This document shows positions 1-64,000 of a stretch of 64,000 nt of DNA, one piece after another. The notes below the pieces were generated by a model. That model was not told the origin of the DNA, did not search any database, and saw only the letters and a program-made list of their open reading frames with translations. The position numbers were made by a program, and so were the translations under genes. Numbering within the stretch: position 1 is the stretch's first letter; every line of letters begins with the position of its first letter. Source of the DNA: Curtobacterium sp. S6 (GTDB taxonomy: Bacteria > Actinomycetota > Actinomycetes > Actinomycetales > Micrococcaceae); assembly GCF_000710345.2 (NCBI RefSeq), contig NZ_JHEL01000009.1, forward strand, positions 62,001 through 126,000. The letters run 5' to 3'.

Positions 1-1
1 G

Positions 2-292
2 ACCGACGCCGAGGGCCGCCCGCTGAGGATCCTCGAGGTGCCCGCCCCGGAGCTCATCCGCGACGCCGAAGGCCCCGTGGACTTCAGCTACATCAACCAT
101 TACGTCGCCAACGGCGTGGTCGTGGCCTGTTCCTTCGGGGAAGACCGGGCCGACGGGCGCGCCCGGGAGATCCTCGCGGAGGCCTACCCGGGGCGCGAGG
201 TCGTCTCGGTCGAGGCCCGCCCGATCTTCGAACGCGGCGGCGGAATCCACTGCATTACCCAGCAGCAGCCCGCGGTGGGTGATCGCGCGTGA
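2..292 (+). CDS. aguA: Agmatine deiminase, C-terminal part (cut by window start)
   Basis: The reading frame is open from the first bases, so the gene begins upstream of the window. The visible ~96 residues contain FSYINHYVANG and end with GGGIHCITQQQP, which carries the catalytic Cys of the peptidyl-arginine deiminase-fold agmatine deiminases. The family hydrolyses agmatine to N-carbamoylputrescine and ammonia in the cytosol. Its stop overlaps the GTG start of the next gene, so the amidase is translationally coupled to it. This is the first step of the agmatine-to-succinate route encoded over the next 12 kb. Confidence 0.9.
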   Translation, partial: TDAEGRPLRILEVPAPELIRDAEGPVDFSYINHYVANGVVVACSFGEDRADGRAREILAEAYPGREVVSVEARPIFERGGGIHCITQQQPAVGDRA

Positions 293-2013
293 GCCGGATG
301 AACGTGGTCGAGGTCAGCATCGCCGATCTCCGGGCGGCCCTGGAGGCGGGAGAGACGACCAGCGAGGCCCTGCTCGACGAGTACCTGGCCCGGTTGGAGG
401 CCTACGACGTCGCCGGCCCGCGCCTGAACTCCGTGATCGTGCGCAATCCCGAGGCCCGCGCCGAGGCTCGCGCGTCGGATCGCCGCCGGGCGGATGGGAA
501 ACCCCTGGGGCCGCTGGACGGCATCATCTACACCGCCAAGGACAGCTACCTGGTTCGGGGCCTCACGGCGGCCGCGGGCAGCCCGGCCTTTCGGGATCTG
601 ATCGCCCAGCGCGACGCGTTCACGATCGAACGCCTCCGCGCGGCCGGGGCGATCTGCCTGGGCCTGACGAATATGCCGCCGATGGCCAACGGCGGGATGC
701 AGCGCGGGCTCTACGGCCGGGCGGAAAGCCCGTACAACGGCGAACGCCTCACCTCGGCCTTTGGGTCCGGGTCCTCGAACGGTTCCGGCACCGCGACCGC
801 GGCCAGCTTTGCCGCCTTCGGCCTGGGCGAGGAGACCTGGTCCAGCGGCCGCGCCCCCGCGTCCTGCAATGCATTGTTTGCCTATACGCCATCCCGCGGC
901 GTCATCTCGGTGCGCGGCAATTGGCCCCTGGTCCCCACGATGGACGTGGTCGTGCCGCACGCCCGCACCGCCGCGGACCTCGCGGAGATCCTGGACGTCG
1001 TCGTGGCCGACGACCACACCGCACGCGGCGATTTCTGGCGCGTCCAGGAGTCGGTCGAGATCCCGCGCTCCTCGGAGGTCCGCCCGGCGTCCTACGCCGC
1101 GCTGGTCGCCACCGATCCGCAGGACGCCCGCCGACGCCTCGACGGGGTGACTCTCGGCGTGCCGCGCCTGTACATCAACCGCGACCCCGAGGCCGGAACC
1201 GCGGAGAATCCGGGCATCGGGGGACCCACCGGCCGACGCATCGAGACGCGCGAGTCCATCATCGACCTGTGGGAGCGCGCCCGCGAGGAGCTCGAAAGCG
1301 CCGGCGCCCGCGTCGTGGAGGTCGATTTCCCGGTGGTCACCCGGTACGAGGGCGACCGTCCCGGCGAGCCGACCGTTCGCACCCGTGGATTCGTGAGCGA
1401 GGAATACCTCGACCGCGAAATCACCGAACTCTCCGCGTGGGCGTGGGACGACTTCCTCCGCGCCAACGGCGATCCGGACCTGCCCGACCTGAGCGTGGTG
1501 GATGGCTCGGAGATCTTCCCGCATCCGGAGGGCGCCCTGCCCGACCGGTACGACGGCTTCGACGACGACATCGCGACCTATCCCGAGGTGATCCGCGAGC
1601 GCCCGATCGGCTCGCCGTCGGAGATACCGGGCATCGCCGAGGGGCTCGCCGGCCTGGAGGAGACCCGCCGGGTCGACCTCGAGGAGTGGATGGACGGGCT
1701 GGGCCTGGACGCGGTGGTGTTCCCGGCGCTGGCCGACGTCGCCCCCGCGGATATGGACGTGAACCCCGCCTCCGCCGACGAGGGCTGGCGGAATGGCGTG
1801 TGGGTCGCGAACGGCAACCTCGCGATCCGTCACCTCGGCATTCCCACGGTCACGGCGCCCATGGGGGTCGCGGCCGACATCGATATGCCCGTCGGGCTGA
1901 CCTTCGCGGGCCGCGCTTACTCGGACAACCGCCCCTTGGAACTCGGTTTTGCCTACGACGCCCTGGGCCCGCGGCGCACCGAACCCTCCCGGACGCCCCC
2001 GCTGACCCCCTGA
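289..2013 (+). CDS. Amidase-signature hydrolase, candidate N-carbamoylputrescine amidase
   Basis: 574 residues of the amidase-signature family. The Ser-cisSer-Lys triad is readable: Lys84 in YTAKDS, cis-Ser about 163 in GSGSSNGSG, and nucleophile Ser about 186 in EETWSSGRAP, so it should be active, although the usual GGSSGGS loop is altered. The GTG start overlaps the aguA stop; ATG at 298 is an alternative. Directly after agmatine deiminase one expects AguB, a nitrilase-fold N-carbamoylputrescine amidase, and none is visible. I infer that this unrelated amidase does that step. It could instead act on another amide brought in by the next-door permease. Confidence 0.85.
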   Translation: MSRMNVVEVSIADLRAALEAGETTSEALLDEYLARLEAYDVAGPRLNSVIVRNPEARAEARASDRRRADGKPLGPLDGIIYTAKDSYLVRGLTAAAGSPAFRDLIAQRDAFTIERLRAAGAICLGLTNMPPMANGGMQRGLYGRAESPYNGERLTSAFGSGSSNGSGTATAASFAAFGLGEETWSSGRAPASCNALFAYTPSRGVISVRGNWPLVPTMDVVVPHARTAADLAEILDVVVADDHTARGDFWRVQESVEIPRSSEVRPASYAALVATDPQDARRRLDGVTLGVPRLYINRDPEAGTAENPGIGGPTGRRIETRESIIDLWERAREELESAGARVVEVDFPVVTRYEGDRPGEPTVRTRGFVSEEYLDREITELSAWAWDDFLRANGDPDLPDLSVVDGSEIFPHPEGALPDRYDGFDDDIATYPEVIRERPIGSPSEIPGIAEGLAGLEETRRVDLEEWMDGLGLDAVVFPALADVAPADMDVNPASADEGWRNGVWVANGNLAIRHLGIPTVTAPMGVAADIDMPVGLTFAGRAYSDNRPLELGFAYDALGPRRTEPSRTPPLTP

Positions 2014-2068
2014 TCCCCGGCCGGCCCCGGGCCGCCCCCACCGCTTCACCGACCCATAGGAGGAACTC

Positions 2069-3694
2069 ATGTCCTCAACGTCACCGTCCGGAAAGAAGTC
2101 CGGACCCTCCGCGGACTCCCACGTCACGATCCATACCTCGACCTCCCCGACGGTCAGTCGCGCCCAAGCCGGCGCTTCCGTCACGGTCGTCGAGGGCGAC
2201 GCGAAGCGGCAGGCCAAGGGGCTCAGCGCCGCGAGCATCGGGCTGGTCGGGGCGACCGTCATCGGCGTCTCGACCATCGCCCCGGCCTATACCCTCTCGG
2301 GTGCGCTCGGGCCGACCGTCTCGGTCGTCGGGTTCCACCTGCCGGCGATTTTTCTCCTGGGGTTCATCCCGATGCTGCTGGTCGCGCTGGGGTATCGCGA
2401 GCTGAACTCCGCGATGCCGGACTCGGGGACGACCTTTACCTGGGCCACCAAGGCCTTCGGCCCGTGGGTCGGGTGGATGGGCGGCTGGGGTCTGCTGGCC
2501 TCGACGATCCTCGTGCTATCGAACCTGGCCGGGATCGGCGTGGACTTCTTTTACCTCTTGCTGTCCCAGATCTTCCACAACGAGGCCATCGCCGACCTGA
2601 CCCGCAATATCCCCCTGAACATCGCGACCTGTCTGGTGTTCATGGCCGGTGCCTGCGCGGTCTCGTACCGCGGGGTCGAGGAAACCAAGCGCTTCCAGAT
2701 CTTTCTGGTCAGCTTTCAGTTGCTGATCATGCTGGCCTTCACCGTGGTCGCGTTCATTCACGTGGGCAACGGGACGGCCTTCGACGGTCACATGCCGAGC
2801 CTCGAGTGGTTCAACCCGCTCGGGGTGGACTCCTTCTCGGCCTTCTCGGCAGGCGTCTCGCTATCCGTGTTCATCTACTGGGGGTGGGACACCGTGCTGA
2901 CCCTCAACGAGGAGACGGAAGGCTCGGATAAGACCCCCGGCCGGGCCGCACTGCTGGTCATCGGCATCGTCGTGGTCCTCTACCTGCTGGTCGCGTGCGC
3001 GACCCTCGCCTACTCCGGCGTGGGGGACGGGGACCTCGGGCTGACCAACGGGAACATCCAGGAAAACGTTTTTGCCGCGCTCGCGACGCCGGTGCTCGGG
3101 CCGCTGGGGATCCTGATGTCGATCGCCGTGCTGATGTCCTCGATCGCTTCGCTGCAATCGACCATGGTCTCGCCGGCCCGCACGATGCTGTCGATGAGCT
3201 ACTACGGCGCCCTTCCCAAGGGCCTGTCCCGGATTCACCCGAAATACCAGACCCCGAGCACCGCGACCGTCACGGCCACCGTGATCGCCGCCGTGTTCTA
3301 CGCGGTCATGCGCGTGGTCTCGGAGGACGTCCTCTGGGACACGATCTCCGCGCTGGGCCTCATGGTCTGCTTCTACTACGGGCTGACCGCCCTCGCGTGC
3401 GTCTGGTATTTCCGGAAGTCCGCCTTCCGCTCGGTCCGCACGGCCCTCAGCCAATTCGTCGGCCCGCTCCTGGGCGGAATTCTATTGCTGATCTTCTTCG
3501 TGCGGACCACGATCGATTCCTTCGATCCGTCCTACGGGTCCGGGTCGTCGCTCTTCGGCGTCGGGCTGGTCTTCTACCTCGGTGCCGGGATGCTGGTTCT
3601 GGGGCTCATCGTGATGTGGGTTCTGTCCCGGAGGCTTCCGGCCTTCTTCCGGGGGCGGGTCGACATCGCCCCGGGAGCCGTGGACCGGGCGTGA
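2069..3694 (+). CDS. APC-family amino acid/polyamine permease
   Basis: 541 residues with a polar N-terminal tail of about 50 residues, then about 12 hydrophobic segments. The first membrane segment reads GLVGATVIGVSTIAPAYTL, typical of the amino acid-polyamine-organocation superfamily. An AGGAGG ribosome site lies just before the ATG. Its place between agmatine deiminase/amidase and putrescine oxidase suggests uptake of agmatine, putrescine or a related cation; the substrate is inferred from context only. It converges on the TetR gene. Confidence 0.85.
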   Translation: MSSTSPSGKKSGPSADSHVTIHTSTSPTVSRAQAGASVTVVEGDAKRQAKGLSAASIGLVGATVIGVSTIAPAYTLSGALGPTVSVVGFHLPAIFLLGFIPMLLVALGYRELNSAMPDSGTTFTWATKAFGPWVGWMGGWGLLASTILVLSNLAGIGVDFFYLLLSQIFHNEAIADLTRNIPLNIATCLVFMAGACAVSYRGVEETKRFQIFLVSFQLLIMLAFTVVAFIHVGNGTAFDGHMPSLEWFNPLGVDSFSAFSAGVSLSVFIYWGWDTVLTLNEETEGSDKTPGRAALLVIGIVVVLYLLVACATLAYSGVGDGDLGLTNGNIQENVFAALATPVLGPLGILMSIAVLMSSIASLQSTMVSPARTMLSMSYYGALPKGLSRIHPKYQTPSTATVTATVIAAVFYAVMRVVSEDVLWDTISALGLMVCFYYGLTALACVWYFRKSAFRSVRTALSQFVGPLLGGILLLIFFVRTTIDSFDPSYGSGSSLFGVGLVFYLGAGMLVLGLIVMWVLSRRLPAFFRGRVDIAPGAVDRA

Positions 3695-3771
3695 GACCGC
3701 CTGCCCGCGACCGAGGCCCGAGCTGGCGTTCCGCACCGAGGGGGCGTTCCGCGGCGGGGCGGGACACGCGC

Positions 3772-4494
3772 TCAGGCTCCGGTCAGTGCCTCGCGCAGGC
3801 GTTGCTCGAGCCCGTTGAGGAGGCTCGACAGCCCGACGTCGAGCGCTTCCTCGGCGGCCTGGGCGCCGTTCAGGTGGGACCGGGCGTCGTGCAGGCGGGA
3901 CATGATCGGGTAGTCCGCCGCGAGATCGCCCGGATGGAAGATATCCGCCGGGGCCGCGGCGTCGAGGGCCGTGCCGAGGAGGAAAGACTCCAAGGTTTCG
4001 ATGATCAGAAGGACCTCGCTCTCGGGCCACCCGGCGGCGAGGAACGCGTGGGCCACGGTCTCGTACATCATGAGGGTTTGCGGGGCTTCGGCCACCGGCG
4101 TCAGGGCAAGGGTCGCGACCACGGAGGGCTGCGCGGCGAAGGCGCGGTAGTAGGACCGGGCCCACTTCTCCGCGGCGGCCCGCCAGGCCGCGGCCGCCTC
4201 GGCGGGGCTCACGGTCCCGGGGTCATCCTTGGCCATGCGCTTGGCCAGGCGGTTCAGGGGGCGCACGTCGATGCCGCGGACGACGTCGTCCGAGATCTTG
4301 GCGAACACCTCATCGCGGGACGCGACGTGGTTGTACAGCGAGGACACCGCGACGCCCAGGCGCTTGGCCAGCATCGTCATGGTGAAGTTCTCCCCGTCGG
4401 TCTCCAGGAGATCCCGCGCGGCTCGCACGATCGTCTCCGACGTCAGGATGTTTTGGGCGGGTCTTCCTCGTCGTCTCGTCACCATCTTTTCCAC
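3772..4494 (-). CDS. TetR-family repressor of the putrescine locus
   Basis: 240 residues with an N-terminal helix-turn-helix (TMTMLAKRLGVAVSSLYNHV, about residues 38-57) and a larger C-terminal ligand domain, the TetR/AcrR layout. The start may be Met1 or Met4 (4485). It is divergent from putrescine oxidase, and a perfect inverted repeat lies in the shared region (4582-4602), so it probably represses puo and itself and is released by a polyamine or aldehyde. The ligand is inferred. Confidence 0.88.
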   Translation of the reverse strand: MEKMVTRRRGRPAQNILTSETIVRAARDLLETDGENFTMTMLAKRLGVAVSSLYNHVASRDEVFAKISDDVVRGIDVRPLNRLAKRMAKDDPGTVSPAEAAAAWRAAAEKWARSYYRAFAAQPSVVATLALTPVAEAPQTLMMYETVAHAFLAAGWPESEVLLIIETLESFLLGTALDAAAPADIFHPGDLAADYPIMSRLHDARSHLNGAQAAEEALDVGLSSLLNGLEQRLREALTGA

Positions 4495-4581
4495 CCCATC
4501 GACTTTACCCGGCGAGCCACCCCGAAAGGCACGGAGTTTTGCCTGGGACCCGCTTCACAAATTTCAATCGCACCGATACAG

Positions 4582-4602
4582 TAAACGAAAATGATTCGTT
4601 TA
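4582..4602. promoter_or_regulatory. 21-bp palindromic operator upstream of puo
   Basis: TAAACGAA, five bases (AATGA), then TTCGTTTA: eight-base arms with no mismatch, in the region between the divergent TetR and puo genes. Size and symmetry fit a TetR dimer site. It ends 32 bases before the preferred puo ATG, so bound repressor would sit over the promoter or early transcript. It also argues against the upstream ATGs at 4539 and 4602 as the puo start. Confidence 0.6.
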
Positions 4603-4634
4603 TGAATGACGAAGCCACAGCGAAAGGTCGAACC

Positions 4635-6083
4635 ATGAACGCCAACCCCCACAATCCCCAGCACTCCGCGTGGACCGTCCGCGAGTCCGACGTCGTCGTG
4701 ATCGGCGCGGGTCCGTCCGGCCTCTCCGCGGCGACCACGCTCCGCGCGGCCGGGAAGTCCGTCACGGTGCTCGAGGCCCGCGAGCGTGTGGGTGGCCGCA
4801 CCTGGTCGAAGCACGTGGACGGCGCCTTCCTGGAGATCGGCGGCCAGTGGATCTCCCCGGACCAGACCGTGTTGTCGGAGCTCGTCGAGGAGCTCGGCAT
4901 GGACACGTTCTCCCGCTACCGCGAGGGCAAGAGCGTCTACCGCGCGCCGGACGGCACGGTGACCCAGTACACCGGCGAAATGTTCCCCGTCTCGGAGGAG
5001 ACCGAGCGCGAGATGGAACGACTCATCGAGATCCTCGACGGGCTCGCCGCCGAGATCGGCCCGCACGAGCCCTGGGCCCACCCCAAGGCGCGCGAGCTGG
5101 ACACCATCTCCTTCCACCACTGGTTGCGGGAGCAGTCTTCGGACGAGGAAGCCTGCAATAACATCGGCCTGTTCGTCGCCGGCGGGATGCTGACCAAGCC
5201 CTCGCACGCGTTCTCGGCCCTCCAGGCGGTACTGATGGCGGCGTCGGCCGGATCCTTCTCCAACCTCGTGGACGAGGACTTCATCCTGGACAAGCGCGTC
5301 GTCGGCGGCATGCAGTCGGTCTCCCAGGCCATGGCGGCCCGGTTGGGTGACGACGTCGTCACCGGCCACCCCGTGCGCGTCCTGCGCTGGCAGGAAGAGG
5401 GGGAATACCCCGTGCAGGTCGAGGCCGAGGAATTCTCCGAGGATGGCGAGGCCACCGGGGCCGGCGTGATCGTTCACGCCCGCCGCGCCGTCGTCGCCGT
5501 CCCGCCGAACCTGTACAGCCGCATCTCCTACGTTCCGGCCCTGCCGCGCCGCCAACACCAGCTGCATCAGCACCAGTCGCTCGGGTTGGTCATCAAGGTC
5601 CACGCGGTCTACGAAACCCCGTTCTGGCGCGAGAAGGGCCTCTCGGGCACGGCGTTCTCGGCGGATTCCTTGGTCCAGGAGGTCTACGACAATACCAACG
5701 TGGATCCGGAGACCGGCCGCGAGGAATCCCGCGGAACCCTGGTCGGATTCGTCTCGGACGAGAAGGCCGACCACGTCTTCGCGATGTCCGCTCAGGAGCG
5801 TCAGGAAAAGCTGCTCGCCTCGATCGCCGAATTGCTGGGCGACGAGGCCAAGAACCCGGTGGTCTACTACGAATCCGACTGGGGCAATGAGGAATGGACC
5901 CGCGGGGCCTACGCCGCGAGCTACGACCTCGGCGGGCTGCACCGGTACGGCATGGACCAAGCCGAGACCGTCGGCCCGATCCACTGGTCGTGCTCGGACA
6001 TCGCCGCCGAGGGGTACCAGCACGTCGACGGCGCCGTTCGGATGGGCCAGAAGACCGCCAGGGATATCGTGGAATCACTATGA
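4635..6083 (+). CDS. puo: Putrescine oxidase (FAD-dependent amine oxidase)
   Basis: 482 residues from the ATG at 4635, preceded by GAAAGG; this matches the usual length of about 480 for Kocuria/Rhodococcus putrescine oxidases. The FAD dinucleotide motif VVVIGAGPSGLS lies at about residues 21-32, followed by RVGGRTW and GGQWI. The C-terminus has GPIHWSCSDIAAEGYQHVDG, the second flavin-binding segment of flavin monoamine oxidases. Reaction: putrescine + O2 to 4-aminobutanal + NH3 + H2O2. Neighbouring genes for aminobutanal and GABA oxidation support putrescine as substrate. Its stop overlaps the next start (ATGA). Confidence 0.9.
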   Translation: MNANPHNPQHSAWTVRESDVVVIGAGPSGLSAATTLRAAGKSVTVLEARERVGGRTWSKHVDGAFLEIGGQWISPDQTVLSELVEELGMDTFSRYREGKSVYRAPDGTVTQYTGEMFPVSEETEREMERLIEILDGLAAEIGPHEPWAHPKARELDTISFHHWLREQSSDEEACNNIGLFVAGGMLTKPSHAFSALQAVLMAASAGSFSNLVDEDFILDKRVVGGMQSVSQAMAARLGDDVVTGHPVRVLRWQEEGEYPVQVEAEEFSEDGEATGAGVIVHARRAVVAVPPNLYSRISYVPALPRRQHQLHQHQSLGLVIKVHAVYETPFWREKGLSGTAFSADSLVQEVYDNTNVDPETGREESRGTLVGFVSDEKADHVFAMSAQERQEKLLASIAELLGDEAKNPVVYYESDWGNEEWTRGAYAASYDLGGLHRYGMDQAETVGPIHWSCSDIAAEGYQHVDGAVRMGQKTARDIVESL

Positions 6084-7003
6084 GATACATCGTTGGATAC
6101 TCCGCGGACCACCGAGGCCGCGACGCCCTGAACCTCGGTATCGCGCTCGCCCGCTCGATGCGCGCCGAACTCGACGTCGTGCTCGTGTTGAAGGTCGAAG
6201 ACGCTTACGCGGGTGCCCTCCGCGGGAGCGGCAATTACACGCAACTCGTGGAGCAACAGGCCAAGGAGTGGCTCCAGGAAGCGGCCGAGCTCGTGCCCGA
6301 GGACGTCACCGCCCGGTACCACCTGCGCCGTTCGACGAACGCCGCGACCGGACTCATGGAGATGGCCGAGGTGGTCAACGCCGGTGCGATCATCGTGGGC
6401 GGTTCGTCGCGCACCTCCTGGCTCTGGCACGGGATCGGTTCCGTGGACAACGCCCTGCTGCACCGGGCCAAGCTCCCGGTCATCATGGCCCCGAGCAGCT
6501 ACGAAAACTCGACCTCGATCACCTCGATCGACTGCGCCGTGAGCCCCAAGGTGGACTCGATCGGATTGGTCGAGGAAGCCATCGCGACGCTGAACCGCAC
6601 GGGCCTGCCGGTGCGCCTGGTCTGCATGGTCGACGGGTCCCGTGACGAGGACGACGGCAGGGTCCAGGCGGCGGTCGAGGCCCTGGTGGCCGACTCCAGT
6701 GTCCGGCCCGAGGAACCCGAGAAGCTCCGCGTCGTCGTCGGGCACGGCCGCGGCATCGCGGAGGCCGTCGAGTCGGTGGACTGGGACCCGGGCGCGGTGC
6801 TCATGGCCGGTTCGTCCAAGTTGGCCCAGCGCGGCGAGCTGTTCCTGTCCTCGACGACCTCGAAGATCCTCTCGAAGCTGCCGATTCCCGTGCTCGTGGT
6901 CCCGCGGGACTACCACCCGGGGCGGTACGGATCCGAGGCCCAGCCGTGGACCGGACAGCTGAAAGCGGTGTCCCCGGACCGGGGGACAGCCGGTCGATCC
7001 TGA
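6080..7003 (+). CDS. Tandem universal stress protein
   Basis: 307 residues with two UspA domains (about 1-150 and 155-300). The first has the ATP-binding pattern in VGGSSRTSWLWHGIGS followed by LLHRAKLPVIM; the second has AGSSKLAQRGELFLSS followed by LPIPVLVVP. It begins in an ATGA overlap with puo, so it is translationally coupled to a peroxide-producing oxidase. A role in tolerating H2O2 or aldehyde from putrescine oxidation is inferred from that coupling, not shown by the sequence. Confidence 0.85.
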   Translation: MRYIVGYSADHRGRDALNLGIALARSMRAELDVVLVLKVEDAYAGALRGSGNYTQLVEQQAKEWLQEAAELVPEDVTARYHLRRSTNAATGLMEMAEVVNAGAIIVGGSSRTSWLWHGIGSVDNALLHRAKLPVIMAPSSYENSTSITSIDCAVSPKVDSIGLVEEAIATLNRTGLPVRLVCMVDGSRDEDDGRVQAAVEALVADSSVRPEEPEKLRVVVGHGRGIAEAVESVDWDPGAVLMAGSSKLAQRGELFLSSTTSKILSKLPIPVLVVPRDYHPGRYGSEAQPWTGQLKAVSPDRGTAGRS

Positions 7004-7083
7004 CGTATCATGAAACAAAATTTTCCTAATGGTTAACCGCGGCGCGATCCGTGCCGTGGGACGTGTGAAAGAGGTTTGAGACC

Positions 7084-8559
7084 ATGGCCATCGATGTTGA
7101 TGAGCTGCTCGCTCGGGTTCCTACCGGTCTGCTGATCGGGGGCCAGTGGCGGGACGCGTCGGACGGCGGAACCTACGAGGTGGAAAATCCGGCGACGGGG
7201 GAGACGATCGCGACCCTCGCCTCCGGCACGAGCGACGACGCCCGCGCCGCGATGGACGCCGCGTGCGCGGTTCAGGCGGAATGGGCCGCGACCCCCAACC
7301 GCGAGCGGTCGAATATCCTGCGTCGGGCCTTCGACCTGGTCCAGGAGCGCAAGGAAGAGTTCGCGACCCTCATGACCCTCGAGATGGGCAAGCCCCTGGC
7401 CGAGGCCCGCGGCGAGGTCGTCTACGGCGGCGAGTTCCTCCGCTGGTTCTCCGAGGAAGCGGTGCGCGACTACGGCCGCTACGCCCCGACCCCCGAGGGC
7501 AACCTCCGCATGCTGACCGTCCGCAAGCCGGTCGGCCCGTGCCTGCTCATCACCCCGTGGAATTTCCCGCTCGCGATGGGCACCCGCAAGGTCGCCCCCG
7601 CGGTGGCCGCCGGGTGCACGATGGTCCTCAAGCCGGCCCGGCTCACCCCGCTGACGAGCCAGTACTTCGCCCAGACGATGCTCGACGCGGGCCTGCCGGC
7701 TGGCGTGCTCAACGTCGTCTCGGGGGCCTCGGCCTCGGCGATCTCGGATCCGATCATGGAGGACCCCCGGCTGCGGAAGGTCTCCTTCACCGGCTCCACC
7801 CCGGTCGGCAAGCAGCTCATGGCCAAGGCCGCGGATAACGTCCTGCGGACCTCCATGGAACTCGGCGGCAACGCGCCGTTCATCGTGTTCGAGGATGCCG
7901 ACCTTGACGACGCGGTCGCCGGCGCGATGGGCGCCAAGATGCGCAACACCGGCGAGGCCTGCACCGCGGCCAACCGCTTCCTCGTCCACGAGTCCGTCGC
8001 CGAGGAATTCGGCCGGAAATTCGCCGCGAAGATCGCGGAACTGAGCCTGGGCAACGGCCTCGACGAGAAGACCACGTGTGGCCCGTTGGTCGAGGAAAAG
8101 GCGTTGAAGTCCGTCTCGGGCCTGGTGGACGACGCGACCCAGCGGGGCGCGCGAGTGCTGGTCGGCGGCAAGGCGGCCGACGGCGCCGGATACTTCTACG
8201 AGCCGACCGTTCTGGCCGACGTTCCCCGCGACGCCCGCGTGGTCACCGAGGAGATCTTCGGCCCGGTCGCGCCCATCGTGACCTTTTCCACGGAAGAGGA
8301 AGCCATGGAGCTGGCCAATTCCACCGAATACGGTTTGGCCTCCTACGTCTATACCCAGGACACCTCCCGGATGTTCCGGGTATCGGACCACCTCGACTTC
8401 GGCCTGATGGGCTTCAACGCGGGGGTCATCTCCAACGCGGCCGCGCCCTTCGGGGGCGTCAAGCAGTCCGGCCTGGGCCGCGAAGGCGGCGCGGAAGGCA
8501 TCGCGGAATACACGACCACGCAGTACATCGGCATCAAGGACCCCTACGCGGGACGCTGA
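7084..8559 (+). CDS. gabD: NAD(P)-dependent succinate-semialdehyde dehydrogenase
   Basis: 491 residues, full-length aldehyde dehydrogenase. Visible are the cofactor segment ITPWNFPLAM, the general-base Glu in MELGGNAPF and the catalytic Cys in NTGEACTAANR, a context typical of succinate-semialdehyde dehydrogenases. It completes the pathway by oxidising succinate semialdehyde to succinate for the TCA cycle. AAGAGG precedes the ATG. The 80-base gap from the USP gene could hold a promoter, but I see no clear one. Confidence 0.88.
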   Translation: MAIDVDELLARVPTGLLIGGQWRDASDGGTYEVENPATGETIATLASGTSDDARAAMDAACAVQAEWAATPNRERSNILRRAFDLVQERKEEFATLMTLEMGKPLAEARGEVVYGGEFLRWFSEEAVRDYGRYAPTPEGNLRMLTVRKPVGPCLLITPWNFPLAMGTRKVAPAVAAGCTMVLKPARLTPLTSQYFAQTMLDAGLPAGVLNVVSGASASAISDPIMEDPRLRKVSFTGSTPVGKQLMAKAADNVLRTSMELGGNAPFIVFEDADLDDAVAGAMGAKMRNTGEACTAANRFLVHESVAEEFGRKFAAKIAELSLGNGLDEKTTCGPLVEEKALKSVSGLVDDATQRGARVLVGGKAADGAGYFYEPTVLADVPRDARVVTEEIFGPVAPIVTFSTEEEAMELANSTEYGLASYVYTQDTSRMFRVSDHLDFGLMGFNAGVISNAAAPFGGVKQSGLGREGGAEGIAEYTTTQYIGIKDPYAGR

Positions 8560-8604
8560 TTCCCGCCATCGCCACCCACCCAGATATGTAGCAGGAGGAA
8601 CCTC

Positions 8605-10035
8605 ATGGTCAACCGACTCAAGAACTTCATCAATGGCGAATTCGTCGACTCACCCGCGACCGAGACCCTGGACATCGTCAGCCCCGTGACCGGCGAGACC
8701 GTGGCGGTCTCCCCGATCTCGACGGATCAGGACATCGACGCGGCCTTCGCCGCGGCCGCGGAGGCCTTCACGACCTTCCGCAAGACCACCCCCTCGGACC
8801 GGCAGAAGATGTTGCTGGATCTCGCCGACGCGATGGAAGCCAACGCCCAGCGGCTGGCCGACGCGCAGTACCGCAACACGGGCCAGCCTCGCGAGGCCAT
8901 CACCTCGGAGGAGATCCTCGGCGGCGCGGACCAGCTGCGCTTCTTCGCCGGCGCCGCCCGCGCGCTCGAGGGCAAGGCGGCCACGGAGTACGTCGAGGAC
9001 CACACCTCGTACGTGCGGCGCGAGCCGATCGGCGTCGTCGGGCAGGTCACCCCGTGGAACTACCCCCTGGACATGGCCATTTGGAAGCTCGGCCCGGCCC
9101 TGGCGGCGGGAAATACCGTGGTGCTCAAGCCCTCGGATACGACCCCCGAGTCGACCTTGGTGCTCGCCGAGCTGATCTCGGAGATCTTCCCCGCCGGCGT
9201 GGTCAACATCGTGCTGGGCGACGGCACGGTCGGTGCCAAGGTGGTCTCGCACAAGACGCCGCGCCTCGTCGCGATCACCGGTTCCGTTCGGGCCGGACGC
9301 GCCGTGGCCGAGTCCGCCGCGAAGGACCTCAAGCTGACCCACCTCGAGCTGGGCGGTAAGGCCCCCGCGGTCGTCTTCGCGGACGCCGACCTCGAGCGCA
9401 CCGCGCGGATGCTCACCGAGTTCGGCTACTTCAACGCCGGGCAGGACTGCACGGCGGTCACGCGCGTGATCGTGGAGGAGTCCGTGGCCGAGGAATTCAC
9501 CCGTCTGCTGGTCAAGGCCGCCAAGGGCACCAAGACCGGTTCCGAGAACGACGCCGAGAATTATTACGGTCCGTTGAACAACGTGAACCATTTCCGCACC
9601 GTCATGGGTAAGCTCGAAAGCCTGCCCGAGCACGCGGTGGTCGAATGCGGCGGCAAGCAGCTGGGTGACAAGGGATTCTTCATCGAACCGACCGTGATTT
9701 CGGGGGTTCGGCAGGACGACGCGATCGTCCAGGAAGAGACCTTCGCCCCGGTCCTGACGGTACAGACCTTCACGACCGAGGAAGAGGCCCTTAAGCTCGC
9801 CAACGACGTCGACTACGCGCTGGCCTCGTCGGTCTGGACCGCCAACCACGGCACCGCGATGCGCGTTTCCCGCGATCTCGATTTCGGGTGCGTCTGGGTC
9901 AACACCCACGTGGTGCTCGCGGCGGAAATGCCGCACGGCGGATTCAAGGATTCCGGCCACGGCAAGGATTTGTCCATGTACGCCGTCGAAGAATACACAC
10001 GCGTCAAGCACGTCATGCACGACATCAGCGCGTAA
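8605..10035 (+). CDS. patD: Gamma-aminobutyraldehyde dehydrogenase
   Basis: 476 residues, aldehyde dehydrogenase superfamily. Motifs: VTPWNYPLDMAIWKL, LELGGKAP with the general base, and catalytic Cys in FNAGQDCTAVTR. The C-terminal stretch WVNTHVVLAAEMPHGGFK is characteristic of the YdcW/PatD aminobutyraldehyde group. It would oxidise the 4-aminobutanal made by putrescine oxidase to GABA. An AGGAGG-like site (GCAGGAGGAACC) precedes the ATG. The spacing of 45 bases from gabD and 29 to gabT indicates one operon. Confidence 0.88.
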   Translation: MVNRLKNFINGEFVDSPATETLDIVSPVTGETVAVSPISTDQDIDAAFAAAAEAFTTFRKTTPSDRQKMLLDLADAMEANAQRLADAQYRNTGQPREAITSEEILGGADQLRFFAGAARALEGKAATEYVEDHTSYVRREPIGVVGQVTPWNYPLDMAIWKLGPALAAGNTVVLKPSDTTPESTLVLAELISEIFPAGVVNIVLGDGTVGAKVVSHKTPRLVAITGSVRAGRAVAESAAKDLKLTHLELGGKAPAVVFADADLERTARMLTEFGYFNAGQDCTAVTRVIVEESVAEEFTRLLVKAAKGTKTGSENDAENYYGPLNNVNHFRTVMGKLESLPEHAVVECGGKQLGDKGFFIEPTVISGVRQDDAIVQEETFAPVLTVQTFTTEEEALKLANDVDYALASSVWTANHGTAMRVSRDLDFGCVWVNTHVVLAAEMPHGGFKDSGHGKDLSMYAVEEYTRVKHVMHDISA

Positions 10036-10064
10036 CCGATCGTTCGTAGAAAGAGACTTCACTG

Positions 10065-11405
10065 ATGACAGAGATTTCCTACCGCCTCCCCCAGGAGATT
10101 CGGCTCACCGGGCAGTTCCCCGGGCCCAAGTCGCAGGCCCTCGCGGACCGTCGGGCCAAGGTCGTGCCGGGCGGCGTGGCCTCCTCGGTTCCGGTCTACG
10201 CGGCGGACGCCGACGGCGGCGTGATCGTCGACGTCGACGGCAATTCGATGGTCGACCTCGGCTCGGGCATCGCCGTGACCACGGTCGGCGCGTCGGCACC
10301 CAAGGTGGTCGAGGCCGTCCAGGAGTCCGCGCAGCACTTCACGCACACGTGCTTCATGGTCACGCCGTACGAAGGCTACGTCGCGGTCGCCGAGAAGCTC
10401 GCCGAGGTCACCCCGGGTGACTTCGAGAAGCGCTCGGTCCTGTTCAACTCGGGCGCCGAGGCCGTGGAGAACGCCGTGAAGGTTGCCCGCGCCGCGACCG
10501 GCCGCAACGCCGTCGTGGTGTTCGACCACGCCTACCACGGCCGCACCAACCTCACGATGGCCCTGACCGCTAAGGCCGCGCCCTACAAGCGCGGCTTCGG
10601 GCCGTTCGCCTCCGAGGTGTACCGCGTCCCGATGAGCTACCCCTACCGCGAACCCGCGGAGATCGACGGCAAGGAAGCCGCGGAGCGCGCGATCCTGCAG
10701 ATCGAGAAGCAGATCGGCGGCCAGGACGTGGCCGCGATCCTGATCGAGCCCATCCAGGGTGAGGGCGGATTCATCGTTCCGGCCGAGGGCTTCCTGCCGC
10801 GGCTGGCCGAGTGGGCCCGCGAGAACGGTGTCGTCTTCATCGCCGACGAGGTCCAGGCGGGCTTCTGCCGCACGGGCAAGTGGTTCGCCGTCGATCACGA
10901 AGGCGTCGAGCCGGACCTGGTGGCCATGGCCAAGGGCATCGCGGGCGGCATGCCGCTGTCCGCCGTGACCGGCCGCGCCGACCTGCTGGATGCCGTGGGC
11001 CCCGGCGGCCTCGGCGGAACCTACGGCGGCAACCCCGTGGCGTGTGCCGCGGCGCTGGCCTCGATCGAGACCATGGAGGAGTGGAACCTGACCGATCGCG
11101 CCGCCGCGATCGAGAAGTCGGTCCGCTCGGCCCTCGAACCCCTCGTCGACGAGCTCGACATCGTGGGCGAGGTCCGCGGACGCGGGGCCATGATGGCCGT
11201 CGAATTGGTCGCGGACTCCGGCTCCAAGAAGCCGCATCCCTCGGCGGCCAAGGACATCGCGGCCTACTGCCTTGAGCGCGGCGTCGTGACGCTGACCTGC
11301 GGAACCTACGGAAACATCATCCGATTGTTGCCTCCGTTGACGATCGGCGATGAGCTCTTGGGCGAAGCGTTGGATATTCTCGTGGCGGGCATCCGCTCGA
11401 TCTAA
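10065..11405 (+). CDS. gabT: 4-aminobutyrate aminotransferase
   Basis: 446 residues, class III PLP aminotransferase. The PLP-binding Lys lies in LVAMAKGIAGGMPLS, after the FIADEVQAGF segment that holds the cofactor-contacting Asp. VFDHAYHGRTNLTM is typical of GABA/ornithine-type transaminases. It converts GABA and 2-oxoglutarate to succinate semialdehyde and glutamate, between PatD and GabD in the pathway. A strong hairpin follows the stop codon. Confidence 0.92.
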   Translation: MTEISYRLPQEIRLTGQFPGPKSQALADRRAKVVPGGVASSVPVYAADADGGVIVDVDGNSMVDLGSGIAVTTVGASAPKVVEAVQESAQHFTHTCFMVTPYEGYVAVAEKLAEVTPGDFEKRSVLFNSGAEAVENAVKVARAATGRNAVVVFDHAYHGRTNLTMALTAKAAPYKRGFGPFASEVYRVPMSYPYREPAEIDGKEAAERAILQIEKQIGGQDVAAILIEPIQGEGGFIVPAEGFLPRLAEWARENGVVFIADEVQAGFCRTGKWFAVDHEGVEPDLVAMAKGIAGGMPLSAVTGRADLLDAVGPGGLGGTYGGNPVACAAALASIETMEEWNLTDRAAAIEKSVRSALEPLVDELDIVGEVRGRGAMMAVELVADSGSKKPHPSAAKDIAAYCLERGVVTLTCGTYGNIIRLLPPLTIGDELLGEALDILVAGIRSI

Positions 11406-11430
11406 CCTTCGAGCTTCCGAGCTCTTGGAC

Positions 11431-11470
11431 AACGGTGCGCGGTCCTCCGGTGGGAGGGCCGCGCACCGTT
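11431..11470 (+). terminator. Strong hairpin after gabT
   Basis: AACGGTGCGCGG pairs perfectly with CCGCGCACCGTT, and the stem continues inward through TCCTC/GAGGG, giving about 17 pairs around a six-base loop. There is no T-run after it, so it would be an I-shaped actinobacterial terminator or a partial terminator or mRNA stabiliser that lowers expression of the permease gene downstream. Confidence 0.65.
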
Positions 11471-11499
11471 GCCGCAGTCCCCCGGCAGAAAGATCCTCC

Positions 11500-12954
11500 A
11501 TGAGTCACTCCCCCTACGACGAGCCCGTCTCGCCCCAAACCTCGATGGGCTCGACGGCTCATCGGCGTCGTTCCGGCGAACCCGCCGGCAAGAAACTTAA
11601 ATCGCGCCACGTCACCATGATCACCCTCGGCGGGATCATCGGTGCGAGCCTCTTCGTGGGGTCAGGCAACGTCATCCGCTCCGTCGGCCCGGCCGCTGTG
11701 GTCTCCTACCTCATCGGCGGGCTGCTCGTCTTCCTGGCGATGCGCATGCTCGGCGAGATGGCGGCGTCCCGGCCGGCCATCGGCTCCTTCATGGAATACG
11801 CCCGCGTCGGGCTCGGCGATTGGGCCGCGTACCTGGTGGGCTGGCTCTACTGGTACTTCTGGGTTGGGGTGCTTGCCTATGAATCCGTGCTCGGCGGGGA
11901 GACCCTGCACGGGTGGTTCCCCGCGGTTCCCGCGTGGGCCGGTTCCTTCGTCCTGCTGGCCATGTTCGTGGGCACCAACCTGATCTCGGTCCGCACGTTT
12001 GGTGAGGTCGAGTTCTGGCTCGCGAGCATCAAGGTCATCTCGATCGTCGTCTTCCTGGGCGTGGGCGTCCTCTTCGCCCTGGGCTGGTGGCCGCACGCCG
12101 ACTTCTCGGTCGGCAATTTGTGGCAGCACGGCGGATTCGCCCCGCATGGCTTCGGCGTCGCCTTCACGGGCGTGGCCCTGGTGATCTTCTCCTACTTCGG
12201 GACCGAGATCGCGGTCATGGCCGCCGCCGAGTCGGAGGACCCTGCCCGTGGCATTCGGCAAGCCACCTCGACCGTCATCTGGCGCATCCTGCTGTTCTTC
12301 GTCGGCGCCGTCCTGGTGATCACCACCGTGATCCCGTGGAACGAGCTGCCGGTCCCGACCGATGTCTCCCAGGCCCCCTTCACCCTGGCCTTCGCCAAGT
12401 TCGGCCTTCCCGGCGCGGACCTGGTGATGCAGCTGATCATCTTCACCGCGGTGCTGTCCGTGCTGAACTCGGGGCTATATTCCGCCTCGCGCATGTTTGC
12501 GGCCCTGGCGGATCAGGGCTTCGCGCCGCAGTTGGTGACCAAGCGGTCCCGCCACGGCGTGCCGTACATGGCCCTGCTGGCCTCCACGATCGGCGGGGTG
12601 GTCGCCACCATCGTCAACTTCGCCGCTCCCGAGTCCGGCGTTTTCGACTTCATCATGAACTCAGCGGGCCTCGTCGCGCTGTTCGTCTACGTGTTCATCG
12701 CGCTCACGCAGATGAACCTGCGGCGCAAGATGACGCCCGAGGAGCGCGCGGGTCTCAAGCTCAAGGTCTGGCTGCACCCGTGGCTGAACATCCTGCTGAT
12801 GGCGGGCGTCGCTTTCGTGCTGGTGGTCATGCTGACCACCGAGGACGGGCGAAGCCAGGTGTGGACCAGCCTCATCGCGACCGTCGTGCTGCTGGTGTTC
12901 TGGCCCTTCGTGCGTCGCGGGCTCAAGAAGCGGAAGGCCGCCGGGCAGGCGTGA
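11500..12954 (+). CDS. gabP: GABA/amino acid permease (AAT family)
   Basis: 484 residues from the ATG at 11500; the reading frame extends further upstream but crosses the hairpin, so the later start is preferred. A basic N-terminal tail is followed by about 12 membrane segments. The first carries TLGGIIGASLFVGSGNVI, the amino acid transporter (AAT) signature of GabP/AnsP/AroP relatives. Location after gabT makes GABA the likely substrate. The last 32 bases overlap the convergent membrane-protein gene. Confidence 0.8.
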   Translation: MSHSPYDEPVSPQTSMGSTAHRRRSGEPAGKKLKSRHVTMITLGGIIGASLFVGSGNVIRSVGPAAVVSYLIGGLLVFLAMRMLGEMAASRPAIGSFMEYARVGLGDWAAYLVGWLYWYFWVGVLAYESVLGGETLHGWFPAVPAWAGSFVLLAMFVGTNLISVRTFGEVEFWLASIKVISIVVFLGVGVLFALGWWPHADFSVGNLWQHGGFAPHGFGVAFTGVALVIFSYFGTEIAVMAAAESEDPARGIRQATSTVIWRILLFFVGAVLVITTVIPWNELPVPTDVSQAPFTLAFAKFGLPGADLVMQLIIFTAVLSVLNSGLYSASRMFAALADQGFAPQLVTKRSRHGVPYMALLASTIGGVVATIVNFAAPESGVFDFIMNSAGLVALFVYVFIALTQMNLRRKMTPEERAGLKLKVWLHPWLNILLMAGVAFVLVVMLTTEDGRSQVWTSLIATVVLLVFWPFVRRGLKKRKAAGQA

Positions 12955-13546
12955 GCCGGGCCCCGGGGCCGCGGCGGAAGTACCAGGTGTAGAAGGCCAC
13001 CCACCCGCCGTAGAACACGACCGGCAGGCACGGTTGGAGCGCCGGCGGCAGATGGGACCGGCCGGCGGCACCCGCCGCGCCGACTCCACCGGTGACCAGG
13101 GCAAACCGCACCCACCGCGCGGGGACGCTGACCACGAGGAAGCGCCCCAGGGGCCGCCGTTGCCTGCCGTGGGCCAGGGCGAAGAGCTTATAGGGCACGC
13201 CTCGGGGAGGGCCGAGCAACAGCGCGACCTCCGGCGAACGGAGGACGGCCCGCTCGGTCTCCTCGACCAGGGGCCGATCGATGCCTGGGATCTTGGTGAC
13301 CAGCTCCCGGCATCGCTCGGGGTCCACGGACCGGCCGACCGCGTACATGCAGAGGCCGCCTGCGAGCGCCCCGGCGAGGGCGTCCGCGGTGGAGGCCATG
13401 CCGCGGCGAGGGGACCGCAGCGCGATCCGGCTGGTCCAGACGTCGGGAACGATGAAGAACGCGGTGGCCTCGGCAAAGCCCCACGCGGCGGCCACCAGAC
13501 GGTCGGCCAACCCGCGAGAAGGGCGAAGGGATCGACGGCGATGCAT
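12923..13546 (-). CDS. Conserved membrane protein, module copy 1
   Basis: 207 residues, function unknown. A GAAGGAG site before the ATG supports the start. The N-terminal half contains a hydrophobic stretch then DVWTSRIALRSPRRGMAST; two more hydrophobic segments follow (FLVVSVPARWVRFALVTGG and a C-terminal VVFYGGWVAFYTWYF). The W-T-S-x2-A-L-R-S-P-[RK]-R-G block recurs in the product of 17045-17794, so the two are paralogues. Both are divergent from a CDP-alcohol phosphatidyltransferase-like gene, which suggests a shared role in membrane lipid assembly. Confidence 0.7.
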   Translation of the reverse strand: MHRRRSLRPSRGLADRLVAAAWGFAEATAFFIVPDVWTSRIALRSPRRGMASTADALAGALAGGLCMYAVGRSVDPERCRELVTKIPGIDRPLVEETERAVLRSPEVALLLGPPRGVPYKLFALAHGRQRRPLGRFLVVSVPARWVRFALVTGGVGAAGAAGRSHLPPALQPCLPVVFYGGWVAFYTWYFRRGPGARLTPARRPSAS

Positions 13547-13628
13547 GGTACTCCTTCGTGACGTGCTCTACATTGAGTATGAGCCATTCACCCATCGGAT
13601 TCCGAGCCAGCACCAAGCGAGTATCAGC

Positions 13629-14423
13629 ATGTCCGACGCATCGTCACACGGTCACAGCACGTCCCCTACCCCCGACCCGAGCCCCAGCGCGCCGTGGGAA
13701 GCCACCGGCACCGACCGCCGGGCCATTCCCCAACGGACCACCGGCTGGGCCGCGCGGACGGCGGATCTCCTGCACTCCACGGGCCTCACGCCCAACCAGG
13801 TCTCCGTCGGGTCCGTGATCTTCGCGGCGATCGGGGCGCTGGCCCTCGTCCTGTCCGGCACGGTCGAACACGACGGCGCCCGGTCGGTGTGGCTGATCAT
13901 GACGGTCGTGTGTATACCCCTCCGGTTGCTGCTCAATATGCTCGACGGCATGCTCGCCGTCGAGAAGGGCATGCACTCGCCCACCGGCGACCTCTTCAAC
14001 GAAGTGCCGGATCGGGTCGCCGACGTCCTGCTCCTGGCGGCGGCCGGATACGCGACGCGCGGGCTCTGGGCCGTCGACGCGGGGCTCGACTGGGGGCTGT
14101 TTTTCGGTTGGAGCGCCGCGGTGCTGGCGCTCATGACCGCCTACATGCGCACTCTCGGTGCGGCGAACGGCGTCGGCAATTTCTTCCAGGGGCCGATGGC
14201 CAAGCCGCGGCGTATGTGGGTCCTGGTCGTCGCGTGCCTTCTGTCGCTATTCGAACCGCTCTTCGGGATGCGGGGGTTGTTCCTCGCGCTTGCCCTGGTC
14301 CTGATCGCGGTGGGTGCGGCGGTCACGGTCGGGATGCGCTGGTGGTTCGTGTCTCGGGCGCTCGAACGGAAGGCCGCCCCCGACGCCGCCGCGAGCTCCT
14401 CGCGCACCCGGGGCCCGGCATGA
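13629..14423 (+). CDS. CDP-alcohol phosphatidyltransferase-like enzyme (YnbA/YnjF-like)
   Basis: 264 residues; about 40 polar residues then five or six membrane segments. The active-site motif is readable as NMLDGMLAVEKG followed by GDLFNEVPDRVAD. Compared with the family pattern DxxDGxxAR(x8)GxxxDxxxD, the first and third Asp are Asn, as I recall for the YnbA/YnjF group, and the Arg is Val (residue 111). It would transfer a phosphatidyl group from CDP-diacylglycerol to an unknown alcohol. It overlaps the plsC-like gene (ATGA), and a cdsA-like gene follows: one lipid operon. The start lacks a strong RBS and could be slightly different. Confidence 0.78.
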   Translation: MSDASSHGHSTSPTPDPSPSAPWEATGTDRRAIPQRTTGWAARTADLLHSTGLTPNQVSVGSVIFAAIGALALVLSGTVEHDGARSVWLIMTVVCIPLRLLLNMLDGMLAVEKGMHSPTGDLFNEVPDRVADVLLLAAAGYATRGLWAVDAGLDWGLFFGWSAAVLALMTAYMRTLGAANGVGNFFQGPMAKPRRMWVLVVACLLSLFEPLFGMRGLFLALALVLIAVGAAVTVGMRWWFVSRALERKAAPDAAASSSRTRGPA

Positions 14424-15121
14424 GCCTAGGGGATCTCGCCCGGAACGGGCTGGCGCGCGTCCTGACCGCGGCCGAGGGCGTTCGGGTCACGGATCCCGAC
14501 GGCGGGCAACCAACCTTCCCGGATCAGGCGATCTACTACGCCAACCACTCGAGCCACCTGGATTTCGTGACCCTCTGGTCGGTGCTGCCTCCGCGTCTCC
14601 GCCGGCGCGTGCGGCCCATCGCGGCCCAGGACTATTGGGGATCCGGCATCAAGCAGAAGGTCGCCGAGGGGGTCTTCAACGCGTATCTCGTGGATCGGCA
14701 CGGTTCGGGGAAACGCGACGGGTCGGGTAGGACGCCGCCTCGCGCGAGTTCCGCGGGCGCCAGTCCCAAGGGTGCCGGCCAGCTCGCGGGAATGACGGCG
14801 GTGCTCGACGGCGGCGACTCGCTCATCATCTTCCCGGAGGGCACGCGCGGCGATGGCGAGCGGGTCGCTCGATTCCACGGGGGCCTGTACCGCCTGGCGC
14901 TGCACGACCCGACGATCCCCGTCATCCCGGTGACCCTGAGGGATCTCGGGAGAATTCTCCCGAAGGGCGAGGTCATCCCCGTTCCCCACCTTCCGACGGT
15001 CATCGTCCACGCCCCGCTGGTCGTGGGCCCGGGGGAGTCTCAGGAGGATTTCCTGAACAGGGCCCGCGATGTCTTGGACCGTTCGCTCCGGGGCCACGAC
15101 GAGGGGGAGGCGGAACGATGA
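14420..15121 (+). CDS. 1-acylglycerol-3-phosphate acyltransferase family protein
   Basis: 233 residues of the PlsC/LPLAT family. The HX4D catalytic block is seen in YYANHSSHLDFVTLWS and the phosphate-binding block in IIFPEGTRGDG. A Gly/Ser/Pro-rich loop of about 20 residues separates them and looks like an insertion relative to minimal PlsC. It likely acylates lysophosphatidate or a similar acceptor at the membrane to make phosphatidate for the CdsA-like enzyme next door. It is coupled by ATGA overlaps on both sides. Confidence 0.85.
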   Translation: MSLGDLARNGLARVLTAAEGVRVTDPDGGQPTFPDQAIYYANHSSHLDFVTLWSVLPPRLRRRVRPIAAQDYWGSGIKQKVAEGVFNAYLVDRHGSGKRDGSGRTPPRASSAGASPKGAGQLAGMTAVLDGGDSLIIFPEGTRGDGERVARFHGGLYRLALHDPTIPVIPVTLRDLGRILPKGEVIPVPHLPTVIVHAPLVVGPGESQEDFLNRARDVLDRSLRGHDEGEAER

Positions 15122-16104
15122 TCGGTCTCTTGGATGCCCAAGCGGGTCAGGTGTTCCTCGGCGTCGGCGGGGTCTTGGTCGTCGCCTCGGTCATCACCGG
15201 GATCCTGGCCGTGCGGCTGAAGGGCCGGGAATCGAGCCTGGTGTCGAACCTGAAGCAGCGCGTCGGCGCGTGGTGGATCATGGCGGCCATCCTCGCGCTG
15301 GTCCTCATGGGCGGAGAAACCGTCACCCTGGTGTTCTTCCTCGTCCTCTCGTTCCTGGCCCTGCGGGAATTCTTGACGATCCTGCCGACCTCCCACCGCG
15401 ACCACAAGGTGCTGGTGTGGCTGGTCTTCGTGATCCCGCCGCTGAACTACTACTTCCTGTGGGACCACTCCTACGGGTTCTTCTCGGTGCTGATCCCGGT
15501 TTACGCGTTCCTGTTCCTCCCGGCGCGCAACGCGTGGGCGGGCCAGACGGAGGGCTTCCTCCAACGGACCGCGACGATCCAGTGGGCGCTGATGGTGTGC
15601 GTGTACGCGATGAGCTATCTGCCGGCCATCCTCCAGCTACCGGCCGCGATGACCACGGGCCGCGAGGCCGCGGAAGGATCCCCGCCGGGTTCCGGAGGCC
15701 CCATGGGCGCGCACCTGCTGCTGTTCTTGGTGCTCGTGGTTCAGGGCAGCGACGTCTTCCAGTACATCTGGGGGAAGACCATCGGGCGGCACCCCATCGC
15801 CCCGAGCGTCTCGCCGAATAAGACCGTGGAAGGTTTCCTCGGGGGCATCCTGACGGCGACGGCCCTGGGTGCGGGCCTCTGGTGGCTCACGCCGTTTTCC
15901 CCGGTCGCGGCCGCCGGGCTTTCCCTGGTGTGTTGCCTGCTGGGATTCGCCGGGGGCCTCGTGATGAGCGCGGTCAAGAGGGACCGCGGGATCAAAGACT
16001 TCGGCAACCTGATCGCCGGCCACGGCGGCATCATGGATCGCATGGATTCGCTGGTCTTCTCCGCGCCGGTGTTCTTCCACCTGATCAGGTTCTTCTATAC
16101 CTGA
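15118..16104 (+). CDS. Phosphatidate cytidylyltransferase (CdsA-like)
   Basis: 328 residues with about eight membrane segments. The CDP-diglyceride synthetase signature is clear at the C-terminus: SAVKRDRGIKDFGNLIAGHG then GIMDRMDSL, with the metal-binding acidic residues kept. It makes CDP-diacylglycerol from phosphatidate and CTP. The gene order phosphatidyltransferase-acyltransferase-cytidylyltransferase resembles the E. coli ynb cluster, so this is probably an accessory CdsA serving the adjacent transferase rather than the housekeeping copy. It overlaps the convergent MarR gene by 10 bases. Confidence 0.88.
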   Translation: MIGLLDAQAGQVFLGVGGVLVVASVITGILAVRLKGRESSLVSNLKQRVGAWWIMAAILALVLMGGETVTLVFFLVLSFLALREFLTILPTSHRDHKVLVWLVFVIPPLNYYFLWDHSYGFFSVLIPVYAFLFLPARNAWAGQTEGFLQRTATIQWALMVCVYAMSYLPAILQLPAAMTTGREAAEGSPPGSGGPMGAHLLLFLVLVVQGSDVFQYIWGKTIGRHPIAPSVSPNKTVEGFLGGILTATALGAGLWWLTPFSPVAAAGLSLVCCLLGFAGGLVMSAVKRDRGIKDFGNLIAGHGGIMDRMDSLVFSAPVFFHLIRFFYT

Positions 16105-16565
16105 GCCTCGGTCAGGGACAACGGCCCGTCCCCGGCGAATCGTCCGATCAGGCGCGCGAACGTGGCGAGTTCTTCGGCGGTCCATCCGCGCGTTCGCGCC
16201 GAGATGGCGGCGTCGAGCCGTTCTCGGGCGACCCCGATCGCGGCTTCTCCGGCGGGCGTCAGCGACAGTAGCGCCTTGCGCTCGTCGTGCGGCGGTCGGT
16301 CGATGCTGATCAGCCCGTCTCGCGCCAACGCCGAGCAGCGACGGCTCACGACGCTGCGGTCCAGACCCAAGGAGCCGGCGAGGGTCGCCGCACTGACCGA
16401 CTCGTGGGTCGAAAGGCATCGCGCCAGCGCGCTCAGGGTCGAATACGTACCGGCGTCGAAACCTTCGTGGACGCCCTCGGTGATCTCGGCGTACAGGCGC
16501 TTCCGGAAGTCCTGATTCAGGATCAGCCCGAGGGCATCGGAGATTTCTCGAGGTGCAGAGGTCAT
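16095..16565 (-). CDS. MarR-family regulator
   Basis: 156 residues with a winged helix-turn-helix: SVSAATLAGSLGLDRSVVSR followed by a wing with RPPHDERKALLSLT. This is the MarR architecture. It is divergent from the NTF2-like gene at 16614, with inverted repeats between them, so it most likely represses that gene and itself. The ligand is unknown. Confidence 0.88.
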   Translation of the reverse strand: MTSAPREISDALGLILNQDFRKRLYAEITEGVHEGFDAGTYSTLSALARCLSTHESVSAATLAGSLGLDRSVVSRRCSALARDGLISIDRPPHDERKALLSLTPAGEAAIGVARERLDAAISARTRGWTAEELATFARLIGRFAGDGPLSLTEAQV

Positions 16566-16605
16566 GAACCCATCTTAACCGTGCTCTTTGCACGATTCTG
16601 TTATG

Positions 16606-16626
16606 GTGTGTGCATGTTGCACACAC
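16606..16626. promoter_or_regulatory. Palindrome at the NTF2-like gene start (probable MarR operator)
   Basis: GTGTGTGCA, three bases, then TGCACACAC: nine-base perfect arms, overlapping the ATG at 16614. A weaker inverted repeat, CGTGC-N5-GCACG, lies at 16580-16594 toward the MarR gene and shares the GTGC/GCAC core. Two sites between divergent genes suit MarR dimers. Confidence 0.5.
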
Positions 16627-17021
16627 ACGAGGAAAGCCCGTCCGTGATGGGGCGGGTCCTTCACGACGTCTTTAACCGGCAGCATCTCCTCCTGGACGAG
16701 ATCGCCGATCGATATTTCGCGCCCGACTACCGCCAGCGCACCAACGGCTCGTGGTCGCGCCGGGCGGAGGTCGTGGACCACCTAGCGCGCGTGCGCGAGG
16801 TCGCGGAACGAGCGGACATCGTGGTGGAAGAGGAGCTGAGCCAAGGGCGGCTGTACGCGGATCGCCATGTGGTCCGGGTCCACAAAAGGGGCGGGGGCCT
16901 CACGGTCCAGGAGGTTTACGTCTTCGCTCATCGCGCCGCCGACGGGAGGCTCCGGGAACTCCACGAAACCACCATGATGCTGGAAGGCTCGGAAACGGAC
17001 CGGTCACTCGGGCAGGCGTGA
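16614..17021 (+). CDS. NTF2-like/SnoaL-type small protein
   Basis: 135 residues with an alternating helix-sheet pattern like the NTF2 fold (FNRQHLLLDEIADRYFAPDY, then strands HVVRVHKRGGG and VQEVYVFAHRAADGRLRELH). Such proteins are small hydrolases, isomerases or binding proteins; no catalytic residue can be assigned. The ATG at 16614 lies inside the palindrome; the ATG at 16647 is an alternative start. Divergent from, and probably controlled by, the MarR gene. Confidence 0.6.
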   Translation: MLHTHEESPSVMGRVLHDVFNRQHLLLDEIADRYFAPDYRQRTNGSWSRRAEVVDHLARVREVAERADIVVEEELSQGRLYADRHVVRVHKRGGGLTVQEVYVFAHRAADGRLRELHETTMMLEGSETDRSLGQA

Positions 17022-17044
17022 CGGGTCCGTCCCCGGGGCCTAGC

Positions 17045-17794
17045 TCAGCCGTTCTTATTCCACCGGTACGAGTAGTGGGCGATCCACGCCGCGTTCAGCA
17101 GGACCGGGGCCGCGACCCGGGTCAGGCGCGGGGCGACCGATCGGGCGAGTCCCGACGCGATCGCGACGCCACCGGTCATCGCCGCAAACCGGGTCATGCG
17201 GGTGGCCGCGGACCAGGCGAGAAACTCCGTCATGTCCACCCGGCGCAACCCCAGCTCGCGGGCGTAGGCGGCGTAGGGGACGTCCTCCACGAGACCCGAC
17301 ACCATGGCTCGCGTGCCGTACCTCGCGGATTCGCGCTCGACGCGGGACAGGGTCGACCCGCCGATGCCCGGGCGGCCCAGGAACTCGGCGCGGCTGGCGC
17401 GCTTGCCGATCTTCTGGGAGCGGCGATACGTGAGCGCGCCGCCCACGACCGAGCCCGCGGTCGCGGCGACGGTGGCCGTCAGACCGCGTTTGGGACTGCG
17501 GAGGGCGAGGTTCGAGGTCCACAGGTCGGGGGAGACGAGTCCGAGGGCTCCGTCGACCACGCCGAGGGCGAAGGCCACGGTGTGCTCTCGGGCGATCGCA
17601 CCGGCCACGCCGTTTCCTTCGCGTTCGGAGGCCGCCGACCTGGCCGAACGCTGGCCCTTCGAGCGCTTCGATGATCGCTCGGCGATGGCCCGACGGCGCT
17701 CCTCGGCCTCGCGGCGGCGCTTCTTCTGCTCATCGGGCGAGAGCGCGAGATTCCATTCGCCGTGCTTTTTCGTTCTCTTCGGGAAAAACCCCAT
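17045..17794 (-). CDS. Conserved membrane protein, module copy 2
   Basis: 249 residues from the ATG at 17794, which has GAAGGGG upstream; the frame runs further but the Lys/Arg-rich opening MGFFPKRTKKHGEWN looks like a true N-terminus. A charged region of about 65 residues (DEQKKRRREAEERRRAI) precedes the part shared with the 12923-13546 product: DLWTSNLALRSPKRGLTATV, then ALTYRRSQKIGKRASR. Function unknown. It is divergent from the degenerate phosphatidyltransferase-like gene, matching the first module. Confidence 0.68.
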   Translation of the reverse strand: MGFFPKRTKKHGEWNLALSPDEQKKRRREAEERRRAIAERSSKRSKGQRSARSAASEREGNGVAGAIAREHTVAFALGVVDGALGLVSPDLWTSNLALRSPKRGLTATVAATAGSVVGGALTYRRSQKIGKRASRAEFLGRPGIGGSTLSRVERESARYGTRAMVSGLVEDVPYAAYARELGLRRVDMTEFLAWSAATRMTRFAAMTGGVAIASGLARSVAPRLTRVAAPVLLNAAWIAHYSYRWNKNG

Positions 17795-17882
17795 AGCTAC
17801 CCCTTCACTCGATACTGGTTCCCCACAATACCTGCCGCTTATTCTGGTGCTATCAGTCGCTCGTCCGGAGAAAGCAGGAGTT

Positions 17883-18812
17883 ATGGAGGACAGCACTCGC
17901 CGCACCACGTCAACCGGTTCCGCGCCGTGGGCCAGGGTCGCCGCGCCCTGGGAAAAGGTCGAATCCGCGGGGCGAGGCATCCCGCGAAACACTCGGAACG
18001 CGCTGGGCAGGCTCGCCGGCTCGGCGCACCGCGCGGGCATCCCGCCGAGGAAGGTCTCGGTGGCCGCCGCCGGGTGCGGGATCGGGGCGGCGGTGGCCAT
18101 CGCGCTGAGCTCGTGGGTGGGCTCGGACGTCGGTCGGTTCTGGTGGATTCTCGTCGCCGTGATCCTGTTGGGGGCCAGGCTCGCGGGCAATATCGTGTTG
18201 GAATCGTTGCGGATGAGGGTCTCGGGGGATCGACGCATCGGGGACATCCCGGTGAGCCTCGTGGACGCGGCCGCCGACGTCCTCCTTCTGATCGCGGCCG
18301 GAGGGGCCACCTTTCAGGTGTGGCTCACGCGCGACAACCTCGACGCCGGACTGACCTTCGCCTGGATCGCCGCGATTCTCTCGGTGGTCGCGCCGTATCT
18401 GACGGCACTGGGCGAGCTGGGCGGCGTCGGGCGTTTTACGCAGGGGCCGATGAGCAGCCGGAGGGCGATGTACGTGCTGATCCTGGCCGGAATCCTCAGC
18501 TGGTTCGAGGCGCTTGGTTCGAGCCGTGGGTACATTTTCGCGGTGGCCCTGCTCGTCATCGTGGCGGGATGGGCGACGACGATCGCGATGAGGCTGTGGT
18601 TTATGGGGCAGGCCCTGACCGCCCGTCGGGCCGAGGCGGCCGCGCGTGTCTCGTCGCAGACGCCCGGGAAGCCCGAACGTCGGGCCGACAATGCGCAACA
18701 GCCGGCGACGCGCCGGATCGACATGGTCCGACCGGACACGCCGGCTCGAAACATACCGAGACTGACAACCCATCGAACGCCCTCGTCTCCCCAACGGGAA
18801 CAATCCTCATGA
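17883..18812 (+). CDS. Degenerate CDP-alcohol phosphatidyltransferase-like membrane protein
   Basis: 309 residues, with AGGAG two bases before the ATG. The central 150 residues align by eye with the 13629-14423 product: ADVLLLIAAGGAT matches ADVLLLAAAGYAT, and GRFTQGPMSSRRAMYVL matches GNFFQGPMAKPRRMWVL. The catalytic segment is replaced: where the paralogue has LDGMLAVE this has VLESLRMR, and GDLFNEVPD becomes GDIPVSLVD. The Asp-Gly pair needed for metal and CDP binding is gone, so it is probably a non-enzymatic partner or a different activity. A polar tail of about 75 residues is unique to this copy. Confidence 0.7.
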   Translation: MEDSTRRTTSTGSAPWARVAAPWEKVESAGRGIPRNTRNALGRLAGSAHRAGIPPRKVSVAAAGCGIGAAVAIALSSWVGSDVGRFWWILVAVILLGARLAGNIVLESLRMRVSGDRRIGDIPVSLVDAAADVLLLIAAGGATFQVWLTRDNLDAGLTFAWIAAILSVVAPYLTALGELGGVGRFTQGPMSSRRAMYVLILAGILSWFEALGSSRGYIFAVALLVIVAGWATTIAMRLWFMGQALTARRAEAAARVSSQTPGKPERRADNAQQPATRRIDMVRPDTPARNIPRLTTHRTPSSPQREQSS

Positions 18813-20042
18813 GGAATGCGGTGGTTGAGGACGATCCCACAAATGTGGTGTCCAACCTCTCCTCCGAATCCAGAGGAAGGACGCCACGATAACGGTCATT
18901 CCGGCCAGGCCGGAAAAAGTGATGACGCCTTTGGGCTCACCGACGAGGTGAGGCGTTCCCAAAAATTTGCCCATGATGGAAAACGCCGCAAAGGAAGATC
19001 CGATGAGCGACCACGCCCTCCCTCGTATCTCTTCCGGCACAGCCTCGTAAACCGTATTTCTCACCCCGATGTTATGCATGGCGTTTCCTATCCCGCCCAT
19101 AACGAAGAATATGAGTATCACGGATAAATATTCCACGATCCCTTCGACAATAATGGCGACGCAAATGAGAGCTCCCCCGAGTATGAGCAAGGTGACCGGG
19201 TCAAATCGCCGCTTGGCCTTACTCGCGCGCACCGAAGCCAGGAGGGATCCCGTCGACCATGCGGCCAAGATGATCGAGTAACCCACCAGGCCCGGATCCA
19301 TGTCGAGGGGAATATCTCCCAACCGGGCACGGCCGATATCCTGCAGGTAGACGACGCCGGAGAGATCTTCCATGGTCGTGAATAACACGACAGCAAACAT
19401 GGCGGGTAAATACAGTTTGAGCGACGAGATTCCAGAGAGAGACTTCAAGCCGCGGCGAAGGTGTTTGAAGTCTGTGTGGTCGCGAGTCGTATCCGGACGC
19501 GCGCGAGGGATATGAATCGCTATGATCGCGAGAGAAATAAGGGTCAGCGCGGTTGCCACCCAGATTGCCCCACTGAATCCCAGCGAAAACAGAAGTGCCG
19601 ACAGAGGCGGTGTGACGATCGCTAAGAGGGAATTTATTCCGACTACGTAGGCGCTAGCGGTCTGCTCGGTGAATCCATGAAGGTTGGGTAATGCCTTGAA
19701 GACCACGGACCCGACCATAATCGAGCAAACCGTTTGCAGCGAAAGTAGCGCGACGTTAAGAGAGACGTTGGATGTCAGGATCATGCAGATCATGGTCATG
19801 GCCGAAACGAACAAAGACAATACCCACAGAGTCTTCGTAGGAATTTTGTCGACGGCCCATCCCACGGCTGGGGCTACCAGAATGCTGGGGAGCAGGGTGG
19901 CCAAACTGGTTGCGGTGAGCATCCATGTGCCACCCTGCTGGGAGATCGAGAAGATCATTAAGTAATACACTGAGCCTTCGGCGAATAAGGACAGTGTCAA
20001 AGCTATAGTTATTGGATATTTTGATAGTTTATTGCCGATCAT
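18807..20042 (-). CDS. MFS transporter of the low-GC cassette
   Basis: 411 residues, about 12 membrane segments. Motif A of the major facilitator superfamily is visible after the second segment (GWAVDKIPTKT). Codons are clearly more A/T-ending than in the flanking genes, a sign of transfer. Its start overlaps the methyltransferase end by 14 bases, so it is the last gene of that operon, probably exporting a product or toxic compound tied to the methyltransferase. Its stop overlaps the convergent 18812 gene by 6 bases. Confidence 0.85.
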   Translation of the reverse strand: MIGNKLSKYPITIALTLSLFAEGSVYYLMIFSISQQGGTWMLTATSLATLLPSILVAPAVGWAVDKIPTKTLWVLSLFVSAMTMICMILTSNVSLNVALLSLQTVCSIMVGSVVFKALPNLHGFTEQTASAYVVGINSLLAIVTPPLSALLFSLGFSGAIWVATALTLISLAIIAIHIPRARPDTTRDHTDFKHLRRGLKSLSGISSLKLYLPAMFAVVLFTTMEDLSGVVYLQDIGRARLGDIPLDMDPGLVGYSIILAAWSTGSLLASVRASKAKRRFDPVTLLILGGALICVAIIVEGIVEYLSVILIFFVMGGIGNAMHNIGVRNTVYEAVPEEIRGRAWSLIGSSFAAFSIMGKFLGTPHLVGEPKGVITFSGLAGMTVIVASFLWIRRRGWTPHLWDRPQPPHSS

Positions 20043-20853
20043 TTTTTGAGAATGAAATCGTAGCTACTTCATATCCTTGAGCCCCTCCGTCTCCAACTTG
20101 GGAGATGTTCCGATAGGCTACCGTCCATCCAAGGATATTAGCTATTTCGGTAATGTCCTGCTCTCTCCAAATTCTTTCATGGTGTGAGCAAAGCACCGGT
20201 TCTAACCCCTCGGACCTGCGATCTATAAACGAATTGTGAATTAGAAACGGAGCCTCATACTTTAGTCCTCTCCAGATGATCCGCTCTTTTCCAGACTCTG
20301 TCGTGTAAATTTCTGGAGTGAGTATACCGTTGAGTTCTGGAAACCTGGATACTGAACTATTTGTGTAGACTGAAATGGCAAACCGACCGACTGATGACAT
20401 GCACCTTTCGACATTTGAAAATATTTTTGAAACGTTTTTTATTGTGGTTAGTCCGTTGACTGATATCGCACCAAAATAAACGAAGTCAACGTTATTTAAT
20501 GGTATTTTGTCTGAGATAAAGTCAGCAAGAATAAATTCACCGTTGAAATTGCATTCCTCTTGTCTCTTGAGGAAACGATTGCGAGCCGAGGGGGAGGAGT
20601 CGACCCCGATAAATGTGGAATTGGTGCCACCATCTTGAAGTTGTTTTATTAGCCTGCCGTCTCCGACCCCCAAATCCACTATGACGTGATCGTTCTCATT
20701 GACGTGCTCTGATAGGGATTCTACATCCCATGATTGCTGCCAGGATGTATCCCTCATGAATTCACTGAGGGTTTCGTCGTAGTATCCCTCTGCTTGAAAT
20801 GTTTCTAAATCGTTTTGTAGCTTCTTAAAAGCGCCAAAATACTCATATTGCAT
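20029..20853 (-). CDS. Class I SAM-dependent methyltransferase of the low-GC cassette
   Basis: 274 residues. Motif I of Rossmann methyltransferases is at about residues 57-70 (VIVDLGVGDGRLIKQ), followed by the acidic strand end in FIGVDSSPSARNRF and a third strand in GEFILADF. Substrate unknown; I do not recognise an rRNA-methylase subfamily. A GGAG site seven bases before the ATG supports the start. It sits between an 11-codon peptide gene plus hairpin upstream and an overlapping MFS gene downstream. Composition is much more AT-rich than the window. Confidence 0.82.
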   Translation of the reverse strand: MQYEYFGAFKKLQNDLETFQAEGYYDETLSEFMRDTSWQQSWDVESLSEHVNENDHVIVDLGVGDGRLIKQLQDGGTNSTFIGVDSSPSARNRFLKRQEECNFNGEFILADFISDKIPLNNVDFVYFGAISVNGLTTIKNVSKIFSNVERCMSSVGRFAISVYTNSSVSRFPELNGILTPEIYTTESGKERIIWRGLKYEAPFLIHNSFIDRRSEGLEPVLCSHHERIWREQDITEIANILGWTVAYRNISQVGDGGAQGYEVATISFSKNDRQ

Positions 20854-20872
20854 TTGAATGCTCCGGCCCCAA

Positions 20873-20902
20873 GGGGTGCCCCGTTTGGCTACGAGGCACC
20901 CC
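20873..20902 (-). terminator. Hairpin between the 11-codon peptide and the methyltransferase
   Basis: GGGGTGCC and GGCACCCC form a perfect eight-pair stem around a 14-base loop, 25 bases after the peptide stop codon and about 20 bases before the methyltransferase start. On the minus strand it is followed by TTGGGGCC rather than a T-run. It could be a partial terminator, an attenuator or an element controlling access to the GGAG site just after it. Confidence 0.55.
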
Positions 20903-20927
20903 TGTAATGTTATTAAGGAACTATAGT

Positions 20928-20963
20928 TTACGCGGTGGGATTAGGATATTGCGCTAAATGCAT
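20928..20963 (-). CDS. Eleven-residue peptide (leader or precursor)
   Basis: Reading the minus strand gives ATG followed by ten codons and TAA: MHLAQYPNPTA. It has a near-ideal ribosome site (TTAGGAG, seven bases before the ATG), and a TATAAT box lies about 25 bases upstream of the ATG, giving a very short untranslated leader. A 10-bp palindrome (AACTATAGTT) covers its stop. It is the first cistron of the methyltransferase-MFS operon. It may be a leader peptide that senses ribosome stalling, or a minimal modified peptide whose tailoring enzyme is the methyltransferase. It is not microcin C-like, since it lacks the terminal Asn and a ThiF-type enzyme. Confidence 0.5.
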   Translation of the reverse strand: MHLAQYPNPTA

Positions 20964-20988
20964 CGAGTGTCTCCTAAGGTTGAATTTG

Positions 20989-20994
20989 ATTATA
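20989..20994 (-). promoter_or_regulatory. TATAAT -10 box of the low-GC operon
   Basis: A perfect TATAAT on the minus strand, about 25 bases before the 11-codon ORF. No TTGACA-like -35 is present at 16-18 bases upstream (the sequence there is AACCGT), which suggests an activator-dependent promoter. Confidence 0.5.
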
Positions 20995-21345
20995 GAAGAG
21001 TGATGGCCAACACGGTTGTAGGGTAGGCTGAACTGCTTCAAACTTGCAATATATTACGAATTATTTCAGCTCTGCGTGTGAGGCCTCCGAGGCCAATGCA
21101 TGGCGAGGGTGGTGTGGTTGCTGATCGTTGGTCTAGCGGCGCAAATGTCAGAAAGAGCCATTGACCAGTGGATATACCGTTAGTAAGTGCGTGATTGGGG
21201 TGGCCCATCAGGTCTGATGAGGTCGCCCTCGGCGACGAGGCTGACTTCGGGTTCCTGTCAGGTCCCGGCGATCTTGGCGGAACCGGACGTCGCCGAAACC
21301 TGCCATGGAGAAGCCTGGGGGACGTTCAGCGTCCCGTGTATCGGC
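20995..21345. other. Gene-poor gap between low-GC cassette and ArsD-like gene
   Basis: About 350 bases in which composition climbs from AT-rich back to the high-GC background, so the cassette boundary lies here, around 21060-21190. I see no tRNA, transposase or repeat at the boundary. A short hairpin, GGGACG-TTCAG-CGTCCC (21319-21335), lies 11 bases past the end of the ArsD-like gene and may be its weak terminator. Confidence 0.5.
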
Positions 21346-21924
21346 CTAGTGGCCGCCGCACCCGCAGGATCCGCCGCAGCATCCGCCGGAGTCGGCATTC
21401 CTGGATGAGTCTTCGGGCAAGGGAAGGCCGTCGCCCGTATCTCCGCCCATGAGATTGCGGCGGGCACCGATCTCGGGGCCCCCGCGAGGCTTCTCCCGAA
21501 CGCCCGCCAGGACCGCGGCGAATCCGGCCGGTTCCGGCTTCTCCGCGGGTGCTCCGACCGCGCCCGGGGTCTGCCGGCCCCCGGGCCCGCAGGCCGCGGC
21601 CGCCGCGGAAAATCGCGGGTCTTTGCGCTTGGGTGCGCGGGCCTTGGCGAAGCGCTGCATCTGCTCCGCGGTTGGATACATCCAGGAGACGACGATCTGC
21701 GGGCCGAGCAGGGTAATGGGCAGGACCATGTCCCCGGAGGCCGCGAGCATGTCCGCGACGTGTTCGCATTCTTCGAAGGCCCACTCGTCCTCACCGCGCA
21801 CGTACACGGTGATCGGGTAGCCTTCTTGGGCCAGCGACGCCGCGGCGTCGAGGAACGCCTCCCGCTCGGCATCCTCGGGGCCGCCGGCGGGGATGAAAAC
21901 CTCTACCTCAGTCAGATCGGACAT
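21346..21924 (-). CDS. ArsD-like thioredoxin-fold protein with Cys-rich tail
   Basis: 192 residues from the ATG at 21924, with GGAGGAG seven bases upstream. The N-terminal part resembles ArsD: VEVFIPAGGPEDAEREAFLD, then VLPITLLGPQIVVSWMYPTA, which parallels the LPxTLVxGxxxxxGxYPT core of ArsD. The ArsD N-terminal Cys pair is absent. Instead, after a Pro/Ala/Gly-rich linker, the C-terminus ends GGCCGGSCGCGGH, a probable metal-binding tail. No arsA/arsB gene is adjacent. A metallochaperone role is inferred. Confidence 0.55.
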   Translation of the reverse strand: MSDLTEVEVFIPAGGPEDAEREAFLDAAASLAQEGYPITVYVRGEDEWAFEECEHVADMLAASGDMVLPITLLGPQIVVSWMYPTAEQMQRFAKARAPKRKDPRFSAAAAACGPGGRQTPGAVGAPAEKPEPAGFAAVLAGVREKPRGGPEIGARRNLMGGDTGDGLPLPEDSSRNADSGGCCGGSCGCGGH

Positions 21925-22041
21925 TGTCTCCTCCACGTTGAATCACAGCCCATCGTCCTCCGCGAGCGGCCGGAACACCAAGCGTGTTCGCGAGGCGCCG
22001 ACCGGACGCGCAGAACAGGGCGGTGGATGAGAGCCCCCGAA

Positions 22042-23547
22042 CTAGCTCTTCGTTGAGGTCCGGGCGGCCTTGCGCATCGCGTCGTGATCGATCCAGAACT
22101 GGCGGGTCGTTACCTCGTCGTCGCCGTCCCAGGCCTCGAGTCCTCGAATGTCCGGCAGATCCGCCGCGCGGAAGATCGGCTCGACCCGTTGCTTGCGCTG
22201 ACCCTCGTAGTGCTTCAGGACCTTATTGGCCACACCGGCCAGGAGCAGGATGGCTACGAGGTTCAGCAACGCCATGATGGCCATGAACACGTCTGCCAGG
22301 GACCACACGAGGTCCAGGGCGACCACCGCGCCGCCGAAGACGCACACGAGAACGACCACGCGGTAGGCCTGAAGGACCCACTTCTTTCCGGTCAAGAACT
22401 CGATGTTGGACTCGCCGTAGTAGTAGTTGCCGATCACCGAGGAGAAGGCGAACAGGAAGATCGCGATCGTCAGGAAGTGAACGGCCCAGCCACCCAGCTG
22501 CGCGGCCAGCGCGGACTGGGTCAGGGAGGCCCCGGCGGCCTTGTCGCCGAAGGTGGGGTTGGAGAGCAACACGATGAACGCCGTGATCGAGCAGACGATG
22601 ATCGTGTCGAAGTACACGCCCAGCGACTGAACGAATCCCTGCTTGGCGGGGTGGGAGACCGCCGCGGTGGCACCCGCGTTGGGAGCCGAGCCCATGCCGG
22701 CCTCGTTCGAGAACAGGCCGCGGCGCACGCCCTGGATGATGACGCCCATCAGGCCGCCCGTGACGAACTCCTTGATCCCGAAGGCGCCCTGGATGATCTT
22801 CACGAACATCTCCGGCACGAGGTTCAGGTTCATGACCACGACCAGCAGGCCGAGGCCGACGTACATGATGGCCATGACGGGCACGAGGATCTGCGTGACC
22901 GAGGAGATGGACCGGACCCCGCCGAAGATGATGACGGCCGTGATGATCGCCAGGACCACGCCGATGATGACCTTGAGGCCCATTCCGTCGGCGATGTCCG
23001 GGGCGAACGACTTGGTCGACTGCGAGACAGCATCGACGATCGAGTTGGACTGCACCGTGTTGAACACGAACCCGTAGGTCAGGCAGATGATCACGGCGAA
23101 GGCCACGCCCATCCACCGCGCGCGCAGGCCGCGCTGCATGTAGTACGCCGGTCCGCCGACGTAGGACTCCTTGCCGGGATGCTTGTACAGCTGGGCGAGC
23201 AGCGACTCGACGAACGCGCTGGCCGCGCCGAGGGACGCGATGACCCACATCCAGAAGACGGCCCCGGGGCCGCCAATGCTGATGGCCAGGGCCACGCCGG
23301 CGATATTGGCCGTGCCCACGCGGGAGGCCGCCGAGATCGTGAAGGCCCGGAACGAGGAGATCTGCGTCCGCCCGGAGGAGTCTTTGCCGCTGGGTTCGCC
23401 GAGGACCCGGAACATTTCGGGGATCGAGCGGAACTGCACGGCCCGGGTCCGGATCGTCAGGTAAAGGCCGACTCCGATCAGGACGATAAACATGCCCTGC
23501 CAGATGAAGTCGCCGATATTTGTCACGAGGTCGGTCAATGCGTCCAT
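22042..23547 (-). CDS. Sodium:alanine symporter (AGCS family)
   Basis: 501 residues, about 11 membrane segments. Family blocks include FRAFTISAASRVGTANIAGV and VGGPAYYMQRGL near the N-terminus, and GVRRGLFSNEAGMGSAPN in the middle, which is diagnostic of alanine/glycine:cation symporters. It would import alanine or glycine with Na+. It stands alone, with its own upstream region at 23548-23640. Confidence 0.9.
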   Translation of the reverse strand: MDALTDLVTNIGDFIWQGMFIVLIGVGLYLTIRTRAVQFRSIPEMFRVLGEPSGKDSSGRTQISSFRAFTISAASRVGTANIAGVALAISIGGPGAVFWMWVIASLGAASAFVESLLAQLYKHPGKESYVGGPAYYMQRGLRARWMGVAFAVIICLTYGFVFNTVQSNSIVDAVSQSTKSFAPDIADGMGLKVIIGVVLAIITAVIIFGGVRSISSVTQILVPVMAIMYVGLGLLVVVMNLNLVPEMFVKIIQGAFGIKEFVTGGLMGVIIQGVRRGLFSNEAGMGSAPNAGATAAVSHPAKQGFVQSLGVYFDTIIVCSITAFIVLLSNPTFGDKAAGASLTQSALAAQLGGWAVHFLTIAIFLFAFSSVIGNYYYGESNIEFLTGKKWVLQAYRVVVLVCVFGGAVVALDLVWSLADVFMAIMALLNLVAILLLAGVANKVLKHYEGQRKQRVEPIFRAADLPDIRGLEAWDGDDEVTTRQFWIDHDAMRKAARTSTKS

Positions 23548-23679
23548 GGGTACAACTTTCCGGTGCGAGTGGGCCCAGTCGATGAGATATCTCAGGGCGG
23601 TGCCAGCATATCCGGCCCCGAGAATATATGAAACTTTGACGGAGCGACCGTCCGGCCGTGGATGGCCGGCGTGGGCGTG

Positions 23680-24390
23680 CTAACCGACCAGGAAGCGACC
23701 TACCAGGAAGTACCGGGCGGCGTCGGCAAGGAGCAGAATGCACACCGCGGCGATGGTCAAGGGAATCGCGATGCGGATCCACCGGCGGGCCGCGGACCAA
23801 GCCGCACCGATCCACTCGGCGACCCTCCCGTGGCGATTGAACAGCACGGCGACACAGAGGATGAACAACGGCACCTGAGAGATGATGGCCCACACGATGA
23901 ATGCCGGGACGACGATCCACGGGGGATGGTGCGAGGAGAGCCCGATCGTGACGACGAACGGCACATCCGCGGTGACGAGCGCGACGAATCCGAGCGCGAC
24001 CACCAGGAGCCCCGTGAGGCTCCGGTTCTTCTGGTCCTTCTCCTCGGGCGGGTCGTTACGGTGGGCCCAGCGGTATCCGGCGTAGCCGAGGCCGACGGCG
24101 GCCACGATCACCTCGGCCCCGGCCGCCCAAGCGCCGGCGCGCAGGAGCGAGTGCCAGGGGATCTCGGCCAGATGCTCGCCGAGGAGGCGCGAGAGAAGAA
24201 TCCCCCACAGGGCCGTTCCCAGGATCAGCACCGCTCCGAAGAGCAGCACGTCTCTGCGGGCCTTCGCGGGCCCGCGACCCGGGGCGGAGGATCGCGCGGC
24301 CATGTAGACCGCGGCGATCAGGGCGGGGGCCGGGTCGAAGCCCCCGATGCCGAGCCCCGAGGCGACCCCGAAAAACTGGAGTTCGTTCAT
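23680..24390 (-). CDS. Integral membrane protein coupled to lysX
   Basis: 236 residues from the ATG at 24390, which overlaps the lysX stop (ATGA). About six membrane segments; the opening GVASGLGIGGFDPAPALIAA and a charged loop DPPEEKDQKNRSLTGLL between segments 3 and 4 recall the GAP/Sap (LysE-like) exporter fold, but I cannot be certain. Coupling to lysX suggests a role in moving or placing aminoacylated lipid, which is an inference. Confidence 0.55.
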   Translation of the reverse strand: MNELQFFGVASGLGIGGFDPAPALIAAVYMAARSSAPGRGPAKARRDVLLFGAVLILGTALWGILLSRLLGEHLAEIPWHSLLRAGAWAAGAEVIVAAVGLGYAGYRWAHRNDPPEEKDQKNRSLTGLLVVALGFVALVTADVPFVVTIGLSSHHPPWIVVPAFIVWAIISQVPLFILCVAVLFNRHGRVAEWIGAAWSAARRWIRIAIPLTIAAVCILLLADAARYFLVGRFLVG

Positions 24391-27300
24391 TCCACGGACG
24401 CCGAATCCGGCCCCGAGGCCTTGCGGGGAGCGGACCGGAGGCGAGGATTCGAGCCCGGCCGCACGAAGGGAAAGGCCAAGACCCCGCGGATGGGTGCTCC
24501 CGTGAGCATCATGATCAGGCGGTCGATGCCGATGCCCATGCCGCCCGTGGGCGGAAGGCCGGTCTCCAGGGCATCGAGGAAGTCCTCGTCGATCTGCATC
24601 GCCTCGAGGTCGCCCGCGGCGGCCTTGAGGGACTGCTCGGTGAGGCGGCGACGTTGCTCGAGCGCGTCGGCCATCTCGGAGTAGGCGGTTCCCATCTCGG
24701 TGCCGTTGATGACCAGGTCCCACCGTTCGGCGAGGCCCGGCTCGCTACGGTGCGGACCCGCCAGCGGGGAGGTCTCCACGGGGAAGTCCTTGTAGAACGT
24801 GGGGCGGGAGGTCTTGGCCTCGACCAGTTCGCCGTAGAGCTCTTCGATGACCGCGCCCGGACCCATGTCGTCGCGGACGTGAATCTCGTGCTCGCGGGCC
24901 AGGCGCAGGAGATCCTCGAAGTCGGTGTCGAGGCCCACGGGCCGCCCCACGGCCTCAGACAGGGCCTGGCACACGCTCACGACCGGCCACGGGCCGGAGA
25001 CGTCCGTCAGCACGGCCTCCTGGCGGGGATCCTTGGGATCCTCGCCGAGGCGCAACGGCAGAACCACCTCGCCGAAGACCTCGCGGGCGGCGTTCTTGAG
25101 GATGCGTTCGGTCAGCTCCCGCATGACGTTGTAGTCCGCGTACGGCTGGTAGGCCTCCAGCACGGTGAATTCGGGATTGTGCGTCGCGTCGGCTCCCTCA
25201 TTGCGGAAGTCGCGACCCAATTCGTAGACCGGTCCCATGTCGCCGACGACCAACCGCTTGAGGTACAGCTCGGGGGCGATGCGCAGGGTGAGGTCCACGC
25301 CGTAGGCATTGATGAACGTCTTGAACGGCCTCGCGCTGGCGCCGCCGTGGACCGTGTTGAGCATCGGGGTCTCGACCTCGAGGTAATTTTGCTCGTCGAG
25401 GGTCCGGCGGATCGACCGGATCGTCGCCGAACGGATCCGAAGGCGATGGGACTCGGCCGGGTTGACGATCAGATCCATCGAACGACGCCGGAGCCTGGCC
25501 TCGGGATCGGTGAAGGAATCGAACGGGATCGGGTGCAGGCACTTGGAGAGCATGTCCCAGGACTCCACGATTAGCGACGGCGTCCCGTTGCGCGAGGCGC
25601 CGATCCGGCCGCGCAACAGCACGTGGTCGCCGGTGTCGATCCAGCGGATGGCGCGGCGGGTTTCACTGCCGCACACCGAGTCGTCCAGGACAGCCTGGAC
25701 CACGGTTCCGTGTTCGTAGAGGTCCAGGAAGCTGACCTTGCCGTGACGGCGGATCGACCGGACGCGTCCGGTAACCGACAGCGCCGAATCCGCGGCGGGC
25801 ACGGGGGCCTGCGCGTGACCCGAGGCTCGCGTAGACTCGCCGGCCGCGTGCGAGCCGCTGCCGACGCGGGCCTCCGCGGCCTCGGGCGAGGCCAACAGGG
25901 ACGCGAAGGAACGCACGCTCATGCCCTCCCCGGTGCCCTTGGGGTAAGGCTCGATGCCGGCTTCCCGCATCTGCTCGAGGTGGGCGATGCGGTGCCGCGT
26001 CTGGTCGGACCACGTCGGTTCCAGGTCCTCGGCGGCCACCCGGCGTCGTTCGATCTCCCGGAGACGGCCGAGTTCGTGGTTGCCGAGGGTTCCCGCCTGA
26101 CTCGGTTTGTGCGTCAGCCAGGCGGGGAGGAAGCCCTCCGCCACCCCGCAGGCGATACCCACCGGGCCCAGCGTCACATAGGACTCGACGCAGATGTATC
26201 GCGGGACCCACGAGGGGCTGAATTTTTGGTTGAACTTATAGAGACGCTCGAGCTGCAGGAATCGGTCCAGAACCCCCAAGACCGAGGACCCAAACTTGGT
26301 CAGCGGGTTGGCCCCGAGCTCCTCGGAACGCGCGAAAGTCTCGCGGAACATCGCAAAGTTCAGGGAAACCCGGCCGACACCCAGGCCTTCGGCCTCCTCC
26401 ATCATCTTGACGATCATGAATTCCGTGGTGCCGTTGGGGGCCCCGGGGGCGCGCCGCATGACGTCGAGGGACAGCCCGTTGCCTCCCCACGGCACGAAGG
26501 AGAGCAGGCCGATGGGGGAGCCGTCGGGCGAGTAGGCCACGAGGATCACCGTGCGGTAGTCCGCCGGATCCCCCACCCGATTCAGGGCCATCGAAAAGCC
26601 CCGTTCGATCTTGCCGTGGCGCCACTCGTCGGTCAGCGAGGCGACGCGTTCGCGTTGCTCGTCCGTGAGGTCGCCCTGCCGGGCGATCTTGACGGTCACC
26701 CCCTCGCGTTCCAAGCGTTGGAAGCTGTGGCGGATCTCGGTCATCGACGTGTTGTTCAGGGAGAAGCGGTCCGGGTAGAGGATCGCCTCGTCGCCCATGC
26801 TGATGACCGTCATGCCGGCCCGCGCGTAGGCGCGGGCGCCGTCGCGGCTCGCGCTGATGACCGCGGGAATCCAGCCGTATTCGCGGGCCTCGCTCTTCCA
26901 CTCCTGGCTCGCGTTCTCCCAGGAGGCGTGTTCACCGATGGGATCGCCAGAGGCGAGCGAGACCGAGCCGAAGACGCGATAGGTCACGGCCGCGCGGCCG
27001 TCGTCGGAAAACGCGGTGGACTTCTCTCGGCGCGTGCCGAAATAGGCCAGCGAATCCTGATGCCCGTAATCACGCAGCAGGCTTCGCAGGCGAAGCTCGC
27101 GCTCGCCGGTCCACGAGTGCACCGGGCGGGCCGAGCGCAAGAAGACCCAGATCGCCACGATCGCGGTGATGCCGTAGACCGTGGAGATGATTTGGATGGA
27201 CCACGGAGGGATCCCGTGAAGGTGGCTCATGATCGCCGGGGAGGTTCCTCCCAGGGCGCGGAGCATCACGTGGCCGACGTCGGATGCGGAATCCAGTGGG

Positions 27301-27860
27301 AGGAAGATCCACGCGAGGAGCGCGGCGAGGACCAGACCGATCAGCAGGACCAAGAATGCGGCACCGTAGGAGGCCCGCACGATGCGCGCCGGGAACTCCC
27401 GTCGGCCGCGAAACAGCAGGAACAACATGACGAGGCCCACGACCGCCCCGACGTAATCCCAGACCGGGTGCTCTAAGGGGGCTTCGGCCCAGACCTCGTT
27501 CCATTGGTCCGAGATGGGGAAGGCGATGGCGGACAAGACGCCCAGCAAAACCCCGGTGAGCTGGAAGAACATGGCAGCCCACAGGCCGGCGCGCTTGCGC
27601 CGGAGCAACGCCCAGAAGATGACCGCGGTGATGACGAGCGTGATCAGGCTTCTCTCGACCGGGACGTTCAGGATGCCGAAGAGGAACTCGAAGACGCCGG
27701 TCCGGTCGTGACGCGTCGGTCGCGTGACGATCAGCGCGACGTTCATGAAGGTCGCCAGGGCGTAGAGCCAGATCATCAAGCGGGCCGTGCGGCGTCCCTG
27801 ATGGGCCCCTTCCGTGGCGCGAGAGGAGGAAGCGCGGTTCGAGGTGCGTCGGATGCTCAT
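24387..27860 (-). CDS. lysX: Bifunctional lysyl-phosphatidylglycerol synthase/lysyl-tRNA synthetase
   Basis: 1157 residues, the full LysX architecture. About seven membrane segments occupy residues 25-235; an MprF-type transferase domain follows (about 240-560, with AVISASRDGARAYARAGMT and FVPWGGNGLSLDVMRRAPG). Then an OB-fold (about 690-790) and a class II synthetase core with motif 2 around DFRNEGADATHNPEFTVLEA and motif 3 GGMGIGIDRLIMMLTG. It charges tRNA-Lys and transfers lysine to phosphatidylglycerol, lowering surface charge against cationic peptides. Preceded after three bases by a putative aminoacyl-PG hydrolase, and overlapped by a small membrane-protein gene. Confidence 0.93.
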   Translation of the reverse strand: MSIRRTSNRASSSRATEGAHQGRRTARLMIWLYALATFMNVALIVTRPTRHDRTGVFEFLFGILNVPVERSLITLVITAVIFWALLRRKRAGLWAAMFFQLTGVLLGVLSAIAFPISDQWNEVWAEAPLEHPVWDYVGAVVGLVMLFLLFRGRREFPARIVRASYGAAFLVLLIGLVLAALLAWIFLPLDSASDVGHVMLRALGGTSPAIMSHLHGIPPWSIQIISTVYGITAIVAIWVFLRSARPVHSWTGERELRLRSLLRDYGHQDSLAYFGTRREKSTAFSDDGRAAVTYRVFGSVSLASGDPIGEHASWENASQEWKSEAREYGWIPAVISASRDGARAYARAGMTVISMGDEAILYPDRFSLNNTSMTEIRHSFQRLEREGVTVKIARQGDLTDEQRERVASLTDEWRHGKIERGFSMALNRVGDPADYRTVILVAYSPDGSPIGLLSFVPWGGNGLSLDVMRRAPGAPNGTTEFMIVKMMEEAEGLGVGRVSLNFAMFRETFARSEELGANPLTKFGSSVLGVLDRFLQLERLYKFNQKFSPSWVPRYICVESYVTLGPVGIACGVAEGFLPAWLTHKPSQAGTLGNHELGRLREIERRRVAAEDLEPTWSDQTRHRIAHLEQMREAGIEPYPKGTGEGMSVRSFASLLASPEAAEARVGSGSHAAGESTRASGHAQAPVPAADSALSVTGRVRSIRRHGKVSFLDLYEHGTVVQAVLDDSVCGSETRRAIRWIDTGDHVLLRGRIGASRNGTPSLIVESWDMLSKCLHPIPFDSFTDPEARLRRRSMDLIVNPAESHRLRIRSATIRSIRRTLDEQNYLEVETPMLNTVHGGASARPFKTFINAYGVDLTLRIAPELYLKRLVVGDMGPVYELGRDFRNEGADATHNPEFTVLEAYQPYADYNVMRELTERILKNAAREVFGEVVLPLRLGEDPKDPRQEAVLTDVSGPWPVVSVCQALSEAVGRPVGLDTDFEDLLRLAREHEIHVRDDMGPGAVIEELYGELVEAKTSRPTFYKDFPVETSPLAGPHRSEPGLAERWDLVINGTEMGTAYSEMADALEQRRRLTEQSLKAAAGDLEAMQIDEDFLDALETGLPPTGGMGIGIDRLIMMLTGAPIRGVLAFPFVRPGSNPRLRSAPRKASGPDSASVE

Positions 27861-27863
27861 CGA

Positions 27864-29048
27864 TCAATTCCGTGAGGTGTGGGGCAGAGGGGCAAAGAAC
27901 GGACTGCTGTGGCCCAACCAGGTCAGGCTCTTGACCATACCGGGCAGCCAGACGTCCTGACGATGGCCGCCGGAAGCGACCGAATCCACGGTCAGCGAGG
28001 TCTCTCCGGAGACGTGGCCGCGGAACGCGGACAGCGAGGGCCAGGACAGGGGATCATCACGGCTGGAGAAGTAGTGGAGGTTGACGTGGGCCGTTCCGGT
28101 CGAGGCGATGCGGGGCAGGTCGTACCGGGGGTCGTCGGGCTCGTTCCAGCGCTGACCCTTGGTGTAGTCGGGCGTGAAGTAACCGGACTGCACGAGGCCC
28201 GAGGCGAAGAGATCGGGGTGGCGCAGGCTCAACATCGCCGAGCAGAATCCGCCCGCGCTGTATCCGGTGGTCGCCCACGCTTGGGGGTTGTCTCCGACGC
28301 GCAGATTCTCCTTCACCCAGGGGACCACGTCCTTCGTGATGAAGGTTTCGGCCCGGGGGGTCTTTTTGCGCGGCTGATCGATCGTGCCGTCCACGCACTC
28401 GGAGTCGTAGGTTCCGGGCATGACATCCGGGACGATGAAGATCGAATCGCGGAGGCGGCCCTCGTCCACGGCCCGTTGGATGAGGTGCCCGTAGTCGAGG
28501 GACTTGGAGTACGTCTGCGGGGACCCGGGGAACCCCGTGAAGCCCATGATCACCGGGTACATCTGGTCGCTGTTGTGCAGGTATGACTTCGGCAACCACA
28601 CCATGACGTTGTAGGTCTGGCCGCTTTCCGCGCCGGGCAGCGAGACGCTGAAGTACTGGCCGTGATCCGCCGCGTCGGAGATCTTGTCTTGAAAAGCGGG
28701 GTTGTCCTGCGGGTTCTTCTGCAGGTCGGTGAGTTGTCCGGTGATGGCCTGGGGAGCGACCCGGCTGGGGGACGCTGCCCCGTACGACTGCCGGGGCAGC
28801 GCCGTCGCCGCGCCTCCCGTGAGGTCGGACCACGAGGTGTACCAACTGTTCTGCCGGTTCAGCCACGCCGCGACCGAGGTGAGGATCAGCACCGAGACGA
28901 GCAGCATGACCACCGCCTGGGCCGCATAGTTGATCAGGCGGCGGCGGGGCAGACGCGGGAGGAACACGACGGCGAGGAGGAAGACCGCGAGGGTGAGGAC
29001 CCAGAGCGCGATCAAGAAGCCCCATTCCGTGAGCTCAAAAACCTGCAT
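27864..29048 (-). CDS. Alpha/beta-hydrolase, probable aminoacyl-phosphatidylglycerol hydrolase
   Basis: 394 residues; two or three N-terminal membrane segments (about 8-30 and 42-62), then an esterase-D/Fes-type hydrolase domain outside the membrane. The nucleophile elbow is TTGYSAGGFCS; the catalytic His is likely in ASGGHRQDVW. AAGGAGG precedes the ATG. The gene sits three bases before lysX. In Enterococcus (AhyD) and Corynebacterium (AlpgH), hydrolases of this type remove amino acids from aminoacyl-PG next to the synthase, so the same role is likely here. Confidence 0.75.
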   Translation of the reverse strand: MQVFELTEWGFLIALWVLTLAVFLLAVVFLPRLPRRRLINYAAQAVVMLLVSVLILTSVAAWLNRQNSWYTSWSDLTGGAATALPRQSYGAASPSRVAPQAITGQLTDLQKNPQDNPAFQDKISDAADHGQYFSVSLPGAESGQTYNVMVWLPKSYLHNSDQMYPVIMGFTGFPGSPQTYSKSLDYGHLIQRAVDEGRLRDSIFIVPDVMPGTYDSECVDGTIDQPRKKTPRAETFITKDVVPWVKENLRVGDNPQAWATTGYSAGGFCSAMLSLRHPDLFASGLVQSGYFTPDYTKGQRWNEPDDPRYDLPRIASTGTAHVNLHYFSSRDDPLSWPSLSAFRGHVSGETSLTVDSVASGGHRQDVWLPGMVKSLTWLGHSSPFFAPLPHTSRN

Positions 29049-29107
29049 GGATCCTCCTTGACGTCCACCGGCGCACTCTGCGCATGTCGCGCCGCAAGTC
29101 TACGTGG

Positions 29108-30412
29108 TCAGGCGGGAGTCTTGGTCTCGGAGCGTGCGATGCCGCCGTCGAAACTTTCTTCCGGCCCCGGGTGAGCCTGGCGATGCCGTCGGCTTCGCGC
29201 CGCGAGCAGGGCCCCGCCCAGGACCGCGGCGAGGGCCGACCCCGTGAGGATCGCGACCTTGGCGGTATCGCCCGAGGCGCTGCCGGGGTCAAAGCTCAGC
29301 TCGGAGATCAACAGCGACACCGTGAAACCGATACCCGCGACCACCGACAGACCAATCACGTCCGCCCACGAGATGCTGGGGTCCAGGCTTGGGCCGCGGA
29401 ACCGGGTGACCAGCCAGGTGGCACCGGTGATGCCGAGGCACTTGCCGGCCAGGAGCCCGACCACGATCCCGAGGGCAATCGGGCTGGCGAGCGCGTCGGT
29501 GAAACCGCGCAGGCCGCCGATCGCGACCCCGGCGGAGAAAAACGCGAAGATCGGCACGCACAGGCCCGCCGACAAGGGGCGCAGGCGGTGCTCGAGCACC
29601 TCGGAGAGCCCGTGCTCGCTGGTCTCGGGAGTCCGGGCCCCGGACCGCACCGGCACGCAGAAACCGAGCAGGACGCCCGCGATCGTCGCGTGCACCCCGG
29701 ACCCGAGGAAGAGCACCCAGGTCGCGACGCCGAGGGGGAGAAGGATCAGCCACGCCGCCGCGGGCGAGAGGTGGAAGAGCCGCTCCCCGCGGTAGGCGAC
29801 GAGCGCGTAGAGGGCCAGCGGGATCGCGGCCGCGAGCAGGAGGCCCAGGTTGAGGTCCGCCGAATAGAAGACCGCGATGATCGTGATCGCGATGAGGTCG
29901 TCCACGACCGCGAGCGTCAGCAGAAAGGTGCGCACCGCCGAGGGCAGGTGACGCCCCACGACCGCGAGGACCGCCACGGCGAAGGCGATGTCGGTGGCGG
30001 TCGGGATGGCCCAGCCGCCCAGCGCCTGCCCACCGGTCGAGGCATTGACCGCCACGAAAATGATCGCCGGGAGGGCGACGCCGCCGACGGCCGCGGCCAT
30101 GGGCACGACCGCCGTGCGCGGATCCCGCAGGTCGCCCAGGGTGAATTCTTTCTTCAGCTCGAGACCTACGAGGAAGAAGAACACGGCCAGCAACCCGTCG
30201 GAGGCCCAGTGGCCCACGCTCAGATCGAGGTCGATCGCCCCGAGCTGGAAACCGAGGTGCTGGTCGCGGACGGCGAAGTACCAGGACGAGGCGCCGGTGT
30301 TCGCGACGACGAGGGCCGCCACGGTGGCGAGAAGCAGAATGATTCCGCCCATGGGCTCGGAGCGCAGGGCGTGGCCCAGGCGGCCGATGAGGGAAGGTGC
30401 ACGGTGTGACAT
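29108..30412 (-). CDS. nhaA: Na+/H+ antiporter NhaA
   Basis: 434 residues from the ATG at 30412 (AGGAGA upstream). Family motifs: SEPMGGIILLLATVAALVVA in the first segment, LLAVFFFLVGLELKKEF, GWAIPTATDIAFAVAVLAVV, and the paired transport aspartates in LAVVDDLIAITI. It exchanges external protons for internal Na+. It lies 59 bases before the hydrolase-lysX genes and may be co-transcribed with them. Confidence 0.93.
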   Translation of the reverse strand: MSHRAPSLIGRLGHALRSEPMGGIILLLATVAALVVANTGASSWYFAVRDQHLGFQLGAIDLDLSVGHWASDGLLAVFFFLVGLELKKEFTLGDLRDPRTAVVPMAAAVGGVALPAIIFVAVNASTGGQALGGWAIPTATDIAFAVAVLAVVGRHLPSAVRTFLLTLAVVDDLIAITIIAVFYSADLNLGLLLAAAIPLALYALVAYRGERLFHLSPAAAWLILLPLGVATWVLFLGSGVHATIAGVLLGFCVPVRSGARTPETSEHGLSEVLEHRLRPLSAGLCVPIFAFFSAGVAIGGLRGFTDALASPIALGIVVGLLAGKCLGITGATWLVTRFRGPSLDPSISWADVIGLSVVAGIGFTVSLLISELSFDPGSASGDTAKVAILTGSALAAVLGGALLAARSRRHRQAHPGPEESFDGGIARSETKTPA

Positions 30413-30694
30413 GTGGTCTCCTGTGAAGGGTCGAGAACCGACGGACGGCCATCGGCACCGCCGATGACATGAAAGCGCGCGAAACACGCTTGCCGACCAG
30501 ACTTCCCGGCACACCAGAACCACCTATTGTACGGGGTGGTTACCGGACGGTCCATGGCACCGGTCACGCGTCGCCCCATGTCGGGGACCAGAAATGTGTG
30601 CGTCAGAAAAAGGTCGCGCGGACGGCGTAAGGCATAATGTCGGTGTCATGCTGATCGAGGGGTCAGCCCAGAAAAGTTCAGCGGGAGAGGTCCG

Positions 30695-31216
30695 GTGTCG
30701 CACGTGCCCAAAGATCAGCGCGAGCCCCAGTGGCTCTCAGCGGAAGAGCGCGAGGCGTGGCTCTGCCTCTCGGCCATCATGTTCCAGCTCCCCGGACAGC
30801 TCGAGAATCAGCTTCAGCGCGACGCCCACCTCGGATTCGTCGAGTACATGGTCTTGGCGATGCTCTCCGAGGCACCGGACGAGCACCTGACGATGACCGA
30901 ACTCTCCACGCAGACCAACACCCGCCTGGCCCGGCTCTCCCGCGTCGTGAAGCGTCTCGAAGAGGACGGCCTCGTGGAGCGCACCACCTCGGAGACCGAC
31001 CGTCGCGTGAGCATCTGCCACTTGCGCCAACCCGGCCGCGACACCGTGGTCGCCGCCGCACCCGGCCACGTCCAGCAGGTGCGCGCGGCCGTCTTCAACC
31101 GACTCTCCAAACGTCAGGTCACGCAGCTCGCGGGCATCGGGGAGGCGCTTCTGGGCGGCAGGCCGTCGGCGATCGTCGCCGCCCAGCTGGCCAAGGGCTC
31201 GCAACCGAGGTCCTGA
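30695..31216 (+). CDS. MarR-family regulator
   Basis: 173 residues, GTG start with GGGAGAGG upstream. The winged helix-turn-helix is clear: LTMTELSTQTNTRLARLSRV (recognition region) and a wing with TTSETDRRVSIC. Divergent from nhaA across a 282-base region, so nhaA and the lysX operon are possible targets. Ligand unknown. The intergenic region holds no visible RNA or large palindrome. Confidence 0.87.
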   Translation: MSHVPKDQREPQWLSAEEREAWLCLSAIMFQLPGQLENQLQRDAHLGFVEYMVLAMLSEAPDEHLTMTELSTQTNTRLARLSRVVKRLEEDGLVERTTSETDRRVSICHLRQPGRDTVVAAAPGHVQQVRAAVFNRLSKRQVTQLAGIGEALLGGRPSAIVAAQLAKGSQPRS

Positions 31217-31232
31217 CCCGTAGGCGCCACCG

Positions 31233-31991
31233 TCACCGGCGCGGGGTATTTCCGGACGCGGTGAAGAAAATGTGCGCGTCGTGGGAGACGAAGATCGACT
31301 CCCCGTAGAGAAAGCTCTCGCCGTCCCCGTCCAGGGCCGTGATCGAGAGGGCCAAACGCGGTTGCTGATCCGCGATCCCGAGCAGCCGGGCCTCGTCGCG
31401 GGACGGCACGAGCTGCGAGACGCTCAGGTTTTGCTGAGCGATCGTTACCCCGTGGTGCCGCTCCAAATATCCGTAGAGGGATTGCTCCGAGAAGTCCTCC
31501 CGCTCGATCCCGGGAAACCGATCGACGGGAAACCACGTCCGCGAGAGCTGATGCACGGTGCCGTCCACGTAGCGGCGCCGGGTCATGTGAAACACCGGGG
31601 AATGCGGCTCGATCCGCAACGCGCGGGCGACGGAAATATTCGCGCTGACGGGGCCGAATTCCACGACGTCGGAATGGACCCGATGCCCGAAACCCGTGAG
31701 CTGTCCGAAGAAGCCGGTGAACGTGCTGTCAAAGTGTTCGCCCTGGTCGGCTCGGTTCTCGACGGCGGTGCTTTCGGGCCGGCTGACCTTGGTGCCGTGC
31801 CCCCGGTGCCGGGTCAGCAGGCCATCGCGAACGATCTCCTCGATCGCGCGCCGCATGGTGATGCGCGAGACGTCGTATTCGCGGCACATCTCGGCCTCGG
31901 TGGGTAACAGCGCGCCGTCCTCGAGACCGTCGATGCGCGTCCGCAATTGCCGCTCGACAATGCGGTACTTGGGCAACCTCGTCTCGGGCAT
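31233..31991 (-). CDS. GntR/HutC-family regulator
   Basis: 252 residues. N-terminal winged helix (GALLPTEAEMCREYDVSRIT, RHRGHGTKVS) and a C-terminal UTRA ligand domain (about 90-245, with PVFHMTRRRYVDGTVHQLS). Divergent from the OpuC-type importer, which it probably controls. The ligand could be the imported solute or a breakdown product. Confidence 0.88.
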   Translation of the reverse strand: MPETRLPKYRIVERQLRTRIDGLEDGALLPTEAEMCREYDVSRITMRRAIEEIVRDGLLTRHRGHGTKVSRPESTAVENRADQGEHFDSTFTGFFGQLTGFGHRVHSDVVEFGPVSANISVARALRIEPHSPVFHMTRRRYVDGTVHQLSRTWFPVDRFPGIEREDFSEQSLYGYLERHHGVTIAQQNLSVSQLVPSRDEARLLGIADQQPRLALSITALDGDGESFLYGESIFVSHDAHIFFTASGNTPRR

Positions 31992-32091
31992 GCGGCCTCC
32001 TGGATACGGGATCCCGAATGCCTATCTGAGGCGCGGGGGTCTGCGGTACCAGTATGTGTCATGGCGGGCCCCAGATGCACCTTGAGATGTC

Positions 32092-32104
32092 GTAAGCTAC
32101 TTAC
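32092..32104. promoter_or_regulatory. Inverted repeat upstream of the ABC importer
   Basis: GTAAG-CTA-CTTAC, a perfect 13-base inverted repeat between the divergent GntR regulator and the importer operon, 25 bases before the GTG start. It is a reasonable operator for the GntR protein, although the arms are short. Confidence 0.4.
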
Positions 32105-32128
32105 AGTTTGTCCATTGGAGGGACCACC

Positions 32129-33199
32129 GTGGAATCCACATCCGAACACGCCATCGAATTCATCGGGGTCAGCAAACGGTACGCCTCGACCACAGCCGTC
32201 GAGGACCTGAATCTGGCCATTCCGGACGGGCTGATCACGGTGTTCGTGGGGCCTTCGGGCTGCGGCAAGACCACCTCCCTGCGGATGATCAACAGGATGG
32301 TTGAACCCACCGACGGACGCATCCTGATCCAGGGACGCGATCACCGCGACGAGCCGGCGTATCGGCTGCGCCGCTCGATGGGCTACGTCATGCAACAGTC
32401 GGGCCTCCTGCCGCATCGCACCGTCGTGGATAACGTCTCCACCGTGCCCCGGCTCAACGGCCTCTCGGTCAAACAATCCCGCGCTCGCGCCCTCGAGCTG
32501 ATGGACACCGTCGGCCTGGACCGGGGCCTGAGCAAAAGGTATCCCGCGCAGCTGTCCGGCGGCCAGGCGCAACGCGTCGGGGTCGCGCGAGCGCTCGCCG
32601 CGGACTCCCCGATCCTGCTCATGGATGAGCCCTTCTCCGCGGTGGATCCCGTGGTCCGGGCCGATCTTCAGCGCGAGCTGATTCGCCTGCACGAGACCCT
32701 CCGCCGCACGATCGTGTTCGTGACCCACGATATCGACGAGGCCGTGACGCTCGGCCACCGCGTCGCGGTCTTCGGGACGGGCGGCAAGATCGAGCAATTC
32801 GGTAGCCCCGAACAGATTCTCCGGGAGCCCGCCAACGACTTCGTCGCCTCCTTTGTGGGCCACGACCGCGGCACGCGCCGGCTGACGTTCGCCGGCGCCG
32901 ACGCCGTGCCGATCCATCCGCTGGACTCGCCGGACCGCCCGTGGGGCGAGTGGGAGCTGGTCCTCGACGATGCGGGCCGGCCGCAGGGCTGGCGCCTGGG
33001 GGACCGCAACATCACCGGCGGCAGCCTCTTCCGCCGCGGGCAGAGCCTCCGCGAGGCCCTGGACTCGGTGCTTTCCTCTCCCTCGGGGTGGGGCGTCGCC
33101 GTGGACGAATCCGGGGTCGCCCTCGGGATGATCTCCTCCGACGAGGTCATGGACGCGACCACCCGGGAACGCCTGAGCCGCTACGGGGTCGGCTCGTGA
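32129..33199 (+). CDS. OpuC-type ABC importer, ATPase
   Basis: 356 residues from GTG at 32129, chosen because GGAGGG lies six bases upstream; TTG at 32108 is less likely. Walker A FVGPSGCGKTTSLR, signature LSGGQAQRVGVARAL and Walker B ILLMDEPFSAVD are all intact, with a C-terminal CBS-like region (LREALDSVLSSPSGWGVAV, about 300-355). This is the layout of osmoprotectant ATPases such as OpuCA/ProV. It powers uptake of a quaternary amine or similar solute by the two permeases and lipoprotein that follow. Confidence 0.88.
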   Translation: MESTSEHAIEFIGVSKRYASTTAVEDLNLAIPDGLITVFVGPSGCGKTTSLRMINRMVEPTDGRILIQGRDHRDEPAYRLRRSMGYVMQQSGLLPHRTVVDNVSTVPRLNGLSVKQSRARALELMDTVGLDRGLSKRYPAQLSGGQAQRVGVARALAADSPILLMDEPFSAVDPVVRADLQRELIRLHETLRRTIVFVTHDIDEAVTLGHRVAVFGTGGKIEQFGSPEQILREPANDFVASFVGHDRGTRRLTFAGADAVPIHPLDSPDRPWGEWELVLDDAGRPQGWRLGDRNITGGSLFRRGQSLREALDSVLSSPSGWGVAVDESGVALGMISSDEVMDATTRERLSRYGVGS

Positions 33200-33882
33200 C
33201 GTGGCTGTTCCAGAATTTCTCCTACGTCGGTGAGCTCGCGTGGCTTCACCTCGTGCAGTCCGTGTTGCCCGTGATCTTCGGGACGATCGTCTCGATTCCC
33301 ATCGCCCGGTTCTCGGCCGTCCGGCGGGCGCGGGGCTCCGAGGGCAAGGCAAGCGGCCACGGTGCCCGGGGTGGTAAGGCCCGTCGCGGGATCGTCGTGA
33401 ACGCGGCATCTCTGCTGTACACCATCCCGTCGCTGGCGCTGTTCGTGTTGCTTCCGTTGATCCTGGGCACCGCGATCACCTCCCTGACCAACGTGCTGAT
33501 CGCGTTGAGCCTGTACGTGATCGCGATGATGGTGCGCACGTGCGTGGATGCCTTCGAATCCGTGGATGTCGCCGTGCTCGACGCTGCGACCTCGATGGGG
33601 TATCGGCCGGCTCGCCGGTTCTGGGCCGTCGAGTTGCCGCTGTCCATCCCGGTCATGGCCGCGGGATTGCGGGTCGCCCTCGTGTCGAATATTTCGATGG
33701 TCTCGGTCGGCGCCGTGATCGGAATCCAGTCCTTGGGAACGCTGTTCACCGACGGGCTGCGGCGTGACTTCACGACCGAGATCGTCGTGGGCATCGTGTT
33801 GATCGCCCTGCTGGCGATCGTCCTGGACCGGCTGGTGGCCTGGTCCGCCGCGGTCGCAACTCGTTGGCAGGTGAAGGCATGA
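33196..33882 (+). CDS. OpuC-type ABC importer, permease 1
   Basis: 228 residues, GTG start overlapping the ATPase stop (GTGA). About six membrane segments and the binding-protein-dependent EAA loop (LDAATSMGYRPARRFWAVEL). A basic insertion rich in Gly/Lys/Arg (about 40-68) extends an early loop. It pairs with permease 2. Confidence 0.85.
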   Translation: MTWLFQNFSYVGELAWLHLVQSVLPVIFGTIVSIPIARFSAVRRARGSEGKASGHGARGGKARRGIVVNAASLLYTIPSLALFVLLPLILGTAITSLTNVLIALSLYVIAMMVRTCVDAFESVDVAVLDAATSMGYRPARRFWAVELPLSIPVMAAGLRVALVSNISMVSVGAVIGIQSLGTLFTDGLRRDFTTEIVVGIVLIALLAIVLDRLVAWSAAVATRWQVKA

Positions 33883-34550
33883 ACGTCGTCGAGGAAACGT
33901 GGAATTGGTTCGGGAATCCGGACTCGTGGTCCGGGGCGAGCGGCATTTGGGCCCGCCTCGGGGAGCACCTCGAATACTCGGGGCTGGTCCTGGGGATCGC
34001 GGCGGTCATCTCCCTGCCCATCGGGCTCTGGCTGGGGCATACCCGGCGCGGCGGCAACCTGGTGATCGGGGTGACCGGGGCGCTGAGGTCCCTGCCGACC
34101 CTGGGCCTGCTGACGCTGTTCGCCCTGTGGATCGGCATCGGCCTGACCGCGCCGGTGATGGCGCTGGTGATCCTGGCCATCGCGCCCATGCTGGCCAACG
34201 CGTACACGGCCGTCGCGACGGTCGATCCGAACGTGGTCGACGCCGCGCGGGCCCAGGGCATGAAGGAATGGCAGATCTTGACGCAGGTCGAGATCCCGAA
34301 CGCGGTCCCGGTCCTCTTCAGCGGCATCCGGAACGCGACCCTTCAGGTCGTCGCGACCGTCACGGTCATGGCCTACATCGACCTCGGCGGCCTGGGTCGC
34401 TTTCTGATTGACGGCCTGGCGGTCAGGGATTATTCCCGCATGGTCGCCTCGATGCTTCTCGCGGCGGTTTTGGCGCTCGTCCTCGACGGCCTCCTGGCCC
34501 TCGTGCAACGGCTGTTGACCTCGCCCGGTCTGGTGAAGGAGGAATCATGA
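33879..34550 (+). CDS. OpuC-type ABC importer, permease 2
   Basis: 223 residues starting in an ATGA overlap with permease 1. About six membrane segments; the EAA loop reads VDAARAQGMKEWQILTQVEI. The ALRSLPTLGLLTLFALW segment is typical of glycine betaine/choline/carnitine permeases. It is the second half of the channel. Confidence 0.88.
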   Translation: MNVVEETWNWFGNPDSWSGASGIWARLGEHLEYSGLVLGIAAVISLPIGLWLGHTRRGGNLVIGVTGALRSLPTLGLLTLFALWIGIGLTAPVMALVILAIAPMLANAYTAVATVDPNVVDAARAQGMKEWQILTQVEIPNAVPVLFSGIRNATLQVVATVTVMAYIDLGGLGRFLIDGLAVRDYSRMVASMLLAAVLALVLDGLLALVQRLLTSPGLVKEES

Positions 34551-35476
34551 CGATGCCACACGCGAAGCCCTCGCGCCGTCGGGTGTTGGGGCTGGCGGCC
34601 GCGGCCTCGGTCCTGACGATGACCGGTTGCGGGCTCTCGGGGGAGAACGCCCTCGGCCCGGCCAAGGGGCGAGGAACCATCGTCGTGGGCTCCGCCGACT
34701 TCGTGGAGTCCCAGATCATCGCCGAAATTTACGCCGCAGCCCTCAACCACGCGGGTCATCGGGCCGAGACCAACCCCGCGATCGGGGCCCGCGAGGCGTA
34801 CATCGGCGCCGTGACCCAGGGCAGCGTGAGCCTCGTGCCGGACTACTCCGGAAACCTCCTGCAGTATTTCGACAAGAAATCCACGGCCAGCACCGCCGAG
34901 GACATCATGGCGGGGTTGAAGACCGCCGTCCCCCAGGGCCTCGAGGTCCTTCAGCCCTCTCCCGCGGAAGACAAGGACGCCCTCGTGGTCACCCGGGACG
35001 TTGCCGCGAAGTACGGCCTGTCCTCCCTCGTGGACCTGGGCAAGGTCTGCTCGAATATCACCCTCGCCGGGCCCCCGGAATTCCAGGAGCGGTCCTACGG
35101 GCTGCCTGGCCTGAAGGATAAATACGGTTGCGTGCCGGGCAAATTCTCGCCGATCAACGATTCCGGCGGGCCGCTGACGGTCAAGGCCCTCCTGGACGAT
35201 CAGGTGCAGGTCGCGGACATCTTTACGACGACCCCCGCGATCGAGAAAAATGACCTGGTGGTCCTCGAGGACCCGAAGAATAACTTCGTGGCGCAGCAGG
35301 TCATCCCCTTGATCCGGGGTGACCAGGTGCCGCAGACCGCCCGCGACGTGATCAACAAGGTGTCTCGGAGCCTGACCACGGAGGACCTGATCGGCCTCAA
35401 CGATCGGGTCAGCGGCGACGAAAAGGCGTCCACGGTGCAGGCCGCGAAGGATTGGACCGAGAAGAAAGGCCTGTGA
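34547..35476 (+). CDS. OpuC-type ABC importer, solute-binding lipoprotein
   Basis: 309 residues. A twin-Arg-like basic start (PSRRRVLGLAAAASVL) leads to the lipobox LTMTGC with Cys28, so it is lipid-anchored outside the membrane. The mature part opens with GTIVVGSADFVESQIIAEI, the start of the OpuAC/ProX-like domain. It overlaps permease 2 (ATGA). The bound solute cannot be read from sequence; choline, betaine, carnitine or proline are candidates. Confidence 0.88.
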   Translation: MTMPHAKPSRRRVLGLAAAASVLTMTGCGLSGENALGPAKGRGTIVVGSADFVESQIIAEIYAAALNHAGHRAETNPAIGAREAYIGAVTQGSVSLVPDYSGNLLQYFDKKSTASTAEDIMAGLKTAVPQGLEVLQPSPAEDKDALVVTRDVAAKYGLSSLVDLGKVCSNITLAGPPEFQERSYGLPGLKDKYGCVPGKFSPINDSGGPLTVKALLDDQVQVADIFTTTPAIEKNDLVVLEDPKNNFVAQQVIPLIRGDQVPQTARDVINKVSRSLTTEDLIGLNDRVSGDEKASTVQAAKDWTEKKGL

Positions 35477-35511
35477 GAGTCCGTCCGATCTCACGGGGGA
35501 GACCCGTAAAA

Positions 35512-35527
35512 ACTTTATCGGTAAAGT
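35512..35527. promoter_or_regulatory. Inverted repeat before the DoxX gene
   Basis: ACTTTA-TCGG-TAAAGT, six-base perfect arms, ending only a few bases before the DoxX start codons. It would block the promoter or ribosome site if bound. The cognate regulator is not next to it. Confidence 0.4.
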
Positions 35528-35530
35528 GAT

Positions 35531-35977
35531 GTGATGATGAGTTATTCCCATAGTTCTCCCTTGTCCGCTCCCCTGGGGCTGCTCCTTCTACGCGTGGGCC
35601 TGGGCATCGTCTTCCTGATGCACGGATTGCAGAAGCTCAACGATTGGACCATCGCCGGTACCGCATCGAACTTCCAGCAGATGGGCGTCCCCTCGCCCGA
35701 GCTCGCCGCGACGGTCGCGGCCTACGCCGAGCTGATCGGCGGCATCGCCCTCATCGTGGGCCTGCTGTCGCGGATCGCGGGCCTGGTCTTGGCCGTCGAC
35801 ATGTTCGGCGCGATCTACTTCGCGCACGGCTCCAGCGGGTTCTTCTCCGCGAACGGGGGCTACGAATTTCCCCTCGTCCTGGCCCTGGCCTCCCTGGCGG
35901 TATTTCTCCTCGGCCCGGGTCGGTTCGCGATCGCCGGCGGCCTGGAAGGCCGCCGCGGCTGGGGGGTCTTCGCCTGA
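35531..35977 (+). CDS. DoxX-family membrane protein
   Basis: 148 residues with four membrane segments. LLLRVGLGIVFLMHGLQKL and YAELIGGIALIVGLLSRI are characteristic of the DoxX family. Three possible ATGs (35531, 35534, 35537-in-frame uncertain) follow one another, with only a weak ribosome site. Relatives are linked to redox or thiol stress; the specific role is unknown. Confidence 0.82.
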   Translation: MMMSYSHSSPLSAPLGLLLLRVGLGIVFLMHGLQKLNDWTIAGTASNFQQMGVPSPELAATVAAYAELIGGIALIVGLLSRIAGLVLAVDMFGAIYFAHGSSGFFSANGGYEFPLVLALASLAVFLLGPGRFAIAGGLEGRRGWGVFA

Positions 35978-36018
35978 TCAGGGGTGTCGCGGGCTGAGTC
36001 GCAACGCTCGCGGCTAAG

Positions 36019-36861
36019 ATGCGGATCATGATCCTGACCCTGATCCGCATGCTCGCCGCGGTCCTGATGATTCTCGTCATCGTTTCCCTGGCGAATGACT
36101 GGCGCTTCACTCGCCCCATCGTCGGCCTGTGGCGGCGGCACAGCGGATTCATCCGGTGGTACGTCGCGAGCGCGCCGGCCACCTACATCTACCTGTTTAT
36201 CCTTCTCATCACCACGTGGGCGTTGCTCGGGATGCCCGAGCTCGCCCGGGATCAATTTCTCAAGGCGCAATCGACCAATCTGCAGCACCTGACCACCAAC
36301 CCCATTCGGGCCTTGGTCCGCAGCGCGTTCTTCGTCTCGAACGCGGAGTTGCTCCTGTGGATCGGCCTGTTCGGCCTGTTGCTGGCCCCGGCCGAGCGGT
36401 GGCTCGGCACGGCGCGCACGATCGCGGTCTTCGCCGTGGGCCACGTGCTCTCCACCGCGGGGGCCGCGTTGGATGTCTGGGTCCACATCCGGTACTTCCA
36501 CTTTTCGGACCGCCTGTGGAACGTGGAGGACACCGGGGCGAGCTACGGTTTCATGTCCCTGGCGGCCCTCCTGGTGTTCCGCGTGCGCGGCTGGTCGCGG
36601 TGGGTCCTGGGGGCCGCGATCGGCGTCGTGGTGATCTATGGGGCCATCGAAGGCCACGGATTCACCGCCCGCGGCCACGCTATTGCCGCCCTGATCGGCC
36701 TGGCGCTGTACCCGATGACCCGCGTGGGCGACGTCGTGTCCCGGCGCGGTGCGGGCCGTAGCCTCGTCGATCTCTGGAAGCGCACCACCGCGGATGGGAC
36801 CGGCGAAGCGAGGGCCAGCCTCGCGGCCGAACGCCGAAAGGGCAGGTCTCCGAGGGCCTAG
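36019..36861 (+). CDS. Rhomboid-like intramembrane protease
   Basis: 280 residues, about seven hydrophobic segments. GASYGF (Ser175) matches the rhomboid GxSxG nucleophile and RGHAIAALIGL (His220) the catalytic His in a later segment, the spacing expected for the Ser-His dyad. The N-terminal region has FIRWYVASAPATYIYLFIL. It belongs to the divergent actinobacterial rhomboid-like group rather than classical GlpG. Substrates unknown. The charged C-terminal tail of about 45 residues is likely cytosolic. Confidence 0.7.
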   Translation: MRIMILTLIRMLAAVLMILVIVSLANDWRFTRPIVGLWRRHSGFIRWYVASAPATYIYLFILLITTWALLGMPELARDQFLKAQSTNLQHLTTNPIRALVRSAFFVSNAELLLWIGLFGLLLAPAERWLGTARTIAVFAVGHVLSTAGAALDVWVHIRYFHFSDRLWNVEDTGASYGFMSLAALLVFRVRGWSRWVLGAAIGVVVIYGAIEGHGFTARGHAIAALIGLALYPMTRVGDVVSRRGAGRSLVDLWKRTTADGTGEARASLAAERRKGRSPRA

Positions 36862-37757
36862 AAATCCTCGATCTGGATCTTGCCCATCGATAGCAGGTGC
36901 TCGTAGGCCTGGGGACGTTCCATGAGTTCGTCCATGGTGTCCGGAACGATCTGCCAGCTGAGCCCGAATCGGTCCTTGCACCACCCGCAGGCCACCGCGT
37001 CGGGGTGGGCGCTGAGCGTGTCGAACAAGCGGTCGATCTCCGCCTGGTCGGGGGCCTCGACCATCAACGAGAAACCCTCCGTGAAGGAGAAAGGCTGCTC
37101 GACGCCCGAATCCATCGCGGTGATCCAGGTTCCGGTCTCTTCGTCACCGAGCCGGAAGTCGGAGAACATGACCGCTCCCTGCTCGGCCGGGCCGGTCGGG
37201 GCGGGAAAGGTGGCACGGTTGCCCATGATCGAGCCGTCGAAGAGCTCCACGTATTCCGCGGTGGCCTCCGCCGCACGGTTCTGCGCCGCCCCGCAGAACA
37301 TCAGGGCCGGCATCAGGAACGGGCGTGGTTCGCCGTCGGGATTCGACAGGATCAATTGCCAGCTGACGCCGTGGCGGTCCTCGACCCACGCGTACTTTCG
37401 GGAGAACGGATATTCGCCGAGCGGCATGAGCTCACGGCCGCCGTCCACGAGGAGTGCGTGCAGGTGTTCGAGGTAGGCCTCGGCGTCCTCGATGCTCGCA
37501 GGGTCGAGGTTGACCATGAAGCCCGCCGCCGGATTCGGGCGGAATTCGTTTCCCGCATTGACCAGGATGATCGGCAGGTTGTGGATCCGCAGGTTCACGG
37601 TCAGGAGCTTGCCGGCCAGGGGCTGCTGAAAGTCCAGGAGGCCTTCGGTGGGGTAGTTCTGCCGGGAGATTTCCTCGGTGTCGCGAAAAACCTTCGCGTA
37701 GAATTCGGCGGCTTCGCCCGCCCGTCCGTTCGACCAGATATTGGGGATGACTGCCAT
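36858..37757 (-). CDS. Two-domain PhnB/VOC-fold protein
   Basis: 299 residues from the ATG at 37757 (GAGGAC upstream). Two tandem PhnB-like vicinal-oxygen-chelate domains: the first ends DRHGVSWQLILSNPDG, the second ends KDRFGLSWQIVPDTMDELM. The repeated D-R-x-G-x-S-W-Q motif is diagnostic of this family, once called 3-demethylubiquinone methyltransferase-like. No catalytic role is established for it. It overlaps the rhomboid gene by four bases. Confidence 0.82.
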   Translation of the reverse strand: MAVIPNIWSNGRAGEAAEFYAKVFRDTEEISRQNYPTEGLLDFQQPLAGKLLTVNLRIHNLPIILVNAGNEFRPNPAAGFMVNLDPASIEDAEAYLEHLHALLVDGGRELMPLGEYPFSRKYAWVEDRHGVSWQLILSNPDGEPRPFLMPALMFCGAAQNRAAEATAEYVELFDGSIMGNRATFPAPTGPAEQGAVMFSDFRLGDEETGTWITAMDSGVEQPFSFTEGFSLMVEAPDQAEIDRLFDTLSAHPDAVACGWCKDRFGLSWQIVPDTMDELMERPQAYEHLLSMGKIQIEDF

Positions 37758-37812
37758 GACCAGAGTCCTCACACTCGGTGACCGGTGGGAAACTCCCCGC
37801 CGTGATCCCAGG

Positions 37813-38727
37813 CTAGCCGGATCGGCCCCGCTGCGGGAGGGGACATACGGGCCCCTTGGGCGGCGTGAGCAGGGATAACCGCTCGGGGAGATTAGCGACG
37901 GAAACCTCGCGGAACGTGCGGATCGCGGAATTCTCCCCGTCCCGGAGCCACGCGATGCACAGCGGCACGGGAGGGGCATCTTCCAGGGGGATGAACTCGA
38001 CGCCGGAATGCCCGTGCGTGAACGCCGCGGATCGAGGCGTGGCGCCCACACCCCGTCCCGCCGCGACCAGGGCGACCCATTCGTCGTAATTGCGGCATTC
38101 GACGATCCTGCGTGGGCGGTGGCCCCTCTCCCAGAGCGCGGGCCCGGTATTGCCGCTGACCGTGTTGATCACGAGGGGGTATTTTCCCAACTCATTCCAG
38201 GACATGGACGACCGATGGGCGAGTGGACCCCGCGCGCTGACCGCGGCCACGCGCGGCTCCCACATGAGCACGGTGCAGTGCACCGCCTCGGAGGAGATGT
38301 CGTCGCGGCACACCGCGACGTCGATGGTCTTCTCCACGAGGGCCTCGTGGACGTCGTCCCTGCGGGCGAGCCTCAGATCGAGGCCGCTGACGGTCTCGAA
38401 GTGGGCCGTGGTCTGGGAGATCCACGGGTCCGGAAGGGCCCAGGGGAAGCCGACCCGCAACTCGGGCTCGCCGGAGACCTCCTCCAGGGCCTGCTGCACG
38501 TCCTTGAGGATGACCCGCGATCGGGAGAGGAGCCTGCGGCCCCGCGGGGTCAACCGGACCGAACGCGACGTCCGGTCCACGAGGCTCACCCCGAGCCTGG
38601 ATTCGAGCTGCTGAATGGTGCGGCTCAGCGCGGGCTGGGTGATGTGCAGGGCCTGAGCCGCCCGGGTAAAAGATTGCTGGTCCCCGACGGCCTCGAGTGC
38701 TCGAAGATGGCGCAACTCTATGTCCAT
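37813..38727 (-). CDS. LysR-family transcriptional regulator
   Basis: 304 residues. The N-terminal helix-turn-helix reads SFTRAAQALHITQPALSRTI, exactly LysR-like, followed by a linker helix and a periplasmic-binding-like effector domain. The start at 38727 gives the standard MDIELRHLRALEAV opening. The downstream VOC gene on the same strand and the pdxH-like gene upstream are possible targets, but there is no classic divergent partner. Confidence 0.9.
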   Translation of the reverse strand: MDIELRHLRALEAVGDQQSFTRAAQALHITQPALSRTIQQLESRLGVSLVDRTSRSVRLTPRGRRLLSRSRVILKDVQQALEEVSGEPELRVGFPWALPDPWISQTTAHFETVSGLDLRLARRDDVHEALVEKTIDVAVCRDDISSEAVHCTVLMWEPRVAAVSARGPLAHRSSMSWNELGKYPLVINTVSGNTGPALWERGHRPRRIVECRNYDEWVALVAAGRGVGATPRSAAFTHGHSGVEFIPLEDAPPVPLCIAWLRDGENSAIRTFREVSVANLPERLSLLTPPKGPVCPLPQRGRSG

Positions 38728-38813
38728 GACCCCACAGCTTAGACGTTCCAGCAGGAAGGAACCTGAGCCGCAGCCACCAGGTTCTGGAGAGGGTCGATTC
38801 GGGCCGTCCGTGG

Positions 38814-39371
38814 TCAGCCCGCGGGGGTGTCGACCGTTCCGTGGCTCCACGTCGGCCCATGGCGGATGTATTCCACGCGCGTGTGGTTGCGGTCCTCGCG
38901 GGCCTGCATGAATTCGAATTCCCGCGGTTCGAGGGCGTAGAGCTGCCAGTCGGGATTGGGCGAGCCCGTGTAGCTCGGGCGGGCCTGCCAGTCCCGTTCG
39001 GATTCCTCCCGGCTCAGGGCGTGGACGACGCCCGTGACGCGAACCTGGCGCCCCGATTCTCGCCAGAAGAAGATCATGGATGCACGCGGGTTGGCCTCGA
39101 TCTGTTGCCCCTTGCGGGAGGTGCGATGGGTCGAGAAGTGGAAGCCCCGTTCGTCGATGTCTTTGACGATCAGCGTCCGGCCGACGGCCGCCTCGCCGTC
39201 GATACTCGTGAAGGTCATCGCGTGGGGTTGCCTCTGCCCGGAGTCGATCGCGTCCTGGAACCACCGCGAGAACAGCTCGTGCGGGTCCTCGGGGGCCTGC
39301 TCGGGGTCCAGGACCGGTAACGGATGGGGGAACGACGGCAGCGCGGCCAGTTGGTCTCTCAAGGTGCTCAT
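38814..39371 (-). CDS. Pyridoxamine 5'-phosphate oxidase-like flavoprotein
   Basis: 185 residues, split-barrel FMN-binding fold. DIDERGFHFSTHRTSRKGQQ and SMIFFWRESGRQVRVTGVV match the FMN/PLP-binding region of PdxH, and the protein ends with a modified C-terminal domain (NHTRVEYIRHGPTW). The classical PdxH C-terminal RLxPxR motif is replaced, so this may be a PdxH-related oxidase of other function. The start codon follows a weak ribosome site. Confidence 0.78.
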   Translation of the reverse strand: MSTLRDQLAALPSFPHPLPVLDPEQAPEDPHELFSRWFQDAIDSGQRQPHAMTFTSIDGEAAVGRTLIVKDIDERGFHFSTHRTSRKGQQIEANPRASMIFFWRESGRQVRVTGVVHALSREESERDWQARPSYTGSPNPDWQLYALEPREFEFMQAREDRNHTRVEYIRHGPTWSHGTVDTPAG

Positions 39372-39490
39372 GATTCGATGCTAGACGCGTGCCTGGGGTT
39401 CGGGCGGTGACATCGCGAAACGGCATCGTTCCATGTCAGACGGTCATGAATCGGACGAGGTGTGTCGTGCTTCATCGGTGAGACCCGTCG

Positions 39491-40762
39491 ATGCTCAGTA
39501 GCCTAGTGCGGGAAGGATCATCGGATGACGAGGGCCTGGAGTCGCCTGTGAACCAGTGGGTGTGGCCGTTCTTCGCCGGCTTCGGCGGGGGAGCGGCCGT
39601 TTTTCTGCTCAGCCTGCTTCCCCTCCTCGTCGTGCAGTTTCGACGCTTCGGGCGGGTGACCGCGCGCCGCCTGCTGGGCACGTGCGCCGTGAGCATCTAT
39701 CTCGCCGGCGTCTTCGCGTACACCATGTTGCCGTTGCCCCCTCCCTCGGGACCGCGCTGTTCGTCCTCCCCGAGTCCCAACCCGGTGCCCCTGCACTTCC
39801 TCGGGGTCGTGCGGGAGAACACGGCCGGCCTTCCCCTCGACCAGGCCCTGACCTCGCACGCCCTCCTGCAGGTGGTGTTCAACGTGGTCCTGTTCCTGCC
39901 GTGGGGAGTGCTCGCGCGGGGCTTCTTCACATACGGTCCGATGGTCTCGACGATCACGGCGCTCGTGGCCTCCGTGGCGATCGAGACGACCCAGCTGACC
40001 GGGTTGTGGGGCCTCTACCCGTGTGCATACCGGATGGCCGACGTCGATGACGTCCTGTTGAACACCCTGGGCGGCGCCCTGGGGGCGATCCTGGCCCCGT
40101 TGCTGCTCGCGTGGATGCCCTCCCCGCGTTCCCTCCGGGAAGATCGCGGCGAACCACGGCCCGTGACCGCCGGGCGGAGGTGGTTCTCGATGCTCCTGGA
40201 CTGGATCGGCGTTAACGTGATCGTCACGGGCGTGAGCGTGGCCGTCACGATGGCCTGGTACCTGGCGGACCCGGGGGCGAACGTCGCGACGACGCTCGCG
40301 TGGTCCCGATGGACCTCAGCGTTGGCCGGGCTCGCCTACGTCTACCTGCCGGTGCTGACCGGGACCGGCGCATCGGTCGGGCAGCGAACCCTCTGGCTTG
40401 CCCCGGTGCGGCGGGGCCCGACGACCGGCGAGGCACGGCGTCTCCCCGCGCGGCACGCGACGTCGGAGGGTAACCGGTTGGGTTCCTGGCGCGCGGCCCT
40501 GCGCGTGAGCGTCGTCGCGGCACCCTACGTGCTGGTCGGCGCGGCCTCCGGGGCTGCGCCCGGCTCTGGTGGAGGGCAGATCGCGAGGGGGTTGTTCGAC
40601 CTGTGGATCGTGATCGCCCTGATCTCGGTGCCTCTGACCCGGTCCCGGCGAGGGCTCTCCTTCGTGCTCGCGGGCGTGGACATCGCCGACGCGCGGGACG
40701 CGTCGGCCACCGGTCTCTCCCCGCGGGACGTCTCGCGGTCCGAGCGGGGAGAGACCGGGTAG
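39491..40762 (+). CDS. VanZ-RDD fusion membrane protein
   Basis: 423 residues. Residues about 20-210 form a VanZ-like domain (LLPLLVVQFRRFGRV, VFNVVLFLPWGVLARG, and DVDDVLLNTLGGALGAIL, which is the VanZ D-x2-N-x4-G signature). Residues about 225-400 form an RDD-like domain with three membrane segments. The start is uncertain: ATG 39491, GTG 39506 or GTG 39557. VanZ relatives contribute to glycopeptide tolerance by an unclear mechanism. It is the last gene before the DnaA-box region. Confidence 0.72.
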   Translation: MLSSLVREGSSDDEGLESPVNQWVWPFFAGFGGGAAVFLLSLLPLLVVQFRRFGRVTARRLLGTCAVSIYLAGVFAYTMLPLPPPSGPRCSSSPSPNPVPLHFLGVVRENTAGLPLDQALTSHALLQVVFNVVLFLPWGVLARGFFTYGPMVSTITALVASVAIETTQLTGLWGLYPCAYRMADVDDVLLNTLGGALGAILAPLLLAWMPSPRSLREDRGEPRPVTAGRRWFSMLLDWIGVNVIVTGVSVAVTMAWYLADPGANVATTLAWSRWTSALAGLAYVYLPVLTGTGASVGQRTLWLAPVRRGPTTGEARRLPARHATSEGNRLGSWRAALRVSVVAAPYVLVGAASGAAPGSGGGQIARGLFDLWIVIALISVPLTRSRRGLSFVLAGVDIADARDASATGLSPRDVSRSERGETG

Positions 40763-41457
40763 CGGACCGGCCGTCCATCGCGAGGGCCGCTCGAAAGGGC
40801 GCATGTTCTGCACACACGGTGGAGAAAGTTATCCACAGGTGTGCACAACGGTGTGAACAACTCGAATATGTGTCCGACGGATCGGTGGACGACTTCCGGA
40901 AGACGCGCTCATCTCGGGGAACGCGGCCGGTCTGCAGTTATCCGGGGAATCGAACTACGCGCGTGTAACTCGCCCACAGGTGGGGATAACTTCTGTGGAT
41001 AACGCGCCGACGCTCCGGGCCTCGGCAGCTCCGCGACGGGCGTGAGGCCCGATATCCCGGGGGTACTGGAGGGGCCCCGCTGAACCGGGTTATCCACAGG
41101 ATGGGGGATGAGCCGTCCCGGATTGTCCACCCGCTGTGCACAAAGTTATCCACAGGTGGGGAAAACCGGCGGTGCGCCGCGGCGCCGAATCGCGCAGAGC
41201 GTCGGGATAGACCGGCGTGACGGGGGAAATTACCTGGAAGTACCCGGCAAAATCCCGGGAAAATTACTTTCGATCGCCGCGTATGTGAGCCGATGCGGAC
41301 GTAAATGACACCGTGGGGAGTCACAGGGATGTAAGTTCTCCACAGTGTGGATAGACCATGTGGATATCCGTGTTCGAGTGAAGGGTTTCCCCCGCGTCGT
41401 GATGTTCCGGCGGCGAGATCCCCCAAGGCTCGAGCCCGACGGCGTTAGACTCGACGG
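40763..41457. other. DnaA-box cluster, origin-like region
   Basis: About 700 bases without a credible gene. Perfect DnaA boxes TTATCCACA are at 40829-40837, 41090-41098 and 41146-41154 on the plus strand, and at 40994-41002 on the minus strand. One- or two-mismatch boxes include 40981-40989, 41123-41131, 41336-41344, 41346-41354 and 41359-41367. A relatively AT-rich patch with A-runs lies at 41226-41275. Box density and lack of genes are what one sees at oriC, yet dnaA, dnaN, rpmH and recF are not beside it. It may be a displaced origin or a DnaA-titrating site. Confidence 0.6.
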
Positions 41458-41480
41458 GTGAGGCGAAGAAGCCTTACCTC

Positions 41481-41560
41481 CAGTGACAAGGGGTGCCCGA
41501 GGCGGGCTGAGATAAGACTCTTTGAACCTGATCTAGCCAGAACTAGCGAAGGGATCGTCA
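41481..41560 (+). promoter_or_regulatory. TPP riboswitch (THI element)
   Basis: The conserved blocks occur in order: GGGGTGCC (41489-), GGCTGAGATAAGA, CTTTGAACCTGATCTAG, and AGCGAAGGGATC, ending two bases before the thiM ATG. This matches the thiamine pyrophosphate aptamer that shuts down thiamine genes when TPP is plentiful. The aptamer end sits on the thiM ribosome-binding region (GAAGGGA), so control is most likely at translation initiation. Confidence 0.93.
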
Positions 41561-41562
41561 CC

Positions 41563-42399
41563 ATGACGGATTCACCACGCCATCCCCACGGGGCAACAGC
41601 CGTCGTCGAGTGCGCCGAGCAGGTCCGGGCCACCGCCCCGCTCGTGCACTGCTTGACCAACGCCGTGGTCAAAGAGATCACCGCGAATGTCCTGCTGTCC
41701 ATCGGCGCCTCACCCGCGATGGTCGAACATCCCGAGGAAGCCCGAATCTTTGCCGGCCTCGCGGGAGGGGTCGTCGTCAATGTCGGGACGGTCTCGGACG
41801 AACAGATCGACGCCATCCGCGCCGCCGTATCCACCGCGGGCAGCCACGGGGTCCCGTGGGTTCTGGACCCGGTCGCCGTCGGGGGCCTGCCCTTGCGCAC
41901 GGACCTTGCCCGCGAGCTGGTGGGCCTCGCACCCAGCGCGATCCGCGGAAACCCCAGCGAGATCGTCGCCCTCGCCGGCCTGGGTCAGGGCGGCCGTGGC
42001 GTTGACTCGACCGACACCGTCGAGGCCGCCGAAGACGCGGCCCTCGCGCTCGCCGAGAAGACCGGCGGGGTCGTCGCCGTCTCGGGGGAGCGGGACTTGA
42101 TCGTTTCCTCGGGACGCGTGACGCGCCTGAGGAGCGGGCATGCCCTGATGCCGCTCGTGATCGGCACCGGATGTTCCCTGGGCGCCGCCGTCGCCGCGTA
42201 TCTCGGGGCCGCGCGGCCGGTCGGACTGAGCGACCACGACGCGGTTCTCGCCGCCCACGCCCACCTCGGGGCGGCGGGCACCCTGGCGGGCCGCGTCGCC
42301 GAGGGCCCGGGCACCTTCCGTACCCAGTGGATCGATGCCCTCTACACCCTCTCGCCGGCCGCGATCGCGCGGGTCGTCGAGATTGAGGACGTCGCGTGA
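41563..42399 (+). CDS. thiM: Hydroxyethylthiazole kinase
   Basis: 278 residues from the ATG just after the riboswitch. PLVHCLTNAVVKEITANVLL and GASPAMVEHPEEA are the substrate-binding opening of ThiM; VIGTGCSLGAAVAAYLG holds the catalytic Cys and anion hole. It phosphorylates 4-methyl-5-(2-hydroxyethyl)thiazole for thiamine salvage. First gene of thiM-thiE-thiD-tenA; its stop overlaps thiE (GTGA). Confidence 0.94.
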   Translation: MTDSPRHPHGATAVVECAEQVRATAPLVHCLTNAVVKEITANVLLSIGASPAMVEHPEEARIFAGLAGGVVVNVGTVSDEQIDAIRAAVSTAGSHGVPWVLDPVAVGGLPLRTDLARELVGLAPSAIRGNPSEIVALAGLGQGGRGVDSTDTVEAAEDAALALAEKTGGVVAVSGERDLIVSSGRVTRLRSGHALMPLVIGTGCSLGAAVAAYLGAARPVGLSDHDAVLAAHAHLGAAGTLAGRVAEGPGTFRTQWIDALYTLSPAAIARVVEIEDVA

Positions 42400-43082
42400 T
42401 CGCCCCCGGGACGGACCTTTCGCTGTACTTCGTGTCCGACACCCGGTTGTGCGGCGGCGTCGACGAGACCGCGCGGGTGGTCTACGAGGCGGTCATGGGC
42501 GGCGTCGGCGTGGTGCAGGTCAGGGACAAGGAGCTCGACGACCAAGGCTTCGCCCGGTTGGCCCGCGCGTGCGCCGACGCGGTGCGCCGCGCCGGCGAGG
42601 ACTCGGGCCGGGCGGCCCGGACGGTCGTGAACGACCGGCTGTCGATCGCGGCCGATCTGGGACTCGACGTTCACGTGGGCCAGTCCGACGCCGCGGCCAG
42701 GCGGGCCAGGCAGGTTCTCGGGGAGTCCGCGATGATCGGGCTGTCCGTCTCGACCCCGGAACAGGCCCGCGACGCCGTGGCGGAAGGCCACGCCGACCTC
42801 CTGGGGATCGGTCCGGCCTGGGCGACCCCGACCAAGACCGACGCCGCCGCTCCCCTCGGTCCCGACGGCGTGGCCGAGTGCGCGCACATCGCCCGGGCCG
42901 GGGGGCTCGCGAGCGTGGTCATCGGGGGAGTCAACCCCGAGACGGCCCGATCTCTGGCGGGAGTGCCCGCCGACGGGCTGTGCGTGGTTTCGGCGATCGC
43001 CTCCGCGCCGAATCCGCGGAGCGCCGCCGCCGAACTGTTGGAGATTTCACGCCGGACCCTCGAACCGAAAGGACGTCACTGA
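42396..43082 (+). CDS. thiE: Thiamine-phosphate synthase
   Basis: 228 residues, GTG start overlapping thiM. TIM-barrel ThiE motifs: GVGVVQVRDKEL, VVNDRLSIAADLGLDVHVGQ and LLGIGPAWATPTKTDA, the last binding the pyrophosphate. It joins the pyrimidine and thiazole phosphates to thiamine phosphate. Its stop overlaps the thiD ATG. Confidence 0.94.
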   Translation: MIAPGTDLSLYFVSDTRLCGGVDETARVVYEAVMGGVGVVQVRDKELDDQGFARLARACADAVRRAGEDSGRAARTVVNDRLSIAADLGLDVHVGQSDAAARRARQVLGESAMIGLSVSTPEQARDAVAEGHADLLGIGPAWATPTKTDAAAPLGPDGVAECAHIARAGGLASVVIGGVNPETARSLAGVPADGLCVVSAIASAPNPRSAAAELLEISRRTLEPKGRH

Positions 43083-44020
43083 TGCGCCCACCCATCGCCA
43101 TGACCATCGCCGGATCGGACCCTTCCGGGGGCGCCGGAATCCAGGCAGACCTCAAGACCTTTTCGGCCCTCGGGGCCTACGGCTGCGCCTGCATCACGTC
43201 ACTGACGTGCCAGAACACCCTCGGCGTGCGGGGGGTCCACGGCATCGGGGCCGACGTCGTCGCCTCTCAGGTCGAGTCGGTCATCGACGACCTGCCCGTG
43301 GATGCGACCAAGATCGGCATGCTGGGCACCGCGGAGATCGTCCGGGCCCTGGCGCGCCTTATCGAGGATCGTCGGTCGGAGTTCGGCACCGTGATCCTCG
43401 ACCCCGTCATGGTCGCGACCAGCGGGGATCCCCTCCTGAGCGACGACGCGGATGCGGCCCTCCGCGAAGAGCTCGTGCCGCTCGCGGACGTCATCACGCC
43501 GAACCTCCCGGAGGCCGCCCGGCTCCTGGGACGCCCGGAGGACGTGGCCGATACCCTCGCCCGGGTCCGCGAGCAGGCCACGGAGTTGCTCGGCCTCGGG
43601 CCCCGTGCGGTTCTTCTCAAGGGCGGTCACCTGGACGACGCCCAGGCCGTCGACGTGCTGGCCATCAACCCGACCTGGAGCCCGGGCCACGGCGGATTCG
43701 ACGGGGAGCCGGTCCTCTCCGAATTCGCCGCCCCGCGCGTGACCACGCGAAACACGCACGGCACGGGGTGCACGCTGTCCTCCGCGATCGCCGCCTACGC
43801 CGCGCGGGACTCGGCCCGCCTGGCGGAACACCGCGACGACGCATCGGCCGGACGCCCCGCCGAGCCTCATCCGTTGCGGGACGCGGCCTTGAGCGAGGCC
43901 GTGCGCCACGGAAAGTCGTACCTGACCGCGGCCCTGGAAGAAGGGGCGTCGTGGACCCTGTCCCGAACCCCAGAGCGCGGGCACGGTCCCGTGGATCACT
44001 TCGCCCACACCGTGCGGTGA
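43082..44020 (+). CDS. thiD: HMP/HMP-phosphate kinase
   Basis: 312 residues of the ribokinase fold. MTIAGSDPSGGAGIQADLKT is the classic ThiD opening; LDPVMVATSGDPLL and the anion hole TRNTHGTGCTLSSAIAAYAA follow. It phosphorylates hydroxymethylpyrimidine twice. Longer than the usual 265 residues because of an insertion after the anion hole (about 245-275) and a short C-terminal tail. Confidence 0.93.
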   Translation: MRPPIAMTIAGSDPSGGAGIQADLKTFSALGAYGCACITSLTCQNTLGVRGVHGIGADVVASQVESVIDDLPVDATKIGMLGTAEIVRALARLIEDRRSEFGTVILDPVMVATSGDPLLSDDADAALREELVPLADVITPNLPEAARLLGRPEDVADTLARVREQATELLGLGPRAVLLKGGHLDDAQAVDVLAINPTWSPGHGGFDGEPVLSEFAAPRVTTRNTHGTGCTLSSAIAAYAARDSARLAEHRDDASAGRPAEPHPLRDAALSEAVRHGKSYLTAALEEGASWTLSRTPERGHGPVDHFAHTVR

Positions 44021-44040
44021 CAAGAGAGGAAAGGCCGAGC

Positions 44041-44730
44041 ATGAACGAGACCATCTGGCGGACCGGGCCCTTCACCGGCCGGTTGTGGAGCGACGCCGCG
44101 GAGATCCTGGCCAGGGTCGGGGAGCTGAGGTTCCTCGCCGAGCTGGCGGACGGGACCCTGGACCCGGGCGTCTTTGTGCACTACATCCAGCAGGACGAGT
44201 TCTACCTCGCCAATTATTCCCGGGCCATGGCGGTCCTGGCCTCGCGGGCGCCGACGAGCGACGCCGCGGAGTTCTGGGCGGGAAGCGCGAGCAGCGCCGT
44301 CGCGGAGGAGAAGATTCTCCACGAGCAGCTCCTGGGCGACGAGCGCCTGAGTGGGCACAGCGTCCCGGAGGTTCCCTCGGCAACGACCCGCGGTTACATG
44401 TACACGCTCCTGGCGGCCTGCGCCTACGAGCCCTACGAGGTCGGGGCCGCGGCCGTCCTGCCGTGCTTCTGGATCTACGCCGACGTGGGCCGGAGGCTCG
44501 CCGGGCGGGCCACCGAGATCGCGGATCACCCGTATGGGCAGTGGGTCATGGAATATGGCGACCCGGCCTTCGCGGAGGCGACCCAGCGGGCCATCGACGT
44601 GGTCGAAGAGGCCGCGGCGGCGGCCACCGAACCCGTGCGTGAGCGGATGCGCGAGGTCTTCTTGGATGCCTCGCGCTACGAAGAGCTGTTCTGGGACGCG
44701 GCGCACCGGCGGGAGAGCTGGAGCCTCTGA
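44041..44730 (+). CDS. tenA: Thiaminase II / aminopyrimidine aminohydrolase
   Basis: 229 residues, all-helical TenA fold. YIQQDEFYLANYSRAMAVLA carries the substrate-binding Asp/Tyr pattern; YTLLAACAYEPYEVGAAAVLP holds the region of the active-site Cys. It salvages pyrimidine from degraded thiamine. AGAGGAAAGG precedes the ATG. Last gene of the riboswitch-controlled operon. Confidence 0.92.
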   Translation: MNETIWRTGPFTGRLWSDAAEILARVGELRFLAELADGTLDPGVFVHYIQQDEFYLANYSRAMAVLASRAPTSDAAEFWAGSASSAVAEEKILHEQLLGDERLSGHSVPEVPSATTRGYMYTLLAACAYEPYEVGAAAVLPCFWIYADVGRRLAGRATEIADHPYGQWVMEYGDPAFAEATQRAIDVVEEAAAAATEPVRERMREVFLDASRYEELFWDAAHRRESWSL

Positions 44731-44757
44731 CCCGCCGGTGCCGTGAGCGCCGCGGTG

Positions 44758-45219
44758 CTATTTGACGGTCAGGACGGGACACTCCGCCTCGAGGATCACG
44801 CGCTGGGCGCTCGATCCCAGGAAGAGCTTCATGACCGGCGAGCGACGCCGCGTGGCCAGCACGATCAGCGACGCGTGATGCTCCGCGGCCAGGTCCAGGA
44901 CCTGCTCGGCGACGTCGCTGCCCGCGCGCTGGATCTCGAATTCCAGGCCGGCCTCGATGATCTGCAAGGAGATCTCCTTGACCTGATCGATCCGGCCGCT
45001 CGCGGGGGCGGCCGTGGTGTCGGTCGCGTACACGACGACCCGCAACGCGGCCTTGTGCCGTTCGGCGGCGGCGATCGCCTCCTTCATAACCTGGGGGCTG
45101 GCGTCCGTCCGGTAGCCCACCACGATGCTCCGGGCCGCCCGGTCGATGGCCTGGGATGACGAGACCCTCAGCGAGGGCTCCGCGCTACGGCGAATGGGCT
45201 TCGAGTAGAAGTCGGTCAT
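44758..45219 (-). CDS. Universal stress protein, single domain
   Basis: 153 residues. UspA fold with SIVVGYRTDASPQVMKEAI at the first strand and LIVLATRRRSPVMKLFLGSS then VILEAECPVLTV at the nucleotide end, close to the ATP-binding pattern. It lies 43 bases after the citrate-type transporter on the same strand, so it is the second gene of that operon. Confidence 0.87.
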   Translation of the reverse strand: MTDFYSKPIRRSAEPSLRVSSSQAIDRAARSIVVGYRTDASPQVMKEAIAAAERHKAALRVVVYATDTTAAPASGRIDQVKEISLQIIEAGLEFEIQRAGSDVAEQVLDLAAEHHASLIVLATRRRSPVMKLFLGSSAQRVILEAECPVLTVK

Positions 45220-45262
45220 GATGTTTTCCTCCCGGAGGGTTTCGGTTCCGTCCCGTACTCGA

Positions 45263-46762
45263 TCATGCGTGGCCGATGGCGATCACGCCGACCAGCACGC
45301 CGACGGCGAGCATCACCAGTGCGACGATCAACGCGCGCCAGAGAACCTTCTTGTGATGGTCGCCCAGCTCAACGCCCGAGAGCGAGACCAGCAACAGGAT
45401 CGCGGGGACCAGCGGCGACTGCAGGTGGACCGGCTGGCCCGTGATCGAGGCGCGGGCCATATCCGTCGCGGGGATCCCGTAGTGAGCTGCGGTTTCGGAC
45501 AGGACCGGCAAGATGCCGAAGTAGAAGGCGTCGTTGCTCATGAAGAACGTCATCGGGATGGACAGCACGCCGGTGATGACGGCCATGTACGGCCCCAGGG
45601 CCGGCGGGATGATGTCGACGAGCCACGAGGCCATGTGATCGACCATTCCCGTTCCGCTCATGACGCCCGTCAGGACGCCCGCGGCCATGACCATCGCGAC
45701 CACGGAGATCACGGAGGTCGCGTGGGAGGCCAGCTCTTCCTGCTGTTCCTTGACGCCGCGGAAGTTGACCAGCAGGGCCAAGACGGTACCGATCATGAAC
45801 AGGTACGGCAGGGGAAGAATATCGGCGATCAACAGGACCATGATCGCGACCGTGAGGACGAGGTTGAACCAGAACAGGTGCGGCCGCAGGGTCGCGCGGT
45901 TGGGGTCCAAGGCGGTGTCGGTGAGCGCCGAGGTGGTCTTGCCTTCGTCCTCGAACTGGTTGATGACCAGGGCCTGGGTCGCCGGTCCCGCGGTCTCGGA
46001 GCCGGCCGGGGCGGCGTCGTCGGAGCCCTCGGTGCGGGCGGCCACGGATGCGGCGATCGAGCCCCCGCGCTTGCCGGAGCCTCCGCGGTTGCCGGACTCG
46101 GCCTGGGAATCTTCCGTCGAGGGGTCGTTGACCCACGCCACGCCCTTGGCGAGCAGGCGGCGACGCTCGGACTTACCCAACAGGTAGGAGAAGAACAGGG
46201 CCACGATCAACCCGACGATCAGCGAGGGGACCATGGGGGCAAAGATCGAGTTGGCGTCGATATGCAGGGCCGACGCCGCGCGGGCCGTCGGCCCGCCCCA
46301 GGGGACGATGTTCAACGTGCCGTTGATCAGGCCCGCGACGCAGGTCAGCACCACCGGCGACATCTGCAGGCGCTGATAGATCGGCAACATGGCAGCGGTG
46401 ACCACGATGAACGTCGTGGAGCCGTCGCCGTCGAGCGAGACCGCGCCGGTCAGCAGCGCGGTGCCAAAGACGACCTTGACCGGGTCGTTGCCGCAGAATC
46501 GAAGGATCACCTCGACGAGCTTGTCGAACAACCCCACGTCGATCATGATGCCGAAATAGATGATCGCGAACAGCAGCAGGGCCGCGGTGGAGGACATGGA
46601 CTCGATCGCGTCCATGACCATGTCTCCGATGCCGAGCCCCGCCCCGGCGAAGAGGCCGAAGATCGTGGGGATCAGAATGAGCGCCAAGACGGGCGAGAGT
46701 TTTTTGGTCATGATCAGGGCCATGAAGACCAGAATCATGACGAATCCGAGAAGGACGATCAC
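45263..46762 (-). CDS. CitMHS-family citrate/metal transporter
   Basis: 499 residues from GTG at 46762, chosen for the AAGGAGA site; an upstream ATG at 46801 is possible. About 11-12 membrane segments with two halves separated by a charged loop (about 225-290). Motifs: LFAIIYFGIMIDVGLFDKLV, AVSLDGDGSTTFIVVTAAML and TFFMSNDAFYFGILPVL, all typical of CitM/CitH, which import citrate complexed with a divalent metal. Divergent from the CitA/CitB-type sensor pair, which probably induces it. Confidence 0.9.
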   Translation of the reverse strand: MIVLLGFVMILVFMALIMTKKLSPVLALILIPTIFGLFAGAGLGIGDMVMDAIESMSSTAALLLFAIIYFGIMIDVGLFDKLVEVILRFCGNDPVKVVFGTALLTGAVSLDGDGSTTFIVVTAAMLPIYQRLQMSPVVLTCVAGLINGTLNIVPWGGPTARAASALHIDANSIFAPMVPSLIVGLIVALFFSYLLGKSERRRLLAKGVAWVNDPSTEDSQAESGNRGGSGKRGGSIAASVAARTEGSDDAAPAGSETAGPATQALVINQFEDEGKTTSALTDTALDPNRATLRPHLFWFNLVLTVAIMVLLIADILPLPYLFMIGTVLALLVNFRGVKEQQEELASHATSVISVVAMVMAAGVLTGVMSGTGMVDHMASWLVDIIPPALGPYMAVITGVLSIPMTFFMSNDAFYFGILPVLSETAAHYGIPATDMARASITGQPVHLQSPLVPAILLLVSLSGVELGDHHKKVLWRALIVALVMLAVGVLVGVIAIGHA

Positions 46763-46912
46763 GGGCTTCTCCTTCGAAGTGAATTGTGATGCGGGATACA
46801 CCTTAGGGAAGTCTGGGAGTTTCGCGCTCCCTTGTGCTCACAGATCCCGTTCTGATCATTGATCGCCTTATGCGCATTTTGCTCATGGCCCGTGCGCGCT
46901 TAGGCTGATCGC

Positions 46913-48571
46913 ATGCCCCGCCCTTCGGATTCCTTCTCGCGTCGCGTGCTCACGAGCCAGCTGGCCGTGATCATCGTCGTGCTCACCCTGGCGGCGGTCA
47001 TCTTCTCGTGGCTCGGCATCCGCAATGTCACGGACACCACCGAAACCCAGGCGCTCGCGATCGCGCGAACCCTCTCGACGGACAGCGTCGTGACCCAGGC
47101 GGCGACCGACGCCAGCGCGCGGGGCATCTCCCCGGACACGGCCCGAACCTCGGACGTGCAGAAACTCGCGATGGAGACCGGCGCGAGAAATTCCGTGGAC
47201 TTCGTGGTGGTCACCGATGACCGGGGGCTGCGCCTGGCCCATCCGGAGCCTTCGCTGATCGGCAAGAAGGTCTCGACCTCTCCCGACGCCGCCCTCGCCG
47301 GGCACGAGGAGATCACCCACCAAGCGGGGACCCTCGGTGAGACCGTGCGGGCCAAGGTCCCGGTGTACTCCTCGACGGGGGACGGGACGGTCGTCGGCGA
47401 GGTATCGGTCGGGATCCGCACCTCGGCGGTCGGCGCGGACGTGCGCCGGGAGGTCCTGGCGATCGGCGGTCTCGCGGCGGCGGCGCTCGCGGTCGGCGTC
47501 GTGGCCTCGATCGCGTTGGGGCGCCGGCTCAAGCGGCAGACCCTGGGGATCGGCCCGGAAGAACTCAGCCAGATGGCGCAACATCAGGAAGCGGTGCTCA
47601 GGGGCCTGGACGACGGCGTCCTCGGCTTCTCCCCGGACGGGGAGCTTACCTTGACCAATCAGACCGCCCGCCGACTCCTGGGCCAGGACGCGGTCACCGA
47701 TCTGGCCTCGGTCCCCGAGGAGATACGTCGCATGGTCGCGGAGGTCCTCGGCGGGGACCACGGCGACGACACCGCCCTGCGCCGCCGCATCGCCGTGGCC
47801 GACCGGATCCTGTTGGCGACCGCGGTGCAGGTGCGTCGCGGCGGGATGTCGGTCGGGGGCGTGGTGACCCTGCGCGACGAAACCCAGGTGCTGACGATGT
47901 CCCGTCAGCTCGCCTCGGTCACGACGATGGCCGACGCCCTGCGCGCCCAGCGCCACGAGTTCGCGAATCGGTTGCACACCGTCATGGGCCTGGTCGGCAC
48001 CGGAGCTTACGGCGAGGCCGAGAGTTATCTGGGCGAGATCCTGCGGACCGGCCCGATCGGCGCGCCCATCCAGGGCGTCGAGCTGGTCGACGACCCCTAT
48101 CTGCGGGCGCTCATCGAGGCCAAGGGGACCACCGCGGCCGAGTCCGGCGTGGACCTGAGGGTCGCGGAGGATTCGCTGGTCCTAGGCCGGGTGCGCGATC
48201 CCGAGGACGTCACCCTGATCCTCGGGAACCTCATCGATAACGCGGTGCGCGCCGTCGCCCAATGCGATGCGGTCTCGCGGGTCGTGGAGATCCAGCTGCT
48301 GAGCGACCGCTCCGCGTTGCACGCCGTGGTCACGGACACCGGCCCGGGCATCGCCTCGGAGGAGGCCGGGGAGGCGGCCTTCGAGGAGGGGATGAGCGGC
48401 GCGGGAGCCCCCGATGCCGACGGCCACGGCCTGGGCATCGGACTCGCGCTGTGCCGCCGCGTCGCGGGCCGCCACGGCGGGCGGGTGTGGCTGCTGGCCC
48501 GCCACGACGACCGGCTCGGCGGGGCGAGCTTCGGCGTCATTTTGCCCGATGTCTTGGAGGAGAAGGAATGA
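46913..48571 (+). CDS. CitA/DcuS-type sensor histidine kinase
   Basis: 552 residues. Membrane segment at about 15-36, extracytoplasmic PAS/Cache sensor (about 40-175) with FVVVTDDRGLRLAHPEPSLI, second segment at about 180-202, cytoplasmic PAS, then the kinase: phospho-acceptor His in RAQRHEFANRLHTVMGL, N-box LILGNLIDNAVRAV, G-boxes VTDTGPGI and GHGLGIGLALCRRVA. This is the citrate/C4-dicarboxylate sensor family. It overlaps its response regulator gene (ATGA) and faces the CitMHS transporter. Confidence 0.92.
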   Translation: MPRPSDSFSRRVLTSQLAVIIVVLTLAAVIFSWLGIRNVTDTTETQALAIARTLSTDSVVTQAATDASARGISPDTARTSDVQKLAMETGARNSVDFVVVTDDRGLRLAHPEPSLIGKKVSTSPDAALAGHEEITHQAGTLGETVRAKVPVYSSTGDGTVVGEVSVGIRTSAVGADVRREVLAIGGLAAAALAVGVVASIALGRRLKRQTLGIGPEELSQMAQHQEAVLRGLDDGVLGFSPDGELTLTNQTARRLLGQDAVTDLASVPEEIRRMVAEVLGGDHGDDTALRRRIAVADRILLATAVQVRRGGMSVGGVVTLRDETQVLTMSRQLASVTTMADALRAQRHEFANRLHTVMGLVGTGAYGEAESYLGEILRTGPIGAPIQGVELVDDPYLRALIEAKGTTAAESGVDLRVAEDSLVLGRVRDPEDVTLILGNLIDNAVRAVAQCDAVSRVVEIQLLSDRSALHAVVTDTGPGIASEEAGEAAFEEGMSGAGAPDADGHGLGIGLALCRRVAGRHGGRVWLLARHDDRLGGASFGVILPDVLEEKE

Positions 48572-49236
48572 TCACGGTTCTGGTGCTCGACGACGATCTG
48601 TACGTCGGCCAATTGCATTGTCAGTACGTCGCCGAGATCCCGGAGTTCCGGGTGCTCGAGCCGGTCCGGGACGTGCGCTCCGCGCGGGAGGTGCTCGCCC
48701 GTGAGGAAGTGGACCTGCTGCTGGTCGATCACGTGCTGCCCGACGGGCGCGGCGTGGACGTGATCAAGGAATGGGATGTCGACGCGATCATGCTCTCGGC
48801 GGTGACCGATGCGTCGCTCGTGCGCTCGGCGCTGCGGGCGGGGGCCCTGACCTACGTCTTCAAACCCTTCGAGGCCGCTCATCTCCAGGGGGTTCTTCGC
48901 CGGTACGCGAGGTATCGCCGCATGTGGGAGAAGGATCGATTGTCACAGGCCGACCTCGATCGTGCGCTCCGGGTCCTGCACGACGCGTCGGGCGCGGGCC
49001 CCCGAAGCGTCGCGGCGGGCTCCTCGACCACGTCCAAGGTCCTCGAGTGCCTCCGCGACCGCGGCGGCGTGCTCTCCGCGGTCGAGGTCGCCGATGCCGT
49101 GGGAATCTCACGGGCCACCGCCCAGCGTCACCTGGCCAAGCTGGCCGAGACCCGGGCCGCGACCGTTAGCCTGCACTACGGGTCCACGGGCCGCCCGGAA
49201 CACCTCTACGGGGCCGCCGCGGAGGCGGAATCCTGA
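48568..49236 (+). CDS. CitB/DcuR-type response regulator
   Basis: 222 residues. Receiver domain (1-120) with acidic DDD near the start, phospho-acceptor Asp in LLLVDHVLPDGRG and Lys in YVFKPFEAAHLQ. The C-terminal helix-turn-helix (about 165-190, LSAVEVADAVGISRATAQRH) is of the CitB type. Partner of the upstream kinase; the CitMHS-USP operon is the expected target. Confidence 0.92.
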   Translation: MITVLVLDDDLYVGQLHCQYVAEIPEFRVLEPVRDVRSAREVLAREEVDLLLVDHVLPDGRGVDVIKEWDVDAIMLSAVTDASLVRSALRAGALTYVFKPFEAAHLQGVLRRYARYRRMWEKDRLSQADLDRALRVLHDASGAGPRSVAAGSSTTSKVLECLRDRGGVLSAVEVADAVGISRATAQRHLAKLAETRAATVSLHYGSTGRPEHLYGAAAEAES

Positions 49237-49297
49237 TTGACCTGCGGCGACGGTGAGTCCGTGCCACGGCCCGCGAAATTTCGCTACTGTGTCGATC

Positions 49298-50206
49298 ATG
49301 CACCGACTTTTCTCCTACGGGACCCTCCAGAATCCGCGCGTCCAGACCCAGCTCTTCGGTGGCGATGTGCCCTCCTCGCCCGCCCGTCTGCCGGGATTCG
49401 TCGTCCGGGATCTCGAGATCACGGATCCGGCCGTGGTCGAGCTGAGCGGCACCGACCGGCACCCGAGCCTGGTCCGCCGCATCGAGGATTCGGTGGAGGG
49501 GGTCCTCCTGGAGCTCGACGACGAGCAACTGGCCGCCGCGGACCGCTACGAGGTCTCCGACTACGTGCGCCGAGAGGTCCTGCTGGCCGACGGCTCGCCG
49601 TGCTGGGCCTACGTGCCCGCGACCCCACTGGCGGCGGCCCAGCGCGTGGTGGTGGGCGGGGACTCCATCGCCTATGGTCAGCACGATCCCGAGGGCGGCT
49701 GGAGCGGGAGGTTCGCTCGCGAGATGCACGCCTACGCGGACCCCGATCGCCGCTGGTTTAACCTGGCGATCCCCGGTATCACCCTGGTCGAGATCGCCGA
49801 ACAGTTGCCCGCTGAACTTCCGTGGCGGCGCCCGGACACCGTGCTCCTCGCGGCCGGCGTCAACGACATGGCCCGCCCGCTCGACGGCCCTCAACCCAAC
49901 CCCGACATCGAGTCCGCCCTGGAGACCATCCGCCGGTCCTGCGCCGCCCTGGGCGCGCGGTTGGTCGTCATCAGCCCCATCTGGCTGGATGAGACCCGCA
50001 GGACCACGGTCGGCGGGATGCAGTCGACCGTCAAGGCCGTTCACAGCGCCGTGGAGCGCCAGCGGGCGTGGTGTCAGGAACGGCACATCGACTTCGTCGA
50101 CGCCTGGGACGCCGTGCGCGACCGGCCCGACCTGCTCGGCGACGGCCTCCATCCGTCCGCGGAAGGGCACCGCGTCCTCCACGATTACCTGCGCGACCGC
50201 TTATAA
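49298..50206 (+). CDS. GGCT-SGNH fusion hydrolase
   Basis: 302 residues with two domains not usually joined. Residues 1-112 form a gamma-glutamylcyclotransferase-like domain: FSYGTLQ at 5-11, GVLLELDDEQLAAADRYE with the candidate catalytic Glu. Residues 115-302 form an SGNH/GDSL hydrolase: GGDSIAYG (Ser123), GVND (187-190, block III) and DGLHPSAEGH (Asp282, His285). Both active sites look complete. It may cleave glutamyl amides and esters of one compound; the true substrate is unknown. A hairpin terminator follows. Confidence 0.78.
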   Translation: MHRLFSYGTLQNPRVQTQLFGGDVPSSPARLPGFVVRDLEITDPAVVELSGTDRHPSLVRRIEDSVEGVLLELDDEQLAAADRYEVSDYVRREVLLADGSPCWAYVPATPLAAAQRVVVGGDSIAYGQHDPEGGWSGRFAREMHAYADPDRRWFNLAIPGITLVEIAEQLPAELPWRRPDTVLLAAGVNDMARPLDGPQPNPDIESALETIRRSCAALGARLVVISPIWLDETRRTTVGGMQSTVKAVHSAVERQRAWCQERHIDFVDAWDAVRDRPDLLGDGLHPSAEGHRVLHDYLRDRL

Positions 50207-50243
50207 CGTCACTTCCGCTGGCGGCGGAAGTTATGACGTTTTC
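50205..50243 (+). terminator. Terminator after the GGCT-SGNH gene
   Basis: AACGTCA plus CTTCCGC pair with GCGGAAG and TGACGTT with a three-base bulge, around a five-base loop, and end in TTTTCC. The first arm begins right at the stop codon. It is a good rho-independent terminator, insulating sodA. Confidence 0.65.
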
Positions 50244-50314
50244 CTGGATGACGTTCGGAGCGCGGTGTTAAGGTCGAAGCGGATCTATTAGCTGGATCAC
50301 CGAAAGGAATGGTT

Positions 50315-50947
50315 ATGGCTGACCAGTACGTACTCCCCGATCTTCCCTACGATTACGCGGCTCTCGAGCCCAATATCTCGGCTCGCATCATGGAGCTGCA
50401 CCACGACAAGCACCACGCGACCTACGTCAAGGGCGCGAACACGGCGCTTCAGAAGCTGGAAGAGGCCCGCTCCGCAGGCGACCTCACCTACGTGAACCAG
50501 CTCGAGAAGGACCTCGCCTTCAACCTGGGTGGTCACACCAACCACTCGATCTTCTGGAACAACCTGTCGCCGGACGGAGGCGACAAGCCGACCGGTGAGC
50601 TCGCCGCCGCGATCGACGACTTCTTCGGTTCCTTCGATGCCTTCCAGAAGCAGTTCACCGCAACTGCCACCGGCATCCAGGGCTCCGGCTGGGCCGTCCT
50701 CGCGTGGGACGCCATCGGAGAGCGCCTGAACATGTTCCAGCTCTACGATCAGCAGGCAGGCAACGTCCCGCTGGGCCAGACCCCGATCTTGCAGCTGGAT
50801 ATGTGGGAGCACGCCTTCTACCTCGATTACCAGAACGTCAAGCCGGACTACGTCAAGGCATTCTGGAACATCGCCAACTGGGCCGACGCCCAGGCACGTT
50901 TCGACCGTGCTCGTCAGCAGACGAAGGGCCTCATCGTCCCCAACTAA
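50315..50947 (+). CDS. sodA: Superoxide dismutase (Mn/Fe)
   Basis: 210 residues from the second of two close ATGs (50309, 50315); GAAAGGA is six bases before 50315. Metal ligands are in [26 protein letters not shown] and [13 protein letters not shown]. The family converts superoxide to O2 and H2O2. Codon choice is the most C-rich of the window, as in highly expressed genes. A perfect hairpin follows. Confidence 0.95.
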
Positions 50948-50970
50948 GGACGAGTCGGTTCCCGACGTAC

Positions 50971-51002
50971 GAAGCCCCGCGCCGTGAACGGCGCGGGGCT
51001 TC
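50971..51002 (+). terminator. Terminator after sodA
   Basis: A 14-pair perfect stem (GAAGCCCCGCGCCG / CGGCGCGGGGCTTC) with a TGAA tetraloop, 23 bases after the sodA stop. Only a short T-poor tail follows, common in high-GC actinobacteria. Confidence 0.75.
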
Positions 51003-51103
51003 GTCGCGTCTCGGGTCGTCTCTCATGATGAACGGCTGTGGAAAGGCGTGCCCAAAGCGGGAAGAGTCGTGGCATTACCCCAAGACACATCCCGAGGAGC
51101 TGC

Positions 51104-52465
51104 ATGTACGCGATCATTAACCCCGCCAGCGGTCAGACCGTTCGGGAATTCGACGCCGCCACGAGCGACGAGATCGAATTCGCCCTGGGAACCCTCCATA
51201 ACGGCTATCGCGCCAATCGTCACGCGACCCCGGAGGAACGATCCGCGGCGCTGTTGAAGGCCGCCGAGCTTTTCCGGGAACGTTCCGAGGAATTGGCGGC
51301 CGTGATCACTCAGGAGATGGGCAAACGCCACGCGGATGCGACGGGAGAGATCGAGATCGTCGCCCGCATCTTCGAGTACTACGGCACCAAGGGCCCCGAG
51401 ATGCTCGCGGAACGCCCGGTGGAAGACTCCACCCAGAACGACGTCATTCAGTACCGCCCGACCGGCGTGATCCTCGGGGTCATGCCCTGGAACTATCCGC
51501 TGTACCAGCTCGCCCGCATCGCCGCGCCGAACCTGGTCCTGGGCAACGCGGTGCTCATCAAACCGGCGTCCTCGACCCCGGCCTCCGGGCTGGCCTTCGC
51601 CGACGTCCTCGACGCCGCCGGGCTCGGCTCGGACGTGTACCGCACCCTCCTGGTAGACAGCGGGGATATCGAGGGCATCATCCGCGACCCGCGTGTCGCG
51701 GGGGTTTCGCTCACGGGCAGCGAGGCCGCGGGCGCCACGGTGGCCAAGGTCGCCGGCGAGGAACTCAAGAAGGTGGTCCTCGAGCTGGGCGGTTCCGACC
51801 CCTTCATCGTGCTCGACGAGGAGAATATCGACGACATCGCCGCGTTGGCGGTCGAAGCGCGCATGGAAAACATGGGTCAGGCCTGCAACTCGCCCAAACG
51901 ATTCATCGTCATGGAAGAGGCCTATGCCCCGTTCGTCGCCTCGGTCAAGCGCGCTCTCGAGGGCGACTACCGGCCGGGAGATCCGCAGGATCCCGCGACG
52001 ACCCTCGGCCCGCTCTCCTCGGAGTCGGCCCGGGAGACCATCGCGGATCAGGTGGACCGGGCGGTGGCTCAGGGCGCCACCCTCGAGACCGGCGGGCATC
52101 GCCTGGACCGAGAGGGCTTCTATTACGCGCCGACCCTCCTGACCGGCGTCACCCCGGAGATGGACGTCTACCACGAGGAGCTCTTCGGGCCGGTCGTGGT
52201 GGTGCACTCGGCGAACAGCGACGAAGAGTGCATCCGGATCGCCAACGACTCCGTGTTTGGCCTCGGCGGCGCCGTCTTCGGCGGGGATCCCGAGCGGGCC
52301 GAGGCGGTCGGCGAGGGCCTCGAGGTGGGGATGGTCTCGATCAATGTTCCCGGGGGAACCGATGCCGAATTGCCGTTCGGCGGGGTCAAGAGGTCGGGCA
52401 ATGGCCGCGAACTCGGGCGGCTGGGCATCGTCGAATTCGCCAATCAGCGACTTTTCCGGGCGTGA
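51104..52465 (+). CDS. Aldehyde dehydrogenase (succinate-semialdehyde-type, YneI-like)
   Basis: 453 residues from the ATG at 51104 (MYAIINPASG), with GAGGAGC-like sequence before it. Short ALDH of the Sad/YneI type: VMPWNYPLYQLARIAAP, ELGGSDPFIVLDEENI, catalytic Cys in NMGQACNSPKRF. It probably oxidises succinate semialdehyde or a related aldehyde and is a second enzyme for that step besides the 7084 gene; substrate not certain. Confidence 0.82.
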   Translation: MYAIINPASGQTVREFDAATSDEIEFALGTLHNGYRANRHATPEERSAALLKAAELFRERSEELAAVITQEMGKRHADATGEIEIVARIFEYYGTKGPEMLAERPVEDSTQNDVIQYRPTGVILGVMPWNYPLYQLARIAAPNLVLGNAVLIKPASSTPASGLAFADVLDAAGLGSDVYRTLLVDSGDIEGIIRDPRVAGVSLTGSEAAGATVAKVAGEELKKVVLELGGSDPFIVLDEENIDDIAALAVEARMENMGQACNSPKRFIVMEEAYAPFVASVKRALEGDYRPGDPQDPATTLGPLSSESARETIADQVDRAVAQGATLETGGHRLDREGFYYAPTLLTGVTPEMDVYHEELFGPVVVVHSANSDEECIRIANDSVFGLGGAVFGGDPERAEAVGEGLEVGMVSINVPGGTDAELPFGGVKRSGNGRELGRLGIVEFANQRLFRA

Positions 52466-52577
52466 CCAAGCCCGCGGACGCGATGTTCGCGGCGTCGTTG
52501 GCATCGGTGGCGCGACCCGGAGAAAATGGGAGGGACGGGCCTGCCAGCCTAGAGCCCGCGCTGTGGAAGGAACTGAC

Positions 52578-53060
52578 ATGAGCGAACTGACGCTGGAGAC
52601 GATCGTCGAGATCATGCGGAGCGAGCGATTCGTGATGATGACCTCGGTGTCCCGGGACGACGGACGCCTGCACTCGCACCCGATGACCCCGCAGTTGGTC
52701 ACGGACGACGCCGAGGTGTGGTTCTTCATCGGGTTGGACGGCGGTCAGGCCGACGACATCGACAAGAATCCCGAGATCAACCTCTCCTTCGCGGAGGTGG
52801 GCTCGTGGTTGTCGGTCTCGGGGCACGTTCAGTTCGAGAACTCCAACCGGGCCATGATCGACCGCTTGTGGACCGACAGCACGGCCGCGTGGTTCGAGGG
52901 CGGTAAGGAAGATCCCCAACTGGGCCTGATGCGCTTTGTGGGCGAGTCGGCACAACTCTGGGGGAATCCGAGCGGCAGGATCGCCTCGGTCGCGGAGATC
53001 GCGCGGACCAAACTCACCGACGGTGCGGCGGAAGGACCGGCCGGGGCGATCGAGCTCTGA
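52578..53060 (+). CDS. PNPOx-fold general stress protein
   Basis: 160 residues, flavin-split-barrel fold: SERFVMMTSVSRDDGRLHSH then VWFFIGLDGGQADDIDKNPE. Resembles the general stress protein 26-like group, which bind FMN or F420. GGAAGGAAC lies before the ATG. Role: redox stress, inferred from family. Confidence 0.8.
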   Translation: MSELTLETIVEIMRSERFVMMTSVSRDDGRLHSHPMTPQLVTDDAEVWFFIGLDGGQADDIDKNPEINLSFAEVGSWLSVSGHVQFENSNRAMIDRLWTDSTAAWFEGGKEDPQLGLMRFVGESAQLWGNPSGRIASVAEIARTKLTDGAAEGPAGAIEL

Positions 53061-53088
53061 TCGGCCCGCTCGCGTCCGGCGCCCGGGC

Positions 53089-53901
53089 CTACGTCGCCTC
53101 GCCCCGCTTGACGGCGGCGTCGTGGGCGGCGGCCCGATACATGCCCAGGGGGCCCTGATCCGCGAAGGCCTGGGTGTGGTCGTAACGGAAGAGCCGGGGC
53201 GGCCGGTGGCGGGTGCCCTCGATGCGCTTTCCGGTGTCGATGATGCTCTTCGACGCCGCTATCTGCCGCCGGAAATTGGCGGGGTCGAGCCTGCGCCCGA
53301 GGATCGCCTCGTAGACCTCGCGCAACTCGGCGAGGGTGAACTCCTCGCCCAGGAATGAGTGGGCGATCCGGGAGTATTCGACCTTGTTCTTGAGCCGGTA
53401 CAGGGCGTAGTCGACGATCTCGTTGTGGTCGAAAGCCAGCCGCGGCAGGGCGTCGGCCCGCATCCACTGGATGTTCTCGTGCACCCGGGTGTGCCCGACC
53501 TCGGTGGCCGGGATCGAGGCCCAGTAGACCACCGACACCACGCGCTCGCAGGGAGGGGTCACGGCCTCGGAAGCTTCGTCCTCGGGGCCTGACGTCCGGT
53601 GAACGCGCCCGAAGGCGTAGAGCTGTTCCAGGTATCCCGGAACGAGGCCGGTGGCCCGCTCGAGCGTCGAGCCGGCGGATTTTTCCAGGGAAAGATCCGG
53701 CGAGAGGGGGCCTCCCGGCAGAGCGAACATGCCCCGGTAGGGTTCACGCAACCGGCGGACCAGGGGCAACCACAGGGAGTGGTGTTCGTCGTCGCCGTCC
53801 TGGCGCATCGCGAAAATGACGGTCGAGACGGCCAGCTGCACGGAACCGTGCTGCCGAGCGGGGTCCACGGGCCGATCGTCGACCGGCTCCGGCTGGATCA
53901 T
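53089..53901 (-). CDS. NrtR-like Nudix-winged-helix regulator
   Basis: 270 residues. Residues 10-155 are Nudix-like, but the Nudix box is broken: GPLSPDLSLEKSAGSTLERA lacks the REUxEE glutamates, as in the non-catalytic sensor domain of NrtR repressors. Residues about 175-245 are a winged helix (LAELREVYEAILGRRLDPAN, FRRQIAASKSI). NrtR proteins bind ADP-ribose and repress NAD genes; no NAD gene is nearby here. Its ATG overlaps the monooxygenase stop (ATGA), so the two are coupled. Confidence 0.75.
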   Translation of the reverse strand: MIQPEPVDDRPVDPARQHGSVQLAVSTVIFAMRQDGDDEHHSLWLPLVRRLREPYRGMFALPGGPLSPDLSLEKSAGSTLERATGLVPGYLEQLYAFGRVHRTSGPEDEASEAVTPPCERVVSVVYWASIPATEVGHTRVHENIQWMRADALPRLAFDHNEIVDYALYRLKNKVEYSRIAHSFLGEEFTLAELREVYEAILGRRLDPANFRRQIAASKSIIDTGKRIEGTRHRPPRLFRYDHTQAFADQGPLGMYRAAAHDAAVKRGEAT

Positions 53902-54221
53902 TGGTCGATCTGCAATTCGCCCATGAGATCCCAGTCGTCGCCCTCGATCTGGCGGGACAAGATCTTGGGGGTTTCGACGAGGTGCGGGCGCATGGCCTCG
54001 AGACCCTTGGCGAAGTGATCGCTCGAGACGTGAGCCTCCGCGGCGTCGTCGTCGAACGCCTCGATCAGCACGTATTCCTGCGGATCTTCGACGTTGCGGG
54101 ACCACTGGAACCACTTATTTCCGGGCTCGGCCCGGGTGGCCTCGGTGAATTCGCGAGTGATGCTGGGAAACGCGTCTGCCGAATCCGCGGTGACGTGAAA
54201 TTTCACGATGATGGAAATCAA
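53898..54221 (-). CDS. Antibiotic-biosynthesis-monooxygenase-fold protein (YgiN-like)
   Basis: 107 residues, TTG start at 54221 with GGAGG six bases upstream. ABM-fold pattern: IIVKFHVTADSADAFPSI, NKWFQWSRNVEDPQEYVLIE, and HVSSDHFAKGLEAM with the conserved His. Such small dimers are quinol or heme-type oxygenases without cofactor. First gene of a two-gene operon with the Nudix regulator. Confidence 0.78.
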   Translation of the reverse strand: MISIIVKFHVTADSADAFPSITREFTEATRAEPGNKWFQWSRNVEDPQEYVLIEAFDDDAAEAHVSSDHFAKGLEAMRPHLVETPKILSRQIEGDDWDLMGELQIDQ

Positions 54222-54375
54222 CGGGTACCTCCGTGAACGCTGAGTCAGTGCCTCTATGGTGTCACACCCGGAAGCCGGGGGCCGGTGGCAAGATGGGTTA
54301 AGCGCCCCCTCGGGCTTTTCGGCCCGCGTTCCGTACATTGGTGGGCAGAAGCCCCGCGAACCTCAGGAGAATCCC

Positions 54376-55326
54376 GTGAAAATTCTGTTGCCCACGTCCG
54401 TGACGATCGACGCCGAACAGTTGCCGCTTGGCGAGGACGACGTCGCCGTCTCCTACGATCCGAAGTCCCCGATCCCGGACGAGCACACGGACGCCGAGGT
54501 CCTTGTGGCCTGGGTCAACACCGATGATCAGCTCGCGGATGCGGCCCGACGCATGACCAACCTGCGCCTGATCCAGGCGCTGGCGGCCGGACCGGACCAG
54601 GTCGCGAAGGCCGGGTTCGGGGACGAGGTGGTCATCTGTTCGGGCATCGGCCTGCACGACCGGACGGTATCGGAGCACACGTTGGCCCTGACGCTGGCGC
54701 TCGTGCGATCCCTGCCCGAGCTCGGCGAGCTTCAGAAGCGGCACGTCTGGTCCCGTGAACTGGGCGGACCGCAGGAGCTTCACCCCGCGGGACCGGTCAC
54801 GACGTTGCTCGACGCGCAGGTGACCATCTGGGGATTCGGTTCCATTGGGGCGAGTGTTGCCGGGCTCTTCGAGGCTCTCGGCGCCAAGGTCTCCGGGATC
54901 GCGCGTTCGACCGGTCAACGGCACGGGTACAACGTGGTCGCCACCGAGGAGAAGGACGAGCTGCTGGCCCGCACCGACGTGCTCGTGATGATTCTGCCCA
55001 ATTCCGAGGCGACTCAGGGGGCCCTCGACGCCGAGGTGCTCGCGACCTTGCCCGATACCGCGTACGTCGTCAACGTGGGCCGCGGGCCGACGGTCGACGA
55101 GACCGCCCTGATTCAGGCCCTGACCGACGGGGGAATCGCCGGCGCGGCCATCGACGTCACCAGCCAGGAGCCCCTGCCCGAGGGTGATCCCCTGTGGGAT
55201 GCGCCGAACCTGATCATCACGCCGCACTCGGCGGGTGGCCGGCCGGTCGGCGCGGAGGAGCTGATCGGTCACAATCTGCTGGCCCTCAGGGGCCAGGGCG
55301 AATATCGCAACGCGATGACCGCGTAG
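54376..55326 (+). CDS. D-2-hydroxyacid dehydrogenase
   Basis: 316 residues from GTG at 54376, after AGGAGA. NAD-binding motif IWGFGSIGASVAGLFEALGA (about 152-171), VNVGRGPTVDE and the catalytic His in ITPHSAGGRP with the Glu of SQEPLPEGDPLW. Phosphoglycerate/glyoxylate reductase group. Substrate unknown; the converging MFS-GntR operon may belong to the same carboxylate pathway. Confidence 0.85.
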   Translation: MKILLPTSVTIDAEQLPLGEDDVAVSYDPKSPIPDEHTDAEVLVAWVNTDDQLADAARRMTNLRLIQALAAGPDQVAKAGFGDEVVICSGIGLHDRTVSEHTLALTLALVRSLPELGELQKRHVWSRELGGPQELHPAGPVTTLLDAQVTIWGFGSIGASVAGLFEALGAKVSGIARSTGQRHGYNVVATEEKDELLARTDVLVMILPNSEATQGALDAEVLATLPDTAYVVNVGRGPTVDETALIQALTDGGIAGAAIDVTSQEPLPEGDPLWDAPNLIITPHSAGGRPVGAEELIGHNLLALRGQGEYRNAMTA

Positions 55327-55335
55327 CGGGGGCCG

Positions 55336-56571
55336 TTACGCGGTGATCTGCCGCGGATCCCGGGTGGCCTGGGGAAGGTGCTTGCGGTAGAAGGTCAGGA
55401 CGATGCCGACGCACACAGCGGCCAGCACGCCGCCCCCGATGAACATCCACGGGTAGGTGAGCCAGGAGTGGAGCACGGCCAGCGCGGCCGGGATGAAGAA
55501 GCCGAGATAGGTCAGCGAGTAGTACACCGCGCTCAGCCCGGCGAGATCGTGGGGACCCGCGATCCGCTGGACCTCCTGGAGGCCCGAGACCAGCAGGAGC
55601 CCGTACGCGCTTCCCAAGAGGGCCGCGGCCAAGACCGCGATCCACGGATTGACGGTCGCGGCGGCCCACGCGGCGCAGGCCATCGCGGGGACGGCCACGG
55701 CCAGCGAGACCACGACCCCTCGGGCCGAGTCGGCGTTGTCGATCTTCTTGCCCACCTGCTGCAGGATCAGGCCGCAGCCGAGGCCGATTAGGCAGAGCAA
55801 GCCCGAGAAGCCGACGTCGAAACCGGCGGTCCGCGAGCCCATCAGCCCGGGCAAAATCGCGTACGCGCTACCGGCGCACCCGAAGACCCAGGGGGCCATC
55901 GGAACGACGACCCACAGGAAGCGGCGATGTTTGGCGGTGGGGATGCGCAGGTCCTCGACGAGACGCGCCGGCTCGACCTGGCGGGCGTGCGTCTCGGGGG
56001 TCATGGCCGCAGCGATCAGCCCGGCCAGCGCCACCAGAATGTGCACCAGGTACGGGAGGGTGGCCTGGAAGGGCGCGTACTGCGCCAGCGCGGCGGCGAC
56101 CGCGGCGCCCAGCCCGAAACCGGCGGTCAGGGACATCGACGCCCGCCGCGCGCCCGCGGTCTCGTCGGCCCGGGTGTCGTACGGCGCCGCGGACAGCTCC
56201 TTGATCCACGAACCGCCGACCACCATGCCGAGCCCCAGGCCGACCCCGGAGAAGATCCGTCCGATGAACAGCACCGCGGGGTTGCCGGCGCCGAGGATGA
56301 GCAGCACCGAGGCCACCAGGGCCAGGGCGGGGGCCGGCAACATGAGTGGGCGTCGGCCGAATCGATCCGAGAGGGGCCCGCCGATGAGCAGAGCGGGAAC
56401 GATGCCGAGGACGTAGGCACCGAGAAGCACGTCGACCGCCCCGGTCGAGAGGCCGTCCAGATTTTTATACATGATCAGCAACGGGGTGAATTGGTTGCCG
56501 CCCCAAGCCACCGCAAAGATCGAGATCGTGGCGAGCAGCCAGGGTGGGGCGAATCGCTTCTGCGAAGGCAC
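55336..56571 (-). CDS. MFS transporter
   Basis: 411 residues, 12 membrane segments. Motif A in GGPLSDRFGRRPLMLP; RIFSGVGLGLGMVVGGSWIKE is the fourth segment. Typical high-GC codon use. It lies 65 bases after the GntR gene on the same strand, so the pair likely forms an operon for an unknown carboxylate or sugar-acid. Confidence 0.85.
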   Translation of the reverse strand: MPSQKRFAPPWLLATISIFAVAWGGNQFTPLLIMYKNLDGLSTGAVDVLLGAYVLGIVPALLIGGPLSDRFGRRPLMLPAPALALVASVLLILGAGNPAVLFIGRIFSGVGLGLGMVVGGSWIKELSAAPYDTRADETAGARRASMSLTAGFGLGAAVAAALAQYAPFQATLPYLVHILVALAGLIAAAMTPETHARQVEPARLVEDLRIPTAKHRRFLWVVVPMAPWVFGCAGSAYAILPGLMGSRTAGFDVGFSGLLCLIGLGCGLILQQVGKKIDNADSARGVVVSLAVAVPAMACAAWAAATVNPWIAVLAAALLGSAYGLLLVSGLQEVQRIAGPHDLAGLSAVYYSLTYLGFFIPAALAVLHSWLTYPWMFIGGGVLAAVCVGIVLTFYRKHLPQATRDPRQITA

Positions 56572-56636
56572 AGCAAAGGTCCTTTCGGGGACGGGGGTAC
56601 GCGCCGGCTCGGCGTGGGGGATGGGAGTGGTGGCGG

Positions 56637-57332
56637 TTAGGCGAGGAAGCGGCGGTGGATCTCGCGGAGGTGGGCGGCCAAGTGATCACGGAAAGCCTCC
56701 GCCTCGCCGGCCTCGACGAGGTCGGCGAGCTCTTCGTGATGGGCCAGCACGGCCTCGGCATTGCCGCTGGAATTCCAAATGGCCCGCGTGGACATGCGCC
56801 GCTGACGGTCTCCCAGATTGTCGAAGAAGTCGACGAAGAGGCTGTTGCCAGCCCGGCTCACGAGCCGGTGGTGGAAGGCGGTGTCCAGGGCGGCGAACTC
56901 TTCGGTGTCGCCGTCGGCCAGCGCGATCCGTTGCCGCGCAATGACGTCGCGAAGCTCCGCGGCCGCCTCGGCGCTCTCACCGGCGGAGACGATGGCGTCC
57001 ACGGCGTGGGATTCCACGACGATCCGCGCCTCGATGACTTCCCTGGCTTCCTCGGGCCCGGCCTGGCGAATGAGGGCGCCGCGCTTGGGGTACAGCGTCA
57101 TCCATCCCTCGGCCTGAAGGCGGACGAATCCCTCACGGACCGGGGTGCGGCTGACTTGGAGTTCCGCGGCGATGTCGCCCTCGCTGATCAGGGTCCCGCC
57201 CTCCAACCGGTGGTCGAGGATTCTGGCCTTGACCTCGTGATAGACGAGGTCGCTGGCGGGCGAGGCGACCTTGCGCGCGGAAGACCCCGACGTCGTCCTC
57301 CCGCCCTGGGGGTGGTCGGCGGTGGATGCCAT
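56637..57332 (-). CDS. GntR/FadR-family regulator
   Basis: 231 residues from the ATG at 57332 (AGGAGC upstream). Winged helix with TLISEGDIAAELQVSRTPVR, then an all-helical FCD ligand domain with the metal/ligand residues ALDTAFHHRLV and HHEELADLVEAGEAEAF. An inverted repeat upstream is a likely autoregulatory site. It probably controls the downstream MFS gene and perhaps the ThDP enzyme at 61183-62826. Confidence 0.88.
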   Translation of the reverse strand: MASTADHPQGGRTTSGSSARKVASPASDLVYHEVKARILDHRLEGGTLISEGDIAAELQVSRTPVREGFVRLQAEGWMTLYPKRGALIRQAGPEEAREVIEARIVVESHAVDAIVSAGESAEAAAELRDVIARQRIALADGDTEEFAALDTAFHHRLVSRAGNSLFVDFFDNLGDRQRRMSTRAIWNSSGNAEAVLAHHEELADLVEAGEAEAFRDHLAAHLREIHRRFLA

Positions 57333-57646
57333 GGGTGCTCCTGACGGCTGGAATCGGCGGCCAACGGGCCGCATATGCAACATAGATACAAGTTGCACGT
57401 TAGTTCTGGCCTGGGAGGATGTCCAGCTCACGGGTCCCTGGCTCCTGGTTGTGCCTGGTCCGTTTGACACCCGTTCGGGGCGGCACATACTTTGAGACTC
57501 GCAGGCGGGGCATCCCCGCCGCGGCGGTGGGGCCCGCCGCACCCAACTTCGCCACCCGGATCGAACGGTTCCGGGGCGACAACGGTCCCTACCAAAGCGG
57601 CCTCGTCGTGCCCTAGAGGCGCCGCGGGCCTGAAAGGTAGGAGATC
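57333..57646. other. Gap between GntR and crcB genes
   Basis: About 310 bases. It holds the GntR inverted repeat (57376-57397) and, further on, a small hairpin GCGGGG-CAT-CCCCGC (57505-57519). I looked for the fluoride-riboswitch pattern (GGNGAUGG ... CUGAUGGCGCCUAC) before crcB and did not find it. Confidence 0.5.
57376..57397. promoter_or_regulatory. GntR inverted repeat
   Basis: TGCAAC, ten bases, GTTGCA: perfect six-base arms, 44 bases before the GntR start. The nonamer ATATGCAAC at 57373-57381 recurs at 62964-62972, upstream of the ThDP-dependent enzyme. Confidence 0.5.
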
Positions 57647-58120
57647 ATGACCAGCGCGTCGAAGAGTCCGCGCGACCGTGCCTCGGCACGGCCCCTCCAC
57701 GTGCGGCCGGAGTTTTTGGCGCTCGCCTTTATCGGCGGTGCCGTCGGCACGGCCCTTCGTTACGGCCTGACCCTCGCGGCGCCAGGATCGGGCCAGGCCC
57801 TCGGCGCGATCCTCGTCATTAATCTCGTCGGTTCCGCGGTACTGGCGGCGATCCTGGGCTCCATGTCCCGCCTCGGCCCCGATACCGGTCGACGCCGGCA
57901 GGCCCGCATACTCCTGTGCACCGGAGTCATGGGCGGTTTCACCACGTACAGCACCTTGGCGGTCAGCTCCTTCGAACTCCTGGCCTCCGGTCGTCCGGTC
58001 GCGGGCATCGCCTATGGGGCCGTGAGCGTGATCCTCGGCGTCGGCGCGGCCTCCTTGGGTGTTCTCGCCGTGAACCGTCTGGTTCCGGCCGTGCGCGGTG
58101 AAGAGGGGGAGCGGTCATGA
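57647..58120 (+). CDS. crcB: Fluoride channel subunit 1
   Basis: 157 residues, four membrane segments after a 20-residue basic tail. Fluc motifs: GGAVGTALRYGLTLA, VINLVGSAVLAAILG (conserved Asn) and GVMGGFTTYSTLAVSSFE (the Phe/Thr pore track). AGGAG six bases before the ATG. Exports fluoride. Paired with the next gene through an ATGA overlap, so the channel is probably a heterodimer. Confidence 0.9.
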   Translation: MTSASKSPRDRASARPLHVRPEFLALAFIGGAVGTALRYGLTLAAPGSGQALGAILVINLVGSAVLAAILGSMSRLGPDTGRRRQARILLCTGVMGGFTTYSTLAVSSFELLASGRPVAGIAYGAVSVILGVGAASLGVLAVNRLVPAVRGEEGERS

Positions 58121-58503
58121 GCGTCCTGATTTTTTTCGCGGTTTCTCTGGCCGGGGGTCTGGGCGCCGTGCTGCGCATGGTGGTCGACGGCTGGGTGAAG
58201 TTCCTGGTGGGAGGATCGTGGCCGTGGGCCACGGCGATCATCAACGTCACCGGCTCGCTGGCCCTGGGCGTGGTGACCGGGCTCGCGACGGGCCACGTGA
58301 TGGGCCCGGAACTACAGGCCACGGTGGGGACCGGTTTCCTGGGTGGGTACACGACGTTTTCGACCGCGAGCTTGGAGGCCGTGACCCTTATCCAGTCGGG
58401 TCGGTGGAATGCCTCGCTCCTGTACGCCATCGGATTGCTGATCGTGGCTATTGCGGCGGCCGGCCTCGGAATGTGGCTGGGCCTGCTAATCGGCGGGGAC
58501 TGA
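58117..58503 (+). CDS. crcB: Fluoride channel subunit 2
   Basis: 128 residues, four membrane segments: GGLGAVLRMVVDGWVKF, INVTGSLALGVVTGLA and GTGFLGGYTTFSTASLEAV. Same fold as subunit 1 but clearly diverged. Its start overlaps subunit 1, and the two would assemble in opposite orientations. Confidence 0.9.
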   Translation: MSVLIFFAVSLAGGLGAVLRMVVDGWVKFLVGGSWPWATAIINVTGSLALGVVTGLATGHVMGPELQATVGTGFLGGYTTFSTASLEAVTLIQSGRWNASLLYAIGLLIVAIAAAGLGMWLGLLIGGD

Positions 58504-58539
58504 ACGCGGGTGCCCGGGGCGCATCTCGTCCCGGGTTAT

Positions 58540-58734
58540 CCAGAGTCACGTCGATTGCACGACGCGAACTTCAGCGCCCTGTTTCTGCTCCTCTTGTTGG
58601 CCCCGGCCGGATCGATCGTGATCCTCGTGATGACGCTTCTTCCGGGAAGCCCCGCCGCCGGTCGCTTCGACGAGCCGCAGGGCGGACCCGTGCCGTACGG
58701 CTCCAACGGCTACCCGCCCGTCCAGTGGACCTAA
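58540..58734 (+). pseudogene. DUF805 gene remnant
   Basis: The frame ending at 58734 encodes RRLHDANFSALFLLLLLAPA, then SIVILVMTLLPGSPAAGRFD, the C-terminal half of a DUF805 membrane protein. The N-terminal half is missing: just before the RRLHD core the sequence is unrelated. The last 10 codons (YGSNGYPPVQ plus stop) recur at 59593, in the direct repeat. Confidence 0.6.
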
Positions 58735-58753
58735 GTCATCAACGCCGCGATCA
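58696..58753 (+). repeat. Direct repeat, copy 1 (58 bp)
   Basis: Matches 59593-59650 at 56 of 58 positions. It spans the end of the DUF805 remnant and, on the other strand, a copy of the last codons of the AEC gene (MIAALMT and stop). The 840 bases between copies are AT-rich, unlike their surroundings. Confidence 0.85.
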
Positions 58754-59592
58754 TCCATGGAGTCGCGGTAAATAACCATAAAGTTTGATAATTGATTATT
58801 TATGCTGATCTAAAAATATTCTGCCTGTTTTACGTGGCAAGTATTAATTAAAATCAAACGCGAGTCATGTGTTCTCTAATCTGACGGTTCGAAACATGGT
58901 GGGATGGGCATGTCCTCGAATCTATTTATCCAAAAGTAGTTTGTTTCCTTGAGGTGAAACGCCGATCAGGATCAGGTAAAGGTGTCCGGGAATCATGTTG
59001 GCTTGGATCGAAGAAAGTATATGTCCTTTTAAATCATTGGGTTGACGTGCGCTCTACTCGTTTCTTCTTTTTGTTCCTCACCGCCGTCCTGTGTAGGTAC
59101 GTGCTGATCACAAGGTTGCCAAAGATCGCTGTGGAAGTAAAAGAGGAAACAATAATAAGTGATTCTCGATTGAGAGTCCCTAGAGAAATTGACGCGCCTA
59201 GGTAAATAGCTAGCATCAAACATAGGGAGGGAATAAATGAAATTTTCTTCATGTGGTCAACCCTATGCCTCCGCTACATAATCCTAAAATTTAAATAATT
59301 TTATTTTGGGTGTGCCTCCGTGTCAACCCCTAACCGTCTCCTGGCGGTGCTCGGTAGGTCAACTGTCGTCTGACTGGGTCATTCTGATAGGCAGGGAGAC
59401 TAACAAGTCTGCCGCCTTCCCAGGTGATGACTGCTTGTGCCAGATGTAGCCGGCCCAGGGAGTGGAGGGGGCTTGAGAAGGCGCTTTGAGCGGGCACTGA
59501 GAGCGGTTTGGATTCGGGTTATCGACTTTTCTCTGGCAGAAGCGTCGAATGAGCTGAGGTCCACGGCATGCGGCGGCTTGGGTGCAACGCCC
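58754..59592. other. Low-GC segment between the direct repeats
   Basis: About 840 bases with long A/T runs. The one plausible gene is at 59034-59252 (minus). The rest (58754-59033 and 59253-59592) holds no protein I recognise, no transposase and no RNA that I can identify. The right part returns to moderate GC from about 59330. It looks like foreign DNA inserted at, or left behind by recombination between, the repeats. Confidence 0.55.
59034..59252 (-). CDS. Small two-segment membrane protein, unknown
   Basis: 72 residues, MKKISFIPSL at the start, two hydrophobic segments (about 6-24 and 31-53), then a Lys/Arg-rich tail (TAVRNKKKKRVER). Low-GC codons throughout. The ribosome site is modest (AGGG, eight bases upstream). 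Topology resembles small immunity or holin-like proteins, but nothing in the sequence proves a function; it may be a chance ORF. Confidence 0.4.
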   Translation of the reverse strand: MKKISFIPSLCLMLAIYLGASISLGTLNRESLIIVSSFTSTAIFGNLVISTYLHRTAVRNKKKKRVERTSTQ

Positions 59593-59650
59593 TACGGCTC
59601 CAACGGCTACCCGCCCGTCCAGTGGCCCTAAGTCATCAACGCAGCGATCA
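59593..59650 (+). repeat. Direct repeat, copy 2 (58 bp)
   Basis: The second copy; its right part is the genuine 3' end of the AEC gene (VIAALMT and stop on the minus strand). Its left part carries only the last ten codons of the DUF805 frame, with unrelated sequence before them. Confidence 0.85.
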
Positions 59651-60548
59651 CCAGCAGGGAGGGGATCGCGCCGATCGAGGAGAGCAATACGATGTCTCGC
59701 GCCAACCCGACGTTCTGGTTGTAGCGCGACGCGAAGTTGAAGAGGTTTTGTGCGGTGGGAAGCGCTGCCAGGGCCGTCGCTGCGAAGAGGTCGTCGTGTG
59801 GCAGGTGGAAGACGAACTGGCCCAAGAGGTATGCCGCAACCGGCATGAGCGCGACCTTCAGGCCCACCGCCAGCAGGGTCTCGAGGCGTTCGCCGGCGAC
59901 GGCCAGCGGCTTGTTGCCCCGCAGGGACATGCCGAAGGCCACGAGAATGAGCGGGATACCCGCCCCACCCAGGATGCTGAGCGGCTGATGGATCACGTCG
60001 GGGACCTTGAGGTGGAACGCGTTCAACACGACGCCGAGCAGCGACGCAATGATGATCGGGTTGCGTACCGGCTGGGTCGCGATGGCCCGGAAGGAAACGT
60101 ATCCCTTGGCGACGATGTCGAAGATCGCCAGGCAGGTCGGCGTCGCCAGGATCAGCTGAAACAGCAGGATCGGTGCGACCTGCGTGGGGTCGCCGAAGAT
60201 GTAGGTCGCCACCGGCAGACCCATATTGTTGGCGTTGAGCAGGGAGGAACCGACCGCGCCCACGGTCACCCGGCCGACGCCCCGACGTAACAAGAGACCC
60301 GCGATGATCGTGTAGACCGCGACCATCGCGAGGAAACTGAACGCCGCGACAGGTAGGCGCGCGGAGAAGATCACGTGGAGATCCGCGGTGGACAGCGTCG
60401 TGAACATCAGCGCGGGAAGCGCGACGAAGAACGCGAAGCGATTGAGCGTCCACCCCGCGTTCTTGCCGAGGATCCCCTGCCTCTCGACCACATAGCCGAT
60501 CGCCACGACGATCCCGATGATGGCGAAGCCTTCAAGCACTCCGATCAT
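59628..60548 (-). CDS. AEC-family transporter (auxin efflux carrier fold)
   Basis: 306 residues, about ten membrane segments in two halves: AFFVALPALMFTTLSTADLH in the first and PLSILGGAGIPLILVAFGMS plus ALAALPTAQNLFNFASRYNQ in the second; these broken-helix motifs are typical of MdcF/YfdV-type transporters. The family often moves carboxylates such as malonate or oxalate. Four bases after the PAP2-like gene, so in one operon with it and the ThDP enzyme. Confidence 0.88.
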   Translation of the reverse strand: MIGVLEGFAIIGIVVAIGYVVERQGILGKNAGWTLNRFAFFVALPALMFTTLSTADLHVIFSARLPVAAFSFLAMVAVYTIIAGLLLRRGVGRVTVGAVGSSLLNANNMGLPVATYIFGDPTQVAPILLFQLILATPTCLAIFDIVAKGYVSFRAIATQPVRNPIIIASLLGVVLNAFHLKVPDVIHQPLSILGGAGIPLILVAFGMSLRGNKPLAVAGERLETLLAVGLKVALMPVAAYLLGQFVFHLPHDDLFAATALAALPTAQNLFNFASRYNQNVGLARDIVLLSSIGAIPSLLVIAALMT

Positions 60549-60552
60549 GAGA

Positions 60553-61149
60553 TCACCGTCCCGCCACGAACCAGAGGTGCCCGGCCCCGAGCACCACGCC
60601 GATGATGGATCCGGCGACGATCTCGGGAGCCGTGTGCTTCTTCAGGTGCCAGCGCGACCAGCACACCGTGCCGTGCACGATCACCGAGGCGATGATCCAC
60701 CACGGACCGAGCAGCCCGGGCAACACCATGCCGAAGACGGCGCTCATGCCCGCGTGGGCGCTGGCCTTGAGTTTGAAGTTCACCAGGGCGATGATCAAGA
60801 TCGCCAAGAGCATCACGGTGATGATGCTCTTGGTCGCCGGGGCGCTCGGGGCGATCAAGAGGATCAGGGTTCCCACCGCGATCGAGATCAGCGAGATCCC
60901 GTAGAACACGTACCGCTGTTTGCGGTGATAGATGAATCGGTCGCTGACCTTACCCGTATGGGCCATGTAAAGGGACAGACTCCACGGAATGACCACCACC
61001 GCGACGACGCCCACGAGCGCCTGCCAGAGCCAACCGGCTCCGGTACTCAAAGGAACCCCGACGAGCAGGATGGTCGCCAGGATGAAGGGCGAGAAGATCT
61101 CTGTGCCAGTGAAGGCCGCGGCGCGTTTGAGGTGAGTCACGGCCTCCAC
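60553..61149 (-). CDS. PAP2-family membrane phosphatase-like protein
   Basis: 198 residues, five or six membrane segments. The last part KLKASAHAGMSAVFG and CWSRWHLKKHTAPEIVAGSI correspond to PAP2 motifs 2 and 3, with both His conserved but the final Asp of motif 3 replaced by Glu. Activity is probable but not certain. GTG start; the reading of 61140 GTG is an alternative. Confidence 0.68.
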   Translation of the reverse strand: MEAVTHLKRAAAFTGTEIFSPFILATILLVGVPLSTGAGWLWQALVGVVAVVVIPWSLSLYMAHTGKVSDRFIYHRKQRYVFYGISLISIAVGTLILLIAPSAPATKSIITVMLLAILIIALVNFKLKASAHAGMSAVFGMVLPGLLGPWWIIASVIVHGTVCWSRWHLKKHTAPEIVAGSIIGVVLGAGHLWFVAGR

Positions 61150-61182
61150 TGTGGCACATTCGAAAGGCTAAAGCGCTAATGG

Positions 61183-62826
61183 TTACAGGTCGCGTCCGAT
61201 GGTCAGGTGGATCAGGGACGGGCCCTTGGTGCCCAGGGCACGACGAACGGTCTCGCCCAGGGTATCCACGGTCGCGGAAAAACCGGTGGCACCGAAGCCC
61301 TCGGCGAGCTTGACCCAGTCCGGCTGCTTGAGGTCCACCGCGGTCGGGGCGATGTTCCGCGCCTCTTCGTTGGCGCGGATCTCGCCGTACCCGCCGTTGT
61401 CCACGCAGATGATCTGGATATCCAGCTCCTCCTGGACGGCCGTCATGAGCTCCTGGATCGCGAACATCAGCGCGCCGTCGCCCAGCAGGCACACGACGGG
61501 GCGTTCCGGGGCCGCGATCTTGGCGCCCACCGCGGCGGGCAGGCCGTAGCCGAGGGTCGCGTAGGTCGCCATGTACAGCAGCGAATTGGGCTTGGGTGCC
61601 CGGTAGAAGGTGGTCGTGCCCATATAGGTGACCTGCGAGGAATCGCCCGCGATGATCGTGTCGTCCGGCAGGACCTCCATGATCAGCTCGTTGAGCTTGG
61701 CCAGTTCCGGGGCGATCGAGCGGCCTTCGTCGTCCAGACGGTCGAAGATCGGCTGGAGGTCGCGCTTCTCGCGGGGGTCCTGCCCCTCGGTGGTGACCTT
61801 CAGGGCCGCGACGAGCTGCGGGATCACGGCGGCGGAGTTTCCGGGCAGCTCCAGGTCCGGGGTCATGTTGGTGAGCATTTGGTCGCGCATGATGTCCACG
61901 CGGATCACGGGGCCGTTGGGGTGGATGTCGCCGTCCCAGAGCTCGGCCTCGCCGATCTTGGAGCCGACGATCAGCATCGCGTCGGCCTCGCGGCAAAACT
62001 CGTGCGCGGCCGTCAGCCGGAGGTCTGCACCCAGGGAGAGCCGGTGCTTTTCCGGGATCGCGCCCTTGCCGTTGACCGAGGTGATGACCGGGGCCTCGAG
62101 CATCTCGGCGAGTTCGAGCAACGACTCTCGAGCCGCCAACGAGCCACCGCCGGCCACGATGAGCGGCTTTTTGGCCTTGGCCAACATGGTGGCCGCGCGG
62201 GCGACGTCGTCCACCGGCGCCGGCTGCGGGGAACCGAGCGGACGGGCCTTCAGGTCGGCCTCGGTGAACTCGGCCTCTTCCTCGAGGACATCCAGCGGAA
62301 CCTCGATGTGCACCGGGCGCGGGCGGGAGTGCTTGAAGGAGACGAACGCATTGTGGATCATCTCCACGGCCTCCAGGGCGGAGTTGACGCGGCGAGAGGT
62401 TCCCACGATCGCGCCCACGGCGCCGGTGGGGTTCTTGGTCTCGTGCAGCGCGCCAATGTCGCGGAACTCCTGACCGCGCGGGCGGCCGGGGGAGAGGATG
62501 ATCATCGGGCGGGACTCGGCGTAGGCGGTGGCCGCGCCGGAGAGCGAATTGAGCAGGCCGGGCCCCGAGGTGGTGATCACGACGCCGGGCAGCCCGGTGG
62601 TCAGCGACCAGCCGTCCGCGCCGTAGGAGGCACCCTGCTCGTGGCGAGTGGTCACGGGCTTGATGTTCAGCTCGTCCAGGTGACGGTAGAACTCGAGGTT
62701 GTGGGTGCCCGGGATGCCGAAGACGGTGTCGATGCCGTAGTTGCGGAGGGTCGCCAGAATGGCGTAACCGGCGTTGTGGCGGGATTCGGTTTGGGTGATG
62801 GTGTTCTGCGTGGGCTGCTCGCTCAT
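61183..62826 (-). CDS. ThDP-dependent decarboxylase/acetolactate-synthase-like enzyme
   Basis: 547 residues from the ATG at 62826 (GAGGAGGAA upstream). Three-domain ThDP fold: catalytic Glu63 in TTRHEQGASYGADG, central Rossmann domain, and the ThDP/Mg motif GDGALMFAIQELMTAV followed by VDNGGYGEIRANEEARNIAP. The segment around GGYGEIR and VDLKQPDWVKLAEGFGATGF is like AruI, 5-guanidino-2-oxopentanoate decarboxylase, so a role in arginine-derived keto acid breakdown fits the window. Other 2-keto-acid decarboxylases remain possible. Confidence 0.8.
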   Translation of the reverse strand: MSEQPTQNTITQTESRHNAGYAILATLRNYGIDTVFGIPGTHNLEFYRHLDELNIKPVTTRHEQGASYGADGWSLTTGLPGVVITTSGPGLLNSLSGAATAYAESRPMIILSPGRPRGQEFRDIGALHETKNPTGAVGAIVGTSRRVNSALEAVEMIHNAFVSFKHSRPRPVHIEVPLDVLEEEAEFTEADLKARPLGSPQPAPVDDVARAATMLAKAKKPLIVAGGGSLAARESLLELAEMLEAPVITSVNGKGAIPEKHRLSLGADLRLTAAHEFCREADAMLIVGSKIGEAELWDGDIHPNGPVIRVDIMRDQMLTNMTPDLELPGNSAAVIPQLVAALKVTTEGQDPREKRDLQPIFDRLDDEGRSIAPELAKLNELIMEVLPDDTIIAGDSSQVTYMGTTTFYRAPKPNSLLYMATYATLGYGLPAAVGAKIAAPERPVVCLLGDGALMFAIQELMTAVQEELDIQIICVDNGGYGEIRANEEARNIAPTAVDLKQPDWVKLAEGFGATGFSATVDTLGETVRRALGTKGPSLIHLTIGRDL

Positions 62827-62955
62827 GAGATTCCTCCTCGCCGCGGCACTGCGGCTGATGGTCGTGACGGCCGTGTGTTCGTTGGGTCGTGTCCCGTGTG
62901 GGAGCCTATCGCGACGCGCGAGACCCCGCCCGGAGTATCCGAGCACGCAACCAGA

Positions 62956-62972
62956 ATATACGTATATGCAAC
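62956..62972. promoter_or_regulatory. Candidate operator upstream of the ThDP enzyme
   Basis: A perfect 12-bp palindrome ATATACGTATAT (62956-62967) runs into ATATGCAAC (62964-62972), the nonamer also present at the GntR gene. It lies about 135 bases upstream of the start on the minus strand, in the same orientation as at the GntR gene. Confidence 0.42.
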
Positions 62973-63049
62973 TTGGTGGGAATGCCGGATTGTCTAGTGC
63001 TCCATGGCTGGCGCGACGGGCCCTGCACGGATTCGAGGGTGCCGGAGGC

Positions 63050-64000
63050 CTACGGCCGCCTCGACCCCTCCAGTCGCCCACGCCACTCGGCCAGCACCGC
63101 CGCGTCCGTGCGCGGCGTCGCGAGCGAGACCACGATATAGACCACCACGGAGGCCACCAGGCCGATGTAGATCGGCTGGTTGGCGTCCACGCCGAAGAAG
63201 ATCATCGAGACCAGCACACTGATCGCTCCGACGAGCATCGAGCTGGCCGCCGCCGGGCCGGTGCCGCGCTTAAAGAACAGGCCGCCGAGGATCGCCACCA
63301 GCAACCCGCCGACGAGGATGTCATACGCGATGGTCAGGGCGGTGACGACGCTTGGCACGAGCATCGCCAACAGCGTCGCGATCACGCCGATGCCGAGCAC
63401 GTACCAGCGGTCCCCCGAGACGCTCGACGAGCCGTCCGCGCCCTCGGGCCCCTGCGCCTGGCCACCCTTTCGTCCGAGCAAGCGCCCAATGAGCGGCACG
63501 ACGTCGACCCGTGCCACCGTCGCCGAGGCGATGAGCGCTCCCGAGGCCGTAGACATCATCGCGGCGACGCCGGCCGCGAGCACGATGCCGCCGAGCCCGG
63601 CGGGGAGGTAGTCCTGGGCGAGGGCCGCGAAGGCCTCATCCGGGGATTCGAGGTTCGGGAGGACCACCGCGGCGGCCATTCCGATCACGGCACCGGCGAT
63701 GCCGTACAGCAGGGTGTAGACGCCCGCCGCGAAGCCGCCCCAGCGGGCCACGCGCGGCGTCCGGGAGGTGAAGACGCGTTGCCAAATATCCTGCCCCACC
63801 AGCAGGCCCAGCGTGTAGATCACGAACATCGTGACGATGGATTCGGTGCCCATGGCCCCGGGGTGGAAAAACTCGGCGTCGAGGCGGTCGTGCAGGCCAG
63901 ACCAACCGCCCGCGGAGTGCAGGGAGAACGGCAGGAGCAGGAAAAACATGCCGACCGTCATGACGAGGAATTGCAGCAGGTCGGTCAGCGTAATGGACCA
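63050..64000 (-). CDS. Sodium:solute symporter, C-terminal part (cut by window end)
   Basis: The frame stays open to the last base, so the gene starts beyond the window; about 316 residues are visible. Eight or so membrane segments; QDIWQRVFTSRTPRVARWGG and AAGVAAMMSTASGALIASAT are characteristic SSS-family blocks (the latter carries the Na2-site Ser/Thr). Substrate unknown; PanF/PutP-like. Located upstream of the ThDP enzyme on the same strand, it may import its precursor. Confidence 0.88.
   Translation of the reverse strand, partial: WSITLTDLLQFLVMTVGMFFLLLPFSLHSAGGWSGLHDRLDAEFFHPGAMGTESIVTMFVIYTLGLLVGQDIWQRVFTSRTPRVARWGGFAAGVYTLLYGIAGAVIGMAAAVVLPNLESPDEAFAALAQDYLPAGLGGIVLAAGVAAMMSTASGALIASATVARVDVVPLIGRLLGRKGGQAQGPEGADGSSSVSGDRWYVLGIGVIATLLAMLVPSVVTALTIAYDILVGGLLVAILGGLFFKRGTGPAAASSMLVGAISVLVSMIFFGVDANQPIYIGLVASVVVYIVVSLATPRTDAAVLAEWRGRLEGSRRP

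Follow-up and report, generated by a model that had tools for sequence, protein, structure and literature searches.

Organisation of the locus

The window, meaning the whole 64,000-nucleotide stretch that was analysed from a 2.75 Mb genome, contains an operon of a methyltransferase and an MFS exporter on its minus strand, headed by an unannotated short open reading frame (ORF). The following features were identified, with the basis of each given in brackets.

20994-20989, minus strand: possible -10 box TATAAT (direct reading)
20977-20971, minus strand: ribosome-binding site TTAGGAG of the short ORF (direct reading)
20963-20928, minus strand: 11-codon ORF encoding MHLAQYPNPTA and a stop, unannotated, candidate leaderless precursor peptide (reading, and comparison of AQYP)
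20928-20919, minus strand: 10-base palindrome AACTATAGTT, beginning on the final stop base (direct reading)
20903-20872, minus strand: predicted 13-pair hairpin 3' of the short ORF (folding)
20853-20029, minus strand: class I SAM-dependent methyltransferase, 274 aa (ORF and family matches)
20042-18807, minus strand: MFS exporter, 411 aa, TIGR00900-like, below the cut-off (ORF and family matches)

The -10 box, the ribosome site, the reading frame and the palindrome over its stop had all been described in the original prediction and were found as described, with seven bases (acactcg on the minus strand) between TTAGGAG and the ATG. The methyltransferase gene follows and, as claimed, overlaps the MFS gene, by 14 bases. 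A hairpin was likewise found after the short ORF, but with 13 pairs instead of the eight first counted: its arms, AGGGGUGCCUCGU and ACGGGGCACCCCU, include one G-U pair, the predicted energy is about -26 kcal/mol and there is no T run. The reported absence of a -35 box was borne out by a simple scan of the minus strand of 18700-21400, which gave no sigma-70 -35/-10 pair, and Rfam gave no match up to an E-value of 1 within 20700-21300.

The short ORF exceeds what is expected by chance: ORFs of 5-25 codons with AGGAG ahead of an ATG number four in the 64 kb, this one included, the six-frame translation of the window (127,996 residues) holds AQYP once, and two related operons carry the motif again.

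The operon had been called low in GC, and G+C is indeed 0.38-0.59 across 18.8-21.2 kb (200-base steps) against about 0.63-0.76 on either side. When this island was compared with three regions of the same genus, one genome (G006) matched both flanks and the other two matched one flank each. The segments of G006 that match window positions 17324 and 21350 are 561 bases apart and not 4.0 kb as in the window, so the island is absent from that genome.

Related operons and protein families

Two other methyltransferase-MFS operons were found, one in Rothia nasimurium and one on plasmid pGnpA106 of Glutamicibacter nicotianae. Their methyltransferases are 37% (R. nasimurium) and 44% (Glutamicibacter) identical to that of the window, and the MFS gene that follows in each encodes a protein 37% and 35% identical, respectively, to the window's exporter. 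The R. nasimurium operon (irhom_31, genome G011) lies on NZ_SPQC01000025.1 (42,823 bases), in the same genus as the window by the grouping used, which is taken to be Rothia; the window and R. nasimurium are referred to below as the Rothia loci. Its methyltransferase gene is downstream of a 1215-aa ORF, read as a putative relaxase-helicase, and the contig is also present in IMG/VR. Both the R. nasimurium and the Glutamicibacter copies look mobile.

The methyltransferase family is rare. Matches were obtained in 2 of 59 relatives; in wider samples, 2 of 395 genomes of the family (threshold 1e-15), 1 of 396 of the order (1e-20) and 1 of 198 of the phylum (1e-15) had one. Each count includes the window's own genome, and the genome samples overlap. 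Scans of genome contigs gave none in 11 stretches and then one, that of R. nasimurium, in 24. One of 72,556 plasmid records was matched, and the same record was returned by the other two queries. None was found in phages, and IMG/VR yielded the R. nasimurium contig and three partial matches.

The window methyltransferase scores above the Pfam cut-offs of Methyltransf_25, _31 and _11. With NCBIfam, matches of the three methyltransferases were far below cut-off throughout: the daptide RiPP methyltransferase model (NF041820) ranked first for the proteins of the window and of Glutamicibacter and in second place, behind BioC, for that of R. nasimurium, with 32, 35 and 39 bits for the three against a cut-off of 175, and the rRNA methyltransferase models NpmA (18 bits, cut-off 470) and Erm (18 bits, cut-off 212) were also below theirs. 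The matches are generic, since BioC, PMT, NpmA and Erm models score too. A profile search of the PDB (47 sequences) placed generic methyltransferases at the top, and an AlphaFold2 model from a two-row alignment had a mean pLDDT of 47. The MFS protein passes PF07690.

Conservation of the short peptide

The original prediction had proposed a test of peptide conservation at the amino-acid level in related operons, and had named homologous operons with no conserved short ORF as evidence against itself; at both of the other operons found, an AQYP short ORF is present. Each of the three methyltransferase-MFS loci known, all from one family, thus has a short ORF that encodes AQYP. The motif is absent from about 1.5 kb upstream, on the coding strand, of seven loci of the genus that have an MFS relative only, in genomes with no methyltransferase match. 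One such MFS relative (L020, genome G010) has GAGGAGG and a short ORF, MQQMIFGGAEA with a stop, about 65 bases ahead; it is unlike AQYP and may be a different hidden peptide or leader.

In R. nasimurium, AGGAGG is followed by MKTAQYPKPKPPTVM ahead of the methyltransferase, a peptide of 15 residues. The Glutamicibacter operon is preceded by an annotated 40-aa hypothetical protein, MTTAQMELSALEDLELNFDADAFVVENAQPDVEAQAQYPR, which ends in AQAQYPR; a search of plasmids with this peptide returned only itself. The two Rothia peptides have AQYPxP in common at residues 4-9 and have strong ribosome sites (TTAGGAG and AGGAGG). The three peptides agree in only four residues, and the Rothia pair has no counterpart to the acidic N-terminal part of the 40-aa peptide. 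The string YPKPKPP may resemble proline-rich antimicrobial peptides of insects; the window peptide does not contain it.

Amino-acid conservation offers a way to check an 11-codon ORF that was noticed by eye. The A, Q and Y codons of the window and R. nasimurium are GCG/GCA, CAA/CAG and TAT/TAC, respectively; those of R. nasimurium and Glutamicibacter are identical (GCACAGTACCC in both), so synonymous change is visible only against the window. When the sequence upstream of the R. nasimurium operon was shuffled, 4 of 3000 shuffles gave an ORF with five start-anchored identities to the window peptide, AQYP itself appeared in 6 of 3000, and 83 of 3000 reached five identities in the less sharp test with free offset. 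For the Glutamicibacter sequence, 0 of 1000 shuffles placed AQYP within an ORF of at most 80 aa.

Folding of the RNA after the short ORF

A stable hairpin is predicted after the peptide stop at all three loci; the sequences look unrelated and the position is what they have in common. Folding of the spacer after the peptide stop was compared with shuffled sequences, giving z-scores of -3.95 for the window (stop-to-ATG spacer; 0 of 500 shuffles as stable), -6.06 for Glutamicibacter (0 of 500) and -3.52 for R. nasimurium (0 of 200). Along the minus strand of the window, 25 of 21,322 stepped 36-nt windows reached -24 kcal/mol, the hairpin included.

Ribosome-masked folding was performed for a ribosome on each of the 11 codons of the window ORF, and in every case the predicted hairpin was unchanged and the accessibility of the methyltransferase start stayed at 0.29-0.30; length-stepped folding of the window leader gave no switch. 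For the 16 codons of R. nasimurium, on a stretch ending before the methyltransferase start, the pairing probability of the hairpin was 0.995-0.996. Alternative pairings of the hairpin arms were matched by 413 and 816 of 1000 shuffles in the window and by 427 and 927 of 1000 in R. nasimurium; the first of these, between the ribosome site of the ORF and the 5' arm of the hairpin, was rejected as a candidate since 413 of 1000 shuffles equal it.

The region between hairpin and methyltransferase in R. nasimurium (L003, 1385-1478) is C-rich and G-poor, with 37 C and 7 G in 94 bases. A stretch of this kind would suit Rho.

Searches for AQYP ORFs elsewhere

The pattern ATG..AQYP was matched in 6 of 59 genomes, two of the matches being the real loci. 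The other four (G001, G005, G035 and G054) were rejected, as they lie in ORFs of 80-172 codons with 45-176 more open codons upstream. RTG..AQYPxP was found in 28 of 395 family genomes, at 31 places listed, of which 30 were translated; on reading these 30, a strong ribosome site with a short free-standing ORF was seen only at the two known loci. The nearest other place (L028), a GTG-started ORF of 27 codons after GGAAG, was not accepted. A ribosome site followed by AQYP gave, in 396 order genomes, the window and one match inside a 68-codon ORF.

In IMG/VR, AQYP[KN]P was present on 11 contigs, among which that of R. nasimurium alone was recognised as related, and a ribosome site with AQYP on 59 contigs, 18 of them in ORFs of 45 codons or less. 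A tblastn search of the fetched IMG/VR stretches found the methyltransferase in that of R. nasimurium only. One of these (L107), with AGGAGG ahead of MQLAQYPSRHSLAFR, crosses other open frames of 195 and 209 codons. Among the matches listed from the open-licence literature, no relevant report was found of AQYP as a leader peptide or as a RiPP precursor peptide.

Oxygenase-like genes of the Glutamicibacter operon

The Glutamicibacter operon is larger: the 40-aa peptide is followed by two annotated genes that are oxygenase-like, then by the methyltransferase and the exporter, and the peptide lies 1.9 kb upstream of the methyltransferase. One of the two proteins (212 aa) has an HxD...H pattern by reading and no 2OG match in Pfam. 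Six other plasmid records match it, and context was taken from two. The relative in Metabacillus (tblastn, E 2e-4), annotated as a 2OG-Fe(II) oxygenase and itself with no 2OG Pfam match, has no peptide-cluster context. The relative in Streptomyces cadmiisoli, 35% identical and with a weak 2OG-FeII_Oxy_3 match (E 0.02), has a YcaO gene about 5 kb away, on the far side of a transposase, and NHLP bacteriocin exporters nearby.

The 315-aa protein contains HESLH and weakly matches the aKG-HExxH peptide beta-hydroxylase model (E 0.0035, 17 bits against a cut-off of 40). Two other records match, with context taken from one, plasmid pMchErm55 of Mycobacteroides chelonae, and IMG/VR gave nothing. The pMchErm55 relative (26%, E 0.003, HEALH) fits the aKG-HExxH model better (1.1e-6, 28.8 bits against 40). 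Its gene is next to a YcaO-like one; a 47-aa ORF lies upstream, and downstream is an MFS gene whose product is not a clear relative of the window's MFS protein. By guilt by association in these few cases, the context of the relatives points to peptide modification as the putative role of the oxygenase-like genes. No relatives of the two proteins were found in the two Rothia genomes, by searches of which one had no positive control.

Two of these surroundings are observations in their own right. Positions 4347-8155 of pMchErm55 (L071), where the 47-aa ORF and the YcaO-like, HExxH-type and MFS genes stand one after another, resemble a peptide-modification cluster, and positions 1740-16600 of the S. 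cadmiisoli plasmid (L070), with YcaO, a cupin, the 2OG-oxygenase-like gene and NHLP exporters, look like a peptide-type cluster.

Comparison with known peptide systems

The MccC pump of microcin C is an MFS protein. According to PMC6495379, microcin C operons have a precursor gene of 7 codons, then a terminator hairpin ahead of the enzyme genes, and a pump; the window operon resembles them in its very short candidate precursor gene, its predicted hairpin before the first enzyme gene (as at the other two loci) and its dedicated pump. It differs in that the AQYP peptides have no C-terminal Asn, ending in Ala (window), Met (R. nasimurium) and Arg (Glutamicibacter), and in that the three-gene unit has no MccB adenylating enzyme: MccB was looked for in the operon, and the window peptide is followed by the methyltransferase and MFS genes only, the methyltransferase being the sole enzyme. 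The same source divides microcin C precursors into groups of 7-8 aa and 17-56 aa, to which the split between short and long AQYP peptides may be similar by analogy; it also reports lower production when the precursor is artificially extended to 11 or more residues (PMC6495379), which makes the parallel in length imperfect.

Daptides are an actinobacterial RiPP class with a SAM methyltransferase, and their model was the best or second-best NCBIfam match here. Their clusters are described as having a precursor with an invariant C-terminal Thr, together with a DUF-RRE protein, an oxidative decarboxylase and an aminotransferase (PMC10036551); the AQYP peptides lack the C-terminal Thr, and the methyltransferases are below the NF041820 cut-off. 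Biarylitides, as PMC13417212 describes them, share a precursor gene too small for automatic annotation, but theirs encodes five residues that are cross-linked by a P450, whereas here the peptide has 11 residues and there is no P450. The system is therefore distinct from microcin C (Asn and MccB), daptides (score and C-terminus) or biarylitides (P450 and five-residue precursor).

Interpretation

We consider it probable (roughly 0.6) that the short ORF is a tiny precursor-peptide gene, and that the operon makes a modified, exported ribosomal peptide (RiPP) with the methyltransferase as its only enzyme. Of the two readings offered in the original prediction, a stalling leader and a minimal ribosomal peptide, it is the latter that is favoured, because all three methyltransferase-MFS loci found have an AQYP peptide and none of the seven MFS-only loci does, and because Glutamicibacter has the motif at a precursor-like C-terminus together with oxygenase-like genes. 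As expected of a RiPP, a short candidate precursor is conserved with enzyme genes and a modifying-enzyme gene would lie beside it, namely the methyltransferase at three loci, joined in Glutamicibacter by the weakly supported oxygenase-like genes. Against it, no protease was seen in the peptide-methyltransferase-MFS unit.

Under the precursor-peptide explanation, the peptide would be overproduced from a short transcript. The hairpin downstream of the stop codon would terminate or protect this transcript and so raise the ratio of peptide to enzyme. The methyltransferase would then modify the AQYP peptide as its substrate and the MFS protein would export the product, which may be active. The Rothia cassettes could be a reduced, leaderless form of a larger pathway, which in Glutamicibacter would comprise a 40-aa precursor ending in AQYPR and two putative oxygenases.

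A methyltransferase with an MFS protein also fits a resistance cassette. A first rival explanation takes the short ORF for a stalling leader by which a translation inhibitor is sensed and the operon, conferring resistance, is induced, as in Erm-type attenuated resistance operons, which have the same order of short ORF, hairpin and methyltransferase. The two genes are generally plausible as a resistance pair, AQYPxP stands at a fixed distance from the start in both Rothia loci and the hairpin lies between ORF and methyltransferase; chloramphenicol or linezolid would be compatible with Ala4 in the E site, and the Pro codons could suit an orthosomycin, stalling by which is reportedly linked to such codons. 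For chloramphenicol and linezolid, stalling with Ala in the E site is described in PMC13410324. However, the Erm-type mechanism involves an RNA structure that changes when the leader stalls, and none is predicted here: the hairpins of both Rothia loci were unchanged by ribosome masking, and the alternative arm pairings are no better than those of shuffled sequences. In Glutamicibacter, moreover, the motif ends a 40-aa peptide that is separated from the methyltransferase by two genes. For these reasons the stalling leader is judged unlikely.

In a second rival explanation, the methyltransferase and exporter protect, as resistance or immunity genes, against an AQYP-type peptide that relatives make, and the short ORF of the Rothia loci is left over as a relic or serves as a decoy. 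The lack of detected oxygenase-like relatives in the two Rothia genomes and the occurrence in the genus of MFS relatives with no methyltransferase speak for it, but a relic would hardly be expected to keep a strong ribosome site, and AQYP despite synonymous codon change, as the Rothia ORFs do, and we regard this explanation as quite improbable. In a third, the short ORF acts only on the stability of the transcript or on operon translation, and which amino acids it encodes does not matter. This would agree with a short ORF that has a good ribosome site and a stable hairpin after it; it is very improbable, since amino acids are conserved between the two Rothia loci and in the Glutamicibacter peptide.

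Returning to the precursor peptide, we tentatively propose, at slightly less than even odds, a new RiPP-like family built on an AQYP core, with a leaderless 11- or 15-residue peptide, a methyltransferase alone and one MFS exporter, for which the long-precursor cousin in Glutamicibacter would illustrate the gain or loss of a leader and of extra oxygenases. If the cassette makes a methylated AQYP peptide, three genes with one enzyme among them would suffice for a peptide pathway, and the purpose of a leader peptide could be addressed by comparing the short precursors with the long one of a related locus. Because annotation misses precursor genes a dozen codons long, entire peptide pathways can go unseen.

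Other genes in the window

Adjoining the low-GC island, positions 21346-21936 encode a protein of 196 aa that matches ArsD and has a Cys-rich tail (GGCCGGSCGCGGH). Positions 24387-27860 encode a 1157-aa protein in which a phosphatidylglycerol lysyltransferase domain is fused to a lysyl-tRNA synthetase.
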